Positions 1 through 64,000 of a stretch of 64,000 bases of DNA are shown piece after piece (position 1 is the stretch's first letter; the number at the start of each line of letters is the position of its first letter). The stretch comes from Clostridiaceae bacterium (GTDB taxonomy: Bacteria > Bacillota > Clostridia > Lachnospirales > Lachnospiraceae), in assembly GCA_902363735.1 (NCBI GenBank), contig CABJBA010000001.1, positions 310,001 to 374,000 on the forward strand, written 5' to 3'. The notes beneath the pieces are model-generated. The model had not been told where the DNA came from. It saw nothing but the letters and a program-made list of their open reading frames with translations, and did not search any database. Both the position numbers and the translations under genes were made by a program.

Positions 1-991
1 TAAGCAGATAAGTGGCAGCCCTGACCACGGTCAGAAAGTTTCCGTAAAAGCTCTTCACCCTGCCCATGCTTTGAGGCGGATTTCCAAAGAAATACCGGTC
101 TTCCTTCTCCGCTAAATCACCAGGTAGAAATTCCGCTAAAAGACTTTTGCAGCCCACTGGCCCGCTTCCTGGACCTCCGCCTCCGTGAGGGGTGGAAAAG
201 GTTTTATGAAGATTTAAATGAACCACATCAAAGCCCATATCACCGGGTCTTACCATGCCCATAACAGCATTTAAATTGGCTCCGTCATAATAGGCCAGAC
301 CTCCTGCATCATGGATTATTTTTGTGATCTCCAATATGTTTTTATCAAAAAGCCCTAAGGTGTTGGGATTGGTCAGCATAAGACCTGCGGTGTCCTCTCC
401 CACTGCCTTTTTCAGTGCCTCCAAATCCACTCCTCCGTCTGATGCCGATGGAATGCTGACCACTGAGAACCCCACCATAGATGCGCTTGCAGGATTGGTT
501 CCATGAGCGGAATCCGGAACTATGATTTTAGTCCTCTTTTTATCGCCCCGGCTTTCATGGTACGACTTCATCAGCAATAGACCCACGAATTCCCCATGAG
601 CTCCTGCTGCCGGCTGAAATGTCATCCGGTCCATTCCCGTGATTTCACAAAGATACTGCTCTGCTGTTTTCAGCACCTCCAGACAGCCCTGGACCGTATG
701 CTCCGGCTGCAGCGGATGAATCTGGGCAAAACCGGGAAGTGAGGAAGTGTCTTCGTTGATCTTAGGGTTATATTTCATCGTACAGGAGCCCAAAGGATAA
801 AAACCGTCATTGACACCGTATGCCATTTTTGCAGTCTCTGTATAATGCCTGCTTATATCATTTTCAGACATCTGGGGCAGATGCAGACTTCTTTTTCTTA
901 AACTTCCTTCATCAGGCATGGTAACCGGAACATCGCACTCCGGCAAAATGCTTAAGCATCTTCCTTCCCGTCCCTTTTCAAATATCAGCAT
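1..991 (-). CDS. gcvPB: Glycine dehydrogenase (decarboxylating) subunit 2, C-terminus off the window
   Basis: Reading leftwards from an ATG at 991, the frame stays open to the window edge (about 330 residues of a usual 480-490), so the 3' end is missing. It is the PLP-binding half of the two-subunit P protein, which decarboxylates glycine and passes aminomethyl to lipoyl-GcvH. Visible motifs are [10 protein letters not shown] near residue 55, [11 protein letters not shown] in the middle, and [16 protein letters not shown], which contains the PLP-Schiff-base lysine, followed by KSFYGNF near the truncation. It starts 4 bp after the gcvPA stop, so it is the last gene seen in the riboswitch-controlled gcvT-gcvH-gcvPA-gcvPB operon. 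Identification is secure. Confidence 0.95.
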
Positions 992-995
992 ACTC

Positions 996-2315
996 TTACA
1001 CCTCCTTCAGAATGTCTATAACACGGTCAATGTCATCCTTTGCATTCAGTTCCGTACAGCACCATAATATTTGTCCGGCTCTTTCACCGGTTAAAGGATA
1101 TCCTCCGAGAATTCCCTGTTCCTCCAGCGCCCTCATCACATCTTCCGGGGCAGCCTTGGAGACAGTTACAAACTCATGGAAGAATTCCCCTTCATTTATA
1201 ACCGGATATCCGATGGATTCCAAACGGTCAGCCATATAATGAGCCTTTGACATGGACTGAACCGCTGCTTCTCTCAGCCCTTCCGGCCCCATTGCTGATA
1301 AATACACTGATACCGCCAGGGCGCAAAGGGCCTGATTGGAACAGATGTTGCTCAATGCTTTTTCTCTCCTGATGTGCTGTTCCCTGGCCTGAAGGGTCAG
1401 AACATACCCGGTCTTTCCGTTGGCGTCAACCGTTTCCCCGGCAATTCTTCCAGGCAGTTTCCGGGTCATCTCCCTGGTACAAGCCATAAACCCGATATAG
1501 GGTCCTCCAAATGACAGAGGAAGTCCTAGGGGCTGCCCTTCTCCAACCGCAATATCAGCACCGTACTCTCCCGGTGTCTTTAAAAGTGCCAGGGAAACAG
1601 GATTTACTCCCATAATATACTTTGCACCAGATTCCCTTGCTATGGTTCCGATCTCCTCTGCCGGCTCAAGGCTGCCGTAATAATTGGGATTTTGAATGTA
1701 AACACATGCAGTCCGGCTGTCCGTCTGTTCCCTTAAGAAATCTGCATCTGTAAGGCCGTCTTTTTCAGGAATGACGGCCAGCTCTATTCCATTTCCAAAG
1801 CAATATGTTTTTATAGTCTCCATAATCTGAGGATGAACCGCTGCGGAAACAAAGGCCTTATTCTTTTTCCTGTCTCTGCACATAGCCACAGCTTCTGCAG
1901 CCGCGGCAGCACCATCATACACGGAAGCGTTGGCTGCATCCATTCCCGTCAGTTCACAGATCATGGTCTGGTATTCAAATATGGAACGCAAAATCCCCTG
2001 GCTCAGTTCCGCCTGATAGGGAGTGTAAGCGGTATACAGGGTTTCTTTGGACAGCACACTTTTTACAACAGAAGGAATATAGTGCTTATAAGCACCTGCC
2101 CCTCTAAAAACCACCGGAAACACCTTATTCTTTGCTGCTATGCCTTCCATCTTCCTATACACTTCCAGTTCAGACATTCCCCGGGGAAGGTTTAATTCTC
2201 TGTTCAGCATGATCTCCTGGGGAAGCTGTTTAAAAAGATCTTCTATTTTCTCAACTCCAATAGCTGACAGCATTTCTTTTCTGTCCTGATCGGTTGCAGG
2301 TATAAATGAACCCAT
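996..2315 (-). CDS. gcvPA: Glycine dehydrogenase (decarboxylating) subunit 1
   Basis: This 439-residue protein is the N-terminal-half subunit of the split glycine decarboxylase (P protein). With GcvPB it forms the alpha2beta2 enzyme that releases CO2 from glycine. The family hallmarks are present: [26 protein letters not shown], a fold-type-I aminotransferase core, and the [17 protein letters not shown] and [10 protein letters not shown] segments. Length is normal for the family. The gene lies 15 bp after gcvH and 4 bp before gcvPB, consistent with one transcript driven from the glycine riboswitch. Nothing looks damaged. Confidence 0.96.
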
Positions 2316-2330
2316 AAGCGCACCTCCTCT

Positions 2331-2714
2331 TTATTCGATCTCGTTTTTTACAAATTCTTCGTACTCCTCAGGGCTTAAGAATTCTTCCTTATCCGAAATA
2401 TCAGTAATTTTTGCAAACCAGGCTTCGTAAGGGGCCTCATTGATAGTTTGAGGCGCACCGAGAAGCTCCTCATTAATTTCTGCCACAACTCCTGTTACAG
2501 GACAATACACATCGGAAACAGCTTTTACTGACTCCACATCGGCAAATGACTTGCCTGCTTCTGTTTCATCACCTTCCTCCGGAAGGTTCACAAATACAAG
2601 CTCTCCCAGTGTATGCTGGGCATAATCTGTAAGTCCCACCAAAGCAGTTGTCTCATCCTCAAACTTTACCCATTCATGTGTTTTTGTGTAAATCAGATTT
2701 TCCAATACCTTCAT
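2331..2714 (-). CDS. gcvH: Glycine cleavage system H protein
   Basis: A 127-residue lipoyl carrier that shuttles the aminomethyl group from P protein to T protein. The lipoylation motif [12 protein letters not shown] puts the modified lysine at residue 64. The N-terminal TKTHEWV signature and acidic C-terminus are typical, and the length matches the family. An AAAAGGAGA ribosome binding site precedes the ATG. It sits 75 bp after gcvT and 15 bp before gcvPA. No dihydrolipoamide dehydrogenase or lipoate ligase is visible here; these may lie beyond the left edge or elsewhere. Confidence 0.97.
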
Positions 2715-2789
2715 AATTCCGTCTCCTTTTCACTGTGTTTTCCCTTACATTTTGCATAAATATGCCTGAAGGGTACTTTCTTAAATTAA

Positions 2790-3872
2790 TTATTTTGATT
2801 TTTTATAAAATGGAAGGGGCACGACTTCTGCCTCTACTTCTCTTCCTCTGACCATTACGGTTACCTTGGTACCCGCTGTTGTATATTCCTTATCCAAAAT
2901 AGCCATGGCAACCGGGTAGCCTAAGTAGGGACAGTGGGTTCCCGATGTGGTAAAACCGATCTTCTTCCCATTTGCAAGGACTTCCTCCTGTTCCCGTATG
3001 ATTCCCCGTCCGGTTACTTTTAAGCCCGCCCGCTTTCTGGTCAGGGAATCCTTATCCGGCAAATGATCTTTTCCTATGAAATCTTCCTTATGCATTTTTA
3101 CGGCAAATCCCAGGCCTATTTCCACAGGGTTGATTTCATCATTCATTTCATGACCGTAAAGGGGCATTCCAGCCTCCAGCCTTAAGGTATCTCTGGCTCC
3201 CAGCCCGCAGGGGATAAGACCATATTCTTTACCGGCGTCTAAAAGAGTTTCCCACATGGGTTCTGCATATTCATTGTCTATATAAAGTTCAAATCCGTCC
3301 TCACCCGTATACCCGGTTCTGGAAACAACACAGGAAATTCCGGCCACCTTTGCATCAAATACAGCATGATAATATTTTTCCGGAATATCTGTGGTCAGTT
3401 TTGTCAGAATTTGCTGGGCTTTAGGACCCTGTAAGGCTATTTGAGAAATCCGATGGGATATGTCTTCAAATACAACATCCCCTGACTGATGCTCCAGCAT
3501 CCACTGGTAGTCTTTATCCTTATTAGAGGCATTTACCACAATAAAATATTCCTCTTCATGTTTCTTATACACAATCAGATCATCTACCGTCCCTCCATAT
3601 TCATTGCACATAGGACTGTACCTTGCCTGCCCGGTCACCATATCAGTGAAATCATTTGTCAGAATCCACTGCAGGTTTTTTAATGCATCTTTCCCCCTGC
3701 AGATGATTTCTCCCATATGGGAAACGTCAAAAAGTCCGGCTCCCGTTCTTACTGCCATATGTTCCTTGATAATTCCCTGTTCATACTGGATGGGAAGGAG
3801 GTACCCGGCAAAAGGGACTATTTTGCCATGATACTTCAAATGCATTTCATAAAGCGGTGTTTTTAACTCCAT
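2790..3872 (-). CDS. gcvT: Aminomethyltransferase (glycine cleavage T protein)
   Basis: A 360-residue tetrahydrofolate-dependent aminomethyltransferase that releases ammonia and makes 5,10-methylene-THF. The N-terminal LKTPLYEMHLKYHGKIVPFAGY and FDVSHMGE signatures, the RTGYTGEDGFELY central motif and the C-terminal barrel are intact at the usual length. It is the first gene of the operon, directly behind a glycine riboswitch and its terminator, and the ATG follows an AAGGAGGAT ribosome binding site. By established GCS biochemistry the operon degrades glycine or, in some anaerobes, runs reductively; the sequence cannot decide the direction. Confidence 0.96.
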   Translation of the reverse strand: MELKTPLYEMHLKYHGKIVPFAGYLLPIQYEQGIIKEHMAVRTGAGLFDVSHMGEIICRGKDALKNLQWILTNDFTDMVTGQARYSPMCNEYGGTVDDLIVYKKHEEEYFIVVNASNKDKDYQWMLEHQSGDVVFEDISHRISQIALQGPKAQQILTKLTTDIPEKYYHAVFDAKVAGISCVVSRTGYTGEDGFELYIDNEYAEPMWETLLDAGKEYGLIPCGLGARDTLRLEAGMPLYGHEMNDEINPVEIGLGFAVKMHKEDFIGKDHLPDKDSLTRKRAGLKVTGRGIIREQEEVLANGKKIGFTTSGTHCPYLGYPVAMAILDKEYTTAGTKVTVMVRGREVEAEVVPLPFYKKSK

Positions 3873-3928
3873 ATCGTAATCCTCCTTGAAATTTATATAT
3901 AAATAGGAAAGTCCTCCATTTATCTAAC

Positions 3929-3977
3929 AAAAAGAGGCAGAAAAAAATATCCCTATAAGATATTCCTAACTGCCTCT
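3929..3977 (-). terminator. Riboswitch-controlled intrinsic terminator of the gcv operon
   Basis: On the minus strand CTGCCTC (3940-3934 side) pairs with GAGGCAG (3976-3970) around an A/T-rich loop and is followed by TTTTTG. The GAGG strand is also the 3' side of P1 of the second glycine aptamer, so aptamer folding and terminator folding exclude each other. That is the arrangement expected for glycine-induced read-through. Confidence 0.85.
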
Positions 3978-4103
3978 GTCCTTTTACCTGAAAGATTGAC
4001 TTCTTCGGTACATAAATGTTCTCCAGAGTTACGTCCAAATCCGATCCTTTTGCCTGAGAGTTTTCGCATTCCCCTTCGGCGGCATGTTTTCTGCTCTCTC
4101 TCG
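3972..4103 (-). promoter_or_regulatory. Tandem glycine riboswitch
   Basis: Both aptamers are recognisable on the minus strand. The first has the GAGAGAG 5' strand, GCCGAAGGGGAA, and CTCTCAGGCAAAAGGA. It is joined to the second (CTCTGGAGA, ACCGAAG, CTTTCAGGTAAAAGGACAGAG). CTCTG/CAGAG form P1 of aptamer two. The element sits directly upstream of gcvT and overlaps the terminator above, so it should be an ON switch in glycine. Confidence 0.95.
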
Positions 4104-4129
4104 AATTCTTCTTCCGTTATTTAATATTG

Positions 4130-4158
4130 ATATTATCAGACTACTTCAATCATGTCAA
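4130..4158 (-). promoter_or_regulatory. Sigma-A-type promoter of the gcv operon
   Basis: Minus strand TTGACA (4158-4153), a 17-bp spacer, then TAATAT (4135-4130). The predicted start lies about 20 nt before the glycine aptamer. Confidence 0.8.
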
Positions 4159-4321
4159 CCGCTTTTTTGCTCAATATTTTGTGACCTTTTTAACAATCAA
4201 AAAGTCTTAATTCAGTTGATTAATCAAGACTTCTGCTGCTCCTTTCAATTCCCAAAAACAGGCTGACCACACACAGCAGATTGACCATTCTGCGCAATAG
4301 ATTTCATATCCTGCGATTTTG

Positions 4322-4350
4322 TTGACACAACCGGAAAATGAATATAGAAT
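4322..4350 (+). promoter_or_regulatory. Promoter of the AraC-type regulator gene
   Basis: TTGACA (4322-4327), 17-bp spacer, TAGAAT (4345-4350). It leaves a very short leader before the AAGGAGGTGA ribosome binding site at 4358-4367. Confidence 0.7.
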
Positions 4351-4371
4351 TCAACATAAGGAGGTGATTAC

Positions 4372-5211
4372 TTGAAAGCTGCATTTTTATCAAGATTTTC
4401 AATCTATACCGGAGATTACAATTGTTTGTTCCGTAATTCCAATAATGAATTGACAGCCAAGCTGCATTATCACGACTTTTATGAAATAGTAATATATTTG
4501 GGATGTGCAGGTGTTTTTAAAATCAATGATAAAGAGTATGAAGTAACGCGGGGTGATATTGCCTTAATCAATATGTTCGATCCCCATACTCTGATTTACA
4601 ATAAAAACATGCCTTATGAACGGTTCAGTATCTGCATTGATCCTAATCTCTTGTTATCCTTTAATACCCCACATTCCAATCTGTTAAATATTTTCTCAAA
4701 AGAAAACAAAAACTATCCTGTATTTCATGTTGAGGACAAATTCTTTGAAAAATACTTAAATTTACTGGACATGTTCAGTAACGAAAAGCCTGAGTATGGG
4801 AAAGATATATTTGAAAAAGCTTTGATTCATCAACTGACTGCCTATTTGTTTAATGACTGTTACGACGGCATCCATTTTGATAACGCTGACTCCAGGCATA
4901 TTTCCGCTATTTCAGAACTGGTAAACTATATCAACGATCATCTTAACGAAGATTTATCGTTAAATAAGCTGGCCCGGAAAATAAACTACAGCGAATATTA
5001 TATGTGCAGAATTTTTAAGAAAGTCACAAATTCTACTTTAACAAATTATATCGTTGAAAAGAGAATCGAGCAGGCCTGCCGCTTGCTTAACAGCGGCATA
5101 CCGGTCAATAAAATTGCTGAAAAAGCAGGTTTTCACAATTATAGTTATTTCTACAAAACCTTTAAGAGACATACCGGTAAAAGCCCATCAGAATACAAAG
5201 AGCAGCAATGA
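4372..5211 (+). CDS. AraC-family transcriptional regulator, cupin-type sensor
   Basis: A 279-residue regulator with an N-terminal AraC cupin domain (HYHDFYEIVIYLGCAG, residues about 25-110) and two helix-turn-helix motifs at the C-terminus, ending GFHNYSYFYKTFKRHTGKSPSEYK. The start is TTG at 4372, chosen because a near-perfect AAGGAGGTGA sits 4-5 nt upstream and no ATG fits. It is transcribed divergently from the gcv operon across about 220 bp and has its own promoter. Its effector is unknown; the cupin implies a small carbohydrate or related ligand. Control of a neighbour is possible but not shown. Confidence 0.88.
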   Translation: MKAAFLSRFSIYTGDYNCLFRNSNNELTAKLHYHDFYEIVIYLGCAGVFKINDKEYEVTRGDIALINMFDPHTLIYNKNMPYERFSICIDPNLLLSFNTPHSNLLNIFSKENKNYPVFHVEDKFFEKYLNLLDMFSNEKPEYGKDIFEKALIHQLTAYLFNDCYDGIHFDNADSRHISAISELVNYINDHLNEDLSLNKLARKINYSEYYMCRIFKKVTNSTLTNYIVEKRIEQACRLLNSGIPVNKIAEKAGFHNYSYFYKTFKRHTGKSPSEYKEQQ

Positions 5212-5223
5212 TTTTTATACAAC

Positions 5224-5256
5224 AAAGGAGTCCCGCCAATATAAAGGGGCTCCTTT
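5224..5256. terminator. Bidirectional terminator between convergent genes
   Basis: AAAGGAGTCCC at 5224-5234 pairs with GGGGCTCCTTTT at 5245-5256. T-runs on the plus side and A-runs on the other suit both the AraC gene (plus) and the small gene ending at 5257 (minus). Confidence 0.75.
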
Positions 5257-5496
5257 TCATTTTTTCACGGGAACTAACGTTACCCCATCTATCTCCGGAT
5301 ATAAAGCCAGCCTCCCAAATTCCGGTATATCTATGGATATATACCCAACATCTTCGGCATTCTTTTCCTCCGCATCATTTAGTTGCTTTCCCCGGCAATC
5401 CGGAGAATTTAAAACAATTATTTCACCTGACTCCATAACATACACAATTCCCAGACCATTATCATAATAAGGTGTGGCTCCTTTTACGTTCTCCAT
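5257..5496 (-). CDS. Small hypothetical protein (79 aa)
   Basis: I do not recognise this 79-residue acidic protein. It begins MENVKGATPYYDNG, contains a GIVYVMESGEIIVLN stretch suggesting a small beta-rich fold, and ends VPVKK. It is supported as a real gene by an AAGGAGA ribosome binding site 6 nt before the ATG and by the shared terminator immediately past its stop. There is no signal peptide, membrane segment or cysteine cluster (one Cys only). It is transcribed alone towards the AraC gene, and no functional link is evident. Confidence 0.6.
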   Translation of the reverse strand: MENVKGATPYYDNGLGIVYVMESGEIIVLNSPDCRGKQLNDAEEKNAEDVGYISIDIPEFGRLALYPEIDGVTLVPVKK

Positions 5497-5643
5497 TATA
5501 TTCTCCTTTTTCTCTCAAAAAATTTCATTATATATGTTTAACTCTTTACATCTTCCATTTTACCCCGTCATACGCAATCCATCTATTTATAATCTTGCTC
5601 TAACCCTTTCCTATCCTGGCATAATATCCATAAACCTTTTCTA

Positions 5644-5692
5644 TATAAAAAAAGTACCTTGAACATGGATTTTTTCCATTCATCAAGATACT
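5644..5692 (-). terminator. Terminator of the B12-riboswitch ABC operon
   Basis: The minus strand reads GTATCTTGA-ATGGA, a loop of A residues, TCCAT-TCAAGGTAC, then seven T residues. It is 16 bp downstream of the last transporter gene. Confidence 0.85.
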
Positions 5693-5707
5693 CTTACCTG
5701 TATTTCT

Positions 5708-6376
5708 TCAAATTTTCCTAAGCATTCCTTCCTTTAATTCCAAAATTTCTTTCGAAAACCATGTTACAACCTCTGCATCATGGGAAATAAAAAGGAAAGA
5801 CAAACTCCGAACCTTCTGAATTTCTTTTAATATGTTGAGAATCTGGGCCTGTACAGAAATGTCCAGCATGGAAGTTGCCTCATCGAGAACAAGGACTTCC
5901 GGTTCCAGTAAAAGTGCCCGGCACAGGGCAGCCCTTTGAATTTCACCACCGCTCACCTGATAAGGATACCGCTCCAGAACAGACTCATTTAAATGAACCC
6001 CAAGAAGCAGACTTCCAATCTTTTCATTTAGCTCCGGTGTATTCAGACCATGAATAAAGGACGCTTCCCGAATGCTTTTCCCCAGCTTCCAGTTGGGATC
6101 AAAAAAGGATTCCGGATGTTGGGAAATGTACTGGACTTTACGGCGGTACTGCTTCATCTGCCTTTTATTGCCTGAATTTAGCTTACAGCCTTCATAATGG
6201 ATTTCCCCGCTATCCGCCTGCTCCAGGCAAAGCAAAATTCTTGCCAAAGTGCTTTTCCCGCAGCCGCTGGGCCCCACCAGTCCCAAGGAGTGGCCCTTTT
6301 GAATACTTAAACTCACGTCTTTCAGCACTTCACCGTTTCCCTTCCAGCTCTTTGAAATATTCTTCATTTCAAGCAT
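5708..6376 (-). CDS. ABC transporter ATPase, oligopeptide/nickel type, second NBD
   Basis: A 222-residue ATP-binding subunit. Walker A is GPSGCGKST (about residues 35-43), the signature is VSGGEIQRAALCRAL, and Walker B is VLVLDEATSMLD followed by the FISHD switch histidine. It is shorter than usual DppF/OppF proteins (about 320) because the C-terminal oligopeptide-family extension is absent, as in nickel-type NikE. It overlaps the preceding ATPase gene by 8 bp and closes the five-gene operon. With its partner it powers the two permeases at the cytoplasmic face. Operon control by a cobalamin riboswitch suggests a metal or B12-related substrate rather than bulk peptide. Confidence 0.9.
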   Translation of the reverse strand: MLEMKNISKSWKGNGEVLKDVSLSIQKGHSLGLVGPSGCGKSTLARILLCLEQADSGEIHYEGCKLNSGNKRQMKQYRRKVQYISQHPESFFDPNWKLGKSIREASFIHGLNTPELNEKIGSLLLGVHLNESVLERYPYQVSGGEIQRAALCRALLLEPEVLVLDEATSMLDISVQAQILNILKEIQKVRSLSFLFISHDAEVVTWFSKEILELKEGMLRKI

Positions 6377-7304
6377 ATAAAAAACACCTCACCATTCCAG
6401 ACTCATCCTTGTATATTTCCGGCCTTTTTTTCATGCATTTGGGCAATGTATAAGGACATCTTGGGGCAAACTTACAACCCTTCAGTTCTTCTCCCGGAGC
6501 CGGCGCCAGCCCCTTCATGGCATTCATTCCATTGGAAGGAAGAGAAGCAATTAACCCCTTTGTATAAGGGTGCCTGGGGCTTTTTATGACTGAATTTCCC
6601 TTTTCCACAATCTGTCCGCTGTACATGACAGCCACACTGTCACAAAGCGTTTCCGCCAGCACAATGTCATGGGTGATCATGAGCATTCCATTTGCATGAT
6701 GTTTTTTTACCTTTCTTAAAGTCTCATACATCTGCTCTCTCAATTTCTCATCCAGCCCCTTGGACGGTTCATCTGCCAGAATCCAGGAAGCTCCCGAAGC
6801 AATTCCCATTGCGGCCACCGTCCGCTGCTGCATTCCGCCGCTCAATTGAAAAGGATAGGATTTCAACACCCGGACAGCCTGCTCCCCAGAAAAACCAAAA
6901 TCCTCAAGCAGCCGTCTTGCATCAGCACTCCGGCAGGATTTTTCTCTGGTATTTAAACCCAGGGCTTCCATAAGCTGCCCCCCGGCTTTCCTTACAGGGT
7001 TTAAGGAATCCCCGGGATTTTGAGCAATCAGTCCGATTTTTCTGCCCCGGATCGTTCTCATTTGCCTAGGTGTGAGCTTAAGCAGATTATCTTCTCCCAG
7101 CCATATCTCTCCGGACACATGGGCGTAGGTTGGTAAAAGTCCCAGAACAGCCATTCCCAGCACCGACTTTCCGCATCCGCTTTCTCCGATAATCCCGGTG
7201 ATTTCCCCCGACTTAAAGGTGACTGAAACTTGGTCCACCGCATCTACGGCTCCGCCTTTTACCGGGAAACGAACCGCCAGATTTTCCAGCCTGATGTCTT
7301 CCAT
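6369..7304 (-). CDS. ABC transporter ATPase, oligopeptide/nickel type, first NBD
   Basis: A 311-residue ATPase of the DppD/OppD/NikD group. Walker A is GESGCGKSV, the signature LSGGMQQRTVAAMG, and Walker B WILADEPSKGLD with MITHDI after it. The C-terminal four-cysteine segment CKFAPRCPYTLPKCMKKRP...VRC, typical of oligopeptide ATPases and able to bind an Fe-S cluster in some members, is present. Stop and start codons overlap with both neighbours (8 bp downstream; 1 bp upstream as TAATG), which supports tight co-translation. Confidence 0.92.
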   Translation of the reverse strand: MEDIRLENLAVRFPVKGGAVDAVDQVSVTFKSGEITGIIGESGCGKSVLGMAVLGLLPTYAHVSGEIWLGEDNLLKLTPRQMRTIRGRKIGLIAQNPGDSLNPVRKAGGQLMEALGLNTREKSCRSADARRLLEDFGFSGEQAVRVLKSYPFQLSGGMQQRTVAAMGIASGASWILADEPSKGLDEKLREQMYETLRKVKKHHANGMLMITHDIVLAETLCDSVAVMYSGQIVEKGNSVIKSPRHPYTKGLIASLPSNGMNAMKGLAPAPGEELKGCKFAPRCPYTLPKCMKKRPEIYKDESGMVRCFLYA

Positions 7305-8134
7305 TACTGATACCCTCCTGCTTCCCCTTCTTTTTTATCGAATATATCACGAAGCATATCCCCAATAAGATTAATGGAAAAAAGCAGGAGTACCATGCAA
7401 ATTCCGGGTACCATAATCAAATGAGGGGCAGACCGGAAATTCATTCTGGCATCACTGATCATGACACTCCAGTCCGGAGCAGGGGGCTGTACGCCCAGTC
7501 CCAGAAAGCTTAAACCGGATATGGAAAGAATACATCTGCCGATTCTGGTTGTAAACAAAACAATGGTATTTCCTTTCATATTCGGTATGATGTGTTTCCA
7601 TATGATCGTCATATCCCCGGCCCCAAGGCATCTAAGGCCCTCGATAAAATTTTCTGTCTTCAGCTTCATGACCTCGGTTCTTATAATTCTGGCAAATCCT
7701 GTCCAGCTTGTGAGAATGAGGGCTATCATAAGACTTTTAAAGCTGGGACCCATAATTCCTGCAATTGCTATCATCAGACTGGTTCCCGGAAGCCCCTGGA
7801 AGATATTCAGGAAGACCATGAACGTTTCATCCGGAATTCCCCCATAATAGCCTGCCAGGGTCCCCACAGCCATACCAAACGCCATAGAACCTACCGTAGC
7901 CAGCAGGGCCAGCAGCATGGAGCTTCTTCCCCCGTAGAGTATTCTGCTGAACATGTCCCTTCCCAGAACATCGGTCCCCAAAAGATGCTCTCTGGAAGGA
8001 GGCTTTAAGCTCTGGGACATATCAATAGCTTCCGGGCTCACCGGAGCCAGAACCGGAGCCAATAGACTGAAGCCGATGATGATTGCCAGAATTACAATCC
8101 CCACCATGCCCGGTATTATATATTTTTTCTTCAT
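7304..8134 (-). CDS. ABC transporter permease, DppC/NikC type
   Basis: A 276-residue inner-membrane permease. It begins with one transmembrane helix (IIPGMVGIVILAIIIGFSLL), then has the HLLGTDVLGRDMFSRILYGGR periplasmic motif characteristic of DppC/NikC, and the five-helix BPD core with the EAA loop near LRCLGAGDMTIIWKHIIPN. It overlaps the DppB-type gene by 4 bp (ATGA) and the ATPase gene by 1 bp. It forms the heterodimeric channel with the next gene product. Confidence 0.93.
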   Translation of the reverse strand: MKKKYIIPGMVGIVILAIIIGFSLLAPVLAPVSPEAIDMSQSLKPPSREHLLGTDVLGRDMFSRILYGGRSSMLLALLATVGSMAFGMAVGTLAGYYGGIPDETFMVFLNIFQGLPGTSLMIAIAGIMGPSFKSLMIALILTSWTGFARIIRTEVMKLKTENFIEGLRCLGAGDMTIIWKHIIPNMKGNTIVLFTTRIGRCILSISGLSFLGLGVQPPAPDWSVMISDARMNFRSAPHLIMVPGICMVLLLFSINLIGDMLRDIFDKKEGEAGGYQ

Positions 8135-9072
8135 GATGCTCCTCTCAGCCTTATTTTAGGATTCAGCAGGCCGCAGAGCAAGTCAATGCCAAGGGATACC
8201 GCTACATAAATAATTCCTGAAAAAAGAACGTATCCCTGGATAACAGGATAATCCCTGGCATGTATGGCCTCCAGTGCATAACTGCCGATACCGGGAAGGG
8301 AAAAAACAGATTCAATAATTGCCGATCCGCCTAAGATTCCCCCCAGGTAATTTCCAAACAGGGTGATAACCGGAAGCACTGCATTGGGAAATCCGTGGCA
8401 GAAAAGCACCCGGATTCTCTTAATCCCCTTAGCATCTGCCGCCAGCATATATTGTTTCCCGAACTCCTCCAACAGAGAAGAACGCATCAGCCGCCCCGAC
8501 ATGGCAACAGTGGCACTGGCTGAGGTGACTGACGGCAGAATCATATGACGGATCCCACCTACTCCATTGGTAGGCAAAACTTTTAAATTTTCTCCAAATA
8601 CAATGATAAGCACAATTGCCAGCCAGAAGGAAGGAAAAGCCATCATCAGATTGGTGATGAATTTCAGCAGAACATCAGGACCTTTGTTGACAAATGCTGC
8701 CGAACACACTCCAAAAAGGATACCGAATATACAAACAAGCACCATTGTATATCCGGCAAGTGTCAGTGTCACCGGCAGGCGGCGAAAAAGCTCCCCTCTC
8801 ACCGATGTATGATCTGAATATGATTTCCCTAAATCTCCCCCCAGAACCTTTCCTGCCCAGTTAAAATACTGGACAGCTCCTGGCTGGTCAAGTCCCAGCT
8901 CCTGTCTTTTTTCCTCGAGAAGCTGGGGCGTGACCTCAGAAACACCGTCCCTTCCCAACGCCATAGCCGCAGGATCTCCCGGAGTGATAAGCCCCAGTAT
9001 AAAGGCAATAACTGATATTCCAATCAAAACCGGAATGACGGACAGAAGCCGTTTTCCTGCATATCGGATCAT
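8131..9072 (-). CDS. ABC transporter permease, DppB/NikB type
   Basis: A 313-residue permease with the family start YAGKRLLSVIPVLIGISVIAF, the LGLDQPGAVQYFNW segment, and six predicted transmembrane helices. The ATPase-coupling EAA loop is around YMLAADAKGIKRIRVLFCHG, and the C-terminus has SVFSLPGIGSYALEAIHARDYPVIQG. It is placed between the binding protein (10-bp gap) and the DppC partner (4-bp overlap). Length and motif order are typical. Confidence 0.93.
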   Translation of the reverse strand: MIRYAGKRLLSVIPVLIGISVIAFILGLITPGDPAAMALGRDGVSEVTPQLLEEKRQELGLDQPGAVQYFNWAGKVLGGDLGKSYSDHTSVRGELFRRLPVTLTLAGYTMVLVCIFGILFGVCSAAFVNKGPDVLLKFITNLMMAFPSFWLAIVLIIVFGENLKVLPTNGVGGIRHMILPSVTSASATVAMSGRLMRSSLLEEFGKQYMLAADAKGIKRIRVLFCHGFPNAVLPVITLFGNYLGGILGGSAIIESVFSLPGIGSYALEAIHARDYPVIQGYVLFSGIIYVAVSLGIDLLCGLLNPKIRLRGAS

Positions 9073-9082
9073 ATTCTTCTCC

Positions 9083-10699
9083 TTACTTTGCCCAGCCTAT
9101 TTGGGGGAGATCCAAACCGTAAATCTGCGCCTGGTATCCTGACAGATTTTTATTGTAAACCATTAATGTCTTTTCATTGAAAATCGGAACCACCGGTTGG
9201 TTTTCTACAGATAATTCCTGAAGCTTATTGTATATTTCCTGGCGTTTCGTCATATCAATTTCTGCATTGGCCTGGTTGATTAAAGAGTCAATTTCCTCAT
9301 CCTTTATGCCAAGGCTGTAAGCCACGTTCTGATCACCTTCAGAATACATGAAACGCTTAAAAATAGTGATGGCTTCCATATTGGACAATCCCTGCTGTCC
9401 TCTGGCAATTCCGTAATCTCCCTTGCCCATTCTATCTTTGATCGTAGCCCAGTCATAAGATTCAATCGTTACATCAATTCCAATTTCCGGCAGTATAGCA
9501 GCGATTAACTCTGCTTCTGCCTTCTGCTCTGCATTATTCTGCTGAACCAGATACTGCACAGAAACCCTGGTCTCTCCCAGCACCTCTTTTGCAAGGATCT
9601 TGGCCTGTTCAACGTCGTATTCTACAGGGAATTCCTTATAAAACGGTGTGCTGTAATTCAGGATATTGCTGGTCGGAGATGCATATCCCAGGTAAATCTG
9701 GTTTACAATAGCTTCTCTGTCTATCATAAGGCTTACGGCCTTCCTCATCCTGATGTCGTCAAAGGGTGGCTTTGTTCCGTTTAAGCACAGGAAATCAATC
9801 ATAGTGGAATTGGTTGTTGTAATCTCAAACTGAGAATCTTTTGCCAGTTCCACAGCCAGGGACGGTGTGATTGCTTTTAAATCAATGACTCCCATAATTT
9901 CTCCTGATTTGAGCGCAGAAAATCTGGTGTTCACATCCGGAATCGTTTTCACCCGGATTGTCTTTGCGGCCGCTTTCTCTCCCCAGTAATCTTCATTGCG
10001 CTCCAGAAGCACATACTGGTCTTTCACATTTTCCTGAATCTTAAAGGGGCCTGTTCCCTGAGCTAATCCGGTAAAATTATAGCTTTCATCAAAACACTTT
10101 GGGCTGAACATAGCACTTCCAAAGTTTGTCATGGTGTATAACAGGCTTGGGGACGCTTCTTTAAATGTCAATTGTACTGTATAATCATCAACTTTGGTCA
10201 CTTGGTCTAAATTGGGATAAAAGCTGCCAACATTTAAACTGTAAAAACCTGAAGGTTTAATTTCTGATTTCATCCGGTCAAAATTATACAGAACTGCATC
10301 GGCATTAAAGGGTTCTCCATCATGAAAGGAAACGCCCTCCTGCAGCCGGAATGTCCAGGTCCTGGCATCTTCACTCATTTCCCAGCTCTTTGCCAGCTTT
10401 CCAATTGGCTGCCCGCCTGCATCCATAGTGATCAGCGGTTCCCATACATAGAGGATTACACTGCAGTAATAAGCATCTTCCGCACCTGGAGCAATATTGC
10501 GGTATCCTGCAAGTACGATCTCCTCATCAGGATTAACCGTTGTTTTGTCCTGGATTTCTCCTTGTGAAGTCTGCTGTACAGCCTCAGTTTTTGTTTCTGC
10601 AGCAGGTTTGCCTTGCATCTGGCATGCAGACAGGGACAGAATCATTGTCATCATAAAAAGCCATGACAATATCAGGTTTGTTACTCTTTTGTTTCTCAT
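9083..10699 (-). CDS. Substrate-binding lipoprotein of the B12-riboswitch ABC transporter (SBP family 5)
   Basis: A 538-residue family-5 extracellular solute-binding protein (DppA/OppA/NikA superfamily). I start it at the ATG at 10699: an AAGGAG site lies 7 nt upstream and translation begins MRNKRV, followed by a hydrophobic signal and the lipobox LSAC. Upstream in-frame ATGs up to 10753 lack a site and would precede the signal with a useless basic stretch. The family motif WTFRLQEGVSFHDGEPFNADAV is at about residue 110. It is the first gene behind a cobalamin riboswitch, so the ligand is likely cobalt/nickel chelate or a corrinoid precursor. The peptide-type family alone does not settle this. 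Confidence 0.9.
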   Translation of the reverse strand: MRNKRVTNLILSWLFMMTMILSLSACQMQGKPAAETKTEAVQQTSQGEIQDKTTVNPDEEIVLAGYRNIAPGAEDAYYCSVILYVWEPLITMDAGGQPIGKLAKSWEMSEDARTWTFRLQEGVSFHDGEPFNADAVLYNFDRMKSEIKPSGFYSLNVGSFYPNLDQVTKVDDYTVQLTFKEASPSLLYTMTNFGSAMFSPKCFDESYNFTGLAQGTGPFKIQENVKDQYVLLERNEDYWGEKAAAKTIRVKTIPDVNTRFSALKSGEIMGVIDLKAITPSLAVELAKDSQFEITTTNSTMIDFLCLNGTKPPFDDIRMRKAVSLMIDREAIVNQIYLGYASPTSNILNYSTPFYKEFPVEYDVEQAKILAKEVLGETRVSVQYLVQQNNAEQKAEAELIAAILPEIGIDVTIESYDWATIKDRMGKGDYGIARGQQGLSNMEAITIFKRFMYSEGDQNVAYSLGIKDEEIDSLINQANAEIDMTKRQEIYNKLQELSVENQPVVPIFNEKTLMVYNKNLSGYQAQIYGLDLPQIGWAK

Positions 10700-10780
10700 A
10701 TTCATTCTCCTTCTTTTTCTTTTGCACATTCGTTCCACAACAAAAATACCCATTTTTCCATAAGAGAAAAACAGGTACGC

Positions 10781-10803
10781 AAATAAAAGATTCGAAGGAA
10801 TCT
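10781..10803 (-). terminator. Candidate expression-platform hairpin of the cobalamin riboswitch
   Basis: Minus strand AGATTC-CTTC-GAATCT followed by TTTTATTT. The short stem with a tetraloop and U-rich tail lies between the aptamer and the binding-protein gene, where the OFF-state terminator is expected. Confidence 0.5.
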
Positions 10804-10837
10804 CTCAGATGCAATGCCTTACACGGAAGCTTCATCT

Positions 10838-11002
10838 CTTCATATCAAGCAGGTTTCCTGGCTTACAGATCATCACTCCTTCTTCCCTTCTCGTACACGC
10901 TGTGTACAATGGTTTTGAAGATATTGCTCCCTGCTTACAGTGACCGGATCGTTCAGGATTTTCACCTGATTCCCTCTCAATTTCTGCACTTGATATCGAA
11001 CG
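10838..11002 (-). promoter_or_regulatory. Cobalamin riboswitch
   Basis: The conserved core is plain on the minus strand: the GGTGAAAATCCTGAACG segment, the following GGTCACTGTAAGCAGGGAGC, and the 3' B12 box GTAAGCCAGGAAACCTGCTTG. The outer helix P1 is formed by ATATCAAG (near 10990) and CTTGATAT (near 10845). It lies between a sigma-A promoter and the binding-protein gene, so the whole ABC operon should be repressed by adenosyl/methylcobalamin. Confidence 0.95.
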
Positions 11003-11023
11003 TTATTTAATTATGCATATTTA

Positions 11024-11052
11024 AGCATATCATAAAAGGGTCATAACAGCAA
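11024..11052 (-). promoter_or_regulatory. Promoter of the cobalamin-riboswitch ABC operon
   Basis: Minus strand TTGCTG (11052-11047), 17-bp spacer, TATGCT (11029-11024), just upstream of the aptamer. Confidence 0.6.
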
Positions 11053-11120
11053 TCTTTTATTACCTGGTATTGCCATGAGTACAATTTAACCCCGGATATA
11101 ATACTGGTGTACGGAAAGCA

Positions 11121-11163
11121 AAAAATACGCCTCCCGGCTCAACATCCAGGCTGCGTATTTTTT
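11121..11163. terminator. Terminator downstream of the hydrogenase gene
   Basis: AAAAATACGC at 11121-11130 pairs with GCGTATTTTT at 11153-11162 around a GC-rich inner hairpin. It works in both directions and lies between the hydrogenase stop and the ABC operon promoter. Confidence 0.85.
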
Positions 11164-11221
11164 AATAAGTAGTATCCCTTAATCATCCGACGCCGGGAAT
11201 GAAGCTGCAAAGCTTTACCAC

Positions 11222-12745
11222 TTAGTGAACTAATTTATCTAATTCCTTTACATGTTCTGTTTCATCTGCCACTTTATGAGTTGCTTTTAAAGCATATTGG
11301 TTGACAACTGCTTGTGACTTTTTAATGGGCTGCATGGTTCCTGCCCCGGCAACGCATCCTCCCGGACATGCCATGCCTTCCAGCAGATAACCAGGATACT
11401 TTCCGGCGACCGCTTTTTTTAATAAGTCCCTGCATTCTCTTAAGCCTTCTGCATTGGCAATCTTAATTTCTCTGTCCGGATACTGTTTTTTAATTACTGA
11501 CTCTACTGCAGTTGCAACACCGCCTGCAACTGCAAAGTTCCGGCCGTCTGTGGAAGCATCATTTACACCGTATATATCTTCTTCAATATTCTCTAAATCC
11601 AGATCCCTTGCAGTAAATATCCCTGACATCTCTTCAAAGGTCAGTACAAAATCCACTTCACTTCTGACAGACTTACGCATTGCCTCTAATTTCTTGGCGG
11701 CACACGGACCTATAAATACAACCTTCGCATTTTCGTGGTAACGTTTAATAAGCCGGGCAGTTAACGTCATTGGTGTCAATGCCATAGAAATACAGTTCTC
11801 ATGTTCCGGAAACATCTTTCTTGCCATCATTGACCACGCAGGACAGCAGGAGGTTGCCATAAAAGGAATATGTTCCGGCACTTCTGAAATAAAATCATTT
11901 GCCTCCTGGTTGGCACAAAGATCTGCTCCGATTGCAACTTCAAATACATCAGCAAATCCCAGCTCTTTCATAGCCGCTCTAAGCTTTCCCGGAGTAACTT
12001 TAGGACCAAATTGTCCAACAAAGGCAGGAGCTACTGCTGCATAGACTTTTTCTCCTGATTGAATGGACCGGATAACCTGAAAAATCTGTGATTTATCTGC
12101 TATTGCTCCAAACGGACAGTTAACAAGGCACTGACCGCAAGAAACACATTTGTCATAGTCAATATCAGCTTTTCCATTTTCATCACTGCCGATTGCATCT
12201 ACACCACATGCAACCATGCATGGACGCTTTTGAACAATAATTGCACTATAAGCACATACGTCTGCACATCTTCCGCATTTAATACATACATCCTGGTCAA
12301 TCTGCGCCCTGCCGTTAAAATGATCTAAGCTGACGCAGGACTTTGGACAGACTTCCACACAAGGGTGTGCCAGACAGCCCTGACATCCATCAGTAACAAA
12401 TACTTTCTTTTCATGACATGCATTGCAGGCAAATTTAATAACATTAATAAGAGGAGGCGTATAATAGTTCTCCGGCTTATCTGCTTCTTCTATTCCTTCC
12501 GATATGGGAGCATGGGTACCTGCACTCCGATAAGGAAGTCCCAGTGCAAGACGGATACGCTCTCCAACAATTGCTCTTTCCCAGAATACATTATTTCTAA
12601 AACTCCCTACTTCTCCTGGTATTATCTTATATGGAAGTTCTTCAATTCTTTTATCAATAGAACCATCCAACTCATATGCCAGACATGCAACCTCTGTAAA
12701 AATCTTATGACGTATTTCCTGTATTCTTGTTTCGACTCCGCGCAT
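11222..12745 (-). CDS. [FeFe] hydrogenase, group-B-like, with ferredoxin-type clusters
   Basis: A 507-residue iron-only hydrogenase that would make or oxidise H2 in the cytoplasm. After an N-terminal helical region there are cysteine-rich segments: CNACHEKK...CQGC...CVEVC (107-137), CIKCGRCADVC (154-164) and CVSCGQCLVNC (200-210). The H-cluster motifs are TSCCPAW (298-304), GPCAAKKLE (346-354) and EGMACPGGC (456-464); the bridging and cubane cysteines are all present. P1 TSCCPAW and P2 GPCAAKK, rather than TSCCPGW and MPCTAKK, indicate the group B/ancestral lineage, not the bifurcating group A HydA. There are no maturases or partner subunits nearby. It is transcribed alone from a strong promoter and ends at a strong terminator. 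Confidence 0.93.
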   Translation of the reverse strand: MRGVETRIQEIRHKIFTEVACLAYELDGSIDKRIEELPYKIIPGEVGSFRNNVFWERAIVGERIRLALGLPYRSAGTHAPISEGIEEADKPENYYTPPLINVIKFACNACHEKKVFVTDGCQGCLAHPCVEVCPKSCVSLDHFNGRAQIDQDVCIKCGRCADVCAYSAIIVQKRPCMVACGVDAIGSDENGKADIDYDKCVSCGQCLVNCPFGAIADKSQIFQVIRSIQSGEKVYAAVAPAFVGQFGPKVTPGKLRAAMKELGFADVFEVAIGADLCANQEANDFISEVPEHIPFMATSCCPAWSMMARKMFPEHENCISMALTPMTLTARLIKRYHENAKVVFIGPCAAKKLEAMRKSVRSEVDFVLTFEEMSGIFTARDLDLENIEEDIYGVNDASTDGRNFAVAGGVATAVESVIKKQYPDREIKIANAEGLRECRDLLKKAVAGKYPGYLLEGMACPGGCVAGAGTMQPIKKSQAVVNQYALKATHKVADETEHVKELDKLVH

Positions 12746-12880
12746 TCTTTAATTCCTCCACATTTGTAGAATCAATAAATTGACTCCTGACAGTTCTTTT
12801 CATATCAGAATCGGATTATTCGTATACTCTTTCATGAGTACGTTCCTAAACTTGACTTTATTATTTGTTTATTAAATCAA

Positions 12881-12909
12881 ATTATAACATCGGAACATTT
12901 AATCGTCAA
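12881..12909 (-). promoter_or_regulatory. Strong sigma-A promoter of the hydrogenase gene
   Basis: Minus strand TTGACG (12909-12904), 17-bp spacer, TATAAT (12886-12881). It leaves a roughly 130-nt leader with no riboswitch that I recognise. Confidence 0.8.
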
Positions 12910-12982
12910 TTATTTACCTGCCCTTCCTCTGTATTCCTTTCTAAACATAAGCTCATATGTCTTACATTTCCCTGTTTAAATC

Positions 12983-13024
12983 AAAAAATACCGTGAAGGT
13001 AATTCTAATCCTCCACAGTATTTT
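12983..13024 (-). terminator. Terminator of the aconitase-family operon
   Basis: Minus strand AAAATACTGTGGAGG pairs imperfectly with CCTTCACGGTATTTTTT. It starts about 20 bp past the stop of the last hydro-lyase gene. Confidence 0.85.
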
Positions 13025-13045
13025 CTAATATAAACCAATCCTGCC

Positions 13046-14308
13046 TTATAACGTAATCTTTCCCGCCACCGCACATTTTGCAGCACTTACAGGTGAAGCA
13101 AGATATATCTCAACCTTAGATGTTCCCATCCTGCCAAGGAAATTCCTGTTATTGGTGGCAACCACCCGCTCCCCGTCACTTAAGATACCTCCGGTTCTGC
13201 CGCAGCATAACCCGCAGCCCGGATGGGTAATAATGGCTCCCGCCTCAGATAATACTGACAAGGTTCCATTCTCCAGAGCCTGCTGATATATCTTCCTGCT
13301 GGCCGGTGTGACAATCAGTTTCACGTATTCCGCCACCTTATTTCCGTTTAAAATATCTGCTGCCACCATCAAATCCTCTAATCTTCCATTGGTACAGGAA
13401 CCAATAAATACCTGGTCAATGGAAATATCCTTTAATTCTGAAACAGGCTTAATAAGATCGACTGATGACGGACATGCCATAACCGGAACAAAATCCGCCG
13501 CATTATATGTGATTACACGCTTATACTTTGCATCCTCATCCCCATAAATAGATTTCTGGAATTCATCCAGCCTGATCTGGCAATATTCCTCTGTTTTTTC
13601 ATCAGGGGTAAATACTGCACATTTTGCACCTGCCTCCACCGCCATATTTGCCATAGCCATACGGCTGGCTACAGACATACCGGAAATGGTATCACCCGTA
13701 AACTCTAATGCACAGTAGGAAGCACCGTCGGCACCAATATCGCCAATCAATGTAAGAATAATATCCTTGGACATTACGCCTTCCGGCAATGTTCCGTTAA
13801 TTTCAACTTTTATAGTTTCAGGAACCTTTACCCACATATTTCCGGTTCCTAAAATACTGGCCATCTCCGTATATCCGATTCCGGAAGAAAATGCCCCGAT
13901 ACAGCCATAAGTTGTGGTATGGCTGTCTGTACCAAATACTACATCACCGGGCTTCACATAAAAAGCCTCTGTCATCAATTGATGGCATATTCCATCGCTT
14001 CTATGGACATTTTTCATGCCATACTTTGCTGCAAAATGATCTCCGATCTTAAAATGGCGTATGTCATCTAACTGGCTTGCAGGAACCAGATGATCGTAAA
14101 TCAACACCACTTTATCTGGATCCCATAATTTTTCAAATCCCATTTCTTCAAATTTACTGGCTACAAATGGGATAAAGATATCATGAATCATGACACGGTC
14201 TACATCAACAGTAACAATATCGCCGGCTTTCACTGATTCTTTCTTAACATTATGTTTTATTATCTTTTCAATTGCTGTTAATCCCATAGTTTCCTTACTC
14301 CAGTCCAT
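13046..14308 (-). CDS. LeuC-type hydro-lyase large subunit, copy 1 (aconitase family)
   Basis: A 420-residue large subunit of the isopropylmalate/homoaconitate dehydratase family, carrying the [4Fe-4S] cluster that dehydrates and rehydrates a hydroxy-diacid. Cluster ligands are in GSCTNGRLEDL (about 305) and HPGCGLCCGRTGG (about 365), and the FGTDSHTTTYG motif is present. It overlaps the adjacent small-subunit gene by 14 bp, so the pair makes one enzyme. Database names would say LeuC. However, the cluster loop differs from leucine-pathway LeuC (GCSMCL), and a second divergent pair lies upstream with no leuA or leuB. I infer another 2-alkylmalate-like substrate. Confidence 0.88.
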   Translation of the reverse strand: MDWSKETMGLTAIEKIIKHNVKKESVKAGDIVTVDVDRVMIHDIFIPFVASKFEEMGFEKLWDPDKVVLIYDHLVPASQLDDIRHFKIGDHFAAKYGMKNVHRSDGICHQLMTEAFYVKPGDVVFGTDSHTTTYGCIGAFSSGIGYTEMASILGTGNMWVKVPETIKVEINGTLPEGVMSKDIILTLIGDIGADGASYCALEFTGDTISGMSVASRMAMANMAVEAGAKCAVFTPDEKTEEYCQIRLDEFQKSIYGDEDAKYKRVITYNAADFVPVMACPSSVDLIKPVSELKDISIDQVFIGSCTNGRLEDLMVAADILNGNKVAEYVKLIVTPASRKIYQQALENGTLSVLSEAGAIITHPGCGLCCGRTGGILSDGERVVATNNRNFLGRMGTSKVEIYLASPVSAAKCAVAGKITL

Positions 14309-14786
14309 TTTTCTTTCTCATAGCTTTTACAAGGCCGCCTGCCTCTATAATTTCTAATAAATTATCAGGTAAAGCTGTAATGGGGTACGAATTTCCTTTG
14401 TATTCAATCTTTTCATTCTTATATACAGTGAGCTGGTCTCCCTCCAGAACATCATCATAAAGGGTGGACTGTTCAATCAGCAAAAGTCCATTATTAATGG
14501 AATTCCGGTAAAATATTCTTGCAAAAGACTTTGCAATGACACAAGAAATCCCCAGGGCTTTGATGATTTCAGGAGCCTGTTCCCTGGATGAGCCGCAGCC
14601 AAAATTTTTACCTGCCACAATCACATCTCCCGGCTGTACCTCTGCTGCCAGGTCTGTCCGCAGCGGTGAAAACGCATACTGCTTCATTTCCTCAATGGTT
14701 TTTAATGCCAGATATTCCGTAGGAATAATAATATCCGTATCAATATCATTTCCTAAGGTCCAGATTTTTCCTTTTATTGCACTCAT
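14295..14786 (-). CDS. LeuD-type hydro-lyase small subunit, copy 1
   Basis: A 163-residue swivelling-domain subunit that completes the active site with the large subunit encoded directly downstream (14-bp overlap). It has GNDIDTDIIIPTEYL, the GKNFGCGSSREQAP motif (family signature GxNFGxGSSREHA), and AKSFARIFYRNSINNGL. The substrate-recognition stretch after TEYL reads ALKTIEE. In characterised homologues the residue after YLx is Arg for homoaconitase and a hydrophobic residue for isopropylmalate isomerase; here it is Leu, favouring a neutral alkyl side chain. The specific substrate is unknown. Confidence 0.88.
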   Translation of the reverse strand: MSAIKGKIWTLGNDIDTDIIIPTEYLALKTIEEMKQYAFSPLRTDLAAEVQPGDVIVAGKNFGCGSSREQAPEIIKALGISCVIAKSFARIFYRNSINNGLLLIEQSTLYDDVLEGDQLTVYKNEKIEYKGNSYPITALPDNLLEIIEAGGLVKAMRKKNGLE

Positions 14787-14800
14787 ACTTTCCCTCTCAT

Positions 14801-16045
14801 TTACATGTTTTCTGTAATGCAGCCCGCAATGGCAGAGGCAGTTACCGTAGCAGCAGACCCTAAATAGACTTTGGAACTGGGGTGTCCGGCTCTGCCTTTA
14901 AAGTTCCTGGTTCCGGTACTGATCAATACTTCATTTTCTCCGATCACACCCTGACAGCTTCCCCAGCATACGCTGCAGTTGCTGTTCATCACAATGGCCC
15001 CTGCTTCCATAAAGGTCTGGATCAGTCCCTCCTCCAGGGCTTGCTGATACACTTCATTGCTGGCGGGAACTACTAAAAACCTGACATGGTCTGCCACATG
15101 TTTACCCTTGATGATCTGGGCACCCACCCGTAAATCATCAATACGTCCGTTATTGCAGGAGCCCAGGAAGGCTTCATCAATTTTCACGCCCTTGGCTTCG
15201 CCAACAGCTACAACATCGTCCACAAAATCAGGTCTTGCAACAACAGGCTTTATCTTTGATAAATCAAAAGTATATTCTTTCACATAATCAGCATCTTCAT
15301 CACTGAAAAACAGTTTCTTTGCTTCTCTTCCGCGTTCTTTTAAATAGGCAAGGGCAACCTCGTCCGGTTCAAATATACCAGTCTTGGCACCTGCTTCCAC
15401 AGCAAGATTACAAAGCACCATACGCTCATTAATATTTAAAGACCTTGCACCTTCTCCTGTAAATTCCATAACCTGATAATTACAGCCATTGGCCCCTATT
15501 TCACCGATAATGGCAAGCATCAAATCTCTGGCATAAACACCCTGGGGCAGGGAACCTATCAGATTGAATTTAATGGTTTCCGGAACCAGCACCCATGAGG
15601 TTCCTGTTACCATTCCATATAAGAAGTCTGTACATCCCACACCGGTTCCAAAAGCACCTAATGCGCCATAGGTACAGGTATGGCTGTCTGCTCCAAAAAT
15701 CAACTCACCTGGATTTACATAATTTTCCATCATGATCTGATGACAGACACCCTTTCCTTCCCAGAAATCAATTTGGTGCTGCTTTGCAAAATCTCTCATC
15801 TTCTTTTGGGAAGCGGCTGTTTTCGGGTTATCAGCCGGCACATTGTGGTCCACAATAAAAACCAGTTTTTTCACATCTGCAATCCTGGGATTTTTCAATT
15901 TATTATGATACATATCTATGGTCAGATGGGTGGTTCCATCATTACTCATCATCCGGTCAAGCTTTACTGTATGGATATCTCCGGGCTTTACAAATGAAAC
16001 TCCTGCTGCTTCTGCAATGATCTTTTCTGCAACTGTCATACCCAT
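14801..16045 (-). CDS. LeuC-type hydro-lyase large subunit, copy 2 (aconitase family)
   Basis: A second 414-residue large subunit. It has FGADSHTCTYGALGAFGTGVG and Fe-S motifs GSCNNGRIDDL and NSNCSVCWGSCQG. These differ from copy 1 (CTN versus CNN; GCGLCC versus NCSVCWGSC), so this is an old paralogue, not a recent duplication. It pairs with the small subunit directly upstream (gap 2 bp) and is followed after 14 bp by copy 1. All three cluster cysteines can be placed. The two enzymes may act on successive or alternative hydroxyacids of one pathway. Confidence 0.88.
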   Translation of the reverse strand: MGMTVAEKIIAEAAGVSFVKPGDIHTVKLDRMMSNDGTTHLTIDMYHNKLKNPRIADVKKLVFIVDHNVPADNPKTAASQKKMRDFAKQHQIDFWEGKGVCHQIMMENYVNPGELIFGADSHTCTYGALGAFGTGVGCTDFLYGMVTGTSWVLVPETIKFNLIGSLPQGVYARDLMLAIIGEIGANGCNYQVMEFTGEGARSLNINERMVLCNLAVEAGAKTGIFEPDEVALAYLKERGREAKKLFFSDEDADYVKEYTFDLSKIKPVVARPDFVDDVVAVGEAKGVKIDEAFLGSCNNGRIDDLRVGAQIIKGKHVADHVRFLVVPASNEVYQQALEEGLIQTFMEAGAIVMNSNCSVCWGSCQGVIGENEVLISTGTRNFKGRAGHPSSKVYLGSAATVTASAIAGCITENM

Positions 16046-16047
16046 AA

Positions 16048-16539
16048 TTAGTTCTCCGCCCTTTCCTCTTCGTTCAGAAATGAAATCAAACCGCCTTTAT
16101 TTAAAATATTCTGCATATATTCAGGCAATTTTGTGCAGGAGAATTCCTGCTCTCCCACTGCTGCCACACCCTCACTTAATTTCAGTTCCATGAGATCACC
16201 GGCAGAAACGTGGTCCGGCAGTTCCTTGCAGACAATGGCCGGAAGACCGATGTTAATGGCATTTCGGTAAAAAATACGGGCAAATGATTTTGCAATCACT
16301 GCATTTACTCCTAAAGCTTTTAACACGGCAGGAGCCTGTTCCCTGGAGGAACCGCAGCCAAAGTTTTCACCTCCTACAACGTAATCACCTGGGCAGACCT
16401 TTTCTGCAAAGGTTGCATCCAGTGACTCAAAAGCATGGCTTTTCATTTCATCAATGCTGGGAAGCAACAGATACTGTGAACCAATAATCTGGTCTGTATC
16501 TAGATCATTCTGAAATTTATAAATTTTACCTTGACTCAT
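16048..16539 (-). CDS. LeuD-type hydro-lyase small subunit, copy 2
   Basis: A 163-residue small subunit with NDLDTDQIIGSQYLLLPS, GGENFGCGSSREQAP and AKSFARIFYRNAINIGL. The recognition stretch after SQYL is LLPSIDE, again hydrophobic. It is the first gene of the four-gene operon, with a GAGGAGAGG ribosome binding site before its ATG at 16539. It is equal in length to the copy-1 small subunit but clearly diverged. Leader sequence up to 16680 is A/T-rich and holds no riboswitch or T-box that I can recognise, which argues against ordinary leucine control. Confidence 0.88.
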   Translation of the reverse strand: MSQGKIYKFQNDLDTDQIIGSQYLLLPSIDEMKSHAFESLDATFAEKVCPGDYVVGGENFGCGSSREQAPAVLKALGVNAVIAKSFARIFYRNAINIGLPAIVCKELPDHVSAGDLMELKLSEGVAAVGEQEFSCTKLPEYMQNILNKGGLISFLNEEERAEN

Positions 16540-16679
16540 TTTTACCTCTCCTCAATTCATGGTTATATGTGACATTTTAACACATTGGCTAATATAACAA
16601 TAATACAAATAAAGAATCTTTCGTATAACTTTAAATTATATTATATAAAGGAATATCTTTACTATACCAGGTGCACAGC

Positions 16680-16729
16680 AAAACAAAACCCTCCCAATGG
16701 CATTACTGCCATCGGAAGAGCTTTGTTTT
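16680..16729. terminator. Terminator after the 144-aa hypothetical gene
   Basis: AAAACAAA at 16680-16687 and TTTGTTTT at 16722-16729 enclose an inner stem CCAATGGCA / TGCCATCGG. It is likely bidirectional and separates the unknown gene from the hydro-lyase operon. Confidence 0.75.
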
Positions 16730-16795
16730 ACTCCGCCAACCGATAGGTATCGGAAGGAGGTATACTGCTATCCTCTTTTCACTGCCATATATGGA

Positions 16796-17230
16796 TTAAA
16801 TATCCCAGGTAACTTTCACAATGTTTCCAGCTGTGCTATGATAATTCACAGTGTGCTCTTGGAGTGCAGAGGAAAAAATACGCAAGGAATATCGATCTCC
16901 CGATTCATCTTGGAAAACCATCTTGTTATCCCATTTGCCTTTCGGGCAAGCACCTTCCACATGAATGGTTAAATCATATAAAATACCATCTTTTTTAGTG
17001 AGCCAGATTCTTTTTATTCCTGGAATGATTCCCTCACTCAAAGACTTGTTATCAACAATGATTGTTTCTCCGTTAGGAATCAGCAGACCATTTTCCAGAC
17101 TGCCCTGGTATGCCCCTTTGTTGAACACTTCAAAACTTTTATTTGCCGCATTGGCTTCGTTCGCCACAGGCGGTTCTAAAATTTCTCCTGATTTGTGCGC
17201 AATAATGTTTTTCCTTAATTCCTCATTCAT
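16796..17230 (-). CDS. Hypothetical protein, beta-rich (144 aa)
   Basis: I do not recognise this protein. It has 144 residues, no signal peptide, no membrane helix and a single cysteine. After a charged N-terminal stretch (MNEELRKNIIAHKSGE) it alternates short hydrophobic strands (GLLIPNGETIIVDN, KRIWLTKKDGILYDLTIHV), suggesting a beta-sandwich. An AAAGGAGGA site 6 nt before the ATG and a terminator beyond its stop support a real, single-gene transcript. Neighbours give no functional clue. Confidence 0.6.
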   Translation of the reverse strand: MNEELRKNIIAHKSGEILEPPVANEANAANKSFEVFNKGAYQGSLENGLLIPNGETIIVDNKSLSEGIIPGIKRIWLTKKDGILYDLTIHVEGACPKGKWDNKMVFQDESGDRYSLRIFSSALQEHTVNYHSTAGNIVKVTWDI

Positions 17231-17266
17231 GATGATCCTCCTTTGATCTTTTCAGTGTAAGTGTTT

Positions 17267-17359
17267 TTACTTCTGTGCATCCAGCAGGATATTGATGGGA
17301 TTTACGCGAGCTCTTTCATAGCCAGCGTAAACCCTGTGGAGATTTTCTTCCACTGTCAT
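17267..17359 (-). CDS. Possible 30-aa ORF, perhaps an insertion-sequence fragment
   Basis: The minus strand encodes MTVEENLHRVYAGYERARVN and ten more residues before TAA. A G-run (GGGGGGC), not a good ribosome binding site, precedes the ATG. The N-terminus loosely resembles the start of short transposase helper proteins, and the upstream DNA carries repeated and inverted motifs, so it may be a scar of an IS21-like element. The evidence is weak; it could be non-coding. Confidence 0.25.
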   Translation of the reverse strand: MTVEENLHRVYAGYERARVNPINILLDAQK

Positions 17360-17375
17360 ACAATGCCCCCCGTAA

Positions 17376-17455
17376 GATCATTGTAACATCACCGCAGAAA
17401 GTTACAATGTCAACGACATAATTGGTAAGAAAAACGACGTAATTCGCAATGAAAA
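17376..17455. repeat. Inverted/direct repeat patch, possible transposon-end scar
   Basis: TTGTAAC (about 17380) and GTTACAA (about 17400) form a perfect 7-bp dyad with a 13-nt loop. They are followed by a loose direct repeat ACGACATAATT / ACGACGTAATT (about 17414 and 17436). Multiple short end repeats are typical of IS21-family termini, but no transposase is left. Confidence 0.3.
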
Positions 17456-17487
17456 AAGATCAAAATCGGGCACTTGTATAGAAGCTT

Positions 17488-18006
17488 CTATTTAACAGGT
17501 ATAACAGTATCTAATAAGTCCAATCGTTTTAAAATATTGATATACTCTGCGACACACACATAGTTTTGAAGGTCTTTTTCATCCAACCCCCGAAAATAAT
17601 AAAGTTCATCCCAAAGCACTGTGCTTCCTTCAACCATAAAAAATCCGGTAACCATATCCAGTCCGACAAAGATTTTAGTAATTTCACCGCCGCAAACGTC
17701 TATAAAATCTTTATTTTTCGTTTGATACAATCCTTCGCCATTTCCACAATCTTCAAGAAAAAATGTTCTTGGTACGGGAGCCGTTTCCTGAGGCAGTTTT
17801 TCAGCATAAGGTGGATTCAGAGTAACATTACCAATCACTGCATCAGAGGCTTTTTTTTCATATATCTCGGTTAACACATACTTATCCTGCAGATAGTGAA
17901 GCAGTTCTTTTCCTGATTTTCTGTTTGGTTTCAGCTTTTCCTTATAATACAGCCAAGTTGACTTCCATTCTTCAAGTATCTCTTTAGTCAGTTCTTGTGT
18001 TATCAT
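17488..18006 (-). CDS. Hypothetical protein (172 aa)
   Basis: I do not recognise this 172-residue cytoplasmic protein. The N-terminal third is helical and charged (LTKEILEEWKSTWLYYKEK, residues 6-24), the middle is GVTLNPPYAEKLP-like, and the C-terminal third contains an aromatic-rich segment WDELYYFRGLDEKDLQNY. There is no signal peptide or transmembrane segment. The ATG at 18006 follows GGAGGT at a long 11-nt spacing. No operon partner is evident; 18007-18193 upstream contains no convincing gene. It may be an immunity-like or accessory-genome protein, but that is a guess. Confidence 0.5.
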   Translation of the reverse strand: MITQELTKEILEEWKSTWLYYKEKLKPNRKSGKELLHYLQDKYVLTEIYEKKASDAVIGNVTLNPPYAEKLPQETAPVPRTFFLEDCGNGEGLYQTKNKDFIDVCGGEITKIFVGLDMVTGFFMVEGSTVLWDELYYFRGLDEKDLQNYVCVAEYINILKRLDLLDTVIPVK

Positions 18007-18193
18007 TCTCTACGTCTACCTCCGCCTTCACTTGTTTGTTCACCTTTCAAACTCAATGTTGCAGTGTATTTCTCAGCCCTGCAGCCACAGCACACATGGA
18101 TTTCCTTTCCTGTTCTTTGAAAGAAGACTGGGCAGATCCTGATTTTTCAAATATTATATTATCGAAGTTAAATCTATTAACTTCATATTACGC

Positions 18194-18340
18194 TTATTTT
18201 AAATGGATAAGGTTTATAACTCCATCAGAATCAGATACTGTAAAAACTGTATTATCTTTATATTCCATTTTTTGTGAAAAACTCAAACTATATCCTAAGT
18301 TTGCGCTGTACCCAAGTACGCTGGCCACCACCTCTTTCAT
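18194..18340 (-). CDS. Translationally coupled 48-aa ORF
   Basis: The ATG at 18340 overlaps the stop of the FUSC-like gene as ATGA, and the frame encodes MKEVVASVLGYSANLGYSLS and 28 more residues, ending INLIHLK. The one-base-overlap arrangement is the usual sign of coupled translation. The peptide is weakly amphipathic with no recognised domain. It may be a genuine small protein of the membrane-protein operon or the start of a gene now truncated; the DNA beyond its stop shows no continuation. Confidence 0.4.
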   Translation of the reverse strand: MKEVVASVLGYSANLGYSLSFSQKMEYKDNTVFTVSDSDGVINLIHLK

Positions 18341-18876
18341 TGAATTTCTTTTTCGGCTTCTCTTCTAAGCCACCTGTCAACTCGTTCTCTTTTAAAAAAC
18401 TCATTTACCGCTATAGCAAAAACAACTCCGACAGCAGTGTCAAACATTCTTTGAAAGGCATAATCAATATGATTAACAGGAGTATTAAACAGGATGATGC
18501 AAAGCACCACTCCGCCTGGCTGAACCGCCCCCGGCCATCGAAAAACAACTGATGACCACACTAAAAGGATTACCCCTAAAAATATCAGGATAACTCTAAA
18601 ATAATAATTCCCATTGGGAAAGGCTAAATGTTCGGCTCGAAAGATGCCTATTCCCAATAGGCCGCCGATAATTGTTCCCACAAGTCTGTTTCCGCCGCTT
18701 TTTTTGGAATCCTCAATTCCATTTCCCATTCCAAATATAACTCCAATGCAGGCAAACGTTGGATTTTCCCTAAAGGGAAGGTAAATGAGGGCAAGTATTG
18801 CTGTGGCTAAAGCAGTTTTTAAACTCCTTTGTCCAAAGCCAGGTATCAATGCATGAATCGGTTTATGACTGTTCAT
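18337..18876 (-). CDS. FUSC / aromatic-acid-exporter-like integral membrane protein
   Basis: A 179-residue membrane protein with about five hydrophobic segments: LKTALATAILALIYLPF, FACIGVIFGMGNG, RLVGTIIGGLLGIGIF, RVILIFLGVILLVW and MFDTAVGVVFAIAVNEFF. The RLVGTIIGGLLG repeat and the terminal R-motif are typical of the DUF939/ArAE (FUSC) family, here without the C-terminal soluble domain. The frame stays open to a TTG at 18933. I start at the ATG at 18876 because GAGGAA lies 9 nt upstream and an extended -10 (TGCTATAAT, 18957-18949) would put the transcript start only about 9 nt before the TTG. The substrate is unknown. Confidence 0.7.
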   Translation of the reverse strand: MNSHKPIHALIPGFGQRSLKTALATAILALIYLPFRENPTFACIGVIFGMGNGIEDSKKSGGNRLVGTIIGGLLGIGIFRAEHLAFPNGNYYFRVILIFLGVILLVWSSVVFRWPGAVQPGGVVLCIILFNTPVNHIDYAFQRMFDTAVGVVFAIAVNEFFKRERVDRWLRREAEKEIQ

Positions 18877-18948
18877 ATAACAAAGTTCCTCTGCTGTTTT
18901 TATTTTAAAATATTTCTTACCTATGTACTTCAAAATCTGATTCGATTT

Positions 18949-18957
18949 ATTATAGCA
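18949..18957 (-). promoter_or_regulatory. Extended -10 promoter of the FUSC-like gene
   Basis: Minus strand TGCTATAAT without an obvious -35, expected to start transcription near 18942. Confidence 0.5.
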
Positions 18958-19001
18958 AATAAAAAAGAAAAAATATAGTACTGATTATTTACAAGTACAA
19001 A

Positions 19002-19040
19002 CAGACCACTTATCTTCAAAAGTTTGAAAATAATGGTCTG
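19002..19040 (-). terminator. Terminator of the PHP-ROK-MFS operon
   Basis: CAGACCA and TGGTCTG at the two ends enclose a second complementary pair, TTTCAAA / TTTGAAG, around a short loop. It lies just past the MFS gene stop. Confidence 0.7.
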
Positions 19041-19067
19041 TATGGCTTCTGATTTATATAGATGATG

Positions 19068-20255
19068 TTAAAAATCAACAGCAGAACCCTTTTTTGATCT
19101 TTTAATAAGACGTGTTGTGCAGACAAACATTCCTATGGCACTAAACAGAAGCAGATAAGGCATCAGCCTAAAAGAAACACGTGCAAAAATCTGTCCAAAC
19201 AGAGGAGGCATCAATGTAGTACCGCTATAAGCAAATGCCATCTGAAGCCCCATGGCCACCTGCGCATTTTCCTTGTTAAAATAAACAGGGGTTTGATGAA
19301 GCATACAGGGGAAAATGGGTGCCAGCCCCAGCCCTACAATAATAAATCCTATCATTGTAAACAATGTGGGCAGAGGAAGTAACATAATAAACAGTCCTGA
19401 GATTAATAGAATACCCCCAATACGGATGAGGATTTCATTGCTCAGTTTCATGGAAATAAATCCGCTCAGGGCACGCCCAGCCGTAATTCCCAGAAAAAAC
19501 AGAGATACCCAGCCCGCTGCACTTTCTGGCCTGATGTCTTTTATATTTACCAAATAACTGGCTCCCCAAAGCATCATGGAGTTTTCAACCGATGTGTACA
19601 GGAAAAATGTCAGCATAGCAAAAATAGCACCCTTTGCCTTTAAGGGCGAAAACACCCCTTGATCTTTACTCATTTCCTGTTTATCATTTTTTTCGGACTC
19701 AAGACCCGGTTTTTCAAACTTACGCCACATAGGAAGAGAAAATAACAACAGTATAACTAATATAAACTGAATAACAGATATGCTCTTATATCCGCTTCTC
19801 CAACTGTAATCTGACTGAGTTAAGGCAGATATAAGAATCGGTCCCAGCATGGCTCCGATTCCCCATGAACAATGCAGCCAGTTCATGTGCTTTGCCTCAT
19901 AATGTTCCGCAACAAATTCATTTAACCCAGAATCTACTGCCCCTGCACCAATGCCAAGGGGGACGGCACATGCCAGCAGCCATAGAAAGGATGGAGACAA
20001 ATAAACCCCCAACAGTGCAATAGCGGTAAAGGTAACGCTGACAACAGTGACCTTACCGGTACCAAACCGCCGGATTACACGGTGTGAAAAAAGACTGGAA
20101 ATAATTGTACCGGTGGATATAATAATAGAAATAAACCCCGCGCTCCCCACCGGAACTCCATAATCCATATACATCAAGGGCCATGAGGAGCCAAGCAAGG
20201 AGTCGGGAAGTCCTAAACTGATAAATGCCAAATAAATCAATACTAAAAAAATCAT
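19068..20255 (-). CDS. Major facilitator superfamily transporter
   Basis: A 395-residue twelve-helix MFS permease, starting directly in helix one (MIFLVLIYLAFISLGLPDSL) and having the RRFGTGKV loop-2/3 motif and a charged cytoplasmic loop around residues 175-205. The LGLPDSLLGSSWP start and ECxxG-free core resemble the fucose/sugar-like FucP/YfkF branch. It overlaps the ROK gene by 4 bp (ATGA), so it is probably the transport part of a sugar or polyol utilisation unit, but the substrate cannot be read from sequence. Confidence 0.85.
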   Translation of the reverse strand: MIFLVLIYLAFISLGLPDSLLGSSWPLMYMDYGVPVGSAGFISIIISTGTIISSLFSHRVIRRFGTGKVTVVSVTFTAIALLGVYLSPSFLWLLACAVPLGIGAGAVDSGLNEFVAEHYEAKHMNWLHCSWGIGAMLGPILISALTQSDYSWRSGYKSISVIQFILVILLLFSLPMWRKFEKPGLESEKNDKQEMSKDQGVFSPLKAKGAIFAMLTFFLYTSVENSMMLWGASYLVNIKDIRPESAAGWVSLFFLGITAGRALSGFISMKLSNEILIRIGGILLISGLFIMLLPLPTLFTMIGFIIVGLGLAPIFPCMLHQTPVYFNKENAQVAMGLQMAFAYSGTTLMPPLFGQIFARVSFRLMPYLLLFSAIGMFVCTTRLIKRSKKGSAVDF

Positions 20256-21259
20256 ATAAGTTCTCCTCGTCTTAATCCAGACTGATAAACAGATACCGCC
20301 TGTGTCATCAATCCTGTCATAATGTCAAATTCCAAATCATCTTTATAAATAATATGGGGGAAAATATTGCGCAAAGCTTCCGTAGGAATTCCTTCCATAA
20401 TCATTTTTTTTACAGCTTCCGTAAAGAAATCGCCGTACAAAACTACATGCCTGGGGTTGAGGATACCGCAGAACACGCTTATCAGCCTGGATATGGCAAG
20501 CCCCACTTCCTGCGGTTTTTCATAGTCAACGGAAAGCCAATCAACACCAATGGGAGACAGAGATATCTCCCCTGCAAACCCACAAAACCCTTTTACTACT
20601 TTACTGTCAATAATGATACCCGCGCCGGGGCTGAAATACCTGGGAAAGTAAATCCCTACAATAGCAGAATCGGTTTCTGCATTTTTTCCGTATCCCGATA
20701 CAGCCGCATTGACATCATTTTCAATTATGACAGGCAAATGATATTTCTCCTGAAAATGCTTAATAAAAGAAACTCCCTGCAATTTTGTGTAATCATTAAT
20801 TATAATCACGCCATCCCGCTCTACACCAGGCAGGGAACAAGATAAAATGCTGATAGCCGGATAAGTATGCAGGGCCAAATCAATCATATTTTCAAAGCTC
20901 ATAAGCTGTATATCTTCAAAGTATTGTTCCGTCTGCCATACTACCTCCCCGTATAAATTCCCCACACTGGCACAAATACTATGTTTACTCTCCCGGGTTC
21001 GCGCCGATAACGCAAGCACATAAGCATGCTCTGCATTAAATGAGTAAAATTGTGACGGCCTTCCGCCGGTGGCAGAAAGCATTTCGCCAAGCATTACTTC
21101 CCCGCTGCGCACAAAATCATTTAATATATTTCCTACCGTTGCATAGCTAAGCCCTGTTGATTGGGCCAGATCCCTCACTGTGGAGGTTTTGCAGGAACAC
21201 AGCTTCCAAAGAACAGTCTGCGCATTGCTTTGTTTCATGTCCAACATGTTAAAACCCAT
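20252..21259 (-). CDS. ROK-family transcriptional regulator
   Basis: A 335-residue repressor-type ROK protein: an N-terminal winged helix (SCKTSTVRDLAQSTGLSYATVGNILNDFVRSGEV) followed by a sugar-kinase-like ROK domain with IIENDVNAAVSGYGK and the GFCGFAGEISL loop. The usual zinc motif is incomplete, with no CxCGxxGC cluster visible. I start at the ATG at 21259 because GCAGGTGA sits 5 nt upstream and the longer frame would overlap the PHP gene. It lies between the PHP and MFS genes and is the most likely protein for the large palindrome ahead of the operon. Confidence 0.85.
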   Translation of the reverse strand: MGFNMLDMKQSNAQTVLWKLCSCKTSTVRDLAQSTGLSYATVGNILNDFVRSGEVMLGEMLSATGGRPSQFYSFNAEHAYVLALSARTRESKHSICASVGNLYGEVVWQTEQYFEDIQLMSFENMIDLALHTYPAISILSCSLPGVERDGVIIINDYTKLQGVSFIKHFQEKYHLPVIIENDVNAAVSGYGKNAETDSAIVGIYFPRYFSPGAGIIIDSKVVKGFCGFAGEISLSPIGVDWLSVDYEKPQEVGLAISRLISVFCGILNPRHVVLYGDFFTEAVKKMIMEGIPTEALRNIFPHIIYKDDLEFDIMTGLMTQAVSVYQSGLRRGELI

Positions 21260-21278
21260 AAATATCACCTGCCTTAAT

Positions 21279-22172
21279 TTATATAATACCTGGTAAGCCA
21301 CAGCATCCCAGTTTAACCATTGGTTTTGTTTTTCCATGAAAGTCACTTCCGCAGGTGACAAATAAGCCAAATTGCCTTGCCTTGCCTAAAAACCACCGGG
21401 TCGTTTCAGGGAAGTGATAACTGCTGTAAGCCTCAATTCCATCAAATCCCAATGGAATTAATCGATCTGTCATGTCAAAATTTCCTTTTAGATTGACACC
21501 CGGATGGGCTAACACAGCCTTACCCCCGTTTTGATGAATCACGTCAATCACATCCCTCATATCAGGAAATGCCATAGGAACATAACAGGGCTTCCCCTGG
21601 GAACAATAGTCCCAATAGAAATTGACATATGGATTATCACTTCTGTTACCGCCTTTCCTGTAAGGCTGTAATAGATGGTTCTCAAGATATTTATCACTGT
21701 TCAGAAGAACCTGGGCAAAATGCTCTCCTGTCCAATGCTCGCTCCAGTATCCTCCGGCAGTTGCTCCATCAAGTTCCGTATCAGTAAGGTCAAAACCCAT
21801 TTGATTTACCAGTCGAAATCGTTCTTTTGAAGAATGAACACACTGTTTTCTCACATTTTGTTCAATGGCCTCAAAATCGGAACTTTCAAGATCAATGTCA
21901 TAGCCTAAGACGTGAAAATTGATATCCTCAAAAATACAGTCAATTTCTATAGCAGGATAAAAGAACAAACGGGTATTGTTTGCTCTTTCTATTGCTTCTT
22001 TGACTCTGACTGCTTCTTTGGCCCCTTTTACACAGTTATGATCTGTTATAGCCATTGTGGTAATTCCTGCATTAATGCACATCTGAATGAGAGCTGAGGG
22101 CGTATACTGGCCATCTTCACTGTAGCAAGAATGCATATGAAAATCCATTGGATAAAATCTATTTGTATCCAT
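21279..22172 (-). CDS. PHP-domain metal-dependent phosphoesterase
   Basis: A 297-residue PHP-fold hydrolase. Metal ligands are visible as MDFHMHSCYSEDG (HxH, residues 9-11), AITDHN, the mid-protein E and AHPG, and CGSDFHG near the C-terminus. Relatives act on 3',5'-nucleoside bisphosphates or sugar phosphates. The start is the ATG at 22172: GGAGGA is 6-7 nt upstream, and the GTG five codons earlier overlaps that site. It is the first gene of the PHP-ROK-MFS operon. An unusual insertion around residues 115-170 (HWTGEHFAQVLLNSDKYLEN) is longer than in YciV-type members. Confidence 0.85.
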   Translation of the reverse strand: MDTNRFYPMDFHMHSCYSEDGQYTPSALIQMCINAGITTMAITDHNCVKGAKEAVRVKEAIERANNTRLFFYPAIEIDCIFEDINFHVLGYDIDLESSDFEAIEQNVRKQCVHSSKERFRLVNQMGFDLTDTELDGATAGGYWSEHWTGEHFAQVLLNSDKYLENHLLQPYRKGGNRSDNPYVNFYWDYCSQGKPCYVPMAFPDMRDVIDVIHQNGGKAVLAHPGVNLKGNFDMTDRLIPLGFDGIEAYSSYHFPETTRWFLGKARQFGLFVTCGSDFHGKTKPMVKLGCCGLPGII

Positions 22173-22227
22173 AAAAATTTCCTCCACTTAAAATGTGTTG
22201 TTGGTCCTGAGCAATAACATTATATAC

Positions 22228-22270
22228 TATTACACCACTTATTATAATAGTTATAATAAGTGGTGTAATA
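22228..22270. promoter_or_regulatory. 43-bp perfect palindrome, likely ROK operator
   Basis: Two perfectly complementary 20-bp arms, TATTACACCACTTATTATAA and its complement, are separated by TAG. The element overlaps the upstream part of the PHP operon promoter (TATAAT, about 22222-22217 on the minus strand). Its position suggests a repressor site for the encoded ROK protein. It lacks a T-tract, so it is not a normal terminator. Confidence 0.65.
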
Positions 22271-22352
22271 ACTATATATTAATATTACAGCAAAGTCAAC
22301 TTCTTTCCTGATTTATAACAAAATAAGAATAAGGCCCACCCGTTCATTAACC

Positions 22353-22386
22353 TTGACATACAATGTCATGGTTAATATACTATAAT
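22353..22386 (+). promoter_or_regulatory. Promoter/operator of the WYL regulator gene
   Basis: TTGACA (22353-22358) with TATACT 17 bp on and TATAAT 22 bp on. The -35 lies inside the dyad TGACATACAATGTCA (22354-22368). A matching dyad, at the same 22-bp distance from a -10, precedes the ClbS-like gene. Confidence 0.65.
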
Positions 22387-22407
22387 AGTAGTACAGGAGG
22401 TAATCGT

Positions 22408-23304
22408 ATGAAAGAAAGCAGGCTATTTAAGATTGTTTACTGCATCTTGGAAGAAGGACGTGTTACTGCTACAGAATTAGCAGAAAAATTGGAAGTATCC
22501 GTCAGAACAATTTACCGTGATATCGATGTAATCAGCAGTGCCGGTATTCCTATTTATGTTACAACAGGAAGAAACGGAGGAATACAGATTCTTGATAACT
22601 ATGTGTTAGAAAAAACCTTTCTTTCTGACAAGGAAAAGCAAGATATATTAGCAGCTTTACAAAGTTTATCTGTCATTGGAAATACTTATGAAAAAGAAAT
22701 GCTGACAAAGTTATCCGCACTTTTTAACACACATTCAGAAAATTGGTTTGAGGTAGATTTCAGCCGTTGGGGAAGCGGAACAACGGATAACACTAAGTTT
22801 GAATTATTAAAAAGGGCAACTGTTAATCACAAAATAGTAACTATTGTTTATGCCAGCTCTTACAATAAAAAAACAAAGCGGGACATCCAGCCTTTAAAAC
22901 TCTTTTACAAATCAAAAGAATGGTATGTAAAAGCCTATTGCAGAAAACAGCATGATTTTCGCCTGTTTAAAATGAATCGGATTATAAAGTGTGATATTTT
23001 AGACGAAGGCTTTATTCCTGTTGATTTTCCAAATTTACAGGACCATGAGCAGAATACCTATAACAGAATAGTCCTTCGTTTTCCTAAAGAGATGGCTTAC
23101 CGTGTTTATGACGAGTTTAAAGAGGACCAACTTACAGAGCAAGAAAACGGCGATTTAATAGCTGCTGCAGATATGCCAGAAGACTCATGGTTAATTGGGT
23201 ATCTTCTTTCCTTTGGATCATCTGTAGAGGTTATGGAACCTGTCTATTTACGTGGGATTTTGTCTGAGGAAGCAAAGAAAATTTACGAAAAGAACAAACC
23301 TTGA
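22408..23304 (+). CDS. WYL-domain helix-turn-helix regulator (YafY type)
   Basis: A 298-residue regulator with an N-terminal DeoR-like winged helix (GRVTATELAEKLEVSVRTIYRDIDVISSAGIPIY) and a C-terminal WYL domain (residues about 130-290) that usually binds nucleic acid or nucleotide ligands. The core here reads WYVKAYCRKQHDFRLFKMNRI. The start is the ATG at 22408 because ACAGGAGG is 6 nt upstream; the longer frame to 22363 has no site. The dyad operators ahead of this gene and of the next one suggest autoregulation plus control of the ClbS-like gene. Confidence 0.88.
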   Translation: MKESRLFKIVYCILEEGRVTATELAEKLEVSVRTIYRDIDVISSAGIPIYVTTGRNGGIQILDNYVLEKTFLSDKEKQDILAALQSLSVIGNTYEKEMLTKLSALFNTHSENWFEVDFSRWGSGTTDNTKFELLKRATVNHKIVTIVYASSYNKKTKRDIQPLKLFYKSKEWYVKAYCRKQHDFRLFKMNRIIKCDILDEGFIPVDFPNLQDHEQNTYNRIVLRFPKEMAYRVYDEFKEDQLTEQENGDLIAAADMPEDSWLIGYLLSFGSSVEVMEPVYLRGILSEEAKKIYEKNKP

Positions 23305-23334
23305 CATAGGGTGTCAGAGTTTGTGTGCTATTAT
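23301..23334 (+). promoter_or_regulatory. Promoter/operator of the ClbS-like gene
   Basis: TTGACATAGGGTGTCA repeats the WYL-gene operator (TTGACATACAATGTCA) with three central changes. TATTAT follows at the same 22-bp distance. The element overlaps the last codons of the WYL gene. Confidence 0.55.
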
Positions 23335-23431
23335 ATCATCATAGTTATGAAATTTACTTGGAGATTTTATAACTATAATAAAACCGTATAATTTAATATT
23401 TGGTCTTAGTACCATAAGGAGGATCATCACT

Positions 23432-23968
23432 ATGAGCAGAGCAACTACAAAATCAGATATGATAAATGCCGCAATTACCAACTTTGAAAAAATGAATATA
23501 CTTATTTCCGAATTAACAGAAATAGAATTGTTAACTCCATTTAATTTTTCAGAAGATAATAAAAAGAAGGAGGCGCACTGGAACAGGGACAACAACCTTC
23601 GAGATGTTTTAATTCACCTCTATGAATGGCATCAACTTTTGATAAACTGGATCCGGTCAAATAGAAACGGAGAAAATGAACCGTTTATTCCCAGGCCCTA
23701 TAATTGGAGAACATATGGAGATATGAATGCAGGGTTTTGGCAGAAGCATCAAAACACTCCATTGGAAGAAGCAAAAGAACTATTAAAAAGATCCCACAAA
23801 GAAATTTTGGAGTTAGGTGAAGATTTTTCAAATGAGGAATTATTTTCAAAAGATATATATAAATGGGTTGGCGGAAGTACATTAGGTTCTTACTTTGTAA
23901 GTGTTACTGCAAGTCATTATGATTGGGCTATAAAAAAGCTCAAGGCTCATAAAAGAAATTGCAGATAA
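23432..23968 (+). CDS. ClbS/DfsB-family four-helix-bundle protein
   Basis: A 178-residue DUF1706 protein of the DinB-like fold. Family marks are the SRATTKSDMINAAITNFEKM start, NLRDVLIHLYEWHQLLINW, PFIPRPYNWRTYG and ASHYDWAIKKLK. The best-known member, ClbS, protects colibactin producers by opening the cyclopropane warhead; most relatives are uncharacterised stress proteins. An AAGGAGG site precedes the ATG. The matching operator makes it a candidate target of the WYL regulator next door, which fits a small damage- or toxin-response unit. Confidence 0.85.
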   Translation: MSRATTKSDMINAAITNFEKMNILISELTEIELLTPFNFSEDNKKKEAHWNRDNNLRDVLIHLYEWHQLLINWIRSNRNGENEPFIPRPYNWRTYGDMNAGFWQKHQNTPLEEAKELLKRSHKEILELGEDFSNEELFSKDIYKWVGGSTLGSYFVSVTASHYDWAIKKLKAHKRNCR

Positions 23969-24038
23969 TAAGAGCCTTTTCAAAAACACCTATTTGAGTT
24001 GTCTGCTTACCCGCCCATATTATCAGGAATCAGTTCAT

Positions 24039-24098
24039 ATCCGCCTGCCCTCTTTGGCTTTAAAAACAACTTCTTAGAGCCAAAGAGGGCAGGCGGAT
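24039..24098 (+). terminator. Unusually long perfect-stem terminator
   Basis: A perfect 21-bp stem (24039-24059 with 24078-24098), an 18-nt A/T-rich loop and nine T residues after it. It also serves the MBL gene ending at 24119 only if read backwards, where no T-tract exists. Confidence 0.85.
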
Positions 24099-24118
24099 TT
24101 TTTTTTAAGACAGCTTCT

Positions 24119-24919
24119 TTAAAGTAAAATCGTTTCCAAATCATCGGGAATATACAGATTGCCATGGAAATACTTTTCTCCTTCAGCCATATACAGTTCC
24201 TTACGCTGATGTAAAGACTTATCTTCTGTATGATACAAAACCAAATTTTCCACCATAAACTCCTGAGCTAACTGGCAGGCATCTTTCACTGTGCTATGAT
24301 GCTTTTCGTAAGGATGGAATACATCTGCCTGGGAATATAAGCAGAATGCTTCATGCAACAGCCAATTACTTCCTTCCACATATTCTTTTTCAGATATATT
24401 ATAGGGTTCATCACCACAGCAAGTCAGTTTTTTGCCTTTTTCCAGTTCCATGGCAAAGCCAAATTGCTTATCCTTTGTGGAATGAATATCAAAGAATTTA
24501 ACCCTGTGGCCGATAATCTCTTTTTCTTCTCCGTCTTCCACTATAATCAGATGCAGGCGCTGGTCAATATAACTGACCTCGCTTTTTTGAAGAACCATCT
24601 CTGCAATAGTCCGAAGAGTATGTATGACCTCCCAATGCCCATATATACTTGCCTCGCCCTCGTATTGGTCCTTCTTCATATATTGGCAGATCATCCTCAT
24701 CATCCAAATTGCACCAAGAAGGTGATCAATATGTTTATGAGTAATAAAAATATGATTAACCTTTTTCCAGTCGATTCCGGCTTTTTTCAGTTGACTTAAA
24801 ACACCATTTCCGCCTCCCGCATCCACCATAAAATATTTGTCAGCGTCCTGCAAAACAAAGCAGGTATTATAGCAATCCGTAACCAAAGCATTTCCTGTTC
24901 CTAACATTGTCAATTTCAT
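24119..24919 (-). CDS. MBL-fold metallo-hydrolase (ribonuclease Z-like)
   Basis: A 266-residue metallo-beta-lactamase-fold hydrolase. It opens MKLTMLGTGNALVTD like RNase Z and has the metal motif FITHKHIDHLLG (HxHxDH, near residue 60), the VDAGGGNG loop, CCGDEPYN supplying a later Asp, and a C-terminal YHTED. The exosite arm of true RNase Z is not evident, so a phosphodiesterase-type function is as likely. An AGGAGAG site precedes the ATG. It is transcribed alone, downstream of the P-type ATPase terminator. Confidence 0.8.
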   Translation of the reverse strand: MKLTMLGTGNALVTDCYNTCFVLQDADKYFMVDAGGGNGVLSQLKKAGIDWKKVNHIFITHKHIDHLLGAIWMMRMICQYMKKDQYEGEASIYGHWEVIHTLRTIAEMVLQKSEVSYIDQRLHLIIVEDGEEKEIIGHRVKFFDIHSTKDKQFGFAMELEKGKKLTCCGDEPYNISEKEYVEGSNWLLHEAFCLYSQADVFHPYEKHHSTVKDACQLAQEFMVENLVLYHTEDKSLHQRKELYMAEGEKYFHGNLYIPDDLETILL

Positions 24920-24974
24920 TTTATATACTCTCCTAAATTCATTTTAAGCCATTGACAAAAACCACTAAAAAGAG

Positions 24975-25002
24975 CAGAAAACAGCCCTTTCAAAAAGGCT
25001 GC
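24975..25002 (-). terminator. Terminator of the P-type ATPase gene
   Basis: Minus strand CAGCCTTTTTGAAAGGGCTG followed by TTTTC. Confidence 0.75.
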
Positions 25003-25040
25003 TTCCTACTCCTGTCCCATCAGGGATTATTATAAAATAC

Positions 25041-27692
25041 TTATTTGCCAGTAACTCTCTTTGCCAGCTCTCCGCCAATCATTGGAACAAATGCAAGAAC
25101 CAAAGCCACGATCATTTCATCTACGGTAAGTGCAACGGTACTGAAAATAGGATTTAAGGCAGGGATATAAATGCTGGCAAGCAGGAAAGCAAGGGATGCC
25201 AATACGCACTTATTGAGGTAGCTGTTTTCAAAAATACGCATTTTGAATACAGAAATATGCTCTGAACGTGAAGAGTATGCACGAAGCAGCTCACCAAGTA
25301 CCAGAGTCAGGAAGCATGCGGTACGGGCTACGTCCAGATCGTCATGTACATAATAGCCGTACATGAAAGAACCAAGTGTTCCGATTGCCAGAGCGATACT
25401 CTGAATTCCTACTGCAATAGCCATCTTCTTATCAACGATAGGTTCAGCAGGATCTCTGGGAGCTCTGTCCATAACGCCAGGCTCTTCTTTTTCCATACCC
25501 AGAGCAAATGCAGGGAACGCATCTGTAATTAAGTTGATAGAAAGCAGCTGGATTGCAACAAGGGGTACCGGAAGGTTTACCAGCATAGCAAGGAAGATAA
25601 CCAGAATCTCACCGATGTTACAGGAGAGCAGGAATCCTACTACCTTACGGATATTGCTGTAAATGGTACGGCCTTCTGCAACAGCCTTTACAATGCTGGC
25701 GAAGTTATCGTCAGTCAGAATCATGTCAGCCGCTTCCTTGGAAACGTCCGTACCGGTGATTCCCATGGCAACACCAATATCGGCATGCTTAAGGGAAGGA
25801 GCATCATTAACGCCGTCGCCTGTCATGGCGGCGATGTTTCCATTTGCCCTTACTGCGTCAACAAGACGTACCTTGTGCTCAGGAGAAACACGGGCGAATA
25901 CATTAACTGTTTTTACACATTCCTGGAGTTCCTGATCGTTCATTTCAGAAATTCTGCGGCCTTCAATAGCAACAGCCTCTCCTTCAACAATACCAAGCTG
26001 ACGACCAATGGCTGTCGCTGTGATCTTATGGTCACCAGTGATCATCTTAACCTGGATTCCGGCCTTCTTACAGATATCGATAGCGCTCTTCGCTTCTTCA
26101 CGAGGAGGATCAATCATACCCACCAGACCGATAAAGGTAAGATCATTTTCCGCTTCAAAAGAAGCGTTTACTACATCGACATTGCGGTAAGCAGCACCGA
26201 TTACACGCAGTGCAGATTCTGCAAATCTCTGATTTACAGACAGAATCTCCTCGCGTTTTGCATCAGTAAGTGCTTCCACACTGCCTCCTATATCAACGGA
26301 AACACAGCGGCGGAGCAGTTCGTCAGGCGCACCCTTTGTGTACATAACGTTCTTTCCGTCAATGGCGTGGAAGGTAGACATCAGCTTTCTGTCTGAGTCA
26401 AAAGGAACCTCCTGCAGACGTGGATATTTCTCCTCCCACTGCTTTTTAACCATACCAGCCTTATGTGCCAGAACAACCATAGCCGCCTCAGTAGGATCTC
26501 CTACAATAGTCTCCTTTTCAGCATCGTAAATGGCATCATTACACAGAACAAGACTTTCAAGTACCTTCTTCACTGCTTCTGTTTTCTTGTTGCCGGACTC
26601 GTCTGTAATATCACCTACAGGACTGTAGCCTGTACCGCTTACATCATACAGCTCTTTACCGTCATAAATGCGCTGAATGGTCATCTTATTCTGTGTCAGT
26701 GTACCTGTTTTATCCGAACAGATAACAGTTGTACTTCCCAGAGTCTCAACTGCACTTAAGCGCTTGATAATTGCGTTGACCTTTACCATCTTCTGCATAC
26801 CCATGGCAAGAACAACAGTAACAACAACGGTAAGACCTTCCGGAATAGCTGCGACTGCCAAAGATACGGAAGTCATGAAGATATCAAAGAGTTCCATACC
26901 GCGTAATAATCCGAGGAGGAAAATAACTCCGCAGATTGCCAGACAAACAATACCCAGAAGTTTACCCAGGCTGTCCAGCTTTTTCTGAAGCGGGGTCGCT
27001 TCATCATCACCGTCATTAAGCATTCCGGCAATGTTACCCATCTGAGTCTTCATTCCAATATCGGTAATAACACCTTTTCCTCGTCCGTAAGTAATGACGG
27101 TACCCATATAAGCACTGTTAATACGGTCTCCAAGGCTGGAGTCTTCAACCAGAACTGCTTTGCAATCCTTTTCAACTGGAACTGATTCGCCGGTCAGGGC
27201 TGCCTCGTCAATCTTTAAATTTACAGATTCCACAAGACGGAGGTCAGCGGGAATATAATCACCTGCCTCCAGAATGATTACGTCGCCGGGAACCACTTCG
27301 TTGGAAGCGATTTCAACGACCTGCCCATTACGCAGCGCCTTGGCATGGGGACTTGCCATTTCTTTAAGCGCCTTAAGAGCATTACTGGCTTTGTTTTCCT
27401 GGTATACACCTAAAATGGTGTTCAATATTACGATTGCCAGGATAACGATGCCCTCCAGTGCTTCGCCAAGAAAAATCGAAATCACTGCTGCAACCATAAG
27501 GATGAGAACCAGAAAATCCTTAAGCTGCTCAAGAGCCATCTCTAGAAGGCTCTTTTCTTTTCCGCCCTCCAGAACATTGGGACCGTACTTTTGGCTGCGC
27601 TCGGAGGCCTCCTGGCTGGAAAGGCCTTTGTTCAAGTCAACCTGTAAATCTTGTGCGGTCTCTGAAACGGATAAGTTAAAATACTGTTTCAT
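25041..27692 (-). CDS. Calcium-transporting P-type ATPase (P2A, PMR1-like)
   Basis: An 883-residue cation pump. The cation N-terminal domain is followed by ten transmembrane segments. PAD/LTGES (actuator) is at about 165-170, and the phosphorylation motif CSDKTGTLT puts the aspartate at 327. AAIPEGLTVVVTVVLA in TM4 is the Ca2+-pump signature, and MTGDGVNDAPSLK and NLITDAFPAFALG in TM6 supply the hinge and ion-site residues. Length suits bacterial PMR1/YloB enzymes that export Ca2+ (or Mn2+). It is monocistronic with its own promoter, a 160-nt structured leader and a terminator. Confidence 0.93.
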   Translation of the reverse strand: MKQYFNLSVSETAQDLQVDLNKGLSSQEASERSQKYGPNVLEGGKEKSLLEMALEQLKDFLVLILMVAAVISIFLGEALEGIVILAIVILNTILGVYQENKASNALKALKEMASPHAKALRNGQVVEIASNEVVPGDVIILEAGDYIPADLRLVESVNLKIDEAALTGESVPVEKDCKAVLVEDSSLGDRINSAYMGTVITYGRGKGVITDIGMKTQMGNIAGMLNDGDDEATPLQKKLDSLGKLLGIVCLAICGVIFLLGLLRGMELFDIFMTSVSLAVAAIPEGLTVVVTVVLAMGMQKMVKVNAIIKRLSAVETLGSTTVICSDKTGTLTQNKMTIQRIYDGKELYDVSGTGYSPVGDITDESGNKKTEAVKKVLESLVLCNDAIYDAEKETIVGDPTEAAMVVLAHKAGMVKKQWEEKYPRLQEVPFDSDRKLMSTFHAIDGKNVMYTKGAPDELLRRCVSVDIGGSVEALTDAKREEILSVNQRFAESALRVIGAAYRNVDVVNASFEAENDLTFIGLVGMIDPPREEAKSAIDICKKAGIQVKMITGDHKITATAIGRQLGIVEGEAVAIEGRRISEMNDQELQECVKTVNVFARVSPEHKVRLVDAVRANGNIAAMTGDGVNDAPSLKHADIGVAMGITGTDVSKEAADMILTDDNFASIVKAVAEGRTIYSNIRKVVGFLLSCNIGEILVIFLAMLVNLPVPLVAIQLLSINLITDAFPAFALGMEKEEPGVMDRAPRDPAEPIVDKKMAIAVGIQSIALAIGTLGSFMYGYYVHDDLDVARTACFLTLVLGELLRAYSSRSEHISVFKMRIFENSYLNKCVLASLAFLLASIYIPALNPIFSTVALTVDEMIVALVLAFVPMIGGELAKRVTGK

Positions 27693-27852
27693 AAAGAACT
27701 CCTTAATTTTATTTAGGTCATGACGTCTTAAGTCACGCCTATGTCACTGGGCCGCTGCCTTTATAAAGGCAGTGCTCCCTGTTCTCGTGCACTATATGAT
27801 CACAACACGGAAAAATGCAGAAGAATCATTGTCGTAATCACACAATACTCTA
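27693..27852 (-). promoter_or_regulatory. Long structured 5' leader of the Ca-ATPase gene
   Basis: Between the predicted transcription start and the gene, the minus strand contains an 18-nt perfect hairpin core CTGCCTTTATAAAGGCAG (27773-27756) extended by GGG/CCC. It is followed by GTGACATAGGCGTGACTT. I tested it by eye against the yybP-ykoY (Mn2+) and NiCo riboswitch consensus and could not match the conserved loops. It may be a new cation-responsive element or just a stable hairpin. Confidence 0.4.
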
Positions 27853-27858
27853 ATGAAA

Positions 27859-27887
27859 ACTATAATTCAATACCGGGATTGTGTCAA
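27859..27887 (-). promoter_or_regulatory. Sigma-A promoter of the Ca-ATPase gene
   Basis: Minus strand TTGACA (27887-27882), 17-bp spacer, TATAGT (27864-27859). Confidence 0.8.
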
Positions 27888-28051
27888 GTAATGGTTGATA
27901 CTTTTCACACTTTTTTATCGTTTCTTAACAGCCTTGACAAAATTGTCATCTTTATTTATCTAAAAATTTTTTTGTTGGAAATTAAAAATATACTATGTTA
28001 CAATAAAGAGAGATTTGGGGAAGTAACATGTATTATGGGAGGAACGCAAAT

Positions 28052-28972
28052 ATGAGGGTACTTGCAGCGCTTTTGCTGAGCGGAAGCATTCTTTATTCAA
28101 TAACGCCTTTGTTCAGCCATAATGGAGAACAGGGATCTGCCCTGAAGGCAGAAGGTGCCGAAAGTACCTCCAATCTGTCAGTATATGAAACAGGAAATGC
28201 AAAAAAACCTATGATTGATCCCTCCGGTCTGACTCTGGAAGAAAGATTTTTAGTCCCCCAAGGATATAAGCGAACAGAAAAGCCTCTGGGAAGCTTTCAG
28301 GCATATTTAAGACAATATCCAATGAAGCCGGACAAAAGTCCGGTACTTTTGTATGATGGAAGAGAAAAAGCGGTTCAGGATGTCCATGCAGCAGTTTTTT
28401 CCATGCCCATGGTAGATGGCGATTTACAGCAATGTGCAGACAGCGTAATCCGGATGTATGGGGAATATTTCTGGCTGATGGGGGATTATGAATCCATTTC
28501 CTTTCATCTGACCAATGGTTTTTTAATGGACTATTCTTCCTGGAGATCGGGAAAAAGGCTTTCCGTCAATGGAAATCAGGTTTCCTGGGTTAAAAAAGCC
28601 TCTTTTGATGATTCCAGGGAATCTTTTACAAAATACTTGAGACAGGTTATGGTTTATGCAGGAACTCTTTCTCTGGAAAAAGAGTCCATTCCTGTAGAAA
28701 AAGACCAGATTCTGGCCGGTGATTTATTTATCCGGGGTGGAAGTCCGGGGCACTGTATTATGGTAGCAGATACTGCGGAGGACAGCGAAGGAAACCAGTG
28801 CTTTCTCCTGGCCCAGGGTTATATGCCTGCTCAGGAATTTCATATTTTAAAAAATCCACTTCACGAAGAAGACCCTTGGTATTATGAGCATGAAATACAG
28901 GATACTTTGATCACACCGGAATATGTGTTTGAAAAAGGAAGCCTGAAAAGATGGAAAGAATTTATACCGTAA
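28052..28972 (+). CDS. DUF4846 protein with N-terminal signal
   Basis: A 306-residue exported protein. MRVLAALLLSGSILYSITPLFS is a signal or anchor sequence. The DUF4846 domain follows: TLEERFLVPQGYKR, SFQAYLRQYPMKP, VLLYDGREK, CADSVIRMYGEY, a GDLFIRGGSPGHCIMVADTA block and a final WYYE. The GHCIMV histidine segment resembles a hydrolase or NlpC-like site, but the activity is unknown. I start at the ATG at 28052 (GGGAGG at 9 nt) rather than the ATG at 28028, whose upstream sequence is poorer and which would place polar residues before the signal. A strong terminator follows. Confidence 0.8.
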   Translation: MRVLAALLLSGSILYSITPLFSHNGEQGSALKAEGAESTSNLSVYETGNAKKPMIDPSGLTLEERFLVPQGYKRTEKPLGSFQAYLRQYPMKPDKSPVLLYDGREKAVQDVHAAVFSMPMVDGDLQQCADSVIRMYGEYFWLMGDYESISFHLTNGFLMDYSSWRSGKRLSVNGNQVSWVKKASFDDSRESFTKYLRQVMVYAGTLSLEKESIPVEKDQILAGDLFIRGGSPGHCIMVADTAEDSEGNQCFLLAQGYMPAQEFHILKNPLHEEDPWYYEHEIQDTLITPEYVFEKGSLKRWKEFIP

Positions 28973-28979
28973 CTTTCCC

Positions 28980-29030
28980 AAAAAAGAGACCTTCCAGCCG
29001 GAATCCACCGGCCGGAAGGCCTCTTTTTTA
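28980..29030. terminator. Bidirectional terminator between DUF4846 and ribU genes
   Basis: AAAAAAGAG-CCTTCC-GCCGG pairs with CCGGC-GGAAGG-CTCTTTTTT. It serves both convergent genes. Confidence 0.9.
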
Positions 29031-29037
29031 GGTTTAA

Positions 29038-29706
29038 TTATATAATTCCCCGCAAAACCAGTACAAACATAATACAGGTTATCAGAATGATTGCGGCAGT
29101 TAAGGTCATACCCGGGCTGAACTTCCGGCTGGTCCGGGGACTGGGAGAATCAAAAGTCAGCAAACCGGATTTTCTCAGAGTGGTGACCAGCGGCTTATAA
29201 ATAAGAAGTGTCAGACCTGTGTTGATTCCTCCTTTTAAAAGATTAAAAGGGACAATTGCCGGAAGAAGAAGCTGTACTACTGCGTCTCTTGGATATCCCA
29301 TATAAATGGGAGTAATAAGATAGTTCCATAAAACCATAATGAGAGTCAGGAGAACAGTGCCTGACAGCATTCCTATCAATGCACCTCCTGTAGAATGGTA
29401 TTTCTTATAAAGAAAAGCGGCAGGACACACAAAGGCCAGCGTTGACAGGATATTCATAATCAATCCGATGATTCCGGTACTGCTTATGGTGAACATTTCT
29501 ATGAAAGAGACAATGACAGAGATCAGCACCGCAGACATAGGACCGAAGATGAATCCTCCGGTAAGGATAATGATATCCTTAGGCTCGTATTCGAGAAAGG
29601 GCAACGCAGGGATCAGCGGGATCCTGATTGTGGCTACCGCTACGAAGGCCAGCGCACAAAGCATGGCCATTAAGGTGAGTTTGTTCGTTTGTTTTGTTGT
29701 ATTCAT
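29038..29706 (-). CDS. ribU: ECF transporter S component for riboflavin (RibU)
   Basis: A 222-residue integral membrane substrate-binding subunit of a group-II ECF transporter. The Ala-rich helix-1 motif (LMAMLCALAFVAVATIRIP) that contacts EcfT is followed by FLEYEPKDIIILTGGFIFGP, characteristic of RibU, and five further helices. The ATPase/T module is not in the window, as expected for group II. Assignment to riboflavin is supported by the FMN riboswitch and terminator directly upstream. Confidence 0.93.
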   Translation of the reverse strand: MNTTKQTNKLTLMAMLCALAFVAVATIRIPLIPALPFLEYEPKDIIILTGGFIFGPMSAVLISVIVSFIEMFTISSTGIIGLIMNILSTLAFVCPAAFLYKKYHSTGGALIGMLSGTVLLTLIMVLWNYLITPIYMGYPRDAVVQLLLPAIVPFNLLKGGINTGLTLLIYKPLVTTLRKSGLLTFDSPSPRTSRKFSPGMTLTAAIILITCIMFVLVLRGII

Positions 29707-29720
29707 GGTTTATCCTCCTG

Positions 29721-29757
29721 AAATAAATAACACCTGAAAGTATGTCTTTCAGGTGTT
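29721..29757 (-). terminator. FMN-riboswitch expression-platform terminator
   Basis: A perfect 12-bp stem, AACACCTGAAAG / CTTTCAGGTGTT (29729-29740 and 29746-29757), followed on the minus strand by TTATTTATTT. An upstream ACACCTGTT (29773-29765) could form the competing antiterminator. Confidence 0.9.
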
Positions 29758-29790
29758 AAAAATAAACAGGTGTATTATCCTTATTTAACA

Positions 29791-29901
29791 CATCTTCTTT
29801 CATCCAGACTATACTGTCGGTATTGGAATCAAACCAATTCTGCGCTGCTGCGCTCGCGGACTTTACCGCCGGTCGGGAATTGCACCCTGCCCTGAAGACT
29901 A
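29791..29901 (-). promoter_or_regulatory. FMN riboswitch (RFN element)
   Basis: The minus strand begins CTTCAGGGCAGGGTG, then has AATTCCCGACCGGCGGT, AAAGTCCGCGAGCG, GATTCCAATACCGACAG and AGTCTGGATGAAAGAAG. These are the conserved RFN blocks in order. Confidence 0.97.
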
Positions 29902-29924
29902 CTATATTCAAATGTATTGGATTT

Positions 29925-29952
29925 ATTATAACATTTTAAAAAATTAATGCAA
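29925..29952 (-). promoter_or_regulatory. Promoter of the FMN riboswitch/ribU transcript
   Basis: Minus strand TTGCAT, 16-bp spacer, TATAAT (29930-29925). Confidence 0.75.
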
Positions 29953-29959
29953 TATGTTG

Positions 29960-29988
29960 TTGCAATTTTTTTCATGCTTTGCTATAAT
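29960..29988 (+). promoter_or_regulatory. Promoter of tRNA-Ala
   Basis: TTGCAA (29960-29965), 17-bp spacer, extended -10 TATAAT (29983-29988) ten bases before the tRNA. It is back-to-back with the ribU promoter. Confidence 0.85.
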
Positions 29989-29997
29989 AGCGGACAT

Positions 29998-30070
<73 letters not shown>

Positions 30071-30078
30071 TGTAAAGT

Positions 30079-30109
30079 AACCACAAAGTTAAAAATACTT
30101 TGTGGTTTT
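30079..30109 (+). terminator. Terminator of tRNA-Ala
   Basis: An 11-bp perfect stem, AACCACAAAGT / ACTTTGTGGTT, followed by TTC. Confidence 0.85.
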
Positions 30110-30158
30110 CTTATACCCATTAATTAATAAAACCCCATAGGAGCCAGGTCAGATCAAC

Positions 30159-31073
30159 ATGAAAAAGTCACTTTTTTTCGGCATAGCCGGAGCTTTCTTT
30201 TTTGCATTTACATTTATTTTAAACAGGAGTATGCATTTATCAGGCGGCAGCTGGATATGGAGTGCCAGTCTGCGATATCTGTTTACCTTGCCCATACTGG
30301 CTCTCATCGTCGGTAAAAAACATGGATTCCAAAACGTCCACAGAGTCATTATGGAGAGTCCAAAAGGCTGGCTGCTTTGGAGCACGGTTGGATTCGGACT
30401 TTTCTACGCCCCACTCTCTTATGCGGGAAATTTCGGAGAAGCCTGGCTGATCGCCGCCTCCTGGCAAATGACAATCGTAATGGGAGTTTTGATGTCCCCC
30501 TTATTTGGCAGCCCGGTTCCTGTTAAAAACTTGTCTGCCTCAGTAATCATCTTATCAGGAGTTTTCCTGATGCAGGTACATAATATTGCAAATTTAGAAG
30601 TGCGCACCACTCTTCTGACTTTAATCCCCATCCTGGTTGCAGCCGTTTCCTATCCCCTTGGAAACAGAAAAACCATGAAAATGAGCGACAACAGGCTTTC
30701 TACCATTGAAAGAACCTATGGAATGACCTTGTGCAGTCTTCCCTTCTGGCTTATCATGTCTGTTTGGGGAACAGCAAGTGTTGGACTTCCCTCCTCCGGA
30801 CAGTCATTTCAGTCATTTTGCGTAGCTCTTTTTTCCGGCGTGATCGCTACTCTCCTGTTTTTCAGGGCAACGGATATGGTAAAATCCAACCCAAAGCAGC
30901 TTGCAGTAATTGAATCCACTCAGGCTGGGGAAGTGATTTTTACATTGCTGGGCGGTACGTTATTCTTAGGTGATTCTCTTCCTGACGGCTTAGGTGGTGT
31001 TGGGATACTTTTAATTGTCTTTGGTATGATTCTTAACAGTTTATTTTCTTCTTTACCTTTCTTTCGGAAATAA
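30159..31073 (+). CDS. EmrE-like multidrug efflux transporter (DMT superfamily, ten TM)
   Basis: A 304-residue integral membrane protein with about ten helices in two repeats (first helix KKSLFFGIAGAFFFAFTFILNRSMH). The motifs GSWIWSASLRYLFTLP and SYPLGNRK match the 'multidrug resistance efflux transporter' branch of the DMT clan. The ribosome binding site is weak (AGGTCAG). The last 41 bp overlap the 3' end of the convergent EamA gene, so the two messages would be antisense to one another. Confidence 0.82.
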   Translation: MKKSLFFGIAGAFFFAFTFILNRSMHLSGGSWIWSASLRYLFTLPILALIVGKKHGFQNVHRVIMESPKGWLLWSTVGFGLFYAPLSYAGNFGEAWLIAASWQMTIVMGVLMSPLFGSPVPVKNLSASVIILSGVFLMQVHNIANLEVRTTLLTLIPILVAAVSYPLGNRKTMKMSDNRLSTIERTYGMTLCSLPFWLIMSVWGTASVGLPSSGQSFQSFCVALFSGVIATLLFFRATDMVKSNPKQLAVIESTQAGEVIFTLLGGTLFLGDSLPDGLGGVGILLIVFGMILNSLFSSLPFFRK

Positions 31074-31932
31074 ATAGTCCTGCCAAAGTAAACAGCGTTC
31101 CGCAGGCCGCAAGCCATGTGATTGTTTCATTTAATATGAGAATGGAGGTAATAACGGTAACAGCTGGAACCAGATAAATATAGATGCTTGTTTTTACCGC
31201 TCCCAACAGTTCGACAGCCATATTCCATGTAACAAAGCAAAGTGCCGATGCACCTAAGCCAAGAAACAGAATGTTGAATATATGGACAGGCTGTAAGAAC
31301 CGTTCAAATCCCCATTCAAACGGAAGTACGGACAACGCAGGCAGCATAAATATTACCCCGTAAAAAAATATCCTCCTGGTGGTCTGTATGGTGTTATACC
31401 CCAATTGGCTGACCTTTTTTGTAAGTACTGAGTAAATTGCCCACACAAAAGCCGCTAATACGGCCAATAAATCTCCCATGGGATTTAACTTCAAAACCAT
31501 GCTTCCATTAAAATTGATAAGAATAATGCCAATCATAGCAACTACAAAGCCAATAAAAAAATTGGCTTTTAATTTTTCATTTTCTAAAAACCAGTGGGAA
31601 AACAACGCTGTAAAGAATGGAGCAACAGATATAATGACTCCCACGTTGGAGGCCAGGGTATAAGTTAAAGCGATATTTTCCAAAAGAAAATAAAGCGTAA
31701 CCCCACACAATCCGGCACCGGCAAACAGCACTTCCTGTTTCAGTGTTGTCCCTTTCAGCCTGTAGGGAAATGCTGCGGTTAAAACCACCAGGCCTATAAA
31801 GAAGCGAAAAAATAATATCTCAATAGGGGTAAAGCTGACAAGCAATACTTTCGTAGAGATAAAAGTTGTCCCCCATATAAAAGTTGTAATTGCCGCCAGA
31901 AGATGTCCAGTCATTTCTTTGTTTGTTTTCAT
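31033..31932 (-). CDS. EamA-family (DMT) transporter
   Basis: A 299-residue, ten-helix EamA transporter. It begins KEMTGHLLAAITTFIWGTTFISTKVLL and has LFFRFFIGLVVL in helix two and the second EamA repeat from about residue 150 (LLAVLAAFVWAIYSVLTKK). It is co-directional with and 10 bp downstream of the AraC gene, so it is a likely target of that regulator. Its 3' end overlaps the convergent DMT gene by 41 bp. The substrate is probably an amino acid or metabolite but cannot be set. Confidence 0.85.
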   Translation of the reverse strand: MKTNKEMTGHLLAAITTFIWGTTFISTKVLLVSFTPIEILFFRFFIGLVVLTAAFPYRLKGTTLKQEVLFAGAGLCGVTLYFLLENIALTYTLASNVGVIISVAPFFTALFSHWFLENEKLKANFFIGFVVAMIGIILINFNGSMVLKLNPMGDLLAVLAAFVWAIYSVLTKKVSQLGYNTIQTTRRIFFYGVIFMLPALSVLPFEWGFERFLQPVHIFNILFLGLGASALCFVTWNMAVELLGAVKTSIYIYLVPAVTVITSILILNETITWLAACGTLFTLAGLFISERKVKKKINC

Positions 31933-31942
31933 ATGTATTTAT

Positions 31943-32767
31943 CTAACCTTTGCTTTCCTTAAAAATATTTGTATATTGTCTGGGAGTAAGTCCAATTAAT
32001 TTTTTAAAAAACTTTGTAAAATGGCTTTGGTCTGTAAAACCTGTTTTCATGGCGGCTTCTAAAGGATCATTTCCCTTTTCCAGTAGCTTTTTTGCTTCGC
32101 TGATTCGGATTGCCTCAAGATATTGATAAGGAGTAACCCCTCTTTGTTTTGTAAAGTTTCTCAGCAAAGTATATTTATTTAAACCGGACAGTTTGCTTAA
32201 ATTCTCAAGTGTAATCAAATCTTCATAATGGTTTTCCATATAAGTACAGGACTTTTGAATTTCTTCACTGACCTCTGAAAGGCTTTCTTTTACAGGGTCC
32301 GTATATTCTGAGATCAGCTGTTCAATGAGAAAAAAGAAAACCTCCTCCTTTTTGAAATCTTCTCTCTGTTCCATAATCAGCTCGTGAAGCTCCCGCAAAA
32401 GAAGCAGGCTCTCACTCTGATGCACTGCCGTCGGAGTGAATTGGGGAAGATAATCCATTCCTGTAATCTGTCTGACTGTTTCTCTCATGACGCTCTCATT
32501 GATATTGATACTTCTCCAATCAAGAGTTTTATCATCAACCTGCCGGCAGGCATGGTTATCAAAAGGATTAAACAACAGCAAATCTCCTGCATCTATGATA
32601 TATTCCCTGTTTTTACAGGTCAGATGCCTCTTCCCGCTTTCAACAAATCCAATCACATAATATTCATGAAAATGATTTGGAAACTTTTGCATGATCCCAT
32701 TAAATTGGTGTGCCTCAATTTTCAATTCATTATCATAACACACAAAACGCTGTTCCCGGGCTTTCAT
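31943..32767 (-). CDS. AraC-family regulator of the adjacent EamA transporter
   Basis: A 274-residue regulator. The cupin sensor covers residues 15-100 (FPNHFHEYYVIGFVESGKRHL), and a double HTH ends with TGFTDQSHFTKFFKKLIGLTPRQY. It has the DNHACRQVDDKTLDW loop seen in LysE/EamA-linked AraC regulators. It is the first gene of a two-gene operon with the EamA gene 10 bp downstream, a usual regulator-exporter arrangement. An AAGGAGG site lies before the ATG. Confidence 0.87.
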   Translation of the reverse strand: MKAREQRFVCYDNELKIEAHQFNGIMQKFPNHFHEYYVIGFVESGKRHLTCKNREYIIDAGDLLLFNPFDNHACRQVDDKTLDWRSININESVMRETVRQITGMDYLPQFTPTAVHQSESLLLLRELHELIMEQREDFKKEEVFFFLIEQLISEYTDPVKESLSEVSEEIQKSCTYMENHYEDLITLENLSKLSGLNKYTLLRNFTKQRGVTPYQYLEAIRISEAKKLLEKGNDPLEAAMKTGFTDQSHFTKFFKKLIGLTPRQYTNIFKESKG

Positions 32768-32891
32768 ACCATTGTCCTCCTTATGCTTCGTGTAAATTAT
32801 AACATACTTTTATAAATTCCTCTTGTATGATATTGACTTTTTTTAGTTCCAGAATTGATTATATTTAAGTCATGATTTATAATAATTATAT

Positions 32892-34184
32892 ATGATTAGA
32901 TGGGGGGCGGTTATCTTCTTTTTCTTTTTTAAGAGTTTATATGACAAACAAATTATCATTGAGGCTTTCCGGGAAATCTGTGCCAAGAAGCTTTCCCTGG
33001 ACAACTACTGTGACATGGAAGAATATATCTTCAGCAGAGTAGACAAGAGGGATATGCTTAACGCTCTTTCTGCAATAGACTCACCCTTTGTTGCACTGTA
33101 TAAAGGGCCTTACCCTGCCCTGGAACATGCCGCCGACCGGTGGACTGAGTTTGAACATACATACCTGAAGGATATCTTCCCTCTTAGGCCTCTGGAAGCA
33201 AAAGCCATCGTCAACTGGGTGTATCAGGCTTATAAGAATGCAGTAGACCGCAAGGATGCCACAAAAAACTTTCTCAGCACCATAAGTGAATTCTATCATG
33301 TAAAGAACCTGGATTTTGCCGATTGTATCATCTATGTGAAAAGTAATATTGAGATCAATATTATTACTTCTTTTACAGGCTTTATTAAAAACATCCAGGA
33401 TATTGACAGACCCGGACACCATTTTTATTACCGGGGACATTCTAATTCAAATTATGTTTTACTGCCCTCTATTATGCGAAAACAAAGCTGGATTACCCAT
33501 GAAAGGGATATGTATAACGAAATAACCATTGAATGCCCTGATGACTTTTCCCACTGTTCTTCCCATCTGGATTATCTGGTTCACATGCAGCATTACGGAT
33601 TGCCTACCAGACTTTTGGATATAACCAGAAACCCTCTTGTTGCACTGTATTTTGCCTGTGAACAAAATCCGAAAAATTCAGGTGAGATGATTGTATTTGA
33701 TGTGGAGGACCACAAGCTTAAGTATCCGGGAAGTGATACTGTGTCTATCCTGGCAAGCCTGGCCCAGTTAACACACGGCATAAAAACGGATTTTTCAAAC
33801 TGGGCCTCCGATCCGAAGATCAGTCAGCCAGATTTTAACAAGAAAGCAATCCGCCTTCTCCATGAAATCAGGCTGGAAAAGCCGGCCTTCCGGGATGAAA
33901 TTCATAAGGAGAATGTAAAAGACTGCTTTTTCGTTTTATCCGCCAAGAAAAACAACAGGATTATCAAGCAGGACGGGGCATTTATCATCTGCGGATTATT
34001 TGATGAAAAACAGAATCCCATTAACCAATACCGCTATGAGGAAAAAAAGAAAACCCAGATATACATTGTGAAATCCAAGGCAAAAGAAGGCATTTTGAAA
34101 CAGCTTGACAAATGTTCTATTAATAAAGCCTCTCTTTTTCCGGAAATATCTGATGTTGCAGAATTCATTAAACAAAAATATTAA
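32892..34184 (+). CDS. FRG-domain protein
   Basis: A 430-residue protein with an FRG domain at about 180-275, containing HFYYRGHSNSNYVLLPSIMRK, LVHMQHYGLPTRLLDIT and NPLVALYFACE. FRG domains occur in many accessory and phage-defence loci, and their activity is not firmly known. The N-terminus is doubtful: the ATG at 32892 lacks a ribosome binding site and begins with a run of phenylalanines over a poly-T tract, and the next in-frame ATG is at 33015. The gene may be N-terminally damaged or start at a non-ATG codon. It is convergent with an OLD-type nuclease and shares its terminator. Confidence 0.75.
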   Translation: MIRWGAVIFFFFFKSLYDKQIIIEAFREICAKKLSLDNYCDMEEYIFSRVDKRDMLNALSAIDSPFVALYKGPYPALEHAADRWTEFEHTYLKDIFPLRPLEAKAIVNWVYQAYKNAVDRKDATKNFLSTISEFYHVKNLDFADCIIYVKSNIEINIITSFTGFIKNIQDIDRPGHHFYYRGHSNSNYVLLPSIMRKQSWITHERDMYNEITIECPDDFSHCSSHLDYLVHMQHYGLPTRLLDITRNPLVALYFACEQNPKNSGEMIVFDVEDHKLKYPGSDTVSILASLAQLTHGIKTDFSNWASDPKISQPDFNKKAIRLLHEIRLEKPAFRDEIHKENVKDCFFVLSAKKNNRIIKQDGAFIICGLFDEKQNPINQYRYEEKKKTQIYIVKSKAKEGILKQLDKCSINKASLFPEISDVAEFIKQKY

Positions 34185-34187
34185 AAA

Positions 34188-34228
34188 CACCCTAAGTGCT
34201 GCTGTCTTTCCACAGTACTTAGGGTGTT
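34188..34228. terminator. Bidirectional terminator between FRG and OLD genes
   Basis: AAACACCCTAAGT pairs with ACTTAGGGTGTTT across an inner CTG/CAG. Good for both convergent genes. Confidence 0.85.
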
Positions 34229-34238
34229 TCTCTGCCCT

Positions 34239-36095
34239 TTACCCTTCTGTTTTCCTGCTTTCAAAATAAACAAAACGGTCAATAGCATCTAAAATATCCT
34301 TAAAATCTTCCCTCGGGGCCAATTCAATATACTTCTTCAGCACTTCTCCCTCCTGCTTTTTAAAAGGACCATAGAAAATGTCATACAGGTTATGTCCCCT
34401 CATATGAATTTTAAATTCCTCCATATGAGTCTTTAATTCATCCACAGATTCCATATCCTTTCCCACTGCCTCTAAAAATGCTTTTCCGCTTTTAATCCGG
34501 TGAAGGTACTCCTTCCACTTATCAAACAATATCCGGTAAAACGCCTCTTCGCTTTCCACAACACCAAGCTCTGCCATAATCTTTGGATTGAGGAAATAAT
34601 TTTCAAAGGAATAATATTTCAATATAAGAACATTTCTCCTTGTCACTCTTGGAAGTTTATCAGCATCCTCAAGACTGCGCTCATCGTAGTACCTGCAAAG
34701 CTGGCTCACAAGCTCCTCAGGATTTTTTCCATCTCCATCCCGGATCATCAAAAACTGATCCCGCAGATACACCTGGTTCATATATTTCAAATTGGCATAG
34801 GTCTTTATATTAGTACAGCTATTGGTGGTAATAATCGATATTCTGGAAAGACTTCCATCCTTATTCTGGATTTCCGAATAATACTTTTCCAGCAAAAGGG
34901 GAAGACGGCTCTTATCCTGCTTTCCTTCCACAATAAACACAAAGCTGACACCTAATAAGTCATTGGCGCCATACCCCAGATCATCTAAAATTGAATCAAT
35001 GTCGGTCCTCTCTTTAACCATGGAATAACCGTCTTTGTCTAAAACAACCTGCCTGATCTGGCGGCGGGTGAAGTTAAAGAGCATGCCAGGAGAATGAGTG
35101 GAAAAAATCACCTGGTTTTTCTTAGACAGGCGGTAAAGAATCTCACTTGAGGTTTTTTGAAGCTGTGGGTGAAGAAAAATTTCCGGGTCTTCCACGATTA
35201 CAATGCTGGGAATCAATTTTTCATCCTCTGTATACGTCTCCAAAAGAGACAGCATATACAGGCTTTTCATGCCAGTACTCAACGTTCCGATAGGACTTAA
35301 CCGTCCTCTTTCCATATGATAGGCTTCCGCTTTCACGCGAAACAGCTCATTAGAGCTCATATTGAGAGAAAAGCGAATCTCTTCGTACCCTCCGTTTTTC
35401 CTGTAGTTTTCATTGACTCTGGCTGCAAAGTCATTTATATTAAGCTGGTACATCTTGTATTCCAACAGCTTTACTGTTTCATAAACCTGAAGCTCCTCCG
35501 GTGTCTTTTGATTGATTAGACCGATGCATTGAAAGCACTGATTGCATTCCTTTGTATCATCAAACAGACATAAGTTGTTTTTTAATTTAACCAGCTGGTC
35601 ATCTTCCTGAAACAAAAGCAGATCATTCTGAAACTGCTTTAAATCCCTTTCTGAATCAATATAATAAAGCCTTGGAAATATCTCTTTGATAAACCTGTTG
35701 TTCTTCCGGTATCCATCCTGAAAACGCACCTCTCCGCCCCAATTGACCTGAAAAGTAAAGGTCAGACTCTCCTCCCGATAAGATGGAAGCTTTTCTTTAA
35801 AGTCTTGAAGCCAGCCGTCATACCTCTTATATTGGCTCACCAGGCCGCTTTTGTGAAACATCTTTAAATCCTCTGATTTAATGCCCAGAGTCATGGTAAT
35901 CTCTATATTTTGTTTCTGCTCATTAAAATCCTCAGGACGAACTTCGTAAAAACCTGTGGCTGCCCGTATGGCATCTAAAATTCCTGTTTTTCCCGTATTA
36001 TTTTTCCCCACTAAAATCAGAGCATTTTCAATATCCTGGATTTCCATATCACGGATTGATTTAAAATTTTTGATGTGTACCGATGTAATCTGCAT
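34239..36095 (-). CDS. OLD-family ATP-dependent nuclease (AAA ATPase plus TOPRIM)
   Basis: A 618-residue protein. It starts MQITSVHIKNFKSIRD, with Walker A GKNNTGKT at about 30-37, an ABC-like signature LSTGMKSLYMLS, Walker B IVIVEDPEIFLHP and the H-loop FSTHSPG. The C-terminal TOPRIM domain has the invariant Glu in VFIVEGKQDKSR and the DxD in MIRDGDGKN. Such proteins nick or degrade DNA and occur alone or as Gabija GajA. No GajB-type helicase is next to it. A four-cysteine CNQCFQC patch in the middle could bind metal. I start at 36095 because AGAGGAGG is just upstream; GTG/ATG codons seven residues earlier overlap that site. Confidence 0.87.
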   Translation of the reverse strand: MQITSVHIKNFKSIRDMEIQDIENALILVGKNNTGKTGILDAIRAATGFYEVRPEDFNEQKQNIEITMTLGIKSEDLKMFHKSGLVSQYKRYDGWLQDFKEKLPSYREESLTFTFQVNWGGEVRFQDGYRKNNRFIKEIFPRLYYIDSERDLKQFQNDLLLFQEDDQLVKLKNNLCLFDDTKECNQCFQCIGLINQKTPEELQVYETVKLLEYKMYQLNINDFAARVNENYRKNGGYEEIRFSLNMSSNELFRVKAEAYHMERGRLSPIGTLSTGMKSLYMLSLLETYTEDEKLIPSIVIVEDPEIFLHPQLQKTSSEILYRLSKKNQVIFSTHSPGMLFNFTRRQIRQVVLDKDGYSMVKERTDIDSILDDLGYGANDLLGVSFVFIVEGKQDKSRLPLLLEKYYSEIQNKDGSLSRISIITTNSCTNIKTYANLKYMNQVYLRDQFLMIRDGDGKNPEELVSQLCRYYDERSLEDADKLPRVTRRNVLILKYYSFENYFLNPKIMAELGVVESEEAFYRILFDKWKEYLHRIKSGKAFLEAVGKDMESVDELKTHMEEFKIHMRGHNLYDIFYGPFKKQEGEVLKKYIELAPREDFKDILDAIDRFVYFESRKTEG

Positions 36096-36250
36096 AGTCC
36101 CTCCTCTTGACATCACCTTCTGGAACTTCTTTATAAGATATAAGTATAAAAGGCAGACAGAAAATTTTCAAGTTCTGTCATAAAAAAATTACACTGCCCA
36201 TTCCCACCTGTCATAGTATAAGATATATTCTTCTCAAAGGAGTGGTTCCT

Positions 36251-37624
36251 ATGCTTGATTACAATCTGATGCTGACACCGCTGCACTATATTTATCTCAT
36301 AGGCATTATCGTGATCCTTAGCGTCATGATTTTCAGAAAAGATACCCCTCTGGTGTGCATTGTATTTTTATTTCTGCTGGGACTGGTGGGTCTTGGCTCT
36401 GTAACAGGAGGCATTATGACCATATTTAATGCCGTGCTCTATGCATCTAAGGAATTTATGGAGATCATTGCCACCATTGCATTAATCACCGCCTTGTCCA
36501 AATGCTTAAAAGACTTAGGCAGTGACCATTTGATGATGATTCCCATGTCAAAGGTTATGAAAAGCCCTGATCTTACCTGGTGGGTTCTGGGCCTGACCAT
36601 GATGGTATTTTCCTTTTTCCTGTGGCCATCTCCCTCAGTGGCCCTGGTAGGAGCCATCATGCTGCCCTTTGCCGTTAAAGCCGGTTTAAACCCTCTGGCT
36701 GCTGCTATTTCCATGAACTTATTTGGGCACGGATTTGCCTTAAGCTATGACCTGGTCATTCAAGGAGCACCGGCCATTTCTGCAGGGGCGGCCTCTATCT
36801 CCCCTTCTGACATACTAACCAAGGGGCGGCCCCTGTTTCTAGTCATGGGCATTGTCACCGTATGCTCTGCATATTTGTTAAACAGGGGAAATATCAAAAC
36901 GGAAAACGTGAACCTGCCTGCATTAAATTTTCAGGAAGAAAACCCCAATGCCGGAAAAACAGCACTGATCATGGCAATTCTTACTCCTCTCCTGTTTCTG
37001 GGCGACATACTTCTAATGCTGGCTTTTGATTTAAAAGGCGGAGAAGCCACCAGCATGGTTTCCGGTACGGCAATACTGGCAATGTCCATTGGTTCCGTTC
37101 TTGGTTTTGGAAAGCAGTCCCTGGAAAAGGTAACAGATTACGTCACAGAAGGTTTTCTTTTTGCCATACGTATATTTGCCCCTGTCATCATTATCGGAGC
37201 ATTTTTCTTTTTGGGGGGAGAAGGAATCTCTACCATTATGGGGGAACAGTTTAAAGGAGGAATCATGAATGACTGGGCCGTTTGGCTGGCTCAGCGGGCT
37301 CCTTTAAATAAATATGCGGCTGCAGCCGTGCAGATGGTAATCGGCGGATTGACTGGCTTAGACGGCTCAGGTTTTTCCGGTCTTCCTCTTACAGGTTCTC
37401 TGGCCCGTACCTTTGGCACTGCAGTAAATGCCTCTGTTCCTGTTCTGGCCTCTCTCGGACAGATTACAGCTGTTTTTGTAGGGGGAGGAACCATCGTCCC
37501 CTGGGGATTGATTCCTGTAGCTGCCATATGCGGTGTAGAACCTCTTGAACTTGCCAGAAAGAATCTTCCTCCTGTTATCCTGGGCTTTCTTGCCACTTTT
37601 GTTACTGCCTGTTTTCTTTTATAA
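36251..37624 (+). CDS. Twelve-helix permease of the IT/GntP-like type
   Basis: A 457-residue membrane protein with about twelve hydrophobic segments (PLHYIYLIGIIVILSVMIF onward) and glycine/proline-rich breaks (WPSPSVALVGAIMLPFAVKAGLNP, GLTGLDGSGFSGLP) like those of ion-transporter-superfamily carriers for organic anions. I do not recognise a specific substrate. The start is the ATG at 36251, because AAAGGAGTG lies 6 nt upstream and the earlier GTG falls inside it. The asparagine-synthase gene begins 24 bp after its stop, so an amino-acid or dicarboxylate substrate is plausible. Confidence 0.7.
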   Translation: MLDYNLMLTPLHYIYLIGIIVILSVMIFRKDTPLVCIVFLFLLGLVGLGSVTGGIMTIFNAVLYASKEFMEIIATIALITALSKCLKDLGSDHLMMIPMSKVMKSPDLTWWVLGLTMMVFSFFLWPSPSVALVGAIMLPFAVKAGLNPLAAAISMNLFGHGFALSYDLVIQGAPAISAGAASISPSDILTKGRPLFLVMGIVTVCSAYLLNRGNIKTENVNLPALNFQEENPNAGKTALIMAILTPLLFLGDILLMLAFDLKGGEATSMVSGTAILAMSIGSVLGFGKQSLEKVTDYVTEGFLFAIRIFAPVIIIGAFFFLGGEGISTIMGEQFKGGIMNDWAVWLAQRAPLNKYAAAAVQMVIGGLTGLDGSGFSGLPLTGSLARTFGTAVNASVPVLASLGQITAVFVGGGTIVPWGLIPVAAICGVEPLELARKNLPPVILGFLATFVTACFLL

Positions 37625-37648
37625 CCATCCGCTCATAGGAGGAATTAT

Positions 37649-39499
37649 ATGTGTGCATTTGCCGGTTTCTACAATCCTTTTCAGGATTACCAGAAAGATA
37701 AAAACCGTTATGAAACCATACTAAAGCAGATGTGCCAGGTCCAAAAGCACCGGGGTCCTGACAGCTCGGGGATCTGGCTCTTTGAACAGGGCGGCCTATG
37801 CCATGCCCGGTTGTCTATTATTGACTTGACAACCGGCGGTCAGCCGATGAAAAAAGCTGATGCAGGATATACTTTTGGAATCACCTACAACGGAGAGCTT
37901 TACAATACCAGAGAACTTCGACTGGATTTAGAGAAACAGGGGCACACCTTTTCAACCACCAGTGACACCGAGGTGATTCTGACGGGATATATGGAGTACG
38001 GCCCGGAATTTGTAAAACAGTTAAACGGCATCTTTGCCTTTGCTATCTTTGATCCGGTTCGGGAACGGCTCTGCCTGTTTCGGGACCGATCCGGAGTAAA
38101 GCCTCTATTTTATACCATCAGGGGGGAGGAAATCGTATTTTCATCGGAATTAAAAGGCCTTTTTGCTTATCCAGACATTACACCCGTCCTGGATCGTAAG
38201 GGCTTAAACGAGATATTTTCCATAGGTCCGGCCCGCACCAGCGGATGCGGTGTATTCAAGGGAATCAGTGAGCTTTTTCCAGGTCATATGCTCCTTTGCT
38301 CCAAGGACGGATTCCGGCTTCAATGCTACTGGAAGCTGGAAAGTAAGGTCCATGAAGACAGTTATGAAAAAACCATTGAGAAGACCTCCTTCCTGGTTCA
38401 GGACTCCATCAAACGCCAGATGATTTCCGACGTTCCCATCTGCACCCTTTTATCGGGAGGAGTGGATTCCAGCCTGGTTTCCGCAGTCTGTGCCGCAGAG
38501 TTAAAAAAACAAGGCAGGCAGCTCACTACCTTTTCCTTTGATTTTGTCAACAACGACAAATATTTTAAAGCCAGTGCATTCCAGCCCTCCAGAGACCGTC
38601 CTTTTGTGGAACAAATGGTTAAATTCCTGGATTCCGACCATCACTTCTTAGAGTGTGACAATGTGACCCAGGCTGACCGCCTCTACGACTCTGTACGGGC
38701 TCATGATCTGCCCGCCATGGGAGATATTGACTCCTCTCTCCTCCACTTCTGTTCCCTGGTCAAACAGCACAACAAGGTGACATTAACAGGAGAATGCGCC
38801 GATGAAATCTTTGGGGGATATCCATGGTTTCACAAGGAGGAATGCTTTAAAACCGCTGCATTTCCCTGGACCATGGACTTAAAACCACGGAAGATGCTTC
38901 TGAAGGACGATTTTCTGGATTATCTTGGAATGGATGAATATGTACAGGAAGCTTACCAGAAATCTCTGGCTGAGACTCCCATTCTTTTAGAGGATAATCC
39001 AGTAGAAGCAAGAAGGAGGGAGATTGCATTTTTAAATCTTCGCTGGTTCATGCAGACCCTGTTAAACCGGATGGACCGCACCAGTATGTATTCCGGTCTG
39101 GAAGCCAGGGTTCCCTTTGCAGACCACCGTATTATTGAGTATGTCTGGAATGTGCCATGGGATATGAAAACCAGAGACGGAGTAGTGAAAAACCTTCTTC
39201 GCCAAGCTGGAAATGGCCTTCTTCCTGACGAAATCCTATTCCGCAGAAAATCCCCTTATCCTAAAACCTATGACACCAATTATGAAACCCTTCTAGTCAG
39301 CCGTGTCAGAGAGATGGCAGCGGGGAGTTCCTCGCCTGTTATGGAATTTCTGGATCGAGAGAAGCTGGAAGCATTTTTATCCAGTCCTTCTGACTATGGT
39401 AAGCCCTGGTATGGCCAGCTAATGGCTGGCCCTCAGATGCTGGCCTATATCCTTCAGATCAATTACTGGCTGGAAACCTATCATATTTCCATTGAATAA
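37649..39499 (+). CDS. asnB: Asparagine synthase (glutamine-hydrolysing)
   Basis: A 616-residue AsnB-type amidotransferase that makes asparagine from aspartate, glutamine and ATP. The N-terminal Ntn glutaminase uses Cys2, but the start is MCAFAGFYNP instead of the usual MCGIAGF; HRGPDSSG and NGELYN are normal. The synthase half has the PP-loop LLSGGVDSS (267-275) and LTGECADEIFGGYPW. The length is close to the family norm. It follows a permease gene by 24 bp, an unusual pairing that suggests peptide or metabolite modification rather than housekeeping asparagine supply, but the catalytic residues allow normal activity. Confidence 0.88.
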   Translation: MCAFAGFYNPFQDYQKDKNRYETILKQMCQVQKHRGPDSSGIWLFEQGGLCHARLSIIDLTTGGQPMKKADAGYTFGITYNGELYNTRELRLDLEKQGHTFSTTSDTEVILTGYMEYGPEFVKQLNGIFAFAIFDPVRERLCLFRDRSGVKPLFYTIRGEEIVFSSELKGLFAYPDITPVLDRKGLNEIFSIGPARTSGCGVFKGISELFPGHMLLCSKDGFRLQCYWKLESKVHEDSYEKTIEKTSFLVQDSIKRQMISDVPICTLLSGGVDSSLVSAVCAAELKKQGRQLTTFSFDFVNNDKYFKASAFQPSRDRPFVEQMVKFLDSDHHFLECDNVTQADRLYDSVRAHDLPAMGDIDSSLLHFCSLVKQHNKVTLTGECADEIFGGYPWFHKEECFKTAAFPWTMDLKPRKMLLKDDFLDYLGMDEYVQEAYQKSLAETPILLEDNPVEARRREIAFLNLRWFMQTLLNRMDRTSMYSGLEARVPFADHRIIEYVWNVPWDMKTRDGVVKNLLRQAGNGLLPDEILFRRKSPYPKTYDTNYETLLVSRVREMAAGSSSPVMEFLDREKLEAFLSSPSDYGKPWYGQLMAGPQMLAYILQINYWLETYHISIE

Positions 39500-39517
39500 A
39501 TAGGGGAAAATGTAATC

Positions 39518-39558
39518 AAACAAGGAGGCAGCTGAATAAATCAGCGGCCTCCTTGTTT
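39518..39558. terminator. Terminator between asnB and the Xaa-Pro peptidase gene
   Basis: AAACAAGGAGGC (39518-39529) pairs with GCCTCCTTGTTT (39547-39558), with an inner GCTGA/TCAGC. It is symmetrical and lies between convergent genes. Confidence 0.9.
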
Positions 39559-39605
39559 AAAGTGGTTATTATTGAAATGCATCAGACAGCTATAACCGTC
39601 TCACC

Positions 39606-40685
39606 TTATAACGTTATTAACGCATCCGTAATATTGGTCAGCCTCTGATACCCGTCTTTAGTAATCAAATAATCGTCTTCCTGGCGAACTCCTCCGGTTC
39701 CCGGAATGTAAATCCCAGGTTCAATGGTATGTATGACGCCCGGCTTCAGATAATAATTACTTTTACTCCCAATATAGGGATGTTCATGAATTTCCAGTCC
39801 AAAACTGTGGCCAGCACCATGAGGAATCCTATAACCGGCCTCCTCTACTACGCCATATATATTCTGATGCAGTTCACTCATGGCTAATCCCGGTTTCAAA
39901 CTCTTTTCTCCCGCATCCTTTGCCTTTCTTACAGCATCAAACATCTTATAAAGTTCTGGATGCTTCGCCTTTCCCACTGCAACCGTTCGTGTAATATCCG
40001 AACAATATCCATGATAATAGGTTCCAAAATCAATGGTTACAAAATCTCCCAGTTCAATTTTTCGGGTTGATGGGGTTGCATGGCAGTTAGCTCCATTATC
40101 AGGCCCCGATGCCACAATTGTCTCAAAGCAAAACCCTGAGCCGCCGCGGCTGCGAAACTGATATTCCAGTTCATTGGCAATATCAATCTCTGTTACTCCC
40201 GGTTTTATAACATCCAGCAATGCATAAAACGAACGCTCTGAAATACGGCAGGCTTCCTGAATCGTTTCAATCTCCTCCGGTGTCTTAACCGCACGTAAAT
40301 CAGCTATATAAGATTCTTCCCGTATAAACGTTGTCTGTGGTGCCTTTTCTATCATATTTCGGTAATCATCATAGGAAATATCTGAACCGAAAAATACACA
40401 ATGTGCCAGATGACAATCTGCCGCCAGCTGTCCCAACTGCTGGAAATAGTTTAAACCAGCTCCATAAACCACGACCTCCAGCCCTTTTGTCTCTTGCTCT
40501 GCCTGATAGGCAAAGCGTGGATCTGTAACAAAATAGCATGCTTTCTCTGTCAGCAAAAGTACTGCTGTTCCATATTCTCCTGAAAATCCGGTCAGGTATT
40601 TAACATCTGTTCCTTTGCTGATTACCAGACCTTCCCGTCCATTCTTCTTCATTGTATCTAAAACTATCTGCAAACGCTCATTCAT
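39606..40685 (-). CDS. M24 Xaa-Pro dipeptidase/aminopeptidase (1)
   Basis: A 359-residue metallopeptidase that releases residues from X-Pro (and potentially X-Hyp) bonds. A creatinase-N domain (1-125) precedes the pita-bread fold. Dinuclear metal ligands are visible in VTIDFGTYYHGYCSDITRT (two Asp), AGHSFGLEIHEHP (His), HTIEPGIYI (Glu) and GGVRQEDDYLIT (Glu). It lies 18 bp after the POT peptide transporter on the same strand, so imported short peptides are its likely substrates. There is no signal peptide; it is cytoplasmic. It forms part of the hydroxyproline-peptide cluster together with hypD. Confidence 0.9.
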   Translation of the reverse strand: MNERLQIVLDTMKKNGREGLVISKGTDVKYLTGFSGEYGTAVLLLTEKACYFVTDPRFAYQAEQETKGLEVVVYGAGLNYFQQLGQLAADCHLAHCVFFGSDISYDDYRNMIEKAPQTTFIREESYIADLRAVKTPEEIETIQEACRISERSFYALLDVIKPGVTEIDIANELEYQFRSRGGSGFCFETIVASGPDNGANCHATPSTRKIELGDFVTIDFGTYYHGYCSDITRTVAVGKAKHPELYKMFDAVRKAKDAGEKSLKPGLAMSELHQNIYGVVEEAGYRIPHGAGHSFGLEIHEHPYIGSKSNYYLKPGVIHTIEPGIYIPGTGGVRQEDDYLITKDGYQRLTNITDALITL

Positions 40686-40703
40686 TGTTTTATCCCTTTC
40701 TGT

Positions 40704-42215
40704 TTATTCCTGCTTCCCATCTGCTTCCTTATCTTCTAATTGGTCCAGGCTCATTCCCTGTGCCAGTTTTTTCCCAAAGAGTGCAACAATTAAGCCAATA
40801 GCAAATACTATACCGCCTATTGCAAGAAAGAATGGAATCTCATTCCCTTCCTTGTAAAAGTTTACAATCAGTGTGTTCAGCGCTGCACCTGTTGACATGG
40901 ACATACCCCACACAGTCATCATCTGAGTCAAAAATGCTTTGGGTGCTGCTACAGCTGTGATGGAATAACCGACAGGGCAGGTGAAACCTTCTCCAAGCAT
41001 CAGGACTGCGTAGAACAGCAAAATCCAAAGTGCATTAATTTTGATATCACCTGGAAATGTCACATATAAAAATGCAATAATTAATGCACCCGCCCCCCAC
41101 AGCATAGTTCCAATCCCCATTTTTGTAGTCCCATAAGGCTGTTTCTTTCCCAGTTTTGTCCATAACATTGTCAGAATGCTGCCGATAATAATAGCCAAAA
41201 CAGCTGGTACGGTCTGGAATGAGGCTGCTGATACTTCGGTTCCAAAAATCACTCGATTTACCTTTTCATCATAAACAATTGCAAGGATAGAAATTGTCTG
41301 AGTCCAGATAAGCAATGTAATGGCATTGCAGAAAAACAGGGGAACCAGGCAAAGTACTTTCTTTTTTTCATGCTTCGCTGTCTTATGACTGGTATAAACA
41401 TATACAAAATATGCAATTGGGATAATGATAGATGCTGTACTGACTCCATTTGCAAAGGCAGGGATGCTTAACATACCACTTATAAACAGTCCTGCAAGTA
41501 CTGCTATTACAATGATCAGAACCACGATCATTTTCCCAATAAAGGAGCGCTTCTTATCATCTGGAAGCGGATCATCGGGTGCTATACCAATGCTGCCAAA
41601 AAACGGCTTGTATGTCACTGCATAAACAATCAGGCTTAAAAGTGAAAGAACTGCACAAGCAATAAATGATGCATGATACCCTAATGCAGCCGCAATCGCA
41701 CCAGAGAGCACTGGTGCAGCTGCACCAATATTGGAAATCACATAAGTAATGGTATAGGCACTGTCACGTCTCCCATCAGTCTTATCATAAAATTTTCCAA
41801 GCAATGCATCAAGGCATCTTCCACCAAACATTGGGCCAATGGCGAGACAGGCCATTGCAATCCCATAACCGGCTACCCCCAGCGGCAATGACAGGCAAAT
41901 AAAACCAATCAGATTAAATGCCCTGGCAACAAACAACGATTTGCGGCACCCTAAAATACGGTCGCATACATAACTTCCCACAATCCCCGTCAATGCAACT
42001 GCACCGGAATATAGAGACAGCAGCTGCGCAGCAATTTGTTTGCTGAATCCAAGGCCTTCCGGCGCATTGGCATATAAATAATAAATCAACACCGCACTCA
42101 TGCCATAGTTTGCAAACGAGTTACAAAGCTGCATAAAACTTAAGGTACCCACTCCCTTTGGCTGCCCCAAAAATGAGGTCTGTTTCTTCAAAGCTGCATC
42201 TTTTTCATTCAACAT
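40704..42215 (-). CDS. POT-family proton-dependent oligopeptide transporter
   Basis: A 503-residue PTR2/POT permease (di- and tripeptide/H+ symport). It opens with FLGQPKGVGTLSFMQLCNSFANYGMSAVLIYYL, where the helix-1 ExxER motif is replaced by NSFANYG. A further POT hallmark is ILGCRKSLFVA between helices two and three. The missing ExxER glutamates suggest altered proton coupling or a divergent subfamily. The start is the ATG at 42215 (AAGGAGGG at 8 nt). It is first in a two-gene operon with the Xaa-Pro peptidase, driven by a strong promoter with an operator. Confidence 0.85.
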   Translation of the reverse strand: MLNEKDAALKKQTSFLGQPKGVGTLSFMQLCNSFANYGMSAVLIYYLYANAPEGLGFSKQIAAQLLSLYSGAVALTGIVGSYVCDRILGCRKSLFVARAFNLIGFICLSLPLGVAGYGIAMACLAIGPMFGGRCLDALLGKFYDKTDGRRDSAYTITYVISNIGAAAPVLSGAIAAALGYHASFIACAVLSLLSLIVYAVTYKPFFGSIGIAPDDPLPDDKKRSFIGKMIVVLIIVIAVLAGLFISGMLSIPAFANGVSTASIIIPIAYFVYVYTSHKTAKHEKKKVLCLVPLFFCNAITLLIWTQTISILAIVYDEKVNRVIFGTEVSAASFQTVPAVLAIIIGSILTMLWTKLGKKQPYGTTKMGIGTMLWGAGALIIAFLYVTFPGDIKINALWILLFYAVLMLGEGFTCPVGYSITAVAAPKAFLTQMMTVWGMSMSTGAALNTLIVNFYKEGNEIPFFLAIGGIVFAIGLIVALFGKKLAQGMSLDQLEDKEADGKQE

Positions 42216-42272
42216 CACATTTACCCTCCTTGTATAAATTTTATATGTTTATTTCATTATTTTAAACATATG

Positions 42273-42286
42273 TTCACAATTATGAA
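42273..42286. promoter_or_regulatory. Operator of the POT-peptidase operon
   Basis: The dyad TTCACAATTATGAA lies at about +3 to +16 of the promoter below. It matches TTCATTATTATGAA at 45265-45278 in 12 of 14 positions, and that copy has the same promoter-relative position. Confidence 0.7.
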
Positions 42287-42295
42287 TACATGTGT

Positions 42296-42324
42296 ATTAT
42301 ACTTTTTCTTGTGCATTTTGTCAA
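42296..42324 (-). promoter_or_regulatory. Sigma-A promoter of the POT-peptidase operon
   Basis: Minus strand TTGACA (42324-42319), 17-bp spacer, TATAAT (42301-42296): a consensus promoter. Confidence 0.9.
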
Positions 42325-42327
42325 TAA

Positions 42328-42350
42328 AAAAAGGCCCTCACGGAGCCTTT
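42328..42350 (-). terminator. Terminator of the regulator-GH127 operon
   Basis: Minus strand AAAGGCTC-CGTG-AGGGCCTTT followed by TTTT. It lies 4 bp past the GH127 stop and abuts the next promoter. Confidence 0.8.
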
Positions 42351-42354
42351 TCTA

Positions 42355-44655
42355 TTATATTGCTTGAAAATAAACCTGATACTTTTCATGGCATATCTGG
42401 CATAACGGCACAAAGCGAACTTGGGCCTTCTCGTATATCAACGAGAGCTCTCCATGGGGTTTTAATTCATCTTCCAGGTTCTTTTCATAAAACGGTAATT
42501 CCAAACATGTATCCTCATCCGTCAGAGCTGCCAACACATATGGGCCATACACCATACTTACAAGATTTTCTGCATCTGGTACCTTCTCTAAATACGGCCT
42601 GCATTCAAATTCGAGAAAAATCCCTGTATTTCCTTCAGCACACGGAATAGTGAAATATCCATGTTTATCAGGCTCTGCCTTTTGAATTATCCCATCCACA
42701 GTCATACTGCTGCTAAACCTGCTCCAGTAAGGCTTACGAACCTTTAATACGCACCCCGTCTTCATAGCCACTTGAATATGTACCTTAGAAGGCATAGAAG
42801 CTTCCGTCGTTATAGTCACGGAACCATCTTCCGATTCCAGCAGTGAGGGTATAAATAAATTAACAAATATTTCCTTCCCCGCTTTTGCATAGATTGCATC
42901 TGTATATTTGAAATGGCTCTCTAATCCGCTTCCATGGCAGCAGGAATTTTCATCTTCAAAGATTTTGTTATATCCCGGTGCAAGCGGCATAAAATAGGTA
43001 CTTCCTCCCGTGGTCCCATGTTCACAGGATGCAGCAATGTGATTGTAGAGAGTTCTCTCATAATAATTTACATAAGACACATCCGGATCATACTTATAAA
43101 GCTCTTGTGTTAATTTCAGCATATTGTAAGAAGCACAGCTCTCTGCCGTGTTTTTCGTCAGCAGACGGCCGATTTTTCCCGGTGCATGGAACATTTCCCC
43201 TTCTCCGGTTCCTCCAATGGCATAGATATGAGCTTCTGTGACTATTTTCCAGAAAAACGATGCAATATCATGATACTGTTTTTCTCCGGTTGCCTCAAAG
43301 AGTTTCATACACCCAACAACCTGAGGAATGTGTTGATTTGCATGAATACCGTCCAATACATCCACTTTCTCTTTCATGGGATAAAACAAGTAATCATTGT
43401 CGAAGAATCTTGCAGCCGCCAAGTGGTGCGGCTTTTCCGTAAGGACATACAGCCGTGCCATGGCATCATTCATTCCTCCAAATTCTCCAGCTATATATAA
43501 GCTCCACATCTTATTGCGCTGCTGAGGGCTGCATGCAGCCAGCCGGTTATAAACCCATTCTCCCAGCTCATCTGCCATTTGCAAAGCTGTTTTATCTTTA
43601 ATGAATTCATAGCAATCTAAAAGACCTGCAAGAATTTTGTGAAGCGTATAATAAGGAGCCCATATTTCAGGATAACGGATATACTGTTCCAATTGATCAA
43701 ATTGTTCTTCTGAATATGCGCTCAAAAAACCCTTTTTGCATCCGCAGTGTCGTTCCAGACTGATCTGGCACTCTCGCAATGACCGAACCATATATCCTGC
43801 CTTATCCGCAATTTTTTCGTTCCCCTCAGCATGATAGCAAAGTGCAAGAGCGGAAAGATAATGGCCGGTAGTATGTCCGCGCAGCTTGCTGTCCGGTGCA
43901 TCCCATCCAATCATCTCCGGCGCCTCTTTTTTATCTAATCCCGCCGCATCACGGAAGCTGTAAAGCATCTGGTCGTCGTTTACAGAGAGCAGGAATTCTT
44001 CAAACCAGCTCTGAGCTCGATAAAAAAAGCTTCCCTCGCTTAATTGAATTTTCCACTTTGGCTTTTTCTCAATTTTCGGTTCTTTTTCAACAATTCCCAA
44101 ATCCGCATTCTCTTTAATCTGGATCTCAGCACAAACAGGAACCTTTGTTCCTGAAATAATGCCCTTTACAAATATTTCTCCCGGCTTTTCACAAGAAATT
44201 TCCCCGTTCCCTTCCCAGTCTGCCTCATGTGCAATTGTCTTTCCATCTTCCGTATCCACAATTGCCGCACACGGCAGATAGAACTTACTCCCCACATGGG
44301 CCACCAGGTGCATGGGATGAACCGTTTTAATCAGAATCTGATTCTCTTCTTCCAGAACCCTTACTTCAAACTCACGTACAGCCTCCTCCTGTTCAAAACT
44401 GATTACTGCCATCAGTTTCACAATACGGGTCCCCATGCCAAACTTAGGTCTGGTCACTGTTCCATCCGTACCGATAATTCGGTCATGCCCCGTTACCCAG
44501 CGAATGTCCGATCCATTGGCTCCTTTAACAGGAAGTTTCAAATCAAATTCTACAGTTCTTGTGTTTCCAATATACAATGCTTCCTTATCCATTTCAACGA
44601 TTTCTCTGGCTGTCATTTTTCCCTTTCCAGCATATTCGCTGTATCCTGTTTTCAT
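42355..44655 (-). CDS. GH127 beta-L-arabinofuranosidase (cytoplasmic)
   Basis: A 766-residue glycoside hydrolase. Residues about 1-100 hold an atrophied bacterial Ig-like domain (TVTRPKFGMGTRIVKL). From about 200 the GH127 (alpha/alpha)6 barrel follows: RGHTTGHYLSALALCY, YTLHKILAGLLDCYE, GGMNDAMARLY and GGTGEGEMF. The cysteine-zinc site is intact: ESCASYNMLKL (Glu505, Cys507) and SCCHGSGLES (Cys572, Cys573), which correspond to the zinc ligands and Cys nucleophile of HypBA1. There is no signal peptide. GH127 enzymes remove the last beta-L-arabinofuranose from hydroxyproline; other arabinosides are possible. The start abuts the regulator stop (TAAATG), so the two genes are co-translated. Confidence 0.88.
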   Translation of the reverse strand: MKTGYSEYAGKGKMTAREIVEMDKEALYIGNTRTVEFDLKLPVKGANGSDIRWVTGHDRIIGTDGTVTRPKFGMGTRIVKLMAVISFEQEEAVREFEVRVLEEENQILIKTVHPMHLVAHVGSKFYLPCAAIVDTEDGKTIAHEADWEGNGEISCEKPGEIFVKGIISGTKVPVCAEIQIKENADLGIVEKEPKIEKKPKWKIQLSEGSFFYRAQSWFEEFLLSVNDDQMLYSFRDAAGLDKKEAPEMIGWDAPDSKLRGHTTGHYLSALALCYHAEGNEKIADKAGYMVRSLRECQISLERHCGCKKGFLSAYSEEQFDQLEQYIRYPEIWAPYYTLHKILAGLLDCYEFIKDKTALQMADELGEWVYNRLAACSPQQRNKMWSLYIAGEFGGMNDAMARLYVLTEKPHHLAAARFFDNDYLFYPMKEKVDVLDGIHANQHIPQVVGCMKLFEATGEKQYHDIASFFWKIVTEAHIYAIGGTGEGEMFHAPGKIGRLLTKNTAESCASYNMLKLTQELYKYDPDVSYVNYYERTLYNHIAASCEHGTTGGSTYFMPLAPGYNKIFEDENSCCHGSGLESHFKYTDAIYAKAGKEIFVNLFIPSLLESEDGSVTITTEASMPSKVHIQVAMKTGCVLKVRKPYWSRFSSSMTVDGIIQKAEPDKHGYFTIPCAEGNTGIFLEFECRPYLEKVPDAENLVSMVYGPYVLAALTDEDTCLELPFYEKNLEDELKPHGELSLIYEKAQVRFVPLCQICHEKYQVYFQAI

Positions 44656-45207
44656 TTAACGATTCTTCTGGTGAACCCAGATACTGACAGTTTCTATATC
44701 GTGGCGGTTGTAGATGCGGTGCTGTTTTCGCTCTGCAATATACATGGAATCTCCCTTATTTAAGTCATAAACCTCATGATCCAGCTCTACAGTTAAAATA
44801 CCGCTTTGTACCATACAGATTTCCGGATAAAGATGTCTGGATACTTCACCTTTTTCTTTCGCTCCTGGCTTTATTGTTATTTTTTCATACATCTGGCGGT
44901 CATATCCAAAGTCAACACCTTCTACTGTCATCTTCTGCCGTTCATATTCCCATATCTTCTTTTCATCTTTTCTTATAATAAATTTCTTGTTTTTTTCATC
45001 AGTAATCAATTCAACCACATCTGTCTGTAATGCCACTGCAACGCGCTGCAAATTCTCTACAGTAGGGCTGTTTTTACCTGTTTCCAAATTACTAAGGAAA
45101 CCGATAGAAAGTCCTGTATATTCCGAAAGCTCACGCATTGTATATCCCAGTTCTTTCCTCAAAAGACTGATTTTTTCTCCAATAGCCTCCAAATTGATTT
45201 CATTCAT
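44656..45207 (-). CDS. XRE-type HTH plus cupin regulator of the GH127/peptide cluster
   Basis: A 183-residue regulator. An N-terminal HTH_3 covers residues 9-63 (ISLLRKELGYTMRELSEYTGLSIGFLSNLETGKNSPTVENL), followed by a linker and a C-terminal cupin (EICMVQSGILTVELDHEVYDLNKGDSMYIAERKQHRIYN). This SinR/PuuR-like architecture usually senses a small molecule in the cupin. It sits in one operon with the GH127 gene and downstream of an operator that recurs at the POT operon, which makes it the prime candidate for both sites. Confidence 0.88.
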   Translation of the reverse strand: MNEINLEAIGEKISLLRKELGYTMRELSEYTGLSIGFLSNLETGKNSPTVENLQRVAVALQTDVVELITDEKNKKFIIRKDEKKIWEYERQKMTVEGVDFGYDRQMYEKITIKPGAKEKGEVSRHLYPEICMVQSGILTVELDHEVYDLNKGDSMYIAERKQHRIYNRHDIETVSIWVHQKNR

Positions 45208-45264
45208 GAATTATCTCCCCTTTTATTGACATGTTTAGTTTGTTTACGAAATGCTGCGTATAAT

Positions 45265-45278
45265 TTCATTATTATGAA
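45265..45278. promoter_or_regulatory. Operator of the regulator-GH127 operon
   Basis: The dyad TTCATTATTATGAA sits at about +4 to +17 of the promoter below. It is the partner of the copy at 42273-42286. Confidence 0.7.
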
Positions 45279-45287
45279 CATAATTGC

Positions 45288-45316
45288 ATCATAATCCATA
45301 TATCAGCTTATGTCAA
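45288..45316 (-). promoter_or_regulatory. Sigma-A promoter of the regulator-GH127 operon
   Basis: Minus strand TTGACA (45316-45311), 17-bp spacer, TATGAT (45293-45288). Confidence 0.88.
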
Positions 45317-45319
45317 TTC

Positions 45320-45338
45320 AAAATGGGACAACCATTTT
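45320..45338 (-). terminator. Weak terminator after the hypD gene
   Basis: Minus strand AAAATGG-TTGTC-CCATTTT, a 7-bp stem with only a short T-run. Leaky read-through into the GH127 operon is possible. Confidence 0.45.
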
Positions 45339-45371
45339 TACTTCTTCACTTTCTAATCCTCTGCCTCACGT

Positions 45372-47753
45372 TTAGTAAAAGCTCTGTTCCGTACGGTTGA
45401 TAATTTCGTCCTGCAGTTCCTTGCTTAAGTTGCGGAAATGATCCGAATAGCCTGCCACTCGGACAATCAACTCCTTGTATTCTGATGGATTCTGCTGTGC
45501 CTTAATCAGGGTCTGGCGGTCAATTACGTTGAACTGGATATGATGTCCATCCATATTAAAGTAGGAACGAATCAGGCTGGCCATATTATTAAGCCCTTCT
45601 TCTCCCGCCACTACTGCAGGTGCAAATTTTTGATTTAACAGAGTTCCTCCCGTTGACAGATGATCCATTTTACTTGCAGAACGAATCACCGATGTGGGCC
45701 CGTTGACATCAGCCCCTTTCTCCGGGGATATTCCCTCACTGACCGGTTTATGGGCCTTTCGTCCATTGGGTGCAGCCATCATAACTTCACCAAAATATAT
45801 ATGGCAGGTGGTAGGGAGCATGTTAATTCTCCACTGTCCATTCCGCATATTGGGACGCCCTGTTACCATATTCTTATAGAACTCAAAAACCTCTTTCATA
45901 ATTGCATCAGCATAATCATCATCATTTCCGTACTTCGGTGTTTTGTAGGATACCAGATTATAAATCCTTACGTTCTTCTCTCCTTCAAAGTCTTCCTCCA
46001 TTGCCTGCATCAGCTCCTCCATAGAGAAGTTGTGGTTATCGTATATATGATATTTAATTGCGGCAAGAGAATCCGTAATTGTACCGATACCCACTCCCTG
46101 GAGATAGTTTGTGTTATAACGTGCTCCTCCTGCATTATAATCCCTGCCTCTGGCAATACAGTCATCGGTGATAATTGACAAAAATGGGGCAGGCATATAC
46201 TTTGCATAGATGCTGGTAATAATATTACTTCCTTTTATCTTAATATTGACAAAATAATTCATCTGCTTTTTATAAGCATCATACAGTTCTTCATAGGTCT
46301 TAAAATCTTTTCCATAGCCAAGTTTTAGTCCTAACTGTCTTTTTGAAACCGGATCATATCCGTTGTTCAATGTGATTTCCAGAATCTTCGGCAGGTTAAA
46401 ATATCCTTGGAGAATGTATGCCTCCCGGCCGAAGGCACCGGTTTCCACACATCCGGAAGTTCCGCCTTTGCGGGCATCCTGAATGGACTTACCTGCATGT
46501 AACAGTTCCTGTATAATTGCTTCTGTATTGTAAAAAGCCGGCTGACCCCAGCCCTTCCTGGAAATTTCACAGGCTTTCTTTAAAAACCTTGCAGGCGTCT
46601 TACGGGATATCTGAACATTGCTGGAGGGCTGCAGCAGCTTCATCTCATCCATAGTATCTAAAATCAGATAAGATACCTCATTGACTCCGTCTTCCCCATC
46701 CGATGTGATTCCTCCCGTATTGATATTGGCAAAATCCGTATAGGTGGAAGACTCCTTAAGAGTGATTCCTACCTTAGGGGGAGCTGGCTGATTATTAAAT
46801 TTCACCCACAGGCACTCCAACAGTTCTTTCGCCTTTGTTTTATCCAGCTTGCCTGCTGCCACATCTGCCTTATAAAATGGATTCAAGTGTTGATCCAGAC
46901 GTCCTGGAGAATAGGCATCCCAGGGATTTAGTTCTGTCGTCACCCCCAGATGAACAAACCAGTACATCTGAATTGCCTGCCAGTAGGTTTCAGGTTTATG
47001 AGCCGGCACCACATCACAGTTGGCTGCAATCTGAAGCAATTCATTCCTGCGGATCGGATCCTTTTCCTCTTTTGCAATCTCCCTGGCCAGGTTGGCGTAT
47101 CTCTCTCCCAAAATAATAATCGCATCACACATGATACTCATGGCCTTTAATTCGTCACGCTTTTCAAGGGCTTCAGGATCACTCATAAAATCCAGAGCTG
47201 CAATTTCTTTTTCAATATCATCCTTATAGTCCAGAAAACCTTTTGCATAGATTTTTTCCGATCCTACAGTATGTCCCGGCCCCCGCTGTTCCATAAATTC
47301 CGTAAAAATCCCTGCTTCGTAGCAGTCTTTCCACTCAGGTGACATGGAATTGATGATTTTGCGGCGAATGGAGCGTTTCTCCCAGAAAGGAATGATAACT
47401 TCCTTTTGCTCTTTCATATCCCCATCACTGACCTTAAAGCAGATCAGCTTACGGTCATTCATGACCCTCATATCTTCCAGTGTATGGCAGCACAGCTCCG
47501 GAAACGTAGGTGTTGACTGGGGCCCATTCCCTTTATCTCCCACAATCAACTCTCCATCTTCGATGGTGATGGTTTTACGGGTGAAGATTTCCTTCAAGGA
47601 CAATGCGCGAAGCTCAGGAACCGACACTTCCCCCTCATATTTGCTGTATGCATCCGTCATAAGCATGGCCCGTTCCATAAAAATATGGGGAACAGTCTCT
47701 TCGCTCTGAGTTCTCAATTTTTTAATACGATCATTCATACCTCTGGCTTCCAT
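45372..47753 (-). CDS. hypD: trans-4-Hydroxy-L-proline dehydratase (glycyl radical enzyme)
   Basis: A 793-residue glycyl-radical enzyme that dehydrates trans-4-hydroxyproline to 1-pyrroline-5-carboxylate. The thiyl-radical motif GTSGCVETGAFG has Cys435 and Glu437, and the glycyl motif RVAGYSDHF puts the radical glycine at 768. WDAYSPGRLDQHLNPFY (Asp279), GHTVG (His161) and TYTDF (Asp340) agree, with a one-residue offset, with active-site residues described for the Clostridioides difficile enzyme (Cys434, Glu436, Gly765). This separates it from glycerol, choline and propanediol GREs, which lack the Cys-Val-Glu context. AGGAGG precedes the ATG. The activase gene is 2 bp upstream. No proC partner is next to it. 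Confidence 0.9.
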   Translation of the reverse strand: MEARGMNDRIKKLRTQSEETVPHIFMERAMLMTDAYSKYEGEVSVPELRALSLKEIFTRKTITIEDGELIVGDKGNGPQSTPTFPELCCHTLEDMRVMNDRKLICFKVSDGDMKEQKEVIIPFWEKRSIRRKIINSMSPEWKDCYEAGIFTEFMEQRGPGHTVGSEKIYAKGFLDYKDDIEKEIAALDFMSDPEALEKRDELKAMSIMCDAIIILGERYANLAREIAKEEKDPIRRNELLQIAANCDVVPAHKPETYWQAIQMYWFVHLGVTTELNPWDAYSPGRLDQHLNPFYKADVAAGKLDKTKAKELLECLWVKFNNQPAPPKVGITLKESSTYTDFANINTGGITSDGEDGVNEVSYLILDTMDEMKLLQPSSNVQISRKTPARFLKKACEISRKGWGQPAFYNTEAIIQELLHAGKSIQDARKGGTSGCVETGAFGREAYILQGYFNLPKILEITLNNGYDPVSKRQLGLKLGYGKDFKTYEELYDAYKKQMNYFVNIKIKGSNIITSIYAKYMPAPFLSIITDDCIARGRDYNAGGARYNTNYLQGVGIGTITDSLAAIKYHIYDNHNFSMEELMQAMEEDFEGEKNVRIYNLVSYKTPKYGNDDDYADAIMKEVFEFYKNMVTGRPNMRNGQWRINMLPTTCHIYFGEVMMAAPNGRKAHKPVSEGISPEKGADVNGPTSVIRSASKMDHLSTGGTLLNQKFAPAVVAGEEGLNNMASLIRSYFNMDGHHIQFNVIDRQTLIKAQQNPSEYKELIVRVAGYSDHFRNLSKELQDEIINRTEQSFY

Positions 47754-47755
47754 TC

Positions 47756-48670
47756 CTAACCTCCTATTTTTACATTTATAAAGCCTTGAGCTTCAAACAT
47801 TGCTTTGAGCTTTTCCATATGTTCTTTGGAAGGCGTGCCCAGTTCCATGGCCGGATACATCCTTCCCAGCTTTTCATATTTACTGCTTCCCATATTGTGA
47901 TATGGTAACAGGTTTACTTTAACAATTCCTATTCGTTCTTTCAAGTATACCATGATTTGATTCATTGAATCTTCATCACTGTTTACCGGCTCCACCACTG
48001 GGATCCGGATATTGATATCGGCACAATGGTCTGCCAGATATTCCAGGTTAGTGAGAATCAGATCATTGGATTTCCCCATATATTTCATATGAATTTGGTT
48101 ATCCAGGGTCTTGATATCATACAGAAACGTATTTACATATGGCAGCAGACGTTCAAAATTCCCGGTGGGCGCATAGCCGCAAGTATCGATATTCACATGG
48201 TAATCACGTTCCTTCAGACACCGGCACAGTTCCTCCAGATAATCCATATCCTGGGTCATAACCTCACCGCCGGAAAGAGTCACACCTCCGCCGGACTCCT
48301 CATAGAAACAGGCATCCTTATTAATAATTTTCATTAATTCTTCAATCGTGTATTCTTTTCCCACTATTTCACGGTTATGATAAGGGCAATAATCCAGGCA
48401 AGTTCCACACAGATGACATTTATCCCCATCCGTCAACGCAACACCTTCCCTGGATATAACGATTGCACCATAAGGACAGTTCTTTTCGCAATAACCACAA
48501 CCCTTGCACTGTTCTTGATTAAACATGAGTTCCGGCGTATAGTTCTGGCTTTCCGGATTATGACACCACCAACAGTTCAGCATACACCCCTTAAAAAAAA
48601 CAGTTGTGCGGATCCCGTCTCCATCGTGTATTGAATATTTCTGTATGTTCACAATCAATGGATTTCTCAT
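47756..48670 (-). CDS. Glycyl-radical enzyme activating protein (radical SAM)
   Basis: A 304-residue activase that uses SAM and a [4Fe-4S] cluster to place the glycyl radical on HypD. The radical-SAM motif is GCMLNCWWC (Cys29, Cys33, Cys36). Two ferredoxin-like inserts follow (CKGCGYCEKNCPYGAI and CHLCGTCLDYCPY), as in GRE activases. GGGVTLSGGEVM is the SAM-binding glycine stretch, and NIDTCGYAP is present. It starts after GGAGAG and lies between the ThrE-like genes (48-bp gap) and hypD (2-bp gap). Confidence 0.93.
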   Translation of the reverse strand: MRNPLIVNIQKYSIHDGDGIRTTVFFKGCMLNCWWCHNPESQNYTPELMFNQEQCKGCGYCEKNCPYGAIVISREGVALTDGDKCHLCGTCLDYCPYHNREIVGKEYTIEELMKIINKDACFYEESGGGVTLSGGEVMTQDMDYLEELCRCLKERDYHVNIDTCGYAPTGNFERLLPYVNTFLYDIKTLDNQIHMKYMGKSNDLILTNLEYLADHCADINIRIPVVEPVNSDEDSMNQIMVYLKERIGIVKVNLLPYHNMGSSKYEKLGRMYPAMELGTPSKEHMEKLKAMFEAQGFINVKIGG

Positions 48671-48718
48671 ACGATTTCTCTCCTAATTCTTCCGTAGTTC
48701 TTCCACACCTTATGCCTG

Positions 48719-49192
48719 TCAGGACTTCCGATGCTCTGCCTCATTCCACACCTGTGAATTCTGTTTCCAGCCATATGCCTTGGCCGGCACGGAATAGACA
48801 ACTCCGATTCCAAGGGCAATGGCAATGGCAGTCTTAAAAGTTGCAAATCCATGAATCGCAGCCATTTGCGTCTGACCAAAAAAGAGATAATAAGCCGTAT
48901 AGAAAATACCTGCTCCCGGCACCAGTGTGAAGATGCCGGTTAGGAGAAACACCGTCGCCGGTGCCTTTACCTTTACAGCACTGAATCTTGAAAGCGCCGT
49001 AAGCACAATCGTTGCCGCAAAAGTTGCCAGTAATGACATACCAAAAGATTCCTTAATGAAAAGGTAAACCGCCCATCCCGCTGCTCCAATCAGTCCACAG
49101 CGCAGATAATGCCTGGGCATAACGCTAAACAGGACGCAGAATGCCATCGTACCCGTTAATGCCGCAAATATTTGAATCACATATTCTCTCAT
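48719..49192 (-). CDS. ThrE-type exporter small subunit (ThrE_2/DUF3815)
   Basis: A 157-residue membrane protein with four to five helices (VIQIFAALTGTMAFCVLF, LIGAAGWAVYLF, FAATIVLTALSRF, VFLLTGIFTLVPGAGIFYTAYYLF). The VPGAGIFYTAYYL segment is characteristic of the C-terminal domain of threonine/serine exporters, found as a separate subunit in Firmicutes. It overlaps the larger subunit gene by 4 bp (ATGA). In this cluster it could export an amino acid released by the Xaa-Pro peptidase, but its direction and substrate are inferred from the family. Confidence 0.85.
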   Translation of the reverse strand: MREYVIQIFAALTGTMAFCVLFSVMPRHYLRCGLIGAAGWAVYLFIKESFGMSLLATFAATIVLTALSRFSAVKVKAPATVFLLTGIFTLVPGAGIFYTAYYLFFGQTQMAAIHGFATFKTAIAIALGIGVVYSVPAKAYGWKQNSQVWNEAEHRKS

Positions 49193-49989
49193 AATATTTT
49201 CCCTGTTAAAGATTGCCAGATCTGCATTGATACTCCAACCCCAATGGCAATAGAACCAGCAACCAAAAAAGCATCCATCATACGCAGCAGTCCTGTCAGA
49301 TAATCATTCTCCAGCAGATTCCGGATTGCATTTGTAATCAAAACTCCGGGAGACAGAATAAATACTGGTCCAATCATCATCAAATCCAGATTGTCTCCTA
49401 TTCCTGCACTGTAAAGTAAGCAGCAAACGAAAGATGCCGTCATGGCACTGGCAATATTTATCATGATTTTTGGTAAATGAAATGCGGGAATGATATACAG
49501 CAAAAAAGCCTCAAGGCTCAATCCAGCCAGAAACGCACCTAATCCGTCCTCAAAGCTGCCCAAAAAGAGAATGGAAAAGCAGCCTGCTCCAATGGCAGCC
49601 GCAAGAGTCTTTACTCCGTTGCCTAAAGTATGCATATTTTCAATCCGCTCAAGTTCTTCCTTCGCTTTTTCCAACGGGTACAGCCCTGCCGAAATTTTTC
49701 GTGACAGATCATTGAGTGCTTCCACTTTACAAAGGACAATGGGAGAAAGAGGAGTATTCAAAATCCTGCAAGAATATACTCCCTGTTTTGTACAGTAGGA
49801 AGAGAAAATTCCATTTGCCACAACATAGGAATGAAAATCCTCCAGGCCATATGCTCTTGCCGCATAGCGCATAGCCTCATCTGCCCGAAAAATCTCACCG
49901 CCATTTTTTAATATTGTTTCTCCAAGTCTTGTAACCAGACGAAACTTTTCTATTTTCTCTGTTTCCGGATATTCTTCACTGTCTTTCAT
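49189..49989 (-). CDS. ThrE-type exporter large subunit (DUF1212)
   Basis: A 266-residue protein with a soluble N-terminal domain (LVTRLGETILKNGGEIFRADEAMRYAARAYGLE, residues 17-49) and about five membrane helices in the C-terminal half (FSILFLGSFEDGLGAFLAGL, IMINIASAMTASFVCCLLYS, GPVFILSPGVLITNAIRNLL). NGGEIFRAD is a family hallmark. It overlaps the peptidase gene by 14 bp and the small subunit by 4 bp, forming a two-component threonine/serine exporter of the YjjP/YjjB type. Confidence 0.87.
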   Translation of the reverse strand: MKDSEEYPETEKIEKFRLVTRLGETILKNGGEIFRADEAMRYAARAYGLEDFHSYVVANGIFSSYCTKQGVYSCRILNTPLSPIVLCKVEALNDLSRKISAGLYPLEKAKEELERIENMHTLGNGVKTLAAAIGAGCFSILFLGSFEDGLGAFLAGLSLEAFLLYIIPAFHLPKIMINIASAMTASFVCCLLYSAGIGDNLDLMMIGPVFILSPGVLITNAIRNLLENDYLTGLLRMMDAFLVAGSIAIGVGVSMQIWQSLTGKIL

Positions 49990-51067
49990 AGGGGATGACC
50001 TTAAATTCCTTGGAATAATGGTTCAAAACTTCGCAGTCTTTTTCTGTAATCAGCACCAGATCCTCCACCCTGACTCCAAATCCCTCTTCCGGCAAATAGA
50101 TTCCAGGCTCTATGGAAAAACATTGCCCTTCCTGTATTACATCAGTATTGTTGTATGCCACATTGCCGGTCTCATGAACCTCTAATCCAATGGAGTGGCC
50201 TGTTCTGTGAGGAAAATATTCTCCATACCCCTTTGACTCAATATAGCCCCGTACGGCCAAATCCACATCACACATGCGGTTTCCCGGCTTTGCCGCAGCA
50301 ATACCGCGAAGATTTGCCTCAAGTACAATCTCATATACTTCTTTCTGTTTTGCAGAAGCTTCCCCCAGAAATATGGTTCTCGTCATATCTGAACAATAGC
50401 TGTCCGTCTTTCCGCCTATATCAAAGGTAATGCTATCCCCATATAATGCTTTTGCATGTTGCGGCATATAGTGAGGGTCCGCAGTGTTTTTCCCGAAGGC
50501 AATAATTGGCTTGAAAGAACACTCCTCTGCTCCAAGCCGGCTGTAAATATCCCGCAATCTTTCCTCAAGCTGACGTTCACTGAATCCTTTGTCTGCAAGC
50601 TCCATCAACAGTTCCATGGCGTTATCGTTTATTAAAGAGGACTTGCGCATAAGGTCCTGTTCTTCAGTATCCTTTATCATTCGGATATTGTCAATGATTC
50701 CTGACGCATTAACAAAGATATTGCCGGGATTCAACTCCTGCATACGAAGCAAAAATTTAGCCTGCCAGTTCTTGTCTACCCCTATAGGTTTCCCTTTTTC
50801 AATGCAGCCGCTTAATATATTTACACCGTCTTGAATATCATCTACATATATCACCTCAAGCTCCCCATCTGGAACCTGTGGATATAGATTGCTCACTACC
50901 AGCCGGTGCTTTCCGCTTAGATTTAAAAGCAGGGCCAAAAGGCGTTCCCCTGGAAAAATCCACCTGCCTGTCAGATAATAAATGCTGTATGTATCAGAAA
51001 CCACTATCTGTGTCAGAGCATTTCGCTCCATTTCTCTTAAAACCCGTTCCACACGTATTTTTTTCAT
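49976..51067 (-). CDS. M24 Xaa-Pro dipeptidase/aminopeptidase (2)
   Basis: A 363-residue pita-bread metallopeptidase, a paralogue of the one at 39606. Ligand motifs are TFDIGGKTDSYCSDMTRT, RTGHSIGLEVHETG, FSIEPGIYLPEEG and GVRVEDLVLIT. It leads the five-gene operon peptidase-ThrE-ThrE2-activase-hypD. Pairing an X-Pro/X-Hyp peptidase with a Hyp dehydratase in one operon is the best evidence that the cluster feeds on Hyp-containing peptides. A TTGGAA-18 bp-TATAGA promoter is possible about 30 bp before the GGAGAGG site; no copy of the GH127-type operator is present. Confidence 0.9.
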   Translation of the reverse strand: MKKIRVERVLREMERNALTQIVVSDTYSIYYLTGRWIFPGERLLALLLNLSGKHRLVVSNLYPQVPDGELEVIYVDDIQDGVNILSGCIEKGKPIGVDKNWQAKFLLRMQELNPGNIFVNASGIIDNIRMIKDTEEQDLMRKSSLINDNAMELLMELADKGFSERQLEERLRDIYSRLGAEECSFKPIIAFGKNTADPHYMPQHAKALYGDSITFDIGGKTDSYCSDMTRTIFLGEASAKQKEVYEIVLEANLRGIAAAKPGNRMCDVDLAVRGYIESKGYGEYFPHRTGHSIGLEVHETGNVAYNNTDVIQEGQCFSIEPGIYLPEEGFGVRVEDLVLITEKDCEVLNHYSKEFKVIPYERQ

Positions 51068-51193
51068 TTTTCCTCTCCTTTTTCCACTTTATCTATACTG
51101 TCCAGCCATGTCTTCTTCCAATTAAAGTAAGTAAGCCTAACCCCAACGTATTAAAGCGGAAGCCAGACTTACCTGATACTTTATTATTCGTGC

Positions 51194-53458
51194 CTATTTC
51201 TCAGCCTTTAAATAATAAATCCTGGACAAATAATCTCCCTGAATCTCTTTGGCAATATGCTTCATTCCTGATGAATAATCCGATACACTGATTCCTATAT
51301 GAATCAGTTCACTGCCATAATGCTTATAAGAGGTGAGCTTTTCAGCCTCAAGAACGCTGTCTCTGATTTCTTCAACCAAATATTCTGTCTCTTCGTCTAT
51401 CCCCCAAAGCCGGATCTTATCGTAGCTGCTCTCCGGTCTCTGCAGAATTCGGTAATATGCAAAAACAGCTTCTTTTTTATCTCCCGATACCACAATCCAT
51501 GCTGCGGTGTTATAATCCTGCTCAAACGGACTTCTCAGTCTGTAAAAATCTCCAAACTGAATTAGCTTTCTAAACTTTTTCATAAACTGAACCTGTTTTT
51601 TTATCACCTGTATTTCATCCGCCTGAAGCTTCGTTATGTCAAGCTCATAACCAAAAGTACCGAAACAGGCCACATTTGCCCGCATACTTAAGGATTCTTT
51701 CCGGAATACCTGTTCATTCGGTATGGCTGAGACATGGCTTCCTATGCTGCAAATGGGGTAGACCATAGAACTGCCATATTGGATTTTAATTCTTTCTACT
51801 GCATCCGTATTATCAGACGCCCAGGCCTGAGGCGCATAATACAACATTCCAGCATCAAATCTGGCCCCTCCGCTGGCACAGGATTCAAATAATATCTCCG
51901 GAAAGTCCTTTCTTAGCCTTTCATATAAAGAATAAGTTCCCAGAATATATTTGTGCCTTGCCTTTCCCTGGTACTCTTTTCCCCGATCATTGGAAAACAC
52001 CTCTGAAAACGCCCGGTTCAAGTCCCATTTGATATAGGAAACAGAAGCCTCTGACAACACTTTCTTTATCATTTGGTAAACATATTCAACCACTTCCTCT
52101 TTGGAAAAGTCCAGTACGTACTGCCCTCTCGCTTTTGATAAATGTCTTCTTCTGTCACCAAAGACCCATTCCGGATGTTTTTGAAACAGCTCACTGTTTT
52201 CATTTACCATCTCCGGCTCAAACCAGAGTCCAAACTTAAGTCCAAGATCATTGATCTTTCTGGACAGTCCCGTAATTCCCTCCGGCAGCTTTTCCAGATT
52301 GGGATACCAGTCTCCAAGGGAAGAAGTGCTGTCATTCCGGGTTCCAAACCAGCCATCATCCAGTACAAATAGTTCTATTCCCGTTTCAGCTGCGGCTTTT
52401 GCCAGCTGAAGGATCTTTTCCTCATTGAAATCAAAATAAGTAGCTTCCCAGTTGTTAATTAGCACGGGCCGTTCTTTCTCTTTCCAATAACCTCTGATCA
52501 GGCAGTCTTTAAATAAATTATGATAGGCCAGACTTAACCCACCAAGCCCTTTATCAGAATATACCATAACCACTTCAGGAGTTGTAAAACTCTCTCCCTT
52601 GTTTAATTTCCATCTGAATTCATTTGGATGAATTCCCATAAGGATTCTTACCACATTGAAGTTATCAACTTCAATCTGCCCAAGAAAGTCACCGCTGTAA
52701 ATAAAGTTAAACCCAATGGCTTCTCCTGCCTGCTCATTGGTATTCTTCCTTTTCAGAACCAGATAAGGGTTGAACTGATGACTGGAACACCCCCGCATAC
52801 TATAGATCGCCTGTGTTCCATATTCCAGATTCCGTTCACAGACGTGACGTTCTCTTGACCACGCACCTGCCAGATACAGCATATTATATTCTTTATCCGG
52901 TAAATCCAGACACATGCTCATTGCTGTCTCAAGGCTTATTCCCTGGTTGTTGTCACAATGAAACCTTGCGTGTCTTGCAATTACCGGTCTTTCTTCATAA
53001 ATCGTGTAACTCAAGACAATTGTGCTGTTTATTAACTCATCCTCAAGGGTTATCTCAAGAGTCACTGCTTCCTCATCATGTTCCACATAGGTGGCCGGAA
53101 GTCCTGTAAGCTCTTTCTTCCCCGCAAAAACAGTATGGTTTTTGTATGTAAAATTTACAATCCTGCTTCCATCACTTGTTTCTATTTCATAGGCAGGATA
53201 CCGCATATCTCCATTTCCATAAGCAGGATATTCCTGTCTGATATGTTCAAGAGAAAAATATGGATTGTCCCCAATAGGACATGCCTGCATATCCCGATGT
53301 CCGCGTTCCGAAAGATATTGGTAATCTTCTTTGTCATTTACACGCTTTCCAAAGTAGAGCTGACCTAATTGTCCATTTTCAAGAATAGTAAACAGATAAC
53401 TTATTTCATTGTTAAACATATGAAATAGGTTGGTCTTATTATAATACTTTATCGGCAT
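51194..53458 (-). CDS. GH36 alpha-galactosidase
   Basis: A 754-residue cytoplasmic alpha-galactosidase of family 36. The beta-sandwich N-domain is followed by the (beta/alpha)8 barrel. FVLDDGWFGTRNDSTSSLGDW, the nucleophile region SYIKWDLNRAFSEV and the acid/base region WASDNTDAVERIKIQYG are intact. The start is the ATG at 53458, with AGAGGA 7 nt upstream; the frame runs on to 53569 only because no stop intervenes, and that stretch would overlap the divergent promoter region. It probably hydrolyses alpha-galactosides such as raffinose or melibiose delivered by the ABC transporter at 55277-58492. It is divergent from two AraC regulators. Confidence 0.92.
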   Translation of the reverse strand: MPIKYYNKTNLFHMFNNEISYLFTILENGQLGQLYFGKRVNDKEDYQYLSERGHRDMQACPIGDNPYFSLEHIRQEYPAYGNGDMRYPAYEIETSDGSRIVNFTYKNHTVFAGKKELTGLPATYVEHDEEAVTLEITLEDELINSTIVLSYTIYEERPVIARHARFHCDNNQGISLETAMSMCLDLPDKEYNMLYLAGAWSRERHVCERNLEYGTQAIYSMRGCSSHQFNPYLVLKRKNTNEQAGEAIGFNFIYSGDFLGQIEVDNFNVVRILMGIHPNEFRWKLNKGESFTTPEVVMVYSDKGLGGLSLAYHNLFKDCLIRGYWKEKERPVLINNWEATYFDFNEEKILQLAKAAAETGIELFVLDDGWFGTRNDSTSSLGDWYPNLEKLPEGITGLSRKINDLGLKFGLWFEPEMVNENSELFQKHPEWVFGDRRRHLSKARGQYVLDFSKEEVVEYVYQMIKKVLSEASVSYIKWDLNRAFSEVFSNDRGKEYQGKARHKYILGTYSLYERLRKDFPEILFESCASGGARFDAGMLYYAPQAWASDNTDAVERIKIQYGSSMVYPICSIGSHVSAIPNEQVFRKESLSMRANVACFGTFGYELDITKLQADEIQVIKKQVQFMKKFRKLIQFGDFYRLRSPFEQDYNTAAWIVVSGDKKEAVFAYYRILQRPESSYDKIRLWGIDEETEYLVEEIRDSVLEAEKLTSYKHYGSELIHIGISVSDYSSGMKHIAKEIQGDYLSRIYYLKAEK

Positions 53459-53531
53459 ACCTTTTTCCTCTTTCCGTGCTTTACTTTTGAAATGACATAA
53501 TGTATCATAAAATATACAATGAGGTGATAAT

Positions 53532-54410
53532 ATGGCTGTAAACAAACCCACATATAGCGAAAGTATCAATTATAAATGCTTACTTGCTCTGGATCATAAG
53601 ACATCTGACCTGTATCTTAATTATTGTGGAATCGAATATTGTAAGCCCCATCATAAATACGAACATATCCCCCGTAAAGAGCATTTGATTCATATTGTAA
53701 CAGGCGGTACCGGAACATTTTACTTAAACGGTAATACCTATCAGGTGAATAAGCATCAGGCGTTCTATATTCCACCTGATAATGAAGATTATTGTTACAT
53801 ATCTGATGGAGAAAATCCCTGGTCATACATGTGGATTGGTTTTTCCGGTTCGAAATCCAATTCTTATCTGGCACAGACCGCCTTATCCGTTACCACCCCC
53901 GTATGTACTCTGCTTCGTTACGCAGACCGTTTATCTTCTCTGATTCAGGATTTATTGTGTGCAAAGTCTCTGACTTACGTAAACGAATTGAAACGTATGG
54001 GATATTTATACAGAATCATATCCTTTCTCATCTTAGAGAACAAAGAATCCGGCACCAGTAAAGGAGGAAACATCGGGCTGCCCTTATCCTATGCACTTTA
54101 TGCAAAGGAATATATAGACCGCTCTTACACGTTTACCAGTGTAGCGAAAGTTGCTGAAATTCTTAGTATAAGCCGTTCCTGCCTATACACCAATTTTAAA
54201 CAGGAATATAATATTTCTCCCCAAGAATATTTAGTTTCTAGAAAGATGAAATCAGCTGCATGTTTTCTTTTAGAAACAGATCTTTCCATTCAAATCATTT
54301 CATGGGAAATCGGTTATGCAGATCCTTCCAGTTTTTCAAAGCATTTTAAAGAAACTTATGGGATCAATCCTTCACAATACAGGCAAAAATACAACAAAAA
54401 GGAGTTCTGA
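53532..54410 (+). CDS. AraC-family regulator of the alpha-galactoside module (1)
   Basis: A 292-residue AraC/RafR/MsmR-type regulator. The cupin half has DLYLNYCGIEYCKPHHKYEH and a GNTYQVNKHQAFYIPP turn; the double HTH ends with IGYADPSSFSKHFKETYGINPSQYRQ. GAGGTGA precedes the ATG. It is divergent from the GH36 gene across 73 bp and 2 bp upstream of its paralogue. Regulators of this type bind alpha-galactosides in characterised systems. Confidence 0.88.
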   Translation: MAVNKPTYSESINYKCLLALDHKTSDLYLNYCGIEYCKPHHKYEHIPRKEHLIHIVTGGTGTFYLNGNTYQVNKHQAFYIPPDNEDYCYISDGENPWSYMWIGFSGSKSNSYLAQTALSVTTPVCTLLRYADRLSSLIQDLLCAKSLTYVNELKRMGYLYRIISFLILENKESGTSKGGNIGLPLSYALYAKEYIDRSYTFTSVAKVAEILSISRSCLYTNFKQEYNISPQEYLVSRKMKSAACFLLETDLSIQIISWEIGYADPSSFSKHFKETYGINPSQYRQKYNKKEF

Positions 54411-54412
54411 GT

Positions 54413-55282
54413 ATGGCCCTTGATAAACAAACCATATTTTACGACTATGATAGTCTCCTTGAGTTCATGTATCTAAACCATGATAATACGGACCTTTATC
54501 TGGAACACTGCGGGATACAGCACTGTCCCCCCGGTCATGCCTATGGCAAGATCCGGAGACTGGAATACCATCTTCATTTTATCATCAGCGGTAAGGGCAC
54601 TCTGGAATACAACGGAAGTACCTATTCTTTGCAGCGGGGCGATGTATTTGCCATTCCGCCCGGGGCCACAGACTATAAATATTATGCAGATTTAAAGGAT
54701 CCGTGGTGTTATGCCTGGGTGGCATTCAATGGCACTAAAGCCAGGCACTATATGATGTTAAGCGGTATTAATAACACACATATCATCCGCCCTGCATACA
54801 TGGAACCTGAACATTACACCTGTCTTATTCAGCAGATTTTAGAAGCCAGGCACATTACATTGCCAAATGAACTGACGAGGCTTGGATACTTATTTGAGAT
54901 TATATCTCTGTTGATGGAATCCAATCAATCCCTTTGCGAAGCAGCCCCCGATGAATATCCTGGCGAACTCTATGTAGAGAGTGCTTTGCATTTTATTGAA
55001 AGCAATTATCAAAATAACATTAACGTAAATGATATCGTGAATCATGTTGGGATTAACCGTTCCTACTTTTCCACTCTTTTCAAGCAGCAGATGCAGGTAT
55101 CCCCCATAAAATACCTTCAGGAGTTTCGAATTAACCGAGCCAGGCAGCTTCTTAAAAGTACCGGGCTGAGTCTTCACGAAATTGCCCTTCAAGTTGGTTA
55201 TAAAGACGCCTTTATTCTTTCAAAAATATTTAAGAAAAGTACCAAACTCAGTCCCAGCCAATACAGGAATCATATTTTATAA
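54413..55282 (+). CDS. AraC-family regulator of the alpha-galactoside module (2)
   Basis: A 289-residue paralogue of the preceding regulator. It shares DLYLEHCGIQHCPPGHAYGKI, the NGSTYSLQRGDVFAIPPG cupin turn and a C-terminal VGYKDAFILSKIFKKSTKLSPSQY helix pair. AAGGAG precedes the ATG, 2 bp after the stop of copy one, and its last 6 bp overlap the convergent permease gene. Both sensor domains are intact, so each copy may read a different sugar or control a different promoter (GH36 and ABC operon). Confidence 0.88.
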   Translation: MALDKQTIFYDYDSLLEFMYLNHDNTDLYLEHCGIQHCPPGHAYGKIRRLEYHLHFIISGKGTLEYNGSTYSLQRGDVFAIPPGATDYKYYADLKDPWCYAWVAFNGTKARHYMMLSGINNTHIIRPAYMEPEHYTCLIQQILEARHITLPNELTRLGYLFEIISLLMESNQSLCEAAPDEYPGELYVESALHFIESNYQNNINVNDIVNHVGINRSYFSTLFKQQMQVSPIKYLQEFRINRARQLLKSTGLSLHEIALQVGYKDAFILSKIFKKSTKLSPSQYRNHIL

Positions 55283-56113
55283 TTTACTGCCTGATGTGGC
55301 AATTCCTTCAATAAACTGCCTCTGGAAGATTAAATACAAAAGAATCATTGGCACGCATGCAATCACTGACGCTGCCATAAGCTCCGGATAATTGGATGAA
55401 AACTGACCGTTTAATTTTGCAAGAGCCGAGGCAAGAGGCATAGTATTATCATTTGTATTGGCAATAAGCGGCCATAACAGTTCTTTATATCCGAACAATG
55501 CTGTAAAAATGCTCAGAGCTGTTATGGATGATTTTACAAGAGGGCACATAACAAACAAGAATGTCTGACCGATATTGCATCCGTCCAGTTTTGAGGCCTC
55601 TCCAAGATCTCTGGGCAGTCCCATAAACGCCTGACGGATCAGAAACATACCAAACGCACTGACCAGACCGGGAAATACAAGTGAAAACGTAGTATTTAAC
55701 ATATTGATTTTATTAAGCATCAAATATTGAGGTATGATAAATATCTGACCAGGCACCATCATCTGAAACAAAACCAATCCAAAAGCCAAATTCTTTCCTT
55801 TAAAGTTTAATTGCGCGAAAGCATAACCCGCCATAGTTGATGTTATGGTTGCACATACAATTCTCCAGAAAATCATGGAAAAAGTATTGATATAAAGTCT
55901 TATAAAATTTATTTTTGAAGATGTGTTGACAAATGCATCCAGCCTCCACATGGATGGGAAGATAATAAATGGATTCATCTGTGTTGATTCTGACTGGGTT
56001 TTAAATGCAGTCAGTATCATCCAAATAAACGGTACCAGCATAACAGTTGCGCCGATCACCAAAACAATGTATTGCAGCAGATGCCATTTCTTTTCTGTTT
56101 TCTGCATGGTCAA
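55277..56113 (-). CDS. Carbohydrate ABC transporter permease (MsmG/MalG type)
   Basis: A 278-residue CUT1 permease with six helices. It starts KKWHLLQYIVLVIGATVMLVPFIWMILTAFK and has the EAA loop GEASKLDGCNIGQTFLFVMCPLV and a C-terminal FQRQFIEGIATSGSKL. It lies 7 bp after the partner permease and converges on the AraC gene with a 6-bp overlap. No ATPase is encoded in the window, so a shared MsmK-like ATPase elsewhere is expected. Confidence 0.92.
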   Translation of the reverse strand: MTMQKTEKKWHLLQYIVLVIGATVMLVPFIWMILTAFKTQSESTQMNPFIIFPSMWRLDAFVNTSSKINFIRLYINTFSMIFWRIVCATITSTMAGYAFAQLNFKGKNLAFGLVLFQMMVPGQIFIIPQYLMLNKINMLNTTFSLVFPGLVSAFGMFLIRQAFMGLPRDLGEASKLDGCNIGQTFLFVMCPLVKSSITALSIFTALFGYKELLWPLIANTNDNTMPLASALAKLNGQFSSNYPELMAASVIACVPMILLYLIFQRQFIEGIATSGSKL

Positions 56114-56120
56114 ATCCCCC

Positions 56121-57032
56121 TTAATAGCTGTAATAAACCCACTTTTTCTGTGCTCTTAACTGTATCACTGTAATTAACATAATAATTCCTAACAATAATA
56201 CGACTATCGTAGATGCATAACCTTTATTATTTTCAACGAATGCATTTTGATAGAATAAGTAAACCAGTGATTGTGTTTTGGGAAATGCCGGGTTCTGAGT
56301 TGTAACAAGCATAAAAATAGAGTCAAAAACCTGCATACCTGCAATTACCCTGGTAACCACTACAAAAAACATGGTAGGAGAAATAAGAGGAACTGTGATC
56401 CTGAAAAACTGATAGATTGCACCAGCTCCATCAATGGAAGCCGCCTCATAATAGTCTCTGGGAATTTCCTGCAATCCTGCTAAAAATAAAATCATATTGT
56501 AACCGATAATTGACCATATTCCTACAATAGCAACAGAAATAATTGCAATTTTCGGATCACTGATCCAATTTACGGATGGTATTCCAACAGAATTAAGAAG
56601 ATAATTAATCAAACCGAACTGAGAATTATAAAGCCATTTCCAGACCATTGCCACCGCTGCCGGTGCTGCAACCATTGGTATAAAAAAGATAGCCCGGAAT
56701 ACGGACCTTCCCACAATTTTCTGATTAAGCAATACTGCTAACACAAGTGCAATAAATATGGAAGCCGGAACTTCAAGCAATGCATATCTGAAGGTATTCC
56801 ATGTGGCAGACAGTATTCTGGAATCGGAAAACATTCTTTCATAGTTCTGCATACCTACAAATACATTCCCCCTGCCAAAGGCTCCTGTTTTAAAAAAGCT
56901 TTGATAGATTGTCTGAAAGATCGGAATAATATTAAGTATCAAAAGCCCTGTAATACCGGGCAATATAAATCCCCAGCCCCAAAAAAATTCTTGCCGTTCC
57001 CGTTTTGTCATTTTAAACTTTTTATTATGCAT
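56121..57032 (-). CDS. Carbohydrate ABC transporter permease (MsmF/MalF type)
   Basis: A 303-residue CUT1 permease. It has KRERQEFFWGWGFILPGITGLLILNIIPIFQTIYQSF at the N-terminus, six helices, and EAA loop YYEAASIDGAGAIYQFFRITVPLI. It is separated from the binding-protein gene by 150 bp containing a terminator, a common way to make more binding protein than permease. It forms the channel with the MsmG-type subunit. Confidence 0.92.
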   Translation of the reverse strand: MHNKKFKMTKRERQEFFWGWGFILPGITGLLILNIIPIFQTIYQSFFKTGAFGRGNVFVGMQNYERMFSDSRILSATWNTFRYALLEVPASIFIALVLAVLLNQKIVGRSVFRAIFFIPMVAAPAAVAMVWKWLYNSQFGLINYLLNSVGIPSVNWISDPKIAIISVAIVGIWSIIGYNMILFLAGLQEIPRDYYEAASIDGAGAIYQFFRITVPLISPTMFFVVVTRVIAGMQVFDSIFMLVTTQNPAFPKTQSLVYLFYQNAFVENNKGYASTIVVLLLGIIMLITVIQLRAQKKWVYYSY

Positions 57033-57133
57033 TTAATATTTCTCCCTTCAACTCCCTATACAATGCAGCATGAGTGATTTCTATTGTCATTTACGTCTGA
57101 ATTTATGTAAGAAGAACTTATGGCTTTTGCTGA

Positions 57134-57169
57134 CAAAAAAGGGGCTATCAGATATGAAACGATAACCCC
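57134..57169 (-). terminator. Intra-operon terminator after the sugar-binding gene
   Basis: Minus strand GGGGTTATC / GATAGCCCC around a 12-nt loop, followed by TTTTTTG. It should attenuate transcription into the permease genes. Confidence 0.8.
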
Positions 57170-57181
57170 CTGATGAGCAAA

Positions 57182-58492
57182 TTAATTTTTCTCGTTGGCT
57201 AATGCCTCATCCATTACCTTGACAAATTCCATACAAACATCCTCTGCAGATCTGGAACCATCCCACAGACTTACCATTGCCTGAGTCATAGCCGAATACC
57301 ATACTGTAGTATTTTTAGAATGAGGATATAATACCGCTCCGTCCATCATATCCAGATATGGAGTGAGATCAAATCCTTCCTGGGATTTAGACCATGCGTC
57401 AGAAATTCCTTCATATGCCGCCATTGTAACACCAAGTTCTGCCTGTTTTTGCTGTGCTTCCTTGGAACCTAAGTATTCAATCAGCTTCCATGCTTCTTCT
57501 GTATGCTCTCCCTGAGCAGAGGCAGACCATGCAAGACCATTGTACATGGAGCAAGTACCATTCGTACCTTTTGGAAGAGGAGCAACTGCTGCATGTTCTT
57601 TCAGATAATCGTTATTATTAAGTTCTGAAACCATCCAGGAGCCCTGGAATGTCATAGCTACTGTTCCAGCTTGCATAAGTGCAGTAGTTTCATTTTCCGC
57701 CTGAACGGAATAAGGAGGCATGGAACCATCTTTCACAATTTCTTCCACCATTTTCATGGCTTCTATTGTTTTAGGATCATCAAAACCGGATTTTGTCATA
57801 TCATCACTTATAATATGACCGCCATTGGCATATACCATGCTGTACCAGGACTCCTGGTCACTGCCTGGCTTCATAGAAAATCCATATTGAGAGCCGTCTG
57901 ATTTTGTCAGTTTTTTGCTGATTTCTCTGAAATCTTCCCAGGTCCAGTCAGCTGTAGGATAAGGGATTCCTGCTTCGTCAAACATACTCTTGTTATACCA
58001 AACTGCAGATGTATCCACATCCTTGGGAACCCCCAGTTGTTTGCCATCGGAACTCTGATATAACTTAACAAGATCCTGAGGATACTTGCTTAAATCGATT
58101 TTATCACTCTTGCTGATCCGATCTGATAAATCAAGTAAAATATCATCATACAAGGCATATGTATTTACCTGGAACGCATGCATCCAGAAAACATCTGGCA
58201 TATTTCCCCCTGTTGTTGCCGCCTCCAGCATAATCCAATAATCCTTCCAGGGCGTAATCTGTATATCACATTTAATCCCCGTCTCTTTCGTAAAATCATC
58301 CATAATCTGCTTTAAGCCCGGTTCTTGATTTTTATCCCATATAGCAACCGTAAGCGTAGAATCACCCGTATTTTGCTTTGTCTGCCCACTGGTACCGGCC
58401 CCGCCGTCTGTCTTCGATGAAGAACATGCCGTAAGTGAAACAAAAGTCATTAAAAATACCAGTAACATGGATATGAACCTTCTCCCTTTCAT
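57182..58492 (-). CDS. Sugar-binding lipoprotein (SBP family 1)
   Basis: A 436-residue extracellular solute-binding protein. MKGRRFISMLLVFLMTFVSLTAC is a lipoprotein signal with lipobox LTAC, followed by a Ser/Gly/Thr linker. The mature part starts STLTVAIWDKNQEPGLKQIMDDF and has GVPKDVDTSAVWYNKSMFDEAG, typical of CUT1 binding proteins. The start is the ATG at 58492 (AGGAGGAGG just upstream); the frame to 58534 has no site. A TATAAT box is at 58553-58548, and a palindrome ATGGTACCAT at 58575-58584 could be an AraC site. The genetic context suggests an alpha-galactoside ligand. Confidence 0.92.
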   Translation of the reverse strand: MKGRRFISMLLVFLMTFVSLTACSSSKTDGGAGTSGQTKQNTGDSTLTVAIWDKNQEPGLKQIMDDFTKETGIKCDIQITPWKDYWIMLEAATTGGNMPDVFWMHAFQVNTYALYDDILLDLSDRISKSDKIDLSKYPQDLVKLYQSSDGKQLGVPKDVDTSAVWYNKSMFDEAGIPYPTADWTWEDFREISKKLTKSDGSQYGFSMKPGSDQESWYSMVYANGGHIISDDMTKSGFDDPKTIEAMKMVEEIVKDGSMPPYSVQAENETTALMQAGTVAMTFQGSWMVSELNNNDYLKEHAAVAPLPKGTNGTCSMYNGLAWSASAQGEHTEEAWKLIEYLGSKEAQQKQAELGVTMAAYEGISDAWSKSQEGFDLTPYLDMMDGAVLYPHSKNTTVWYSAMTQAMVSLWDGSRSAEDVCMEFVKVMDEALANEKN

Positions 58493-58727
58493 AATAACCT
58501 CCTCCTTATTCTCTTTGATTTTTAACTGGACCATACATTACTCTTACATTATATCATCAAATCAAATATTTAAAATGGTACCATGTAGTTTTCATATGTC
58601 TGGTTGTTGCATGTTAAGTGCAAGCATTAAAAAGAGAAGCTCCTGAATTATTTAATCTTTTAAGATTGTTGCAACCAGCAGTCCTCCATAAAATCTGATT
58701 TATATGTTACCACACCTATACCTATAA

Positions 58728-59225
58728 TAAATTTTCTGCTATAAGACAGGTATCTTCATATAAGAGTCCATTTTTGATAACAAAGATATCGCGATTGTTA
58801 ACACGAATTCTTTCCATATCAGATGTATGTCCAATGAGGATTGCTTCGGCTTCTTAGGTCAGAAAACAATTTGTCCTTGCTCCTGTTACATCGCATCTGC
58901 CCTCAATTTTCATCAAATGTCTTACCAATATCTTCTTTGTCTCATCATTTTTTCCAGATACCAACATAGCTCAGACAATCCTCAATAGCAAGTTGTTCTC
59001 TCTGATTCAGCAATTTGAGGATTCACCAATTTTAATAAATATTGTTCAAAATCAGAAACAATTAATCGGCCAATCCTCTGCCGTTTTACGTATTATGCAT
59101 TCTTTCTTCCATGTCATTAAGAGTTTCTCTGATAAGCGTATCTCCTGCTAATTTCTGCACTGTATTTTTGTTGATCTTCTTCAAATAACAAACTATGCGA
59201 TTGGTTTGTTGAATACTCAAGCTAT
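58728..59225 (-). pseudogene. Decayed gene, unknown family
   Basis: The minus strand retains coding-like stretches in changing frames. One runs KINKNTVQKLAGDTLIRETL with more to MEERMHNT then stop. A second runs KRQRIGRLIVSDFEQYLLKL to ESERTTCY then stop. A third reads SGKNDETKKILVRHLMKIEG, then FLT, stop, and EAEAILIGHTSDMERIRVNN onward to LYEDTCLIAE. At least two frameshifts and one nonsense codon break it. I do not recognise the family. 58554-58727 and 59226-59500 around it show nothing convincing beyond A/T-rich DNA. Confidence 0.55.
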
Positions 59226-59545
59226 GTCATATTAAATTTAATCATATAATTTCCTCTCTTTTTTGTTTTATAAAACAATCGGTTGTCTGAAAAGATACTT
59301 GATTATGTCTTAACAAAACTCCATAAAACAATTTATTTGTATAAATATAAAGCAAAATCAGTTGATTACTTATTTTTAAAACGATGGATTAAAAGAAGAA
59401 AACAAAGTTCATCTAACGGAAAATGATAAATTTCACCTATAAAAACAAGTGCCTGGATTTCAAAAAATGGCAGATTAATTCCTCTTGAATATAATAACAT
59501 TAAGCACCGAATTACGGTGTTAAATAATTTATAGGAGGACGTTTT

Positions 59546-60196
59546 ATGAATCCTGAACAATTTAAAAAAATGAACATCTGCCAATGTGGATGCAAAAGAT
59601 GTTCATCTAATAGAGACGCTAATCAAGATGCATGCAGTAATACTTCTTCATGTAGTAACACTTGTTCATGCCGTTGCTGCATAGGGCCTACTGGACCTCA
59701 GGGTGTAGCCGGACCTGATGGACCTACTGGACCTCAGGGCGTAGCTGGACCTGATGGACCTACTGGACCTCAGGGCGTAGCCGGACCTGCCGGACCTACT
59801 GGACCTCAGGGCATAGCCGGACCTGCCGGACCTACTGGACCCCAAGGCGTAGCTGGACCTACTGGACCTGCTGGAATTCAGGGTGTAGCTGGACCTACCG
59901 GACCTACTGGACCTCAGGGCGTAGCCGGACCTACTGGACCTCAAGGCGTAGCCGGACCTACCGGACCTCAGGGCGTAGCCGGACCCACCGGACCTCAGGG
60001 CATAGCCGGACCTACTGGACCTGCTGGAATTCAGGGTGTAACTGGACCTACCGGACCTGCTGGAATTCAGGGTGTAGCTGGACCTACCGGACCTGCTGGT
60101 GTCAAGTCAGGACTAAAAAATATTTATCCTTATTGGCACCTTTTCAATCTATCCATTCATATTTGTTTGATTGAAAGTTCTGCTTTACTATGGTAA
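59546..60196 (+). CDS. Cys-rich collagen-like (GXY) repeat protein, apparently truncated
   Basis: A 216-residue protein in three parts. Residues 1-46 are rich in cysteine (ten, in CQCGCKRC and CSCRCC clusters). Residues 47-185 are about 46 uninterrupted GXY triplets dominated by GPTGPQGVA and GPAGIQGVA blocks. A 31-residue tail ([20 protein letters not shown] onward) is unlike anything expected. Clostridial and Bacillus exosporium proteins (BclA type) normally carry a C1q-like C-terminal trimerisation domain of over 100 residues, which is absent. The tail appears to be read from mobile-island DNA. ATAGGAGGA precedes the ATG, and a CACCG/CGGTG dyad lies at 59505-59519. Spore-surface location is an inference. 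Confidence 0.8.
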
Positions 60197-60265
60197 ACTT
60201 ACTTTATATATCTACCGTGTAGAACTTTTGTGAAACGGTAGCATGGGAAATTAACGCTCGGTGAG
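60158..60265 (+). repeat. Cargo leader repeat, copy 1
   Basis: About 108 bp similar to 60847-60960: TTTGATTGAAA, then CTATGGTAAACTTA, TTTATAT.TCTACCG (second copy TTTACCG), AGTA/TAGAACTTTTGTGAAA and a trailing AGCA.TG.GG. GGTAAA and TTTACC/CTACC form a small dyad. It lies directly upstream of the ABM gene. Confidence 0.65.
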
Positions 60266-60298
60266 CAAGTTTATATAATGTGCGAGGTGGTGCAATAA

Positions 60299-60646
60299 AT
60301 GTTTAATGAAATTTGTATCTATGAGGCAAAGATTGAAAAGCAAGAGGAAATTGAGCAACTTATGAAAGAGGTTGCCGCCTTTTATATGGAGCAGGATGGT
60401 GTTATTGAAGTTAGATATATCAAACGCACCCACCGCCAAACAGATTTTAATGCCGTTAAAGAAGGGGCATTGCCTGTTCGCCTCACACGCAATGTAGGCA
60501 AAGTCACTTATGTTTTACATTGGACTGTTAGAGATGAAGAAACTCACGCAAGGGTGTCAAAGTTAGGGTTAGAGCATTTTTACAAGCGGTGGAACAGATG
60601 CTTAACCACTATGCCAAAAATTATTTTGGGTGAAAACATTGTGTAA
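60299..60646 (+). CDS. ABM-fold (antibiotic biosynthesis monooxygenase-like) protein
   Basis: A 115-residue dimeric alpha/beta-barrel protein: EICIYEAKIEKQEEIEQLMKEV at the N-terminus, GVIEVRYIKRTHR, and TYVLHWTVRDEETHARVSKL. Members bind heme, flavin-like or quinone substrates or have no known activity. GCGAGGTGG lies 8 nt before the ATG. It is the only gene of the first island cargo unit, between leader repeat one and terminator block one. Function here is unknown. Confidence 0.72.
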   Translation: MFNEICIYEAKIEKQEEIEQLMKEVAAFYMEQDGVIEVRYIKRTHRQTDFNAVKEGALPVRLTRNVGKVTYVLHWTVRDEETHARVSKLGLEHFYKRWNRCLTTMPKIILGENIV

Positions 60647-60675
60647 GGGTATGAGCACACCCTCTGTTAGTGTTT

Positions 60676-60782
60676 AACTTCACCTACACAATAAAATCCG
60701 ACTTATCACGAAATTGAGCCGTTGCATCTAACTTGACGCAACGGCTCTTGCTTTGTCTACATGCCAAGAATAGTCCAGTCAA
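60676..60782 (+). repeat. Terminator block of the island, copy 1
   Basis: About 107 bp closely similar to 63463-63570. It shares TTCACCTACACAAT, then AAATTGAGCCGTTGCA, GCAACGGCTCTTGCT and TCTACAT. GAGCCGTTGC (60716-60725) and GCAACGGCTC (60738-60747) form a perfect 10-bp hairpin. Confidence 0.75.
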
Positions 60783-60820
60783 TACTTGCATAAAGACGGT
60801 GAACGGATTTTAATTTTCAT
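60757..60820 (-). pseudogene. Frameshifted copy of the recombinase-coupled microORF
   Basis: The minus strand reads ATGAAAATTAAA and then, one frame over, SVHRLYASIDWTILGM and TAG. It matches the intact 19-residue ORF at 63545-63604 (SVPR...WTILGM). The 64-nt length shows a +1 shift. A GGGAGG site lies 11 nt before the ATG. No recombinase coding sequence remains upstream. Confidence 0.6.
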
Positions 60821-60846
60821 AGCACCGAACTCCTCCCTATTGTCTA

Positions 60847-60960
60847 TATTTGATTGATTGAAACTTCCATTTTGCTATGGTAAACTTATTTTTATATTTA
60901 CCGAGTAAAACTTTTTTGAAATAGCAGTGAGGAAAAAATGCCCCGAAGGGGTGTGTTGAT
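60847..60960 (+). repeat. Cargo leader repeat, copy 2
   Basis: The second copy of the leader: TTGATTGATTGAAAC, CTATGGTAAACTTA, TATTTACCGAGTAAAAC, TTTTTTGAAATAGCAGTGAGG and then a CCCCGAAGGGG hairpin. It precedes the AraC-VOC genes by about 70 bp. Confidence 0.65.
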
Positions 60961-61029
60961 ATTTGCTTGATTCGCATTCGGCGGATCAGCATAATGAAAA
61001 CTTTACTTTGAAAATGAGGAGGGAACAAT

Positions 61030-61851
61030 TTGATTACCAAAAGTGGCAAGCAATTCAATATGTTTCCCTCACATGCAGGGCTGAGAAAATATATTCTATA
61101 TTACAATATCGTATTTCCAGAAAATGATACGTTTACAGCGCACTATACGCTTATGCCTAACGCTTGCGGAACATTGTCCCTTGCCTTTGATGGAACCGCT
61201 GTAATTGTTGAACTATGGGGAGCATCCCTAACCCCTGTTTTGTTAGGAATGGAACCAAATAGTTATCAGGTCCTGTTGCTTATCCAACTTTCGCCCTATG
61301 GTTTGTATCAAATCACACGCCAAAGCCAAGCGGAGTTTGCAGACAAACGCCTTTCGCTTGAAGACATTGACAACGAGCTATTTCATTTGCTGTATCAAGC
61401 CTTTGTAATGTCTAGAACCGCGACAGATTTAGCAAATATTTGTGAAAAGATTTTATACAGGCGTATGGAAAAGTACGTTATTTCGGACGCTTTGTTATTA
61501 GCGTCTACTGTGATTTCTGATAGTCATGGACAAGTACAAGTGAAAGAAGTCGCCCGACAATCCGGTTATAGTGAGCGACAGCTAAACCGCTTGTTTCTTA
61601 CACAAATCGGAATGAATATTAAAAACTATGCTCGTTTAACCCGTTTTAACTACGTGTTAAAACACATTCAAACGTCGCCTTGCTTTTTTGCGGCATTATC
61701 GCAACAAGCCGGATATTTTGACCAAGCCCATTTTGATAAAGATTTCAAGGCTATCAGCGGTGTTACCCCTCAAAAGTATCTGAAAACAATGTCGGATTTT
61801 TACTATGACGGAACAGAGATATACGATACAATATCCTCAAAGGAGGATTAA
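61030..61851 (+). CDS. AraC-family regulator of island cargo unit 2
   Basis: A 273-residue regulator with the DUF6597-type N-terminal domain (FPSHAGLRKYILYYNIVFP and NACGTLSLAFDG) and a C-terminal HTH_18 (SGYSERQLNRLFLTQIGMNIKNYARL and AGYFDQAHFDKDFKAISGVTPQKYL). The start is TTG at 61030, with GAGGAGGGAA 8 nt upstream. It lies 3 bp before the VOC gene, a common regulator-VOC pair on clostridial mobile elements. The ligand is unknown. Confidence 0.85.
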   Translation: MITKSGKQFNMFPSHAGLRKYILYYNIVFPENDTFTAHYTLMPNACGTLSLAFDGTAVIVELWGASLTPVLLGMEPNSYQVLLLIQLSPYGLYQITRQSQAEFADKRLSLEDIDNELFHLLYQAFVMSRTATDLANICEKILYRRMEKYVISDALLLASTVISDSHGQVQVKEVARQSGYSERQLNRLFLTQIGMNIKNYARLTRFNYVLKHIQTSPCFFAALSQQAGYFDQAHFDKDFKAISGVTPQKYLKTMSDFYYDGTEIYDTISSKED

Positions 61852-61854
61852 AAA

Positions 61855-62325
61855 ATGAAATATCAAGGTTGTCTCTTAGCGGTTAAAGATATATCCGCTT
61901 CTAAGCATTTTTATGAAAATGTGCTTCATCAAAATTCGGTCATGGATATTGGCGTGCATGTAACCTTTAAGGGCTTTTCTCTGCAACAAGGTTATGCTGA
62001 ACTCGTTGGATTGGCCGTCGATAGTGTGAAAGAACAGTCACACAACTTTCAAGTCTATTTTGAAGTGGAAGATTTAGACAAAGTGTATACTGAACTGAAA
62101 AGCATATCCGGTTTGCAATGGGTACATGAAATAAAAGAATACCCATGGGGGCAGCGTGACATTCGGGTATATGACCCAGACAAGCATATTGTGGAGATTG
62201 CAGAGGATATGAATACGGTTATCAAACGCTTTTTTAATCAGGGTATGTCGTCAGAAGAAGTCGCTACACGCACAATGTTTCCTCTTGAGGTTGTAAAACA
62301 GTATGCGTTAGGCTTTGGTATGTGA
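61855..62325 (+). CDS. VOC-family (glyoxalase/bleomycin-resistance fold) protein
   Basis: A 156-residue protein. Residues 1-120 form a VOC fold (GCLLAVKDISASKHFYENVL, QVYFEVEDLDKVYTEL, WGQRDIRVYDPDKHIVEIAE), and the glutamate of HIVEIAE is the usual metal ligand. A 35-residue helical extension (NQGMSSEEVATRTMFPLEVV) follows, which is uncommon. It is translated 3 bp after the AraC gene. Possible roles are small-toxin sequestration or glyoxalase-like chemistry; none is shown. Confidence 0.82.
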   Translation: MKYQGCLLAVKDISASKHFYENVLHQNSVMDIGVHVTFKGFSLQQGYAELVGLAVDSVKEQSHNFQVYFEVEDLDKVYTELKSISGLQWVHEIKEYPWGQRDIRVYDPDKHIVEIAEDMNTVIKRFFNQGMSSEEVATRTMFPLEVVKQYALGFGM

Positions 62326-62390
62326 TACACGGCGGCTTTGGTAAATCAAAGCCGCTATTTTATTCCAAACAAGATCGGAGGAGAGGGAGA

Positions 62391-62597
62391 ATGAGTAAAT
62401 ATAAGCCGCTCTGGAAGGCGATAGGTCAACGCACGGAGAACAGCTTCGCGCTGACCTATGCCGAGATTGAACAGATTCTGGGCTTTCCCATCGACCACGC
62501 CTTTTTAACCTTCAAGAAGGAACTGCCCGCCTACGGCTACGAGGTGGGTAAGATCTCCATGAAGGCACAGACGGTGACGTTCAAACGCTGCGTTTGA
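62391..62597 (+). CDS. Small DUF7662-like protein
   Basis: A 68-residue protein, KYKPLWKAIGQRTENSFALT, then YAEIEQILGFPI and a basic C-terminus. It resembles the N-terminal region of the DUF7662 group (KYDPLW...LTFEEIEEILGFPLP). The start is the ATG at 62391 with GGAGGAGAGGGAG just upstream; the longer frame from 62322 overlaps the VOC stop and has no site. Its DNA is visibly more GC-rich than the genes on each side, suggesting separate acquisition. Function unknown. Confidence 0.65.
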   Translation: MSKYKPLWKAIGQRTENSFALTYAEIEQILGFPIDHAFLTFKKELPAYGYEVGKISMKAQTVTFKRCV

Positions 62598-62652
62598 CAA
62601 GCGGCTGCGTTTCTGCCATCATCGGCTTCACCCATCTAAGAGGAGGAACACT

Positions 62653-63375
62653 ATGAACTGGGAGCCATGGACAGGCTGTTATAAAATAAGTGATGGCTGT
62701 ACAAATTGCTATTTTTATGGGCCGTATGCAAAACGCTACGGTCAAAGCACCATACAAAAAACAGATAAATTCGATTGGCCTGTAAGAAAAAATGCAAAAG
62801 GTGAATACAACATTAAAGGCAACAAAATTCTTGCAACCTGCTTTGCGACGGACTTTTTTCTTACCGAAGCGGATGAATGGCGTAAAGAGGCTTGGGCGAT
62901 CATCAAGGAAAGAACAGATATTGAGTTTTTGATTTTGACAAAGCGAATTGACCGCTTCCCCCAATCGCTTCCGTCTGATTGGGGGTCAGGCTATGACAAT
63001 GTGAATATTGGCTGTACTGTCGAAAATCAAACACTCGCCGATTACAGGCTTCCACTCTTTTTATCCTATCCGATAAAGAGGAGGTTTATTGCTTGTGCTC
63101 CACTTTTAGAAATGATAGATTTAACGCCCTATCTTCATGGAGTAGACCATGTTACCGTTGGCGGCGAAACAGGACGAGAAGCCCGTATGTGCGATTATGA
63201 TTGGGTACTTAATATCCGTGAACAATGCGTAAAAGCAGATGTAACCTTTTGGTTCAAGAATACAGGCTCACTTTTCAAACGCAACGGTGTAGTGGAAAAA
63301 ATAAATCCATTTAAGCAAAACAGTGTGGCAAAAGAGCTCAATATTGATATTTCAGATGGGAAAAGGTTGTTCTGA
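62653..63375 (+). CDS. DUF5131-family protein (phage Gp37/Gp68 type)
   Basis: A 240-residue protein. It begins MNWEPWTGCYKISDGCTNCY with a CX6CX2C cluster (Cys9, Cys16, Cys19) and has WPVRKNAKGEYNIKGNKILATCFATDFF, LILTKRIDRFPQSL, VNIGCTVENQ and HVTVGGETGREAR, all DUF5131 hallmarks. The family is phage-derived and may be a radical-SAM-like or metal-binding enzyme; its activity is unknown. It is the last gene of cargo unit two, followed by terminator block two. Confidence 0.85.
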   Translation: MNWEPWTGCYKISDGCTNCYFYGPYAKRYGQSTIQKTDKFDWPVRKNAKGEYNIKGNKILATCFATDFFLTEADEWRKEAWAIIKERTDIEFLILTKRIDRFPQSLPSDWGSGYDNVNIGCTVENQTLADYRLPLFLSYPIKRRFIACAPLLEMIDLTPYLHGVDHVTVGGETGREARMCDYDWVLNIREQCVKADVTFWFKNTGSLFKRNGVVEKINPFKQNSVAKELNIDISDGKRLF

Positions 63376-63462
63376 TCAAATCAATGGAGTAAAGCATTAT
63401 TGCCTATTTTACTTCATGAATGTTCTGAACGAACCAAATGAGAAATCCCTCTTTTGGTGACT

Positions 63463-63570
63463 AAGTTCACCTACACAATCAAATGTGACTTGCCACTAAA
63501 TTGAGCCGTTGCACCTTACTTAGATGCAACGGCTCTTGCTGTATCTACATCCCCAAAATCGTCCAAGCGT
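63463..63570 (+). repeat. Terminator block of the island, copy 2
   Basis: The partner of 60676-60782. GAGCCGTTGCA (63503-63513) and TGCAACGGCTC (63525-63535) form an 11-bp perfect stem. It lies between the DUF5131 gene and the recombinase on the opposite strand, so it may terminate both. Confidence 0.75.
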
Positions 63571-63604
63571 TCCTCGGAACACTCTTTTTATTATCTGTTT
63601 TCAT
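63545..63604 (-). CDS. 19-aa microORF coupled to the serine recombinase gene
   Basis: The ATG at 63604 lies 4 nt after the recombinase stop with GGAGTG about 7 nt upstream. It encodes MKTDNKKSVPRNAWTILGM. The C-terminal WTILGM and the KSV[P/H]R motif recur in the frameshifted copy at 60757-60820. Conservation of residues in both copies argues that it is, or was, translated. Its function is unknown. Confidence 0.5.
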   Translation of the reverse strand: MKTDNKKSVPRNAWTILGM

Positions 63605-63608
63605 CTAC

Positions 63609-64000
63609 TCACACTCCTTTTTGGACATACTGGACAAGCCTCATATACTCATCCATATGGTTCCATACAATTTCAATCGCTTCACTTCCGTAGATATAGA
63701 TGCTGTCGATTAGTTCATCTGCCATTTCTTTTGAAAGCTCCGTAATTCCCTCATATCGTTTGAAGCTCTCAATAATGGAAACCGGCTGTCCGTTTTCCTG
63801 ATAACAGCTTTGCAGTGCCGTTTCAAGTTCAACGATTTGGGATTCTGTTTCCGCAATCTGCTTGCCAATATCGGCTTTTCGGCTTATGTAGCTGTCCTTG
63901 TCCAAAGTCCCATCCTTGTATTTTTCATATGCCTTAACTTTGGATGCTCTCAGTTTGGAAAGGATGGATTGTAACTGCCTGATCTGCTCTGTCAGGGCAG
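63609..64000 (-). CDS. Large serine site-specific recombinase, C-terminal part
   Basis: The frame is open to the right edge. About 130 residues are visible: LTEQIRQLQSILSKLRASKV, then KAYEKYKDGTLDKDSYISRK, a coiled coil (IAETESQIVELETAL) and the DUF4368-type end with ELIDSIYIYGSEAIEIVWNH and YMRLVQYVQKGV. This is the C-terminal segment of TnpX/Tn4451-like large serine recombinases that excise and integrate mobile elements. The catalytic serine and zinc-ribbon domains lie beyond the window. It marks the mobile island on the right of the collagen-like gene. Confidence 0.85.
   Translation of the reverse strand, partial: ALTEQIRQLQSILSKLRASKVKAYEKYKDGTLDKDSYISRKADIGKQIAETESQIVELETALQSCYQENGQPVSIIESFKRYEGITELSKEMADELIDSIYIYGSEAIEIVWNHMDEYMRLVQYVQKGV

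Follow-up and report, generated by a model that had tools for sequence, protein, structure and literature searches.

The minus strand of the 64-kb window (the whole stretch of 64,000 nucleotides that was analyzed) carries ten genes between positions 39606 and 53458, as identified by open reading frame and profile searches of the window. These encode two M24 peptidases, a POT-family transporter, a PF07944 glycosidase, an XRE-cupin regulator, a glycyl radical enzyme of the HypD type (trans-4-hydroxy-L-proline dehydratase) with its activase, a ThrE-type exporter split over two genes, and a GH36 enzyme. All of the genes named in an earlier note on this DNA were recovered by profile searches on the same strand and at the same positions, confirming the gene set as real; that list had omitted the XRE-cupin gene in the interval between the glycosidase and hypD as well as the GH36 gene 126 bp upstream. 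A search of the window for a proC-like gene found none.

The hypD product (45372..47753, minus strand) scores 1489 bits against NF043068, for which the curated equivalog cut-off is 1100, and 1278 bits against the structure 6vxc, and it keeps the residues equivalent to Clostridioides difficile Cys434, Glu436, Gly765, Asp278, and His160. The radical SAM activase (47756..48670, minus strand) reaches 436 bits against NF043069 (cut-off 425). On its sequence the dehydratase is HypD and is predicted to dehydrate free hydroxyproline, and the earlier identification of both enzymes stands. The locus thus shares the HypD equivalog, key residues, and activase with the C. difficile pathway (6vxc), for which we know of no glycosidase partner. 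Discussion of hydroxyproline dehydration in gut bacteria has centered mainly on collagen. The roles of the HypD residues (catalytic Cys, Glu of the CXE motif, glycyl radical Gly) are described in PMC7077986, whose main text uses none of the terms plant, extensin, or gene cluster.

The glycosidase (42355..44616, minus strand) combines an aBig_2 domain with a PF07944 domain C-terminal to it (301 bits), and a cytoplasmic location is predicted from a reading of the N-terminus, in which no signal peptide is visible. Its reading frame opens at 44655; the start typical of the family is at 44616. Glu492, Cys494, Cys559, and Cys560 (753-residue numbering) correspond to the Zn-coordinating Glu-x-Cys and Cys-Cys residues described for GH146 (PMC10850190), and are invariant across 30 aligned sequences, the window glycosidase included. 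The enzyme had been described as a cytoplasmic GH127 with a Cys/Zn site; the site is present, whereas identity with GH127/HypBA1 was rejected, as sequence, fold, and tree place the protein with GH146. The split of the GH146 group, including the window glycosidase, from seven GH127-type rows has an SH-aLRT of 100 in trees that were quick and had no bootstrap, the second of them computed without 20 rows chosen by the analyst; the fold comparison searched one model, in which the aBig_2 domain matches AbnA residues 550-640. We classify the glycosidase as GH146-like by sequence, fold, and tree, which is not a CAZy assignment, Pfam's GH127 domain name notwithstanding. The argument drawn from HypBA1 and GH127 fails because the enzyme is GH146-like and matches HypBA1 at an E-value of only about 6e-4. 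A plasmid search returned 35 records, none of them more than 60% identical.

Among three characterized GH146 enzymes compared, Bll4HypBA1 is the closest to the window glycosidase, at only 33% identity and 318 bits, followed by BT0349 (249 bits) and Bll3HypBA1 (222 bits); a clade with SH-aLRT 90 unites Bll4HypBA1 with the window glycosidase and leaves the other two outside. The Bll4HypBA1 sequence was identified indirectly, as the second GH146-type gene in a genome encoding a protein 100% identical to Bll3HypBA1, in a genome sample with up to nine candidates scored per genome. Bll4HypBA1 (BLLJ_0089) of Bifidobacterium longum is reported to release arabinofuranose from Araf-beta-Hyp on hydroxyproline-rich glycoproteins (HRGPs; PMC10850190). 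Judged by its N-terminus it would be an exported protein, unlike the window glycosidase, and its surroundings contain no peptide or hydroxyproline marker. XeHypBA1, also of GH146, does not use Ara3-Hyp or Ara4-Hyp (PMC6085000), so that longer chains may need another enzyme, and none was seen at the locus. We regard the window enzyme as a candidate beta-L-arabinofuranosidase. Alternatively, it may act on common plant polysaccharides (arabinan, arabinogalactan protein, or RG-II side chains), its proximity to peptide and hydroxyproline genes being coincidental or reflecting a general genomic island for plant debris. This would agree with the activities of BT0349, which acts on arabinan-derived substrates, and of Bll3HypBA1, which acts on beta-1,3-Araf of AGP and arabinan and has very low activity on Ara-Hyp (PMC10850190).

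The transporter (40704..42218, minus strand; PF00854) fits the POT family profile TIGR00924 with 233 bits (cut-off 130). It had been called a peptide symporter, of which the family membership holds and the signature does not: ExxER in helix 1 is the proton-coupling motif of POT peptide:H+ symporters, and in our alignment the site reads QLCNS (within MQLCNSFANYG). The motif is absent too from the eight other linked POTs aligned; among the 84 homologs listed, it occurs in six, all at most 31% identical, and ten have no letters at the site. The two M24 peptidases (39606..40685 and 49976..51067, both minus strand) are about 30% identical to each other and contain PF00557 (213 and 230 bits, respectively) together with PF01321 (54 bits in the former). 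The former is of the prolidase or aminopeptidase P type, its best solved relative being 3q6d, a “proline dipeptidase” (231 bits). Metal-ligand motifs of M24 enzymes are D, D, H, E, and E; the D, D, E, and E motifs occur in both proteins, and the His motif lies at 289 in the former and at 287 in the latter. Neither protein scores above an NCBIfam equivalog cut-off. The two Xaa-Pro-type peptidases of the earlier note are present, and their specificity for Xaa-Pro or Xaa-Hyp bonds would follow from family membership.

The exporter is divided into a ThrE_2-type half (48719..49192; PF12821, 97.5 bits) and a second ThrE-type half (49189..49989; PF06738, 180 bits), both on the minus strand. Export of released amino acids, the final step envisaged previously, was dropped because a one-sequence ThrE marker matched in none of 77 other loci; on the same grounds ThrE was not accepted as a conserved pathway component, and a role for it there is unsupported. 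The GH36 gene (51194..53458, minus strand) encodes a predicted alpha-galactosidase with PF02065 (Melibiase, 518 bits), PF16875, and PF16874 domains and a match of 886 bits to 8k1a. It possibly belongs to the system, since POT, glycosidase, and GH36 genes also occur together in five other loci (L001, L014, L135, L137, and L177). Extensin carries both Ser-alpha-Gal and Hyp-beta-Araf (PMC8012813).

To place the locus among its relatives, we scanned a selected set of 80 out of 597 matched loci, in 77 of which a simple gene caller returned the glycosidase frame (the exceptions being L014, L048, and L057); the closest relatives, which come from metagenomes and are 62-84% identical, lie outside these neighborhood counts. 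Genes repeatedly found next to the glycosidase in related loci encode M24 peptidases and peptide importers, the latter of either the POT or the Opp kind. Relatives of the glycosidase adjoin hypD in several clostridial lineages, and six of the 80 loci (L008, L011, L015, L018, L047, and L075) have hypD and its activase no more than 10 kb from the glycosidase. Four loci of the 80, from Paenibacillus, have epimerase-family, DHDPS-family, and semialdehyde-dehydrogenase-like genes adjoining the same type of glycosidase. This set matches the epimerase-type bacterial pathway (4-hydroxyproline epimerase, D-hydroxyproline dehydrogenase, deaminase, and KGSA dehydrogenase), which acts on the same amino acid with enzymes unrelated to those of the window, where a marker search did not find it. 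A hydroxyproline label applies to 13 of the 80 rows and requires at least seven changes on the tree. Relatives in which such genes are neighbors include Muricomes intestini DSM 29489, Faecalicatena contorta NLAE-zl-C134, and Paenibacillus lautus NBRC 15380. In 36 of 63 short-glycosidase loci, none of five markers occurs within the flanking DNA examined, as might be expected if the glycosidase served polysaccharides. Against this, the enzyme adjoins two non-homologous hydroxyproline pathways and both kinds of importer, and Pfam profiles detect no pectinase or arabinanase domain in the ten cluster proteins.

Co-occurrence across genomes also argues against a polysaccharide role, which we consider unlikely. 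In a sample of 299 genomes from one family, with up to three candidates scored per genome, hypD was present in all seven carriers of the short glycosidase compared with 24 genomes overall (Fisher p = 8.8e-9, or 1.9e-5 without three seed genomes, with kinship uncorrected), and in none of the 11 carriers of long glycosidase relatives. The group labels Lachnospiraceae and Paenibacillus are taken from the seed records. The earlier note had held that rarity of the GH127-hypD pairing in relatives would count against its proposal; the opposite was found, both in this co-occurrence and in the adjacent genes of the six loci, together with the Paenibacillus link to a non-homologous pathway. In the genus of genome G003 (100 genomes, up to ten candidates scored in each), the glycosidase lies directly downstream in four of the eight genomes with the epimerase family, while the other four lack a glycosidase at the threshold used; the epimerase family is missing from five of the nine genomes with the glycosidase, and two of ten glycosidase loci have none of the markers.

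Within the window, a single operon was rejected on the basis of sigma-70-like promoter matches before the POT gene (42296..42324, minus strand; 12/12 consensus bases) and before the XRE gene (45288..45316, minus strand; 11/12), and of a terminator-like repeat before POT. The repeat was not listed by the scan that gave the promoters. An operator-like imperfect palindrome of 34 bp with two half-sites lies in the POT promoter (42253..42286), and a palindrome common to both lies in the XRE-glycosidase promoter (45265..45282); the pattern has three sites in the 64 kb, all within these two promoters, and a scan of the region did not find it upstream of the hypD unit. The division into units and the missing palindrome would suit two separate systems joined by position in this genome only, with POT-M24, XRE-glycosidase, and GH36 for arabinosylated and galactosylated peptides, and M24-ThrE-activase-HypD for free or collagen-derived hydroxyproline. 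The lack of the ThrE marker in other loci and the dispersal of the locus modules in genome G236 point the same way. However, hypD is near the glycosidase in the six other loci as well, and the two genes co-occur even when far apart, as in five of the seven carriers in the 299-genome sample, where they are distant or on different contigs. We find two independent systems an improbable account.

The most likely role of the locus is to support growth on short glycopeptides that contain hydroxyproline and derive from plant HRGPs such as extensin, a reading to which we assign a probability of roughly 0.68. The POT-family transporter would import short glycopeptides, from which the cytosolic GH146-like enzyme would cut beta-L-arabinofuranose off hydroxyproline via a zinc-bound cysteine, and GH36 may take alpha-galactose off serine. 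The M24 peptidases would then cleave Xaa-Hyp and Xaa-Pro bonds, and HypD, once switched on by the radical SAM activase, would convert free hydroxyproline to pyrroline-5-carboxylate. What survives of the pathway first suggested is the association of hydroxyproline genes, glycosidase, importer, and M24 peptidases; its HypBA1/GH127 argument and exporter step do not.

The closest described system is that of B. longum for HRGP arabino-oligosaccharides, comprising HypAA, HypBA2, and HypBA1 with the ABC importer BLLJ_0208-0210 (PMC7263609). Like the window locus, it targets beta-L-arabinofuranosides on extensin-type hydroxyproline and has a PF07944 enzyme in the cytosol; in contrast, its sugar is cut off outside, beta-Ara2 is imported, and only the sugar is taken, with no hydroxyproline catabolism or peptide importer in the portion of PMC7263609 available to us. 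The window instead links a peptide importer, peptidases, and hydroxyproline breakdown to the glycosidase, and is probably a Hyp(Ara)-glycopeptide utilization locus in which enzymes of known kinds are newly combined. In the literature accessible without subscription, we found no described cluster of this kind, no paper joining a hydroxyproline dehydratase or epimerase with an arabinofuranosidase, and none joining hydroxyproline, GH127, peptidase, and gene cluster. Five papers treat extensin, gut bacteria, hydroxyproline, and arabinofuranosidase together.

More tentatively, and at somewhat less than even odds, the locus could represent a bacterial system, widespread and so far undescribed, that handles whole hydroxyproline glycopeptides of plant extensins. 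Such a system would use a POT subfamily lacking ExxER or an Opp importer, remove arabinose from hydroxyproline with a GH146 subfamily and galactose from serine with GH36 in the cytosol, release hydroxyproline with M24 peptidases, and break it down by HypD or, through non-homologous replacement, by the epimerase pathway, so that both sugar and amino acid are used. If so, plant cell-wall protein would be a hydroxyproline source for anaerobes, one gene set would mark which of them can use it, and functions would be suggested for the GH146 subfamily and for the POT subfamily in which the customary proton-coupling motif is missing.

Regulation of both the glycosidase and the POT-peptidase units by the XRE-cupin protein (44656..45207, minus strand; PF01381, PF07883) may act through the shared operator-like palindrome. 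A loose operator scan (up to four mismatches) gave mostly scattered matches. The exact core TTCATnnnnATGAA has 12 matches in 1.77 Mb, from 93 loci of which some overlap, compared with 0-7 in ten Markov simulations. By the analyst's placing, seven of the 12 precede a POT or glycosidase start or adjoin an XRE gene (L001, L007, L009, L013 twice, L017, and L144). One of the L013 sites lies inside a short ORF that overlaps there; the L017 site is upstream of the homologous start yet inside the longest frame.

The cluster on the minus strand of the window (53458 to 39606) comprises, in order, genes for GH36, an M24 peptidase, ThrE, ThrE_2, the HypD activase, HypD, an XRE-cupin protein, the GH146-like glycosidase (42355-44616; PF07944 with aBig_2 at the N-terminus), a POT transporter and a second M24 peptidase. 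It is best read as a locus for hydroxyproline glycopeptides, the putative substrate, with a probability of about 0.68. We lowered this value by 0.02 because the link of the glycosidase to Bll4HypBA1, a characterised GH146 enzyme of B. longum, is a single fork with support of 90, and because the long form of the glycosidase in one Anaerocolumna locus (L075) weakens one case of adjacency. The earlier note had ended the pathway with amino acid export through the ThrE-type proteins, a step that we found unsupported.

Free hydroxyproline is the substrate of HypD, as established for the C. difficile enzyme; therefore, a glycosidase and a peptidase would have to act beforehand on hydroxyproline that is glycosylated within a peptide. 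With 1489 bits, the window HypD exceeds its curated cut-off of 1100 (436 against 425 for its activase); it is nearest among solved structures to C. difficile HypD (6vxc), and has counterparts of Cys434, Glu436, Gly765, Asp278, and His160, residues whose roles are described in PMC7077986. Elsewhere in the window (996-3872 and 11222-12745, minus strand), glycine cleavage genes (GcvPA, with GcvT assigned by reading) accompany a monomeric [FeFe] hydrogenase, as would suit an amino-acid-fermenting anaerobe.

To relate the glycosidase to hypD, we used 299 genomes from the family of G001 (a Faecalicatena contorta record) and defined the short glycosidase as a match above 840 bits in a frame below 900 aa. 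It occurred in 7 of the 299 genomes, all with hypD, which was found in 24 overall. Without three previously chosen seed genomes, hypD was present in 4/4 versus 17/292 genomes (Fisher p 1.9e-5, uncorrected for kinship). HypD was found in none of 11 genomes with long multidomain relatives and in one of 30 with the remaining, weaker matches to the alignment. The two genes adjoin only in G001 and G002, and lie on separate contigs or 2 Mb apart in the other five genomes.

An alignment of 30 sequences gave 80 loci among the matches listed, and six of these (L008, L011, L015, L018, L047, L075) have hypD and its activase no more than about 10 kb from the glycosidase. A proC-like gene is also present in all of these except L047 (Pfam check: L008); L047 has the hypD pair on the strand opposite to the glycosidase, and in L075 the glycosidase is 1115 aa long. 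Among the matches listed, the 63 loci with frames below 1000 aa include 11 with hypD or an epimerase, 24 with M24, POT, or OppA, and 27 with any of these, versus 1, 0, and 1 for the 14 loci with longer frames, a contrast that is soft because 4 of these 14 are shorter than 6 kb. On the tree of 80 labelled rows, 13 carry the hydroxyproline label, whose distribution takes seven or more changes, and thus a single inherited accident is an unlikely source of the link. Seven loci (L012, L047, L051, L061, L067, L074, L078; Pfam-checked in L047 only) have a GH127-type gene near the GH146-like one, which suggests two-enzyme versions for longer arabinose chains; such chains may need further enzymes, none of which was seen in the window cluster.

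Four Paenibacillus loci among the matches listed (L002, L003, L004, L019) encode two proline-racemase-family proteins, a DHDPS-family protein, a KGSA-dehydrogenase-like protein, and a HypX-like subunit; three add a DAO oxidoreductase and an M24 peptidase, and the sequence of L019 ends there. This set resembles the layout of the epimerase-type hydroxyproline pathway. In L002, which the family check covered and which also encodes two [2Fe-2S] proteins, the proteins fall below curated equivalog cut-offs (e.g., 371.6 versus 376 for 4-hydroxyproline epimerase and 603 versus 770 for KGSA dehydrogenase), and therefore the pathway name rests on the whole gene set. Among 100 genomes from the genus of G003, the glycosidase (E up to 1e-200) was found in nine (11 copies at 10 loci) and the epimerase family in eight. 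Both occur in four, including the seed genome, with the glycosidase immediately downstream in a single co-directional run (L132, L133, L134, L141). An M24 gene adjoins the glycosidase in four further loci (L135 to L138), with GH36 and POT in L135 and L137, like the window, and POT in L138; L139 and L140 have no epimerase family, M24, GH36, or POT gene beside it. The link in this genus is therefore recurrent, not obligatory.

POT genes lie near the glycosidase in L001, L014, L036, L052, L058, L135, L137, L138, and L177 (matches listed plus genus searches), and other lineages have an Opp-type ABC importer in this place (e.g., L008, L009, L018, L034). The helix-1 POT signature ExxER is absent from the window POT and the eight linked POTs aligned, which are distant from it (28-33% identity). 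Among the matches listed, just 6 of 84 homologues of the window POT keep the motif, all at 31% identity or less. The window POT (40704-42218) belongs to a subfamily with another sequence, mostly QxxNS, at the ExxER position; among the relatives listed, this substitution extends to those that share about 35% identity.

The trio of POT, glycosidase, and GH36 is present in L001 (Clostridium), L135, L137, L177 (from the genus of the Bifidobacterium seed), and L014 (detected by tblastn in a record labelled Olsenella). Since GH36 enzymes are common, we can only infer a role for the partner on the serine α-galactose of extensins. Extensins bear this sugar together with β-arabinosylated hydroxyproline (PMC8012813), which would explain the partner.

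Intergenic gaps from GH36 to the last M24 gene are 126, -14, -4, 48, 2, 164, 39, 136, and 18 bp. The top two sigma-70-like promoter matches in 16.5 kb (63 sites found versus 41 expected) fall in the 164-bp and 136-bp gaps, matching the consensus at 11/12 positions before XRE and 12/12 before POT. This makes three or four transcription units probable: GH36, M24-ThrE-ThrE_2-activase-HypD, XRE-glycosidase, and POT-M24. The XRE and POT promoters share an 18-20 bp stretch, and the operator-like pattern (up to two mismatches) has three matches in 64 kb, all in these promoters (0.00 expected), a count that holds partly by construction because the pattern was derived from two of the three sites. Its exact core TTCATnnnnATGAA also precedes POT or the glycosidase in L001, L007, L013, L017, and L144, and lies beside an XRE gene in L009; in L144, an XRE gene (36%) adjoins an M24 (70%)-POT (79%) set. 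The motif was not seen upstream of the window hypD unit.

A protein of about 360 aa with an HExxH-type motif (by reading) is encoded between POT and M24 genes in L144 (10248-11369, minus) and L184 (11880-12983, plus), and near the glycosidase in L012 (2032-3117, minus) and L058 (7407-8474, minus). Three of the four match metallopeptidase families, solely below curated Pfam cut-offs, and a PDB search with the L144 protein gave no match; it is possibly a peptidase partner. None was found in the window.

The window also has two tandem aconitase-family large/small subunit pairs in a single run (13046-16539, minus; LeuC/LeuD, DmdAB, or homoaconitase type), none above an equivalog cut-off. A PADLOC PDC-S15 match (301 bits) and an OLD-type ATPase/nuclease (118 bits), encoded convergently at 32892-36116, form a candidate pair of defence genes. 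Finally, a collagen-like Gly-Pro-Thr repeat protein is encoded on a 36-bp tandem array at 59546-60196 (plus strand).
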